Shown: positions 1-26,160 of the stretch, one piece after another
Numbering within the stretch: position 1 is the first letter of the stretch
Layout of the letters: each line of letters begins with the position of its first letter
Virus record (IMG/VR): IMGVR_UViG_3300010354_000549
Location: 1-26,160 of that record
Source of the DNA: a virus
DNA length: 26,160 nucleotides
Strand: one strand, 5' to 3'
Notes under the pieces: model-generated
The model's database searches: none
Told to the model about the DNA's origin: nothing
The model's input: only the letters and a program-made list of their open reading frames with translations
Translations under genes and position numbers: made by a program

Positions 1-1090
1 CAACCAGTATCAATCGATCACTACTAAATTTTTTAGCAATATATACTTCCCCGGTACTCGTGTCGATATAAGCGTACCCTGAACCCCTTTGTACACCTAC
101 TTCAGATATGGAATTCACCAATACATTAGAATAATAAAAATAGCTCGTACCGTTGTAAGCAGCAATCAGATATCTACCAGCATCGGTTAAACCAATAAGT
201 CGTCCATCCTGGAAAGCCGGATTTGGATATAAAGTAGAAGCTGATCCAACGCGATCTATTTTATACCCAATAGGACCACGCCAAAGTCCGCGATAAATCA
301 AAAAATCATTCTTATAAGTTCCCAAATCTGCAGTACTTAAGCGAAATTGGCCGTTCCCTAAATTCTGAATCTGACCAGCCACCGGGGGGACGTTTACAAC
401 CACCAAAGGTGGGCGATTACCTATAGTGATTCTCGGAATCCAAGGACCCGCAGGAATAGGCTTTAAAAACAAATCCCCAGTAATGGTGCTGATTTTTATA
501 GCTATTTTGGATTTATCGGTTGATGGTATCCCATACTGATCGAAAAAATAAATCGGAATTGAAGTGGCAGTACTTCTGGCTAAATCTATTGTTGAAAAAT
601 TCAGATCACCACTTTCTCGTGATATTTGAATGGACTGAACCGGGGGATCAGTGAAATCAGCATTCGTATTGACAAATGTATAACTAAAATCAAATACGGG
701 CGGGCTCCCATACATAAATCTAATAGGCGCCTGAGATAAATCTACTTCACTAACACTGCCTACATTCAGTCTATTGGTGTTGGTTATGAAACCCAAGTTC
801 AAAGGAGCCGAACCATATAACGGCTCCCAACGTTTGTCTCTATCTGAATAGTTAAAACGCGTCAGTGTCGGACTGTTCACGGAATGATAAAACTTTATAT
901 TTCCTGAGGCAATTAGTCCATAATTTGTGTTATTGTCTATGCCCGACACCCAGAATGCAAATTCACAGTTGGGATAAGCGTTGAATTTGGAGCTGTTCTC
1001 TAGAATACTATCGGGATAAAATGTACTATTACCTAATTGCCCACTAACACGAGATCCACCTAATAAAGATTCATTCGATAGAACAGCCAT
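1..1090 (-). CDS. Large virion protein, probably baseplate or tail-fibre (3' end cut by window edge)
   Basis: An open frame of 363 codons runs from ATG at 1090 to the left window edge without a stop, so the C-terminus is missing. The start follows the upstream stop (1102-1104) by 11 bases; I see no clear Shine-Dalgarno sequence, only an AT-rich leader. The visible part is rich in Asn, Ser, Tyr and Gly, has one Cys (residue 42), and has no signal peptide or membrane segment. It contains recurring short beta-type units that end in a 'TGD/TGE' turn: about residues 156-171 (ISRESGDLNFSTIDLA), 199-210, 246-259 and 342-356. Such units are common in modular phage baseplate and fibre proteins. Position downstream of spike and hub supports a baseplate or fibre role. 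No specific family is recognised, so the function is inferred from context. Confidence 0.75.
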   Translation of the reverse strand, partial: MAVLSNESLLGGSRVSGQLGNSTFYPDSILENSSKFNAYPNCEFAFWVSGIDNNTNYGLIASGNIKFYHSVNSPTLTRFNYSDRDKRWEPLYGSAPLNLGFITNTNRLNVGSVSEVDLSQAPIRFMYGSPPVFDFSYTFVNTNADFTDPPVQSIQISRESGDLNFSTIDLARSTATSIPIYFFDQYGIPSTDKSKIAIKISTITGDLFLKPIPAGPWIPRITIGNRPPLVVVNVPPVAGQIQNLGNGQFRLSTADLGTYKNDFLIYRGLWRGPIGYKIDRVGSASTLYPNPAFQDGRLIGLTDAGRYLIAAYNGTSYFYYSNVLVNSISEVGVQRGSGYAYIDTSTGEVYIAKKFSSDRLILV

Positions 1091-1101
1091 AACTTAATTT
1101 A

Positions 1102-1680
1102 CTATAAAAAAACGCCAGTTCCAACACCTGTAGATGGAACTATGCTAGGGGGACCAGCTATGACCACCGCCCCGACAATTGATGCAGCAAGAGTATCCAA
1201 AGCCGTACCAATAGCGGTAGACAAATTCACGGTGGAAGGACCAGCCAGTCCTGAACTGGCTAAAGATGCGGCCATAATGGAAATACCTGCACCAGTGGGC
1301 GCAACAACTATGGGGCCGCTTCCCACCCCCACAGTAGTATGCACTGTCGTTGCGGTGGCCGTTGCTACTATTAAGGTGATGGTATTCGCCACTGCAGTCG
1401 CCAGCTGAACTGAACTAGGACCCGCTATAGCATTCGCCACCAATAGACCGCTAACAGTTCCTAATGCTAAAGAAGTGTCTAAGTATGGTGGCACCGGACT
1501 TACTCCGACTCCAGCACCTAGAGTTCCCACATCCACAGTAGTAATAACCCAAGACCTTATACAGTTGGTAATCCCTAACCCTAAACCAGTCGCTAAAGAC
1601 ACGGATGAGGGACCTCCCACACCCGCGGCAGCCAATTGGCTCATGGCAATTGATACTGAGTTCGGATCTATTAAAGCCAC
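1102..1680 (-). CDS. Three-repeat hydrophobic glycine-rich protein next to the spike
   Basis: This 192-residue protein starts with GTG at 1680, sharing one base with the TAG stop of the spike gene, which argues for translational coupling. It is almost entirely Ala, Gly, Val, Thr, Ser, Leu and Ile, with very few charged residues. It consists of three tandem units of about 60 residues (roughly 13-76, 77-136, 137-192). Each unit opens with a helix-like stretch and the motif [AG]GPS[ST]V-x-L-[AS]T (residues 22-31, 86-95, 146-155) and ends in a Gly/Pro/Val-rich strand-like segment. I do not recognise a family. Its position directly after the spike suggests a spike-tip or spike-associated component, possibly a three-fold pseudo-symmetric cap. 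That is inference; PAAR-type Cys/His metal ligands are not evident. Confidence 0.7.
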   Translation of the reverse strand: MALIDPNSVSIAMSQLAAAGVGGPSSVSLATGLGLGITNCIRSWVITTVDVGTLGAGVGVSPVPPYLDTSLALGTVSGLLVANAIAGPSSVQLATAVANTITLIVATATATTVHTTVGVGSGPIVVAPTGAGISIMAASLASSGLAGPSTVNLSTAIGTALDTLAASIVGAVVIAGPPSIVPSTGVGTGVFL

Positions 1681-3869
1681 TATCCGACCTGGATGGTAGG
1701 AAGCCCAAGTATAGGCAAACCGGTTAAATAGTCTAAATGGGGTCCAGGTGGCCCAGGCACACCAGCCACGGCAAATCCTACTTGAACTGCTCCTATATTA
1801 GTAATAGGAGCAGTGAACTTATTAACGACCGTAGCCGAAATCGCATTGGTTTGACTAGTGATACCAATGACTCCCGCAGCCGCGCTAAGCGCTATTGGCC
1901 CAGTACCTACGCTCACTGCATAAGAACCAGAAGCTACGTTCGCAGTCATAGCCCCAGCCCCCACCGATTGAGTAAAAGTGCCAGTGCCTACAGTATCGGT
2001 CAAACCAACACCGGCTAATACAGTTCTAGTCATCACACCGGATGCCAAATTGGTGTTATGATAACCGACCATAACATCAGTTTGATGACCTAGTAAATAC
2101 GTGTAGCCACTGGGCAGTGCTACAGTTTTCGATTCAGAACCAATTATGTTTCTAGTAGAATCGCCGGCTATCTGAATCGCATGGCCACCTGGACCAATGT
2201 CTTGTACCTGACCCAAAGCGGATACATTGTGAACGCCCTCGACGTTTTCAGTCTTGCCTCCTTGGACATAGGAAATATGCGAACCTGCCACATTGAGTGA
2301 CATATTTCCATTGACAGAATCCTCCACTATCGGCGAATCTCCAGTACCCTCATTGGTGTAAACTCGCTTAATCTTACCCCGAAGCGTTAAGTTAATGCTG
2401 TTACCCTGAGAATTAGTTCCAATATCTAGATTAATCCCACCCTTTGTAACTAAGTCTAAACTAGTGTCCCCAAAATTAGTATCCGATCCGATTACGGCTT
2501 TAACAAGACCCGCTATGCTCATATCTACGGATCTACCTACTTCATCGACATCTCCTGATAGAGAAGCAGGTATATTTAAATAAACCCTGCCTTCTTTGGT
2601 GACTGCGAATGTATACTTGTTAGTCGAGGTAGGACTAGTGATCTTAAATAAGCGAGCAAGTGCAGTACGATCCGTTAGTCCTAACTTCAAAGCATCAGTG
2701 GTCAGGTCTACATATTGAAATCCTTTAGATATATCTTTATCACTAGGGGTAGAAAATAACCTTCCACCTAAGACTCTTTTATAATAACGACGACCATCTT
2801 CTGTATAGGAATCATTTCCTACAACGGTCCCGACCACATCTTCTATGTAGTACCCATTCTTAAAGTAATCAACGTCGAATCCATCCGACTCTGCTAGCAC
2901 AGACATGACGCCGTCTGTGGTGTGTTTCAGTTCTCTTCTATCCTCAGTATATAAATAGTTAGAGTTTTCCTCATAAGTCTGATCCAGTCTTAGGCTATTC
3001 GAAAACACGTACGACGTTCGAATGCCATCGGTTTCTGTTACGAATTTATAGTTAGGGTTAACAAAGTTGGCCGAACCGTCTTCTTTAATTAGTCTTTGTT
3101 CTAATAAAGCGGTATAAGCAGGTGTATCAGAAGGCACACGGAGATTGGTAAGTATTCCGGTGTCTACTTCCCAAGGCTTATTCCTAGCGAAAGGTTGCGG
3201 GCCATAAACATCAGGTAAGAAATTGAAAGCGTTTCTTTTTACCAATCCGAATGAATGAACACCTGCCGAGGTTATATTATGATAAGTTAAAGAATTTAAT
3301 AATGCGGATTGATCTGCGTCCCTTAAGTTCAGTTCTACTCCGCTACTATTCGATATATTCACATCTCTATCGAGTAATATATCCGAACCGCCGGAACTCG
3401 AAGCTAAAAAATCCCCAGGATAAGCTTTTCTCAGCTTTAATGCTTTAACGCCAAGTGGTTCTTCAGGATCGTCTAGTAATGAAGGATCTTCTGCCGCTGC
3501 CGCTTGAGATTCAGAGGGTTCTACAGCACTAAAATAGGCGAAGTCCCGACCAAGGGTTACGTTAGTAGTTAAGAACCCTACTATAACGGGTTTAAAGTCA
3601 CGAAGACCTACTTTTAGCCATTCAACAATGACTCGTGATCCTACCTGAGGAATTACCCCCGCATAACTAGTGGGACCACCACCACCTGTAGATATTAAAG
3701 GAACATCGTGATACTCTTCAGTACCAGAATCGAATTTTATAGAACACACCATCTGTTCCACGTCTACATGTGAGATCCTCCCCACCCACACGAAAGAACG
3801 ACTTTCGTCCGTACCTACGAAAGCCGTTCTAATGCCACCAGGGAATCTAGGATCGAATGTATAGGCCAT
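1680..3869 (-). CDS. Baseplate spike protein, gpV/gp5-like
   Basis: The product (729 residues from ATG at 3869) is the central spike that pierces the cell envelope when the sheath contracts. Residues about 25-105 look like the OB-fold domain of gp5/gpV spikes: a strand-rich segment with conserved-looking Gly and ending in a 'RVIVEWL...KPVIVGFL' type pattern. The middle (about 110-440) is a connector with many Tyr and Asp. From about residue 440 to the end, short Gly/Asn/Thr/Val-rich repeats with regular turns fit an intertwined trimeric beta-helix needle. The last 27 residues are Pro/Gly rich (PGPPGPHLDYLTGLP) and may form the tip. An in-frame GTG at 3890 would add seven hydrophobic residues; I prefer the ATG because MAYTFDPRF reads as a natural N-terminus, though neither start has a good ribosome site. 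It follows the hub gene by 39 bases. Confidence 0.85.
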   Translation of the reverse strand: MAYTFDPRFPGGIRTAFVGTDESRSFVWVGRISHVDVEQMVCSIKFDSGTEEYHDVPLISTGGGGPTSYAGVIPQVGSRVIVEWLKVGLRDFKPVIVGFLTTNVTLGRDFAYFSAVEPSESQAAAAEDPSLLDDPEEPLGVKALKLRKAYPGDFLASSSGGSDILLDRDVNISNSSGVELNLRDADQSALLNSLTYHNITSAGVHSFGLVKRNAFNFLPDVYGPQPFARNKPWEVDTGILTNLRVPSDTPAYTALLEQRLIKEDGSANFVNPNYKFVTETDGIRTSYVFSNSLRLDQTYEENSNYLYTEDRRELKHTTDGVMSVLAESDGFDVDYFKNGYYIEDVVGTVVGNDSYTEDGRRYYKRVLGGRLFSTPSDKDISKGFQYVDLTTDALKLGLTDRTALARLFKITSPTSTNKYTFAVTKEGRVYLNIPASLSGDVDEVGRSVDMSIAGLVKAVIGSDTNFGDTSLDLVTKGGINLDIGTNSQGNSINLTLRGKIKRVYTNEGTGDSPIVEDSVNGNMSLNVAGSHISYVQGGKTENVEGVHNVSALGQVQDIGPGGHAIQIAGDSTRNIIGSESKTVALPSGYTYLLGHQTDVMVGYHNTNLASGVMTRTVLAGVGLTDTVGTGTFTQSVGAGAMTANVASGSYAVSVGTGPIALSAAAGVIGITSQTNAISATVVNKFTAPITNIGAVQVGFAVAGVPGPPGPHLDYLTGLPILGLPTIQVG

Positions 3870-3908
3870 AAATAAAACTACAAACAACACATCTAAAATA
3901 GCATGATA

Positions 3909-6908
3909 TTATTGATTGATATTACCAGAGTTTAGAGTTTCAGAAGCAGTAGGAACAAGTACACCCCCATTCGTCCCAGTGGCCTCTAGTCTGCTAGCAG
4001 CGAAAGCACCGCTTTCATTCAAACCGGCCGAGTCATTGATTCTCACTCTGATTTCAGCAGATGGGGTTTGAGTCGAATACTTTTCTAAACGTTGGATGTT
4101 GCCATATATGCGTTTATTAAACTGCTCAACTAAGTACTCATTTAACTTATCGAAAAATGAGTCATTAGTAATGACACCCCCCTTAGATATTTGACTAAGT
4201 ACGTTCGACGGCAGAATTTTTAGCCAACTGGCTCGACTAACGGCACAGTTACAGTTAGTCGTAGTGGTACCTAATGCACTCATGTCTATCGAAGGACCCA
4301 GATTAACTAAAAGCTCAGCTGCCGTAGTAGGATTAACATCGATAGACACCTTAGACCCGATAGGACCCAAAGATGTATTAATGATTGGATCGTAAGATTG
4401 AAAGTCTTCTGCCTTCATGTTTAGAGGAAGTTCTTCTTGAACATCTCTATCGATATTTGTAGGAGTTAAATTCTCCAGTAGTCTAGCTTGATCACGATCT
4501 TCTGTATAGGATCCGGATTGGACATTGGTAACTGATACGTTATTAGAAAACTGAATAGTAGACTTATTCGTATTCTGTGAGTCTTTATCTATGGTAAAAT
4601 ATCCTGAACTCTCTACACGAACTCCTCTTCCATAACGGTAATGACCTATGACTTCAAATCCATATTCATCACTCACAGGTCTTATGAGATAGTTGTTTTT
4701 GTTGTCCCGCTTAATGACGAATAACTGATCTTGAACATACGTTATCCCTTTTCTATATAACGCAATCTCTTCATAAGCAGCCGTTAACCATTCATCGTTA
4801 ACAGGAGCTGAATCATTAACCGGATTACGTCGTAGACTCTTATCTCTACTATCCTTATATTTAATTATTTCTTTTAATTTTTCTGATATTCGTTCATTAA
4901 ATGTATTTAGCTGATTTGTAAGTGAATCGAATTCTTGCGCCGCTGAAGATTGACCTGAAACCTGATAACTAAGCCCAGGCACCAGTCTAATATCCTTTAT
5001 ACTATGAGTTAAATCCACAGCATAGTCATACACACCCGCACTATCAGCATGAATGCCAGTTCTACCATTGCGTAATCTTTCCGATATTCCATTACGCAAA
5101 GCGCCATCAAAAAGCTGCTGAGTTTTAGTGTCATTAGCCGATTGTGGCTGAATCCCCGTACCTGATATTTCTCCTCCTTTTCTTGCAATAGTATTTTGTA
5201 TTTCTGTGTTACATCCAGCACTATTATCAAATATTTTGAAATTAGGTGGTTCTTTGTATAATAAAACCACTTCTTCTGTACCCTTTAGTCTACCATCAGA
5301 TCTTCTTGGCTTTACAAGTTGCTCGGTAGTACCAGATGAATCCCAAGAAGCTTTATATATCTGCTTTTCTTCTTCATCGGTAAAGGTCAGATCACCAACA
5401 CCGGTCGGAGCCACAAAACGTGATCTTTTTGCTATGAGTGTTAAATTCGTCGTAGCGGTGCTACCCACTGAATAGGAATGACTAATACCTGACACATAAT
5501 AATAACTATCGTATTTTGGGATGTATACGGGAAATCCCATTCGAAGTTCTGGACGCATTGGCAAACTCATATTCCCATAAGTAGCTCTTGCGTTTATTTT
5601 GTCCATATGGTCCATAATGTGGTAGTATAGAGCTTTCGCATCACCAGCCCATTCAACGTTATACTCTTGCCTCCGCATGCCATAACGCTTAGCCAAGTGA
5701 TAATCGACCACAGCAGCACGATTAGTCATGAAGTCATTAGAGATACCGTAGTTAATATTCCCCGATAAAGCGGCACCACTGGCTGTTACCATAGTTACAA
5801 TTTCAGCTTCATCTATAGTGAAATCCTCCGATATGATTTCGAAATCCTGAATCCAACTATTAGGCTTATTAACTATCGTGGGAAGGTTATAGAATGGAGG
5901 TTTAAATACTATGCTTCCAGTCGTATCACAATAAAATTCATATCCCAATTGATCACGAACGTGTTTAGCTATTGTAAGTTTCGACTGCTGATTCGTATTA
6001 AATAACTCTAAGGAAAGACTGGCTAACGGGTATTTAAAGGCTACGATGTCCTCCGGACGAGTTCTTAAAAATGATGGCTGAGCTGGATCAGCGTCATATG
6101 CTTTTTCTTTTTCTAGAATTTCTGAGGCTATAGATGTGATGGTCTGTCCCTCTTTGATAGAGAAATTCGAGTATATTTGACCTGATGCCCCATAGATATA
6201 AAAATTGTTAAATATCCTAGTAAATCTTCTTGCCCAATAAGCCGTAATTTGGTCTCTGACAGCTATAAACCTTCCTCTATCCGGTCCGGATAGCGCGGCG
6301 TCATATGAAAACAGCGATGCTTCAGGGATCAAAAAGGTACCCATAGCGTCCTGAGCTAGGGATAACATCACCGTAAATGGATTGGAACCTGCATATCTAT
6401 TTTGAGTTAACAGAGTCGGTGCAGCCCCAGGGGTCGCCTGAGCCAACAAAGCTGTAGATAAATTTGTGTAGGTTATGTCCCACCAATAAAGTATATCCTT
6501 GCAGTTTATGGATATGCGAGTCGCTCCGTTACTCCAACTTTGGCTTATTTGGGTTATCATCCCCCAAAATATACGGTAATACTGAGGGACACCGCCAACG
6601 AGATAATAACCTTTCGCGTAAATTTCCACTTCCATCATCGGAACCATGATGAAAGCCCCGTCTTGAAAGAATTGAACTCTATCCGTATCAGGAATTACCA
6701 TTTGAAAGCTGGCATTCCCAGGAGGACTGTCAATATTAGAATTAGTAGTTACTGAAGTAATGTAATCGTTGAAGTCTACCTTTTGATTACAAACGGGACA
6801 GAGCTCAACTTCTGTATCCCCCATCAGTTTAATATAAACATCTGGGGCCAATGTTACGTATTTTCTACCAGTAGTGCTTGTATTTCCCCATGCCGAGTTA
6901 CGACTCAT
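3909..6908 (-). CDS. Baseplate hub protein, gp27/gpD-like
   Basis: The 999-residue product is most likely the hub that joins the tail tube to the spike. The first 500 residues resemble the gp27/late-control-D fold in arrangement: an early beta domain, a segment near residues 112-140 ending in ISINCKDILYWW, and later a YNVEWAGDAKALYYHIM stretch followed by a 'PVYIPKYDSYYYVSGISHSYS' type barrel strand. Two cysteine pairs stand out: CPVC at 37-40 and CNC at 886-888. The C-terminal half is long and charged with predicted helices (about 640-720), far beyond a typical hub length of 350-450 residues. ATG overlaps the upstream stop (ATGA), with AGGAG seven bases upstream at 6916-6920, the best ribosome site in this part. 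The spike gene follows directly. Confidence 0.75.
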   Translation of the reverse strand: MSRNSAWGNTSTTGRKYVTLAPDVYIKLMGDTEVELCPVCNQKVDFNDYITSVTTNSNIDSPPGNASFQMVIPDTDRVQFFQDGAFIMVPMMEVEIYAKGYYLVGGVPQYYRIFWGMITQISQSWSNGATRISINCKDILYWWDITYTNLSTALLAQATPGAAPTLLTQNRYAGSNPFTVMLSLAQDAMGTFLIPEASLFSYDAALSGPDRGRFIAVRDQITAYWARRFTRIFNNFYIYGASGQIYSNFSIKEGQTITSIASEILEKEKAYDADPAQPSFLRTRPEDIVAFKYPLASLSLELFNTNQQSKLTIAKHVRDQLGYEFYCDTTGSIVFKPPFYNLPTIVNKPNSWIQDFEIISEDFTIDEAEIVTMVTASGAALSGNINYGISNDFMTNRAAVVDYHLAKRYGMRRQEYNVEWAGDAKALYYHIMDHMDKINARATYGNMSLPMRPELRMGFPVYIPKYDSYYYVSGISHSYSVGSTATTNLTLIAKRSRFVAPTGVGDLTFTDEEEKQIYKASWDSSGTTEQLVKPRRSDGRLKGTEEVVLLYKEPPNFKIFDNSAGCNTEIQNTIARKGGEISGTGIQPQSANDTKTQQLFDGALRNGISERLRNGRTGIHADSAGVYDYAVDLTHSIKDIRLVPGLSYQVSGQSSAAQEFDSLTNQLNTFNERISEKLKEIIKYKDSRDKSLRRNPVNDSAPVNDEWLTAAYEEIALYRKGITYVQDQLFVIKRDNKNNYLIRPVSDEYGFEVIGHYRYGRGVRVESSGYFTIDKDSQNTNKSTIQFSNNVSVTNVQSGSYTEDRDQARLLENLTPTNIDRDVQEELPLNMKAEDFQSYDPIINTSLGPIGSKVSIDVNPTTAAELLVNLGPSIDMSALGTTTTNCNCAVSRASWLKILPSNVLSQISKGGVITNDSFFDKLNEYLVEQFNKRIYGNIQRLEKYSTQTPSAEIRVRINDSAGLNESGAFAASRLEATGTNGGVLVPTASETLNSGNINQ

Positions 6909-7639
6909 GATTCTACTCCTAAAGTTAACATTTGTCTAACGTTGTATGTATAACTGTATTCTAAATTAAACGGTTTTGAAGCATCGTCTCTAATCGATAA
7001 ACTGTCGAAACTGCCAATGTAGAATCGTTTATCATAATAGATGTATAGAGACCCCGACCGCATTACTACTCCTTCAGCACTGTGGTCATCATCCATTACA
7101 CAGCCATTATTTTTAAAAATCGATATCAATGACATCAAATTTGAGTATGAATGGGTGCTTACTCGAAATTCATGGGATAGACCGCCACCCCGATTGATGC
7201 CCGGAGTTAGTATAAAAGCAGAAGTGCTACCAGTGGCATTTAATTTCATGGGCTGTTCGAGCCACATTGAAGTTATTACCGATTTTCTCCCCATCGCATA
7301 GTCTAAAGTAGGAGAATAACTGAACGTAAGGGATTTCGGATTCACCATCATCGCTAAACCAGGGGTGTCCTGCATTAGCTTTATCTGGCGCTGCATCCGG
7401 TCATGGTATTCTTTTTGTCTCTTTAGTCTGTCTGCATTAGAAGCACCTTTTATAATAGAAGTAGATTGCTGATAAGGAGGTAAATAAGGCGGAATGAATC
7501 CCAGCACTAAAGGCTGGAATTGGTATAAGTATGGAGACTTCGTGGGGACCGGTGATGAAACCGCTGAGAAATGGGTGTGAACAGCAGTCCCCATTTCAGA
7601 TATATGATTAAGTATATCATACAAATACCCGTTATTCAC
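6905..7639 (-). CDS. Baseplate protein, paralogue of its upstream neighbour
   Basis: This 244-residue protein starts with GTG at 7639 in a GTGA overlap with the previous stop, with AGGTG a few bases upstream. Residues about 75-240 align by eye with the preceding 206-residue product: an early 'NPKSLTFSYSPT' strand, a middle Gly/Ser/Thr segment ending in a bulky Phe-Ile, then 'FKNNG' followed by an acidic turn, then a YYDK...YIGSFDS strand pair and a closing PFNLEYSYTYNV strand. The first 75 residues are an extra Pro-rich extension. Position between tape measure and hub, and the fold outline, resemble the small tube-baseplate connectors of contractile tails (the LysM-associated gp53/XkdP-type proteins). 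That family link is an inference. It ends in an ATGA overlap with the hub gene. Confidence 0.7.
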   Translation of the reverse strand: MNNGYLYDILNHISEMGTAVHTHFSAVSSPVPTKSPYLYQFQPLVLGFIPPYLPPYQQSTSIIKGASNADRLKRQKEYHDRMQRQIKLMQDTPGLAMMVNPKSLTFSYSPTLDYAMGRKSVITSMWLEQPMKLNATGSTSAFILTPGINRGGGLSHEFRVSTHSYSNLMSLISIFKNNGCVMDDDHSAEGVVMRSGSLYIYYDKRFYIGSFDSLSIRDDASKPFNLEYSYTYNVRQMLTLGVES

Positions 7640-8256
7640 GTGGCACCTGTTACACCCGGCTGAGCTAAATTATGCGGGAACCTATAAGTACAAGATTCAA
7701 CCTTAAATGACCAACTTAGCTCGAACATAAACGGTGAATCTGCACTTTCGCTTACTTCGAACCTTGCGAAGTGTCCAATGAATATACCCCGATCATAGGC
7801 CATGATAACTCTTCCTCTAAGAGCAGGCCTGCCGTCAGAATCTAGTATCATCCCGTTATTTCTAAATAACTCTAAGAAATCCTGGTATAACTCATATGCC
7901 ACAGTCTCGCGTCTGTTCCCAAAACGATTACCGGGATCACCAGTTAGTCCTAAATCCGGGCCTATGAAGCCTCCTGTACTACCACTACATGTAATTGTAG
8001 TTAGCTCGTCCGGCCAAACAAACTCCACGAAACCGCCATAAGTAGGTACTATATTTTTAGTCTTATTCATCGATTCTTCGACTGAATTAGGCGGAGTATA
8101 TAAAGCAAGACTCACAGGATACATACTAACTGAAAGATTCGTAGGACTACTTATAGAAAAAACGAATAAACGACCGCCCCGAAATGTAGGTAAGTCATAA
8201 TAAGCCGTCGATGCAGACGGAAATTTGGGGTAAGGGACGGTCTTAGGCTTTGCCAT
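7636..8256 (-). CDS. Baseplate protein, first of a paralogous pair
   Basis: The 206-residue product starts with ATG sharing one base with the tape measure stop (TGATG). It contains the same block order as the next gene: N-terminal strand near 'VSLALYTPPNSVEES', a W-containing strand followed by TTITCSGSTGGFI, 'FRNNG' with an acidic turn, a MAYDRGIFIGHF strand pair and a closing 'PFMFELSWSFKV'. The two genes look like an old tandem duplication that has diverged widely. Because it lies directly after the tape measure and before the hub, a role as a baseplate or tube-initiator component is likely. I cannot assign a named family with certainty. Confidence 0.7.
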   Translation of the reverse strand: MAKPKTVPYPKFPSASTAYYDLPTFRGGRLFVFSISSPTNLSVSMYPVSLALYTPPNSVEESMNKTKNIVPTYGGFVEFVWPDELTTITCSGSTGGFIGPDLGLTGDPGNRFGNRRETVAYELYQDFLELFRNNGMILDSDGRPALRGRVIMAYDRGIFIGHFARFEVSESADSPFMFELSWSFKVESCTYRFPHNLAQPGVTGAT

Positions 8257-11200
8257 CAGCCAGCTTCGCCTCTTCTCGCGTCACCATAAAATTTGGGAAA
8301 TACTTTAGCCACCGCTTCTGCTATCTCTTGCGGATCAGCATCTGTTCTTACGTTGACTGAAACACTAATACTTCCGGCAGCACCGGGTAATGCTGACAAT
8401 GGGCGACCACTATGGAATTCTTTGTAAAAACTTCTAATAGCCTTTTCGTACACTTTAGGATCCCCAGTAAAATAGCCTCCTCTTCGGAGAGCATCTACGA
8501 ATCCCTCTGGATTACCGGCTTTGGCAGCTTCTAAGGCACCTGGCCATTGTTTTGTTAATCGATTAACATAATCCTGAGCTCCTGCTAACGGCGTATCAAA
8601 AGCTCTAAAACGATCTCTAATCGTATGCTTCGAGGCACCATAACCCTCATCTGTACGCAGTACAGTAGTTTGACCAGTATACCCCTTTCCAGGTTTTACT
8701 CCTCCGAAATTATAATTATACATGTCTACTCCCTTACGGGTCTCATGGGCCCAGTGAGCTAATAACATATCAACCAGCGGAGAGTTCGCCCCAGGTCCTA
8801 CGCCCAGAGCTCCTTCTATCGCTGTTTTGGCTTCACCAGGCTTCATCTGTGTAGTTTTAGCGGGGACGTCTGTAGGCATAGCCGGAGTTTTGGGAGGAGT
8901 GGTACCTTTGATTTGTATAGGACCGGTAGACATAACACCACTTCGCATTTGCGTTAGTTTTAATGCAGATAACATGGCCATATACATAGGTTTGTTTAAT
9001 TCTAGTAAATCTCTTAAATCAGCCAGGTAAGGGGTAACGTCCTCACCAGTATCCTTCTTCATCTTCTCAAACGTCTGCTTTACGCGATCGGCCTGGTCAC
9101 CATGACCCATATTTATAAGTTTCTGCTCCATATCAGGAACAAACTTAGCGAATGCATTCTTAAAATCCTGGAGTGATATTTGAGAAGCATCTACTCCCAT
9201 CGTATTTAAACTAGATTTTGAAATGGGAGCCCCACCCTCCATGATCAGCGCCGGTAACTTGCGGTTGAAATCGGCAAATTCAGTAGATCTACGACCTAGA
9301 TCTCCGCCATATTCAGTGAAAGTCTTAACCGAATTGGCCAATGCCATGCGGAGTTTTTCATCATCGTCCTCAAATCCGAATAGCTTACGGACCGCTGATC
9401 GCAGGTATTCATAGATAGAATTTATACTATTTAACAATTTCTCCAACATAGAACGTAAATAACCTTGGAGGTAATCTCCTATACTTTGCGTTTCACTGAT
9501 ATGCGTCTTAGTCAGTCCCTCAAGCGTAGGCAAATCAGTAGGCGCTCCTTGGGGGGCCTTTAATAATGCATCCGTAATTACACTTTCTAATGCTCCTCGA
9601 CTTCTTTCGTCTTTTTCTAATTGTTTAACTAATTTCTTTACCTCCTCCGGAGTTGCTTTCATATTTGGGTTGAGTTGCTTTAACGCTGCGAAGACCGATT
9701 CCTGTACCTCAGAGTCTTTGTCTGTAAGTTTACCATTCAGTTTCAAAGCCTCTATAACGGAGCTTACTCTAATATTAAACTCGTTGACGGCAGAAAAAAC
9801 CTCTTTAGGGATTTCAGGGAAGACTGCCTGCCTTCTCAAAGCCCCGGTACCCACCATAGACGTTCCGCCAAATTTCTTGGACAACTCGTTTAAAATCATG
9901 AGTTGAGTTCTGATATTGGGTAGTTCTTGGGTTAAGAAGGACGCTATATCAGGCATCGCCGCACTGCGTTTTGCAGTCTCATCCATACCGGATTTCATAG
10001 TTTTATTTATATTTTGCATAGCTTCAGCAGTCATAGCGAAAGTCTTAACGGTATCTATTTCCGCGGGAGATTTACCCTTTGCTAACATGTCGGCTACTAT
10101 CCGACCCAAAATCTGTTTAATGTTGGGAGATGTAGCTAATGCCTTTATTCCTTCCCCAAATTGATCTACCATATCTTGTAGTCGTCGATCGAATATCTTT
10201 GATATGATGTCTATATCCATTGGCTTTGAAACATCTGTTGGTGATAAAGTAAGCTTCGCCGCTAAAGGAAGGGCTTCTTGTACGCTCCCAAAGCTCAAAG
10301 ACTTGCCCGCCAAAGATTGCATGGCCTCTTGAAACCGTTTTGGGTCCATAGTACGACTCAACGCCTTAAACAGGCCTAAGGTTTCACCCAAACGGTTATT
10401 ATAAGTTCCAATGTTAGGAAGTACATCCTTGAATACGCTAAAAAACTTAGAAGTTTGTATACCACCACGAATGGCCACATCAACAAGGCCATTCATGGCG
10501 TCAGTCACAGAGTTGGTCGACATGGCGAGTTGATATTTAAAATGATTCTGAAGTTCAGTTATATCCCCAATAGTAGTACCCAATCCTTTACTATAGGTCT
10601 GCAAAGAAGTAACAAGCTTCACTACAACCTGATCCACATTCGGTTTGTTTAGTATATCCGTAGCACCCTGAATGAATGAGTTATACATGCTACTTATGTG
10701 CATGTTCATAGCATCCATGGCTTCTTCGGATGTCATACCAAGCTTTAGCCATTCAGTATTATTATCTATCATAGCCCCACGTAAGGATTTTAACGTGGAT
10801 ACATAAGAACGAGATACATTCCCTTGGGCAGCTACTAGATCGCCCGCTAAAGGTATACCTTTTGTCATAGCCAGATTGAATTTAGCAGTCTGCTCGCTGG
10901 CCATCATTATCAATTTGGCCAGCATCATTATTCCGCCAGCTGCAATACTAAGCGTAGAGTTTACTTCTGCAAAACTCCTAGATACTTCTACTAAGGATCT
11001 CGTCAGTTCTTTATGTCTACTACTCCCTTCTTCGTGCTGAGCCATTTCGGCTCTAATGCCAGCCATTTTACCTAGGGCCTCTTGAGCTCTTTTCTTTAAG
11101 AACTTGTCCGAAATTTCCTTAGACATTTTGGAACCGAAATTACGGAACTGACCTGCGAAGAGATCTTCTAGTCCATCAGCCGTCGCCTTAAAACTTTTGG

Positions 11201-11705
11201 TTACTTCATCTATATCATGAGCAGCCAAGTGTTCAATGCGATCTTGAAGCTGCTTCGTAATAGATACTTGTTCCTCGAGCTGTTTTATAATCAACGCCCG
11301 CGCTCGATTTTCTTGAACATAACCTTGATATGTGGTTACTACTTCTTTCTCTAAATCTTTTAAAGCTTCTGACGCCGCTTTCTCATCCTCTGTGGTGGTG
11401 GCTTTTAATAATTTGTCCTGGGCTTCCTCTACTTGTTTGTATAATTCCCCCATCTTTTTGTCATATTCTTGAAATTTTTTCTTAGTATCCTCCATAGATC
11501 CTTTGACCTGTTTGGAGTATACTTCCATAGCAGCGACATATGTTTTAACGTCCGCTGTGGATTTATTAATCATTTGAGCCGTTTCTCTAACGACTCTTGT
11601 CGAAGCGTTCGCCTGTTTCTGTATATGACGAGTTAGACTACTAACTTGCTGGGTTATAGCATTAGTAACCTTAGGGCTTATACCTTGAGGAGCTCCGATC
11701 GGCAT
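8256..11705 (-). CDS. Tape measure protein with C-terminal glucosaminidase domain
   Basis: This 1149-residue protein is the tail-length ruler, threaded inside the tube and probably released into the envelope. Residues 10-250 are Lys/Glu/Gln-rich coiled coil. A hydrophobic segment at about 253-270 (with IAAGGIMMLAKLIMM) could cross or insert in a membrane. The middle is mostly helical. Residues about 955-1098 look like a muramidase/glucosaminidase of the FlgJ C-terminal (GH73) type, with the candidate catalytic Glu988 in AHWAHETRKG and a YNYNFGGVK motif at 996-1004. A short beta tail (1113-1149) ends the protein. The start overlaps the upstream gene by 35 bases and has only a weak AG-rich ribosome site. 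It is followed by the baseplate genes, as expected for a tape measure. Confidence 0.9.
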   Translation of the reverse strand: MPIGAPQGISPKVTNAITQQVSSLTRHIQKQANASTRVVRETAQMINKSTADVKTYVAAMEVYSKQVKGSMEDTKKKFQEYDKKMGELYKQVEEAQDKLLKATTTEDEKAASEALKDLEKEVVTTYQGYVQENRARALIIKQLEEQVSITKQLQDRIEHLAAHDIDEVTKSFKATADGLEDLFAGQFRNFGSKMSKEISDKFLKKRAQEALGKMAGIRAEMAQHEEGSSRHKELTRSLVEVSRSFAEVNSTLSIAAGGIMMLAKLIMMASEQTAKFNLAMTKGIPLAGDLVAAQGNVSRSYVSTLKSLRGAMIDNNTEWLKLGMTSEEAMDAMNMHISSMYNSFIQGATDILNKPNVDQVVVKLVTSLQTYSKGLGTTIGDITELQNHFKYQLAMSTNSVTDAMNGLVDVAIRGGIQTSKFFSVFKDVLPNIGTYNNRLGETLGLFKALSRTMDPKRFQEAMQSLAGKSLSFGSVQEALPLAAKLTLSPTDVSKPMDIDIISKIFDRRLQDMVDQFGEGIKALATSPNIKQILGRIVADMLAKGKSPAEIDTVKTFAMTAEAMQNINKTMKSGMDETAKRSAAMPDIASFLTQELPNIRTQLMILNELSKKFGGTSMVGTGALRRQAVFPEIPKEVFSAVNEFNIRVSSVIEALKLNGKLTDKDSEVQESVFAALKQLNPNMKATPEEVKKLVKQLEKDERSRGALESVITDALLKAPQGAPTDLPTLEGLTKTHISETQSIGDYLQGYLRSMLEKLLNSINSIYEYLRSAVRKLFGFEDDDEKLRMALANSVKTFTEYGGDLGRRSTEFADFNRKLPALIMEGGAPISKSSLNTMGVDASQISLQDFKNAFAKFVPDMEQKLINMGHGDQADRVKQTFEKMKKDTGEDVTPYLADLRDLLELNKPMYMAMLSALKLTQMRSGVMSTGPIQIKGTTPPKTPAMPTDVPAKTTQMKPGEAKTAIEGALGVGPGANSPLVDMLLAHWAHETRKGVDMYNYNFGGVKPGKGYTGQTTVLRTDEGYGASKHTIRDRFRAFDTPLAGAQDYVNRLTKQWPGALEAAKAGNPEGFVDALRRGGYFTGDPKVYEKAIRSFYKEFHSGRPLSALPGAAGSISVSVNVRTDADPQEIAEAVAKVFPKFYGDARRGEAG
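8412..8843 (-). other. Peptidoglycan-hydrolase domain inside the tape measure gene
   Basis: This segment encodes residues about 955-1098 of the tape measure protein. The pattern of a helix with HETRKG, then YNYNFGG, a strand-rich TTVLRTDEG stretch, 'DRFRAFDTPLAGAQDYV' and 'YFTGDPKVYEKAI' follows the layout of endo-beta-N-acetylglucosaminidase domains of FlgJ type. It would cut peptidoglycan locally during DNA delivery. Glu988 is the likely acid residue. The assignment rests on motif recognition only. Confidence 0.8.
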
Positions 11706-12795
11706 CTTCTAACCCATTTTCTTCTAAATCGGTACGTAGTTTACTTAGACGCTGAATTAAATTTCCATCAGTAACAGGGCCCAAAGATTTAGAACCCTCT
11801 GGGATTAAACTACTCAAAGAACGAACACTCGCGGTTCTAGAAGCAGCTAGATCCCTCGCTTTCTGTTCTTCTTGCATCTTCCTTGAATATTCTTCTATAA
11901 TCTTATCGTGCTCGTCCATCTCACCGGACAACGCTATAGATAACTCTTTAGCCAGTTCCTGGGCAGTATCAGATTTCAAATGGCGGACCACACGAGCTCT
12001 TCGCCCATCAGATAAAGTTATGATTTTGTCGGCATCTTTAGTAGACGTGGTATCTTTATTGTTTAAATAAGCATAAATGGCCGCGCTCTTAAGTTCTTCA
12101 AGTTCACGTTTTTCATTCGCTATACGGGTCTTGTCTTGTTCATGGACCCGATTCATTTCTTTGCCCACAAAGGCTCCTGCTATAAACTTAGAATTTACCC
12201 AGTCTTGTTCAGCTTGATCTTTACGATCCAGGACATGGGAAACCGATAAAAAAGTCCTTTGAGCAGTGTTTAACCCCAACTTTTCAGTACCAGGAATTCC
12301 CGTATACTTAACTTCATTTATGCTTCCCATTCTCAATGAATACCACTTTATCCGGGTTTTACTCTCTTGAGCGTAGAATTCCACCAAAGGATATAACCTA
12401 ACTGCCTTGTTATTTAACTTCGACAGTTCTTTGACCATCAATGACTTCTCTGCCGAAGTGAACTTAGATACTACCTTTACAATTCTGTTTATAGATTCGG
12501 GTCTCTTATCAATAAGATTCTCCCCATTTATCATGAATATAGAATATGCAATAAAATAATCTTCATATAAATATTTATTTTTTAGACCTATGGGTCCGGG
12601 TACACGCATATAGTCTATGAGTGTCATCTCGGACCCGTTAATTGTTTTGAATACAAAATGGAACCCCTTCACATTCGCATGTGAAGTCAGGAATCCATTA
12701 TATAATAATTTTTCTAACTCCGAATATACCTCATAACCAAATGGATCCTGATAATTTACAGGAATTTCTATATTTATTTTATCTGAATCGGTCAT
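11671..12795 (-). CDS. Unknown protein in the tail-assembly-chaperone position (second gene)
   Basis: The 374-residue product begins with an acidic/beta part (residues 1-60), continues through a Lys/Tyr-rich middle, and ends in a long charged helix (about 215-320), which could form a coiled coil, before a Ser/Leu-rich tail. The ATG at 12795 overlaps the previous gene by 17 bases in another frame, and its own end overlaps the tape measure start by 35 bases. Many phages place one or two tail assembly chaperones between tube and tape measure; these bind the tape measure before tube polymerisation. I assign the role by position only. No domain is recognised. Confidence 0.65.
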   Translation of the reverse strand: MTDSDKINIEIPVNYQDPFGYEVYSELEKLLYNGFLTSHANVKGFHFVFKTINGSEMTLIDYMRVPGPIGLKNKYLYEDYFIAYSIFMINGENLIDKRPESINRIVKVVSKFTSAEKSLMVKELSKLNNKAVRLYPLVEFYAQESKTRIKWYSLRMGSINEVKYTGIPGTEKLGLNTAQRTFLSVSHVLDRKDQAEQDWVNSKFIAGAFVGKEMNRVHEQDKTRIANEKRELEELKSAAIYAYLNNKDTTSTKDADKIITLSDGRRARVVRHLKSDTAQELAKELSIALSGEMDEHDKIIEEYSRKMQEEQKARDLAASRTASVRSLSSLIPEGSKSLGPVTDGNLIQRLSKLRTDLEENGLEDADRSSSRYKP

Positions 12796-13390
12796 TTATC
12801 ACCATCTTTGGCTCTTCTTTTACCCCAGAAGAAGACTCAAGAGGTGAGTCAGTACTCAAGCCTGGTTCAACCCCGGAAGCTTTTTCCTGAGGTAAAGAAG
12901 CCGCTTTCTCAGCCATCGATTGTTTTAGCTTACTTACTTTTTCTTCCGCTTCCGTAAGTTCCTCTTGAACAGAGTTCATGGATTCGAATTTAACATTTGC
13001 TAGATTTTGACGCTGGAATTCATCCATCAAATCCGCATAAACGGTGAATATATCATCCACATATTGACCACCCCAATCACCGAGTTTATGATATAAATAC
13101 CTGTCAAATGTGGTCTTAGTGTTGTTTAGACCTGGAAAAACAGCGCCCCTCTTTAAATATCCGGAAAAATCTTTGTCTTCGATTCCCACTATTGCAAAGC
13201 TTAAGGTAAGACGTTTGGAATCGCTTAATCCAGATATGCCGTTACCACTGGTAAGTACCTCAGTAACCTTCTCTTGGGCCACGAATGAAATAGGGGAGAG
13301 CCAAATCAAACGCTCCCCGATCTTTCTTTTCCACACCACATTAGACCCGACAGAATCTAACAGCGATTCGAGTTCTTCCAGATTATCCAT
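12779..13390 (-). CDS. Probable tail assembly chaperone (first gene)
   Basis: This 203-residue protein lies just after the tube gene and its hairpin. Residues 1-125 are a compact mixed helix/strand domain containing WKRKIGERLIWLSPISF and a 'LSFAIVGIEDKDFSGYL' segment, a pattern reminiscent of phage tail chaperones that carry the sentence 'lsfsi..idg.d'. Residues 128-165 form a charged helix, and the C-terminal 40 residues are a disordered Pro/Ser/Glu-rich tail. The start ATG has only a weak GA-rich ribosome site. The next gene overlaps in the +1 frame, and I see no slippery heptamer, so re-initiation is more likely than frameshifting. The chaperone role is inferred from position and general composition. 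Confidence 0.65.
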   Translation of the reverse strand: MDNLEELESLLDSVGSNVVWKRKIGERLIWLSPISFVAQEKVTEVLTSGNGISGLSDSKRLTLSFAIVGIEDKDFSGYLKRGAVFPGLNNTKTTFDRYLYHKLGDWGGQYVDDIFTVYADLMDEFQRQNLANVKFESMNSVQEELTEAEEKVSKLKQSMAEKAASLPQEKASGVEPGLSTDSPLESSSGVKEEPKMVINDRFR

Positions 13391-13404
13391 ACCATCACAA
13401 TACT

Positions 13405-13440
13405 ATTTGGCGGCGTGAACCCCAGTCCACGCCGCCAAAT
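13405..13440 (-). terminator. Strong 13-bp hairpin between tube gene and chaperone gene
   Basis: A perfect inverted repeat, ATTTGGCGGCGTG at 13405-13417 and its complement at 13428-13440, encloses a 10-base loop. It lies in the 70-base gap between the tube stop (13461) and the next start (13390). On the transcribed strand the stem is followed by AGTATTGTGATGG, with no uridine run, so it does not look like a standard intrinsic terminator. It may instead act as a partial terminator or protect the 3' end of an abundant tube message, allowing more tube than tape measure to be made. Confidence 0.6.
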
Positions 13441-13460
13441 GATCGAGTCTTTACGATATC

Positions 13461-14108
13461 TTAGGCAGACTTATAAATCTGTGACCCGGGGTTACCGAAA
13501 TCAGTTATGTAGCTATACTTGTCAGTCGCCACGGTCCAAACGTTCTGTCCGTTAGTTATATCGGTAGAACGAGCACTGCAATTTTCCATGACGATGGCTG
13601 AGTCCGAAGTGAAACTCACGTCGTAAGATTCTAACCAACACCCTAGGAAGTAGGTAACTATTACATCATTACCGGTTACTGCACTATTTAAAGTATCAGG
13701 ACTTATACCAGCACTATTACGTGACAAGTCTGAAACGATTAACTCATTTTGTATATCGAACGGCCAACGATGGTGTCGCAGTGAACGCATGAGACCTTGT
13801 CTGTCTGCGCTCTTGTAACCTAACATTCTAAATATGTTACTCGTATAAAGTAAAGCGCGGTTAATGGTTAAACTAGCTGCATCGGTTACACCAGGCACCA
13901 ACTCAGCGATTTTATCGCCATACCCAATACCACGCACTGGGTCTACTGCACGGTTTTCCGAATAACTAAACGTGTTTATAACACCCACCTGGGCCAACTG
14001 AGTCCCATCAGGTCGTGTCATAACACGATTTTTCTGAGAGATAGCCACCGCAGTCTCTGGTGAGACATTGGTACGTAGTAAATGAGGGTTCTCTAGAACT
14101 GTTGCCAT
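13461..14108 (-). CDS. Tail tube protein
   Basis: The 215-residue product has the size and features of a contractile-tail tube subunit: an extended N-terminus, strand-rich core with a 'GDKIAELVPGVTDAASLTINRALLY' type stretch (about 65-90), a HHRWPFDIQNELIV segment in the middle, and a C-terminal run of strands (LESYDVSFTSDSAIVMENC). Hexameric rings of this protein would form the inner conduit surrounded by sheath. ATG at 14108 has a good ribosome site, AGAAGG at 14114-14119, five bases upstream, fitting strong expression. It precedes chaperone and tape measure genes, the usual order. The sheath gene, however, is not adjacent but lies three genes upstream. Identity rests on size, context and fold pattern, not on a diagnostic motif. 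Confidence 0.75.
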   Translation of the reverse strand: MATVLENPHLLRTNVSPETAVAISQKNRVMTRPDGTQLAQVGVINTFSYSENRAVDPVRGIGYGDKIAELVPGVTDAASLTINRALLYTSNIFRMLGYKSADRQGLMRSLRHHRWPFDIQNELIVSDLSRNSAGISPDTLNSAVTGNDVIVTYFLGCWLESYDVSFTSDSAIVMENCSARSTDITNGQNVWTVATDKYSYITDFGNPGSQIYKSA

Positions 14109-14150
14109 GGCTACCTTCTGTAATAACTATGGATTATAAACAAGTCATAT

Positions 14151-14573
14151 TCAAATCAGTCTAGAAGCTATCTTAAACAAGATACTAGATACCTTCACGA
14201 CTTGACCACCTCTCATTTCAATGTCGAGACCCACTGTTTGAGCCAATAAGCGAGTTTCGGTATCAGACCACTTGCCTACATCTTCAATAAGCTTACCTTT
14301 TGCGTCCAGAAATGTTTTAGGTCGTCTTATGACGCAGTTAAAGGTAAGCACATGATGCTTTTGCCGGTCATCAGACGTGATCTCCTCAACAGATCTCGGA
14401 ACTGCTGACTCTAATTTTATCTCTCCGGGAGATTTAACTAACCACTTCTCCCCGTCCTTGAAGAAGAAAGGACGGGTTAAATCAAGCTTTAGATCAGAAT
14501 GTGGTATTACTACTGTGTTAGGCATCGGATACTTTTTCGCCCAGACCGTTAGATCTGGGCGATCGAATGTCAC
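14151..14573 (-). CDS. Unknown 140-residue protein between AAA+ ATPase and tube genes
   Basis: This protein starts with GTG at 14573 in a GTGA overlap with the preceding stop, so it is probably translated by coupling. An internal ATG 16 codons later lacks a ribosome site. It reads as a small alternating strand/helix protein, with a basic-aromatic N-terminus (WAKKYP), 'FFFKDGEKWLVKSPGEIKLE' in the first third, and a C-terminal helix ending in KIASRLI. No cysteine motif, signal or membrane segment except one Cys near residue 80. I do not recognise it. Its place beside tube and AAA+ genes suggests a tail assembly or tail-end role. The coding sequence contains two perfect stem-loops, reported separately. 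Confidence 0.65.
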   Translation of the reverse strand: MTFDRPDLTVWAKKYPMPNTVVIPHSDLKLDLTRPFFFKDGEKWLVKSPGEIKLESAVPRSVEEITSDDRQKHHVLTFNCVIRRPKTFLDAKGKLIEDVGKWSDTETRLLAQTVGLDIEMRGGQVVKVSSILFKIASRLI

Positions 14574-15070
14574 TTGGATTCGCTATGGTGACCCTTACCG
14601 CGACGATCAAAGTAAAAAGTAGAGTTCTTACTTTGATCGCCATAAAGACTGTGAACAGCTTTTTGGATCTCTTCCAATGGACGATCCAAATCCTCCACAG
14701 TATCACACAAAGCGAAAACACCTGCGGTCTTTTCTACTAAGGACGCTACCTTTGGACGAACTGCCACATTTTGTGGACGAGCTGCTACCTTAATGGCGGA
14801 GTGAAGTCCCTCAAGGATGTCCATTATACGCTCATAATTACGAGCAGTGGTAGCAGCAGCCTTATAAAGGCGACCCACCGCATCGGCCGCTTGGATCATG
14901 TCCGATGAAGCCAAATCGTTGGTGGCCGGTTTAGGCTCAGAAGCCACCTTCTCGATCGCCGAAATACCATCAGCGACCTCAGAAAGTCGATCCAAAACCG
15001 ACTTTTTCATCGGGTCGGTAGAGGCAAGAGCAGCGACCTTGGCCTTGAGATTCTCAACAACTGTATTCAT
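14570..15070 (-). CDS. Unknown helical 166-residue protein
   Basis: The product is predicted mostly helical: residues 1-45 (LKAKVAALAS...LDRLSEVADGISAIEKV) and about 58-100 and 115-142 form amphipathic helices. The C-terminal 24 residues turn polar and basic, with FYFDRRGKGHHSESK at the end. It has a single Cys (about residue 122). ATG at 15070 lies below a small hairpin whose loop holds an AGG of the possible ribosome site. It follows the AAA+ gene by 31 bases and overlaps the next gene by four. An adaptor or helper for the neighbouring ATPase or a tail assembly factor is possible, but nothing in the sequence proves it. Confidence 0.65.
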   Translation of the reverse strand: MNTVVENLKAKVAALASTDPMKKSVLDRLSEVADGISAIEKVASEPKPATNDLASSDMIQAADAVGRLYKAAATTARNYERIMDILEGLHSAIKVAARPQNVAVRPKVASLVEKTAGVFALCDTVEDLDRPLEEIQKAVHSLYGDQSKNSTFYFDRRGKGHHSESK

Positions 15071-15075
15071 GATAT

Positions 15076-15090
15076 CTTAGTCCTACTAAG
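15076..15090 (-). promoter_or_regulatory. Small hairpin presenting the ribosome site of the 166-residue gene
   Basis: On the transcribed strand CTTAGT-AGG-ACTAAG forms a perfect 6-bp stem with a three-base loop. The loop and the next base give AGGA, the only Shine-Dalgarno-like sequence before ATG at 15070. The hairpin could therefore limit or expose ribosome entry. Spacing of about ten bases to the ATG is slightly long. Confidence 0.35.
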
Positions 15091-15101
15091 CTAATAAACC
15101 C

Positions 15102-16505
15102 TTAACAACCACTCATATTTAAGTTATCCATGACCTGTTGGCAAGCATCACGAAGATCATTGATGCTAAAAATATCACATTGACTATTTTGAGTTCGATC
15201 AATTGCGTTCAGGAAACAGACCTTGGCTATTTCATTCAAATAAGCCCCAGTCATACCTTCAGTCATATCTAGAACATTATCAAAATCATCTCTACTTATG
15301 GATTTATCCGGTTTGAGACCGTACCTCAATAACTGATTCGAAAGTATACTAGTTCTTTCGAGTTTGGTAGGGTGCGGTAGTTTGATTTTCACGTCAAAAC
15401 GCCCGGGCCTATTCGTCAATGCCTTGTCCATGGAATCGTGGTCATTTGTACTAGCCATCACCACAATTCCAGGATTTTCGTGCAATCCATCTAAACAATT
15501 CAGAAATTCGTTTAGTATGTAACCATTAGCGGTGAGACTCTCTCGATCCTTACCAAATAAATCCATGTCCTCCACGAAAAGCACACATGGAGCAAGCGCT
15601 CTGGCACAAGTGAACAAATCAGTCACATCTTGTCCGGATCGTATAGATTTTCCGGTACACCAAATTCTAGTGGCCATCCCATCTAATTGATTGGATAGAG
15701 CTTTGAATATAGTAGACTTAGCCATACCCGGTGGGGAAACCAGAAGCAAATTCCGATTAGGTAAAAACCCACGGCTATATATTAACTCAGAATTCTTAAT
15801 TAAATTAAAAGAGTTTCTTAAGATAAGATTCTTGATATTTTCCGGTATGAATATTTGGTCCCAGGCGGTGGAACCGTGTTCAATAAAAGACAGCTTTCCG
15901 GAACCGAACATGACACAAGCTTTGTCATAGAAATTCTCGGTATTCTTAACCGACTCTATGTTTTGCTTCAGACACTTAGCTATATCGAAGTCCCCCTGGT
16001 TGGAGTTAACTGTAAAAGAGCATCCTATTTCATTATAACATAAATCATAAGTTACGAATGCTCGTTGACCAGAAGGTTTATGTATTACTAATACACAACC
16101 CTTTACCGGTATGAACTTAGTCGCATTTAGACCTATTTCTATATCCTCTTTGACACATTTAAATGGGTCATTCAACGCTAGTTCAATCCCGAACTGTGCT
16201 GAACACTCTTCCAGTTCACAACATTCGAGAGAACTAATCTCATTAGAGACACACTTGTGGAATGCATACGCCGTTAAATTACGATCTACACTTTCAAAGT
16301 TAAATGACTCCGTATTAACATCTGAGACTGAACACTTGAGCCAATCCCGCATAAGGATGCTTATAGCGTCCTTGGGGGGCGGAGTTTCAATGTGTGGCCC
16401 TTTAAATTTATCTATAGCATAATCAATTATAGCTTTAACTCGACGATCTACTTGATCTCTAAAATCACTATTCTTTATACTTTTATCAGAAAAATAATCA
16501 TCCAT
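15102..16505 (-). CDS. AAA+ ATPase (BCS1/Cdc48-like core) within the tail operon
   Basis: This 467-residue protein has an unrecognised, cysteine-rich N-terminal domain (1-215) and a classical AAA core. Visible motifs: Walker A SPPGMAKS (257-264), where the usual first Gly is Ser and the Gly before Lys is Ala; Walker B VLFVEDMD (308-315) with Glu-Asp in the order seen in BCS1-type proteins; sensor 1 Asn354; arginine fingers Arg366 and Arg369 in NRPGRFD; and a GMTGAYL helix (417-423) matching the sensor 2 region. It should be a hexameric remodeller or chaperone. Lying between sheath and tube genes, it may act in tail assembly, comparable to the AAA+ of extracellular contractile injection systems (Afp15/Pvc15). 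About 19 cysteines is high. The gene is clearly more AT-rich than the sheath gene and lacks a clear ribosome site. Confidence 0.9.
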   Translation of the reverse strand: MDDYFSDKSIKNSDFRDQVDRRVKAIIDYAIDKFKGPHIETPPPKDAISILMRDWLKCSVSDVNTESFNFESVDRNLTAYAFHKCVSNEISSLECCELEECSAQFGIELALNDPFKCVKEDIEIGLNATKFIPVKGCVLVIHKPSGQRAFVTYDLCYNEIGCSFTVNSNQGDFDIAKCLKQNIESVKNTENFYDKACVMFGSGKLSFIEHGSTAWDQIFIPENIKNLILRNSFNLIKNSELIYSRGFLPNRNLLLVSPPGMAKSTIFKALSNQLDGMATRIWCTGKSIRSGQDVTDLFTCARALAPCVLFVEDMDLFGKDRESLTANGYILNEFLNCLDGLHENPGIVVMASTNDHDSMDKALTNRPGRFDVKIKLPHPTKLERTSILSNQLLRYGLKPDKSISRDDFDNVLDMTEGMTGAYLNEIAKVCFLNAIDRTQNSQCDIFSINDLRDACQQVMDNLNMSGC

Positions 16506-16546
16506 ATTATTATGTTACAAAAAAAGAGCTAGCCCTAAATAAATCA

Positions 16547-16574
16547 GGGGCCGGGTTGTAAACAACCCGGCCCC
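16547..16574 (-). terminator. Terminator hairpin after the sheath gene
   Basis: GGGGCCGGGTTG (16547-16558) pairs with CAACCCGGCCCC (16563-16574) around a four-base loop, giving a 12-bp GC-rich stem in the 89-base gap after the sheath stop. On the transcribed strand it is preceded by an A7 run and followed by TGATTTATTT, a modest T-rich tract; a T7 run comes some 20 bases later. On the opposite strand the stem is followed by ATTTTTTT, a textbook terminator. It is thus probably bidirectional, limiting read-through from the sheath gene into the AAA+ gene. Confidence 0.75.
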
Positions 16575-16594
16575 ATTTTTTTGGGTCGTTTAGA

Positions 16595-19500
16595 TTAGAT
16601 ACGTACTCTGACTGAAAGAGAAACGGCTATGTACTCGAGAGGGAAAACCGGCACATAAACCGCATTTACACGCATGATAGTAGGATCGTCCGGATCAGTG
16701 GCAACTGATAGATCTCCAAGCTGTCCTACTATTTGGTCGCCAATCATTTGATTGAAGGCTGCTTGGGTAGTACCTCTGACCGAGGTGACAAGATCTGGAG
16801 TAAACTTAGAGCCAATGAACGGATCCAACGCAGATCTAAGGGTCTGTTGTACATACTGGATAGTGAGAACAACAGAAGGAGTACGAGTAATGACATTCTC
16901 TGGCTGAGTAGTCAAACCATGTCTTACTCGAATTCCGGACTCAACCCGCTCTAGCACCGTAACACCCGAAACTGCGACTTGGTTGGCCTCAGTAGGATCA
17001 AGATATCGACCGATATTGGTGAACCCAACAACGGCTCTCCGTGTCAACGGCGAGGCCACGTCGAAGGCGGGTGAACAGGTGGATGCTGCAAGAGCTACTG
17101 CCGCGTAGGTCCCATCCACCAAAGATTCAGTGGAAACTCCGAACTCGTTCACGGTGGTGATAGTGAACGCATCCGGATAAACCACCCAAACCAAATCAGA
17201 ATTGAAGCCTCTTGCTAACGACTGCACGCCAGTCGGTGTGGTTCCAACCGCAGTGCCGATGACAGCAACACGCTCTCCTTCTTGACGAGGAGTGCTCATG
17301 AAGATGACATGCTGAGCTAGGTAAGACAAAACCGTGGGCTCAGTAGTAAGGACCGAAATGGTAGCTGGCTTCACCGTGCCGACTGGCTTCTTAAGCTCAT
17401 CAATGGCCTCAATGTATGAGGTCACAGAAGCTTGTGAAGAACCGGTGCTTCTAAACACCTGGCGTAGGCCTACGGCAGGAGCTCCATTTAAGAAAGCTAG
17501 AGAAGCAGCTAAAGACAACGGGTTGTCAGTGTTCGCAGGTCCAAAGATCCGCGTTATAGACTTCATGTCTGTAAAGACTGCGGCTCCAGTAGGTGCACCT
17601 GTCTGAGCACTAGTATTCCCATAACGGGAATACTCGTAGGAAATGTAGTAAACATCTCCAACTGCAGGCTCCGATCCGGTTCTCTTGAATGTCCGGATAG
17701 TAGCTGTAGTGCCGGGCTGAGTGTTGTTGAGATTGGTAACCAGAACTTCGAGCCCTGGAATTCCCACGACAGCGTTCACTGAATCGGCTGTAAATATTGG
17801 GGACACGTTCATGGTGAAAGAACCACCACTAGTATAGTCCCCAGTATCGCTTTCTAACAGAGTGAAAGTGAGACCCGTCGTGGAGTCATTATAGGTACGG
17901 CCCGGAATTCCGGTACCCGAGGAGCCGAACGAGTTGTTCGATGAAACACTGAATCCACTTATCGCCGATTCTCCGGTATCTCCGGTGCTACCGATCACAA
18001 TGCCAAGGCCAGTATCTGCCAAGAACGAAGTGTTGGTGGTAGATGCGAAGGAAATGGAAGAGCCACCACCAGAACTCAAAGAAGTGATGGTGAGGTATGT
18101 ACCTAGACCACTAACAGCTACTGGTGCTACTCTAGCTGCCGAGCTAAATGAAGCATCGGCTGTGAGTGCACTTGTTAGCAGACTCGCCGTTGGTCGAGTG
18201 TAATAGGTTGTTCTATTACTTGTGAATCCGAGAGTATCAAGAGCAGTACTTGTACTCTTGATAGAGACTATCGAGCTCTGAGTGTTGAGACGGCTTCTAA
18301 GGATTAGTTTACCCGCATACTTACCTTGACCCTCAAACGCAATGAGGCCTGGGAAAGAAGTTGTGACTGTATTGGTTAGATCCTTCGTGCCGTGCACGTG
18401 GTAACTACCAACTATTCTCGTTTGGTGGGCGCTATATGCGGTCGATAGAGCGTTAGCCAAGGATATCGATGTAGCCAAATCAGAAGCATTGGCGGTGCTT
18501 ACTGCATTCGGATCGTTAACCGTATGCTTACCCGATGATACTATATGAAGATTGAACTTCGTCTTAATCTGATTTAAGAGCGTGTTCAATACAGCCTGAT
18601 CACCAGGGTTTAACGAGTCAGGATCAGCAGCGGTAACAGTATTGGCCGAATCTGATGCTAGGTGAGACGCCCCAAAGACAATGTGAGAGTTGAATTGAGT
18701 CTTTAGGTCAATCGCCAAGTCACATGCTGATGCATAGTCAGATGCTGCAGGAGATGTAATAAGATTAGACGTGTCATCATGTCCGTGCACTCCGATCTGA
18801 AGTAGATGGAGGTTAAAGTCCTTCTTTAACTCATAAGCCAGAGTAACCGCTGTCACCAAATTGGTAGCAGAAGCAGCTCCTGTAGAGTTGAAGGTGTCGT
18901 TTAACTGGTGAACTCCGCCTTCTACAAGGTGGGCATTGAAGTTCGTCTTAATATCATTCAGCAGCGTAAGAGCTGTTGCTAAGTTTGATGCGCTTGCAGT
19001 GCTGACAACATTAATGTTGTCAGCCCCATCGTGGAACGTGGTGGAGACACGGTGGGTATTGTAGTTGGCTTTTATGGAGTTAGCTATGTTTATGAGCTGC
19101 GTGGTATAAGTAGTGATATCTGACGCACTTGCGTAAGCCAAATACCCTTCGTTAATAGCAGCTACAACATCCGCTGTGGTGATTCCTGATCCAGCGGGCA
19201 ACGAAGTCGTGATTTCCGAACCATCGATATTTACGGTTAGTACGTCAGTGGATCCAGCCGTAATATCGAACGGACCGACCTTAGTACCGATTTGTTCTGC
19301 AGCCTTATTTAAGGCAGTGTAAGAACCTTCAAACGAGTTGGCATTCGATAGCCCAATGGTCGCTGCAGCATTAGTTGAACCTGTCAAAGACGGGGTTAAC
19401 ACCGCTAATGAGGCAGCATATCCATTAGAAATAGACGGAATGTTACGCCCTGATAACTGGAGACAGACTTGATCCCCATAAGTGACAACACTGGCTAAAT

Positions 19501-21676
19501 TGTTGGGGGCAGTGGAAGCAAAGGTTCCAGTTCCATCTTCATGGGCCTGGGTATCGGCGTCAACTGCATTATTTATAGCAGTCGCTACTCCCAACATGTC
19601 AAGCTGGGAACTAATATCGATATTATCGATGAGAACGCCATCGATCGACAGAGCAATACGATCCGTTAAATTGAAAGTGAACCCATCATCTACCGGGGAG
19701 CTCATGAACGCAGCAGGGAAGGCTACGGAAAGGTCCACGGTGTAAGGAGATCCATCTACTAACACTTCACCGAAGTTGCGTGTATAATCGAAGATCTCAT
19801 AAGGCTGAGAGCCACCCGAAGTGATGGTGGCATGGGTTGCCGGGGCCAAGTTACTGTTAAAAGTAACCGTAACCGTCTCAGCGACGGGAGTTCCCAAACC
19901 ACTATGGAAGGCTCTTGGATCAGTGGCTGAACCGGAAGGCCAGTTTAGCGTCTCCGTGAAACCAGTTATGGTTCCCATCGTCACGCCAAATATTGGACCA
20001 CCAGTAAGAGAACTGGTAATGGAGTAGGTGCCCGTGCCAGAAGGACCAGGTGTAACTACCGAAAAGGTGTAATTCGAATCAGCGATTCGGCTATACCAGA
20101 AATTTGCGAACACCTTATAATCGGCAGGTACAGGAGTTTTCAGAGTGATGTAATTAGTAGCCGAATCCACCGACATCACAGTAACTGGATTACGGCCCAC
20201 TGCGTCACGATAGTCTTTTCCGACATAGACTTCGATCAAATCTGGACGATCGGTGGGGAGATCAAGTCTATTATTAGAAGAAGACGCGTAAACTGAAGTT
20301 CCTAGCGGCGTGTCTCTGCCATTACCCGTAGTAGGCTTATAAGGCAGCTGGAAGATAGTGGAGCTAAGCATGGTCGGCGAATTCGCATCATAAGTGCGCT
20401 CGCACTCCGCTCCATAAATTTTATCATCTACAAGCATCGCCGAAATTTGCGATGAACCCAAATCCACATCACCAGTACGTAATCCTGGGGTTATAGTAAA
20501 AGAAGTTCCCCATTTAATAAACGATTGGGCTCCGGAGTTATCGATAGTGAAATCGACACCGCTACGATAGTCTGTACGGCTAGGCCCAATACCGCAACTC
20601 AGAATATTAGTGACGTTTGCATTGGGCAGATAGTCGAATGTATCCTGCCAAGTGTTGAAGAAGTAGCTAACAGTGACTGTACTATTTGCTACCGGCGCTG
20701 CGGGCAGCGTAACTTTACGATTTTTCCCATCGACTGACTGAGCGATTACAGTAATACCATTTACCGTAACCGTTACCTTAGTCGGGTCATTTGTAGTAAT
20801 TCCTCCTCCGGAGCCATCCACAATAGGTCCGTTGTAAACCGTGAAGGTTCTATTTCGGTTAGTAGAATCTCCTCGAGTAAACCCTAACTGACCATTCGCG
20901 GTTCCGGATCCGACTGTAAGATTACCCGCAGCCGAAAGCATTACATGATTATATCCCTGGTTATCAATAACCACTGAGGCAGTTAAACCACTGACCAAAG
21001 CCGCGTTAATATCATTTACAATATCAGCTGCATATCGGGTTCCAACACTTAAACTAATGACCGAAGGCGTATAACTATCATTTACATAAACTTCAAAAAC
21101 GTTATTAGAGGCCGTAAACACGTATGTTTCAGGCCGCTGGCTTATTAGCGTACCTACTCCAGAGCTAACCTGAGCACTAACATCATCCGTAGCACGAGTG
21201 TCGCTACGATGATAATAATAAGTAACATATACAATGTCGCTTGGTGCCGGAATGGTCAGTAACGAAACAACACCAGTGGCTCCATTTACTGATGCCACAG
21301 GAACTGGTAAACCATTCACCGTCACAGAGACTGATGAAGATGAATAGGTAACTCGGCCGACGCCGGTGCCATCAACGATAGGGTAGTTTCTTACGCGGAA
21401 AGATGTTAAAGAGCCATTCTGACCACCCAAAGTGGGGTTAGTTACCGTACCCCCGGTGACCCAACGACCTGTCGCGTCTTCATTAAAAACACGCGTATCT
21501 GCTTGGCTACTGGACCCCCTTACGAGTTCCACATTCAGGTTATTTAGATATTCACGAGACGGCCCGATGATGAACGGGATTCGAGCTCCGGCTACTGAAG
21601 GTACGGATACAACCTCAGTAGATGTCTGGGTGTAAACGCCAGGGGGAGCATATGTGGAAAACGGTCCGATAGCCAT
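16595..21676 (-). CDS. Giant tail sheath protein
   Basis: The contractile sheath subunit. Residues 1-45 hold the typical sheath start (YAPPGVYTQT, then ARIPFIIGPS). The C-terminal 320 residues hold the conserved sheath core: 'GPANTDNPLSLAASLAFLNGAP' (about 1379-1400), AALAASTC-type segment near 1525-1534, RRAVVGFTNIGRYLDPTEAN (1546-1565), and the final LEYIAVSLSVRVRI strand. Common sheaths have about 400-700 residues; this one has 1693. The extra mass consists of repeated beta modules (about 95-160, 279-346, 477-538), three copies of another beta domain (187-270, 674-777, 802-848 with 1107-1156) and six His-containing repeats (855-1104). ATG has GGAG five bases upstream (21682-21685). The gene is GC-rich compared with neighbours, fitting high expression. 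It ends before a strong hairpin and has its own leader. Confidence 0.93.
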   Translation of the reverse strand: MAIGPFSTYAPPGVYTQTSTEVVSVPSVAGARIPFIIGPSREYLNNLNVELVRGSSSQADTRVFNEDATGRWVTGGTVTNPTLGGQNGSLTSFRVRNYPIVDGTGVGRVTYSSSSVSVTVNGLPVPVASVNGATGVVSLLTIPAPSDIVYVTYYYHRSDTRATDDVSAQVSSGVGTLISQRPETYVFTASNNVFEVYVNDSYTPSVISLSVGTRYAADIVNDINAALVSGLTASVVIDNQGYNHVMLSAAGNLTVGSGTANGQLGFTRGDSTNRNRTFTVYNGPIVDGSGGGITTNDPTKVTVTVNGITVIAQSVDGKNRKVTLPAAPVANSTVTVSYFFNTWQDTFDYLPNANVTNILSCGIGPSRTDYRSGVDFTIDNSGAQSFIKWGTSFTITPGLRTGDVDLGSSQISAMLVDDKIYGAECERTYDANSPTMLSSTIFQLPYKPTTGNGRDTPLGTSVYASSSNNRLDLPTDRPDLIEVYVGKDYRDAVGRNPVTVMSVDSATNYITLKTPVPADYKVFANFWYSRIADSNYTFSVVTPGPSGTGTYSITSSLTGGPIFGVTMGTITGFTETLNWPSGSATDPRAFHSGLGTPVAETVTVTFNSNLAPATHATITSGGSQPYEIFDYTRNFGEVLVDGSPYTVDLSVAFPAAFMSSPVDDGFTFNLTDRIALSIDGVLIDNIDISSQLDMLGVATAINNAVDADTQAHEDGTGTFASTAPNNLASVVTYGDQVCLQLSGRNIPSISNGYAASLAVLTPSLTGSTNAAATIGLSNANSFEGSYTALNKAAEQIGTKVGPFDITAGSTDVLTVNIDGSEITTSLPAGSGITTADVVAAINEGYLAYASASDITTYTTQLINIANSIKANYNTHRVSTTFHDGADNINVVSTASASNLATALTLLNDIKTNFNAHLVEGGVHQLNDTFNSTGAASATNLVTAVTLAYELKKDFNLHLLQIGVHGHDDTSNLITSPAASDYASACDLAIDLKTQFNSHIVFGASHLASDSANTVTAADPDSLNPGDQAVLNTLLNQIKTKFNLHIVSSGKHTVNDPNAVSTANASDLATSISLANALSTAYSAHQTRIVGSYHVHGTKDLTNTVTTSFPGLIAFEGQGKYAGKLILRSRLNTQSSIVSIKSTSTALDTLGFTSNRTTYYTRPTASLLTSALTADASFSSAARVAPVAVSGLGTYLTITSLSSGGGSSISFASTTNTSFLADTGLGIVIGSTGDTGESAISGFSVSSNNSFGSSGTGIPGRTYNDSTTGLTFTLLESDTGDYTSGGSFTMNVSPIFTADSVNAVVGIPGLEVLVTNLNNTQPGTTATIRTFKRTGSEPAVGDVYYISYEYSRYGNTSAQTGAPTGAAVFTDMKSITRIFGPANTDNPLSLAASLAFLNGAPAVGLRQVFRSTGSSQASVTSYIEAIDELKKPVGTVKPATISVLTTEPTVLSYLAQHVIFMSTPRQEGERVAVIGTAVGTTPTGVQSLARGFNSDLVWVVYPDAFTITTVNEFGVSTESLVDGTYAAVALAASTCSPAFDVASPLTRRAVVGFTNIGRYLDPTEANQVAVSGVTVLERVESGIRVRHGLTTQPENVITRTPSVVLTIQYVQQTLRSALDPFIGSKFTPDLVTSVRGTTQAAFNQMIGDQIVGQLGDLSVATDPDDPTIMRVNAVYVPVFPLEYIAVSLSVRVRI
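18365..19114 (-). repeat. Six tandem His-containing repeats of about 41 residues in the sheath
   Basis: Residues about 855-1104 of the sheath hold six units with period 41, 41, 41, 46 and 40 residues. Each has a helix of type 'DLATALTLANxLKT' then [FY]-x-x-H. Five units show the exact pattern [FY]-N-x-H-x6-H-x3-D: His875/His882/Asp886, His916/His923/Asp927, His957/His964/Asp968, His998/His1005/Asp1009 and His1044/His1051/Asp1055. The sixth is degenerate (His1084, then His1095/Asp1099). After the Asp comes an Asn/Thr/Val-rich link (TNTVT type). The spacing is kept while much other sequence varies, as expected for a structural or metal-binding role. Confidence 0.9.
20639..20842 (-). repeat. Second copy of a duplicated beta module in the sheath
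   Basis: Residues about 279-346 repeat the module seen at 95-160 (DNA 21197-21394). Shared blocks are PIVDG[ST]G, a VTVNG strand, a [SN]V[DN]G turn followed by a V-x-L strand, a Pro-rich link, and a closing V-x-V-[ST]Y strand ending at an Asp-Thr. A more distant third copy is at residues 477-538 (20063-20248). The copies are divergent in DNA, so the duplication is old. Confidence 0.8.
21197..21394 (-). repeat. First copy of a duplicated beta module in the sheath
   Basis: Residues about 95-160: PIVDGTGVG, then SVTVNGLPV, SVNGATGVVSL and VYVTYYY. It is the partner of the copy at residues 279-346. The module lies right after the conserved sheath N-terminus, so it most likely projects from the outer surface of the contractile sheath, as the insertion domains of other sheaths do. 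Confidence 0.8.
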
Positions 21677-21796
21677 GGTAACTCCAGATGATCGAGATTA
21701 TTTGCGTCTTTATCTCAGGGTAGAGAATATTAATATAGGTTTGCGTCTAAGCGTGGAGTGCGCTTAAATCGAAATACTAAATAAAATTGTATGTGC
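21677..21796 (-). promoter_or_regulatory. Leader of the sheath gene with possible promoter
   Basis: This 120-base gap, the longest in the window, lies between the zinc ribbon gene and the sheath gene. On the transcribed strand it holds CCTATATTAATATTCTC (a TATA-rich block that could serve as a phage late or -10-like promoter element), two copies of AGACGCAAA (21701-21709 and 21740-21748, 39 bases apart), a small TAAGCG/CGCTTA stem-loop, and the GGAG ribosome site at 21682-21685. No clear -35 box was seen. A separate start of transcription for the abundant sheath would be sensible but is not shown. Confidence 0.4.
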
Positions 21797-22186
21797 TTAT
21801 TTTAATTTTGAAAAAGCGTTGCTGCGACGATCTAAATCGGACTGAGTGGTTGGCTCGAATCCCTTATCCGTCATGGTAATACTATTTGTATTATTTTCTT
21901 TTCTAATTTTGTTACGTACAGATTGGTCCTCAGAGATCTTGGCCCATCTTTTGGCGGAGTCTCTTCCCACAGCTTTATCCAGAGTCGGATAGTCTACATC
22001 GTGAAATCCACTGTTGCCAGATTCGCCGCCGAATTTTGAAGATACAGCATAAACAGATTCTTTTTTACATAAACTGCTGCACTGCGGACAGGGATATCCA
22101 GATTCGTATTCTTTAACCTGAGAAGTAGAAAGGAATTGTTCAAAAATGACCGCACATGACTCACACCGATAGTCGTATATAGGCAT
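21797..22186 (-). CDS. FmdB-type zinc ribbon protein with phage-specific tail
   Basis: The 129-residue product begins MPIYDYRC, the usual start of the FmdB zinc ribbon family, with ligands Cys8, Cys11, Cys33 and Cys36 (CESC and CPQC), and a further Cys at 40. FmdB-like proteins are small (about 60-110 residues) and often annotated as regulatory, without firm function. Here the ribbon is followed by a polar helix-rich extension of about 75 residues (AKRWAKISEDQSVRNKIRKE) that I do not recognise. The gene starts two bases after the stop of the 401-residue protein and lies just before the sheath leader. It could regulate late genes, bind nucleic acid, or be a small virion component. Confidence 0.8.
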   Translation of the reverse strand: MPIYDYRCESCAVIFEQFLSTSQVKEYESGYPCPQCSSLCKKESVYAVSSKFGGESGNSGFHDVDYPTLDKAVGRDSAKRWAKISEDQSVRNKIRKENNTNSITMTDKGFEPTTQSDLDRRSNAFSKLK

Positions 22187-22188
22187 AA

Positions 22189-23394
22189 CTAAACCATACT
22201 GACCCTGCCTAAAGGCTTCCCAACCAGTCCAGTCATGCCGGGCGTGACTCCGACTTCCACATTCAATAAGTCATAAGTGTAAGAGCCGTCCAGATGACCC
22301 TTTTCCATGTCTTGCTTTTTACTAGTAAACTCAATATCCACATTTTCAAGCAATAGGGGTATTTGAACCATCCAATCTACTCTGAGCTGCACAGATATAG
22401 ATTGCTCATAATAGTATTCATCAGTTTCCGGATTGAACGCTTCTTCAGCATCAGATCCCGGACCGACTTCCATTAACTCCATTCCCTTGTCAATTAAGCG
22501 CATCTGTCGCTCTAAAATGGCGACAGTCACATAATCCACTAGAGATTCTCTATCCGAAGCATCTTTTGAATACACTAGACAGTCAAATGTGACTTCGAAT
22601 TTTCCACCATAGGCATGGCACACCGGTGTGCGTTCAGGATATACATGTATTAGGATTTTATCATTTTCTTGTACCCTATCCCCAAAATAAATCGTGACCC
22701 CCGGTATTATATTAGTATAATAGTTATCCATGCTGAATTCATGGAATGTATCTAATTTATCCCCGTATACATATTTCGCACCAACCGAGTAACCAAAAGG
22801 GGTTTCTTTTAAGAATGTCACTTCTGATGTTTTATAATCCACTTGGAAATCGACATCAGGAATTAATCTAATCCGCTTATCAAAATATAACTGAACCGAA
22901 TTCTTGTAAATATTGGTATGAGACAAGTTAGCTAAAAAATTTCGGCTGTCATTGAAAGTAATTATCTCTGGTTCTTCGACCTTAACGTATTTCTTTAACT
23001 TAAATATTCCGGGTGTAGATAAACCCTCATTTGGCAATGAAACAATTTCAATAAGGAAGTAACCTGGAGGTGTAGGGAAAATATTCCTAGATGCAGAATA
23101 CTTTTCTAATTCCACATAGTTTTCGTTTACCCACTCCACCGATGTTGCAGGACTGTTTTTATAAGGCGACATAGCTACAAAGGAACTCATAGTTCCTACA
23201 TAGTTATCAGCACTAAGCCTGACTCTCTCGGCACTCGTCGAATTTATAATTATTCCTCTAGAAGATCTCTCCTGATATCCAAATTTATTTACCACATTAT
23301 TGGCGTCAGATTTGTACCTAGGATGCAGTTGTAGTATATCTTTGAGCTCTGCCATGAATTTGCGCTTGGTGTGGTGAGTCAACCAATTTATCAT
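22189..23394 (-). CDS. Virion protein of unknown role, possible neck or tail-completion protein
   Basis: This 401-residue protein starts at ATG 23394 with a GAGAG sequence upstream; a second Met at residue 14 lacks one. Residues 165-212 form a strand-rich unit (VQLYFDKRIRLIPDVDFQVDY, then a V-x-F strand and VGAKYVYGD) of the same general type as the sheath beta modules. Residues about 264-350 (FEVTFDCLVYSKD, then a helix, then an acidic loop, then SISVQLRVDWMVQIPL) recall tail terminator or tail-completion proteins, in which a helix after 'v.c...d...re.l.d' is followed by a strand with Trp near 'W...iP'. This is a pattern impression only. Position upstream of sheath and tube fits a neck or tail-end component. 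Confidence 0.6.
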   Translation of the reverse strand: MINWLTHHTKRKFMAELKDILQLHPRYKSDANNVVNKFGYQERSSRGIIINSTSAERVRLSADNYVGTMSSFVAMSPYKNSPATSVEWVNENYVELEKYSASRNIFPTPPGYFLIEIVSLPNEGLSTPGIFKLKKYVKVEEPEIITFNDSRNFLANLSHTNIYKNSVQLYFDKRIRLIPDVDFQVDYKTSEVTFLKETPFGYSVGAKYVYGDKLDTFHEFSMDNYYTNIIPGVTIYFGDRVQENDKILIHVYPERTPVCHAYGGKFEVTFDCLVYSKDASDRESLVDYVTVAILERQMRLIDKGMELMEVGPGSDAEEAFNPETDEYYYEQSISVQLRVDWMVQIPLLLENVDIEFTSKKQDMEKGHLDGSYTYDLLNVEVGVTPGMTGLVGKPLGRVSMV

Positions 23395-23415
23395 GACAGT
23401 CTCTCTTTATTGCAT

Positions 23416-23880
23416 CTATTTAAAGTATAACTTCACATTTTCATGAACCATATTTGAACTAAGAATCTCACTCACCTCCATCCAACAATAACTACTATGT
23501 TGATCCATAGGCAGATTCTTAACTACGACTTCATGTGGGAGCTGGAACTTGTGGGCAATTACTATATAATGAGTACCGAATTCTTTATTTAAGAAATTGT
23601 CCTCATAAATGTGCTCGTAAATCCCATGATACGTCGATTTACGATCAACATCATACTTAAATCCAAGTTCATCCTGTATACATCTCGAGAACCCGTTATC
23701 CAAAGTCTCATTTTTTCGAATAGCTGACCCAAGAGTAAACCATATATCTTTAGCAGGGCTATTTCTTCGATAGCCTAATAAATACCTTCCATTCTCATCA
23801 TGGACTAAGATATCGAAGGATATGAGTACGGCATTCCTTACTACTTCAATCCACTCAGATTCAGGTAACTTTTTCGTCAT
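23416..23880 (-). CDS. Nudix hydrolase, GDP-mannose mannosyl hydrolase type
   Basis: The 154-residue product resembles GDP-mannose mannosyl hydrolase (Gmm/NudD), which splits GDP-mannose or GDP-glucose to GDP and sugar. Family residues that I can match: Asp23 (SFDILV), Arg38 (GYRRNSPAKDIWF), the single acidic Mg ligand Glu71 in a shortened Nudix box, the YHGIYEHIYEDNF and THYIVIAHKF blocks, and Gln127-His128 where the family keeps its Gln Mg ligand and general base His. In the Nudix box, however, the second Gly of the usual GG is Ser52. Length is normal. ATG overlaps the previous stop (ATGA). An enzyme acting on a surface-sugar precursor inside a tail operon is unusual; it may alter host nucleotide-sugar pools. 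Confidence 0.85.
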   Translation of the reverse strand: MTKKLPESEWIEVVRNAVLISFDILVHDENGRYLLGYRRNSPAKDIWFTLGSAIRKNETLDNGFSRCIQDELGFKYDVDRKSTYHGIYEHIYEDNFLNKEFGTHYIVIAHKFQLPHEVVVKNLPMDQHSSYCWMEVSEILSSNMVHENVKLYFK

Positions 23881-24170
23881 AGTTTGGTTTTCTTTTTGCT
23901 CTTTTTAAGGCTAGGTGCAGGCACTTCATCGGCCGGTGTATCATCATCCGAGCTAGGAACCACCTTGGAGTAATCCAAAGTATCGATAGAATCTTCCAAT
24001 GAAGATCCACCCAAATCAGCTGAGATTTCAAGTTCCCCCGAACCCGCAGGGTCCACGGACCCCACGCGCGTATCCTTTAATGAATCTTGAGCAGCCATTT
24101 TGGCTGCCATCTTTTCATTAACCACGTCAAAGGGAAGTTCCTTGAAATAAACACCACGATAATACGGCAT
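23877..24170 (-). CDS. Small acidic protein with lysine-rich tail
   Basis: The 97-residue product starts one base after the stop of the actin-like gene, which suggests translational coupling. Residues 1-35 look folded or helical (YYRGVYFKELPFDVVNEKMAAKMAAQ). Residues 36-86 are acidic and rich in Ser, Asp and Gly and probably disordered. The last ten residues are mainly Lys (KKSKKKTKL). The same layout, a disordered acidic/Ser stretch followed by a basic tail, ends the 199-residue protein on the other side of the actin-like gene. I recognise no family. An adaptor or filament-binding partner of the ATPase is an inference from position. Confidence 0.65.
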   Translation of the reverse strand: MPYYRGVYFKELPFDVVNEKMAAKMAAQDSLKDTRVGSVDPAGSGELEISADLGGSSLEDSIDTLDYSKVVPSSDDDTPADEVPAPSLKKSKKKTKL

Positions 24171-24171
24171 A

Positions 24172-25155
24172 TCAATCTTCCATAGTTGAGTAAATTAACA
24201 AACCTGCAGCTACTGCTTGAAGAGGGTCTGAAGCAGCACGGATTTCACTGATCTGGATCGGGAATGTGCTACGATGTAATTCGAATCTTTCCTGGAATTT
24301 CTTAAGAAACCCACCAGCCAGACTCGTACCCCCGCTTACTACTATCGGAATCGGCTTCGGCACTAAAAGTTCTCCCTTAGCCCGGACGAATTGTCTGGCT
24401 ATTGAGTCAATAGTATAATCTATCAGAGACGACACATACAAAGCAATGGCTTCTTCTTCTCTGGTTTTAGCAGATGTAATATCAATCCCGGACTCCTTAA
24501 TAGAACACATTTTAGCCGAAGTAGTGCCCACTGCTTTAGCAGCTCCGTTATCAATCCAGTCGCCACCACGACCTAGACTGAATTCTAACGCACTCATGGC
24601 GTTATAACTCAAGCATACGTTTGTCATGCCCGAACCATAGCTAATCCCTAGTCCAGAAAAATTAGACGTCGCACACTCTGCGAATATGATGGCCAGGGCT
24701 TCGTTTACTGGATCTGGGTTATAACCGAGTTCCTTAAATATTTTAGATAATATAAGACTGTGGTAAGTTACGTCCGACCCCTGCACGTCAATAGCAGCAG
24801 CTGGAACCGAATAAGCACACTTCTCATTTGGTATTTCAGGATCACCCGAAATCTGCTTAAGTAATAAAGCAATTACTTGTTGAGCATCAAACTCTCTGGA
24901 TGATACCAAACCGCCCGATAGAGGACGACGTGCTTCGCGGTTAAAAAGGTTGGCCGTAGCCATAGCCTCATCACCTAAAACAAGAAGTTTACCGTCCAAC
25001 TCCATGTAAGAAGTATTACTGATCTTGAGCATGCGCTTATGCTCAATCGGAAGATCAATAAAAGCGTCTCTGATACGCTTATACTCGACCTGCCCGCTAT
25101 TACGTCGAGCCGCCACGAAATTCATGGTACCACAATCTACGCCAATACCGGGCAT
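24172..25155 (-). CDS. Actin/Hsp70-fold (ASKHA) ATPase
   Basis: This 327-residue protein shows the five marks of the actin/Hsp70/ParM superfamily: phosphate-1 loop GIGVDCGTMNFVA (3-15), a SVPA segment (116-119), connect helix NEALAIIFAE (151-160), phosphate-2 loop GISYGSGMTNV (170-180), GGDWID (197-202) and adenosine loop PIVVSGGTSLAGGF (270-283). In phosphate-2 the usual acidic residue before Gly is Ser172-Tyr173, and the later Asp/Glu is Asn179. Size is close to ParM, MreB and Alp-type proteins and too small for a full Hsp70, as there is no substrate domain. It may form filaments or act as a chaperone in particle assembly. The start has AGGAG seven bases upstream (25163-25167), the best ribosome site in the block. 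Confidence 0.88.
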   Translation of the reverse strand: MPGIGVDCGTMNFVAARRNSGQVEYKRIRDAFIDLPIEHKRMLKISNTSYMELDGKLLVLGDEAMATANLFNREARRPLSGGLVSSREFDAQQVIALLLKQISGDPEIPNEKCAYSVPAAAIDVQGSDVTYHSLILSKIFKELGYNPDPVNEALAIIFAECATSNFSGLGISYGSGMTNVCLSYNAMSALEFSLGRGGDWIDNGAAKAVGTTSAKMCSIKESGIDITSAKTREEEAIALYVSSLIDYTIDSIARQFVRAKGELLVPKPIPIVVSGGTSLAGGFLKKFQERFELHRSTFPIQISEIRAASDPLQAVAAGLLIYSTMED

Positions 25156-25173
25156 TTGAATTCTCCTAACTCA

Positions 25174-25773
25174 CTATACCTTTTTCGCCTTCTTAAGACG
25201 CTTCAAGGCTTCTGCAGCTTCGTCTAATGACGACGTATCAGAGGTCTGAGACGATATTTGAACATTCGAATCTTTTACTTCACTTGGAGTGATTGAACTT
25301 GGTATATACAAAGGATCTGCATACCCTGGGGTGCGCATGGCCTCCTTAGTACCTACAACCGGCGGTAAATGTTCGCCAGGCTGACCTATGGTTATACCCA
25401 GACGAAGCATACGAATTACTTCATCCACTTTTTTATCTAACCCATCTACTTGATTCTGAACATTTTTTATAACTGGACTGGAGTCAATGTTAATATTTAA
25501 AGGGCGACTCGGGACTTCAGGTGTTACCTTAGTAACACTAACCTGTGATTTTTTAGTGACCACACCAGGCTTTGGCGAGGCAGATTTACGCACGTCCGGT
25601 AATAAAGCCACGGACAAGTAGTTAATGTTGTTTTTAATAGATCTTGATTTTAAAAAGGTGTTTTCATCGATTATCTTTATACTGTCTACACCTCCCCGAG
25701 GAGACAAGGTAACTCCTACATCCTCTAAAAGTAAATTTGAGTCGAGTTTATTCTCTATCCGATATCTTGGCAT
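25174..25773 (-). CDS. Unknown 199-residue protein with lysine-rich tail
   Basis: The frame is open to 25860, but the preferred start is ATG at 25773 (MPRYRIENKLD), with AAGG about nine bases upstream and a 26-base overlap with the upstream gene; the longer version would add a 29-residue hydrophobic-basic stretch that overlaps coding sequence. Residues 1-60 form a strand-rich domain resembling a short beta barrel ('LLLEDVGVTLSPRG'). Residues 62-100 are Pro/Ser/Val-rich, 100-125 a likely coiled coil (VQNQVDGLDKKVDEVIRML), then a Ser/Thr-rich linker, and the end is a basic helix ALKRLKKAKKV. Function unknown. It lies directly before the actin-like gene, 18 bases apart, so the two may be co-expressed and interact. 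Confidence 0.7.
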   Translation of the reverse strand: MPRYRIENKLDSNLLLEDVGVTLSPRGGVDSIKIIDENTFLKSRSIKNNINYLSVALLPDVRKSASPKPGVVTKKSQVSVTKVTPEVPSRPLNINIDSSPVIKNVQNQVDGLDKKVDEVIRMLRLGITIGQPGEHLPPVVGTKEAMRTPGYADPLYIPSSITPSEVKDSNVQISSQTSDTSSLDEAAEALKRLKKAKKV

Positions 25774-26160
25774 CTTGAATAACCTTGGAAATAGGAATCT
25801 TAATCTGTTCCCAAATTTTATCAGAATTTCGATCCATAAATTTATCGATTTGGTTAGCATAACTGTTCATAAACTGCTCTGAAGTTAGAAATGAACCGAC
25901 CCCGGATGCAACACCGTAACTTCCTTTATCTCCACTCCTAATTAGCTTATCAGCTTTTCGTTTGACATATCGATCTTTCGAAGTAACTAGAACATTCCTG
26001 ATTCGACCCGGTTTATCGGAGTTCAAAGATTTCAAGCTAGACTTAGCCGACATGGTTCGACTACTTTTAATTATTCCCGATTTTCCAATGATGGCCTCCC
26101 GGTAAGCTTTCCGGATGACCTTATCCGTAGACTTAGTAATCTCTTCCGCTTCAATAGAAG
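25748..26160 (-). CDS. Unknown basic protein, 5' end outside window
   Basis: The frame is open from the right edge (first full codon at 26158) through a Met at 26053 to the stop at 25748, giving at least 136 residues. Because 35 codons with normal composition lie upstream of that Met and no stop interrupts them, the true start is probably beyond the window. The visible part is Lys/Arg/Ser-rich, with helical stretches (SIEAEEITKSTDKVIRKAYREAI and SEQFMNSYANQIDKFMDRNSDKIWEQI). No motif recognised. The tail overlaps the next gene by 26 bases. Confidence 0.65.
   Translation of the reverse strand, partial: SIEAEEITKSTDKVIRKAYREAIIGKSGIIKSSRTMSAKSSLKSLNSDKPGRIRNVLVTSKDRYVKRKADKLIRSGDKGSYGVASGVGSFLTSEQFMNSYANQIDKFMDRNSDKIWEQIKIPISKVIQDAKISDRE

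Follow-up and report, generated by a model that had tools for sequence, protein, structure and literature searches.

Sheath, tube and capsid proteins of phages can carry Ig-like or other accessory domains, for which a contribution to adhesion or stability has been proposed. Extra sheath domains are generally located away from the tube, and cementing roles have been proposed for such accessory regions (PMC9230969). The sheath of Pseudomonas phage E217 has a domain A that is absent from the smaller pyocin sheath (PMC10329688). In the needle tip of a contractile phage, histidines surround a density that was read as a metal ion (PMC11948020). The DNA analysed here (the window) is a virus record of 26,160 bases, probably a fragment, and encodes a tail sheath that carries six tandem units with two His and one Asp each. 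No RNA genes were found within its 26,160 nt. The carrier gene and the six units are as follows.

16595 to 21676, minus strand: tail sheath protein of 1693 aa, carrier of the array, assigned by PHROG 2839 and by tblastn to annotated sheaths
18983 to 19105, minus strand: unit 1, residues 858-898, with H875, H882 and D886
18860 to 18982, minus strand: unit 2, residues 899-939, with H916, H923 and D927
18737 to 18859, minus strand: unit 3, residues 940-980, with H957, H964 and D968
18599 to 18736, minus strand: unit 4, residues 981-1026, with H998, H1005 and D1009 and a link that is 5 residues longer
18479 to 18598, minus strand: unit 5, residues 1027-1066, with H1044, H1051 and D1055
18338 to 18478, minus strand: unit 6, variant with a 4-residue insertion, residues 1067-1113, with H1084, H1095 and D1099 and an extra H1093

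The original prediction had placed the repeat in a tail sheath, and this assignment was confirmed by PHROG 2839 (tail sheath), which matched the C-terminal sheath core (residues 1314-1691) with an E-value of 9.8e-27. The conserved core was also aligned to the annotated sheaths of Tunturiibacter phage Tunturi_5 and phage G, and the N-terminal part (residues 9-626) showed 42% identity to the sheath of LR745208, an uncultured 485-kb phage. Pfam Phage_sheath_1C scored 19.6 bits, under its curated cut-off of 26.9, which was taken as a limit of sensitivity because PHROG 2839 matches the same protein. Right after the sheath gene, a 467-aa ATPase/clamp-loader-like protein is encoded (15102-16505, minus strand; phrog_3757, E 8.3e-19; phrog_10401 ATPase, E 2.6e-11), which is unusual for a tail gene block. 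A MutT/NUDIX-like gene (23416-23880, minus strand; phrog_1198, E 1.5e-6) lies among the structural genes.

The strict motif [FY]N.H.{6}H.{3}D was found at residues 872, 913, 954, 995 and 1041 (window 19063-18512), resulting in periods of 41, 41, 41 and 46 residues; the earlier reading of five exact units out of six, with periods of 41-46, is thereby verified. The sixth unit (residues 1081-1099) reads YSAH-QTRIVGSYHV-HGTKD, i.e. H-x10-H-x3-D with a 4-residue insertion, and its HVHGT-D ending was also found in other sheaths. Both His and the Asp are kept in 6/6 units of the window. The array had been located at 18365-19114; its existence was upheld but the low end had to be corrected, as the units (residues ~858-1113) correspond to 18338-19105. 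Residues 875-1095 contain 14 of the 21 His of the 1693-aa protein. When the protein was shuffled 20,000 times, the motif was obtained once in one shuffle and five times in none, and it was absent in its strict form from the other open reading frames of the window.

Relatives were collected with a two-unit DNA pattern, which yielded 42 stretches from IMG/VR, in most of which the units are spaced by exactly 41 residues. From these stretches a profile was made that recognised arrays in ~35, and further scans added more. The unit consists of 41 residues: a helix ending in H18, then a loop with H25-x3-D29. Because the DNA patterns demand His and Asp, two controls of conservation were run. In the first, the motif columns of the profile were masked and only units that were less than 70% identical to one another and to all seeds were retained. 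Among the resulting 153 independent units, H18 was present in 153/153, H25 in 152/153 and D29 in 146/153, and no other position scored in all 153 units was as constant as these three. In the second, a scan that used only peptides of the helix, such as NELKADYN, gave 26 further units, with H18 in 26/26 and H25 in register in 23/26, while in the remaining 3 H25 was shifted by small insertions, as judged by eye; distant arrays without any His could escape both controls. The His, His and Asp were thus the most conserved even in homologues found while ignoring them, and the expectation that homologous repeats would keep these residues was borne out. In both controls the candidate ligands were conserved when unselected, as in a metal-binding repeat. 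The Asn of the motif as first defined was dropped. It occurred at +1 after the aromatic residue in 43% and 61% of unselected units (N16 in 93/153, 61%, of the masked-profile units), so that the claim that it belongs to the conserved motif was abandoned.

Near-invariance of this kind would fit any strict structural role, and other polar residues (N9, K12 and N32) are also well conserved. Both points agree with a metal-free network, in which a helix cap and His-Asp hydrogen bonds hold the loop on the helix, the array still being a surface decoration. We consider such a network rather unlikely: the two His and the Asp beat every core hydrophobic position in constancy, which is typical of ligands, and in hydrogen-bonding pairs Asn, Gln or Glu is usually accepted, whereas D29 was replaced by Asn only rarely. 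From the conservation pattern, it seems fairly probable that the His-His-Asp sites bind metal, most likely zinc.

The repeat was found in eleven sheath loci besides the window, with L161, L162 and L170 identified by eye, and in unrelated virion proteins. Carriers included major tail proteins (phrog_9522, E 2.5e-25 and 6.6e-21), a tail-tube protein (Phage_tube_2, E 5.1e-21), a baseplate wedge protein (phrog_6, E 3.7e-50) and head-closure or internal-virion-like proteins (phrog_511 and phrog_8040). Other carriers were ~178-aa proteins, free-standing arrays of 15 and 21 units and giant proteins of up to 2598 aa. The repeat, first described as one of the tail sheath, therefore has a wider range, and a sheath-specific device was rejected, since several carrier families are non-sheath. 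The same carriers bear on the reading that the array mainly stabilises the sheath, extended or contracted, through cross-links between adjacent subunits. The position of the array in an accessory sheath region would suit that role, but the many non-sheath carriers, together with related sheaths that lack the array and have other inserts instead, make it improbable.

In one sheath (L162, 1907-6970, plus strand), a three-unit array occurs twice, at equivalent loops of two successive beta-domains. Two proteins of ~110 aa (L178, 3902-4228, and L180, 3929-4264, both plus strand) have a single unit after a predicted long helix, and these might form the same domain as homotrimers.

Among 50,697 phage records, one contained the repeat, and this record came from a metagenome; no match was obtained in the plasmid search. 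On bacterial and archaeal genome contigs the two-unit pattern, which misses single units and other codon starts, gave 37 stretches, none of them an array by profile, and a cellular origin was rejected on this ground. Many contig matches (L061, L063, L068, L088, L090 and others) share one common spacing that is out of frame (158-base matches), so that some other conserved sequence appears to fit the pattern.

The structure of the six-unit array was predicted by AlphaFold with a mean pLDDT of 90.4, resulting in six helices and almost no strand. H18 was placed near each helix end, and H25 and D29 in the loops. No fold relatives of the array were found in PDB or BFVD at E <1. Pfam, NCBIfam and PHROGs, scanned with the members, gave no repeat match at curated cut-offs, only scattered weak ones. 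The only strong Pfam match among members was E1_FCCH (E 1.3e-9), which belongs to a separate insert in the L028 sheath. A comparison of the array sequence with solved structures returned a designed binder (E 0.005) and chance matches, and a literature search for a described phage His repeat found nothing relevant. The statement that no named domain exists for the repeat held throughout: it is a real, broad and unnamed family that appears to lie outside the families tested.

His, His and Asp serve as metal ligands in many enzymes, and the repeat could accordingly be read as a catalytic site, e.g. of a metal hydrolase with surface polymers as substrate. This is very improbable: up to 21 copies occur in a row and in major structural proteins, the units are short and conserve no evident pocket residue apart from the triad, and no enzyme family or fold was matched.

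Sheath arrays comprised 3 units (L029 and L037), 6 units (the window, L030, L032, L042 and L028) or 9 units (L023), the counts for L029 and L042 including a helix recognised by eye. In automatic counts, 63-68 of 88-91 non-redundant arrays were multiples of three when the threshold ranged from relaxed to 99%, and 56-57 of 88-89 when it was strictest. Many of the counted arrays are homologous three-unit arrays, so that binomial p-values for these counts come out too optimistic. For arrays of more than three units, the automatic count gave 13-14 multiples of three out of 28-30 (thresholds 1.9 to 7.8, best settings). Reading by eye restored missed helices in L021 (6 and 9 units), L042 (6), L058 (9), L112 (6) and L113 (6). 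Five-helix arrays in one giant-protein family (L049, L055, L057, L099 and L131) look like true exceptions. In the 21-unit array, units at lag 3 were 59% identical versus 42-43% at lags 1, 2, 4 and 5 (permutation p 0.0002). A repeat at lag 3 was also detected in two 15-unit arrays (p 0.002 and 0.032) and in the nine-unit sheath (p 0.041); in L021 and the six-unit arrays, that of the window included, this signal was not significant. The E1_FCCH-like insert of the L028 sheath (residues ~960-1040) is situated exactly between units 3 and 4.

Arrays occurred in two phases. Those of sheaths and giant proteins start with a helix and end with H25-x3-D29, and those of major tail proteins and others start with H25-x3-D29 and end with a helix carrying H18. 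A spare His was present at exactly one end in 65/79 arrays of 3n units, the remaining 14 including missed helices and chance His. With a spare His at one end only, an array has as many H18 as H25, and two phases with equal numbers are simply explained by a closed domain that can be cut at either place. The usual building block is probably three units and not one. The predominance of threes, the higher-order repeat and the end phases suggest that three helices close into one domain containing three His-His-Asp sites, and closed triplets are the likely arrangement. New here are the occurrence of the units mostly in threes, the three-unit higher-order repeat and the two array phases.

The array is inserted into a loop that belongs to an accessory domain of the sheath. 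The two halves of the hosting beta-domain, with approximate boundaries, are the following.

19106 to 19279, minus strand: N-terminal half of the beta-domain, residues ~800-857, VGPFDITAG...VVAAINEGYLAYASASD
18152 to 18337, minus strand: C-terminal half of the beta-domain, residues ~1114-1175, ...AGKLILRSRLNTQSSIVSI...LGF

The N-terminal half is common to array-carrying sheaths, and the array sits between the VVAAINEGY helix and the AGKLILRSR strand. In the sheaths of LR745208 and Tunturi_5 both flanks were aligned and no array was present; in the small sheath of phage G, only the first ~115 and the last ~400 residues were aligned. Eleven IMG/VR relatives retrieved with the whole sheath as query (L006-L016, up to 2490 aa) have no such array and a middle of other sequence. 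As the middle differs or is missing among related sheaths, it represents a variable slot. The sheaths of L007-L010 (~2490 aa, reading frame near 5974-13467) hold a different tandem repeat, GDTxTI...LTASGxxTPGGLxF, in the same middle region. Upstream of the L007 sheath, a 712-aa reading frame (842-2977, plus strand) resembles an actin-like ATPase with an intein, by eye only.

Structure prediction, which had been proposed for the array region, gave a confident fold for the array itself; for the hosting region (residues 600-1300) the model was moderate only, with a pLDDT of 67.6. With this model, the top Foldseek hit was the sheath of E217 (probability 1.00, E 6.6e-3); FliD, the flagellar cap protein, ranked third. 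Given the E217-like region and the location of extra sheath domains away from the tube, the array would face outward. Its position is accessory and probably outward, and the variable middle region and the resemblance to E217 support the initial suggestion of an outer decoration; a role in surface decoration is quite probable.

Taken as a whole, we hold with modest confidence that the arrays are metal-stapled three-unit surface modules. Each unit would form one helix of ~18-20 residues ending near the first His, followed by a loop with the second His and the Asp, and three units would close into a small three-helix domain with three such sites. The window sheath would then have two of these domains in tandem in the loop of its accessory domain. 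A divalent metal, probably zinc, may pin the long loop to the helix, so that a domain with a small core stays folded outside the cell. As an accessory module on the virion surface, the array would serve as decoration, either in contact with the host or other surfaces or in stabilisation of the virion. More tentatively, it may be an undescribed phage-specific domain in which three 41-residue units form a pseudo-threefold ring with three putative His-His-Asp metal sites, circular permutation being tolerated, and which uncultivated phages exchange as a surface module between their sheath, tube, baseplate and head proteins.

The module had remained unannotated in several major virion proteins of uncultivated phages and occurs in hardly any phage record. 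Should it bind metal, it would be a compact metal-stapled domain that is used in up to 21 units in a row. It makes the role of extra domains in large phage sheaths directly testable, and the three-unit rule indicates which fragment to express.

Compared with known systems, phrog_6994, a head fiber protein of 67 aa, gave a weak match to the helix part in 5/12 arrays (best E 2.9e-4, about half of the profile), which is too low to be convincing and covers a short stretch only. The E217 sheath (PDB 8fvg) was the best fold match of the hosting region, over ~150 aligned columns only; it has 504 aa and the extra domain A, and the available part of its description mentions no such array (PMC10329688). 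The needle tip has one site in a trimeric tip, whereas the array has many putative sites in tandem, in side-wall and other proteins. Unlike Ig-like domains, the array consists of all-helical 41-residue repeats with an invariant His-His-Asp instead of a beta-sandwich, and no sequence or fold match links the two. Like Ig-like and other accessory phage domains, it is exchangeable, is located on surface-exposed virion proteins and is absent from relatives. The array would act in the manner of the exchangeable accessory domains that phage virions are known to carry.
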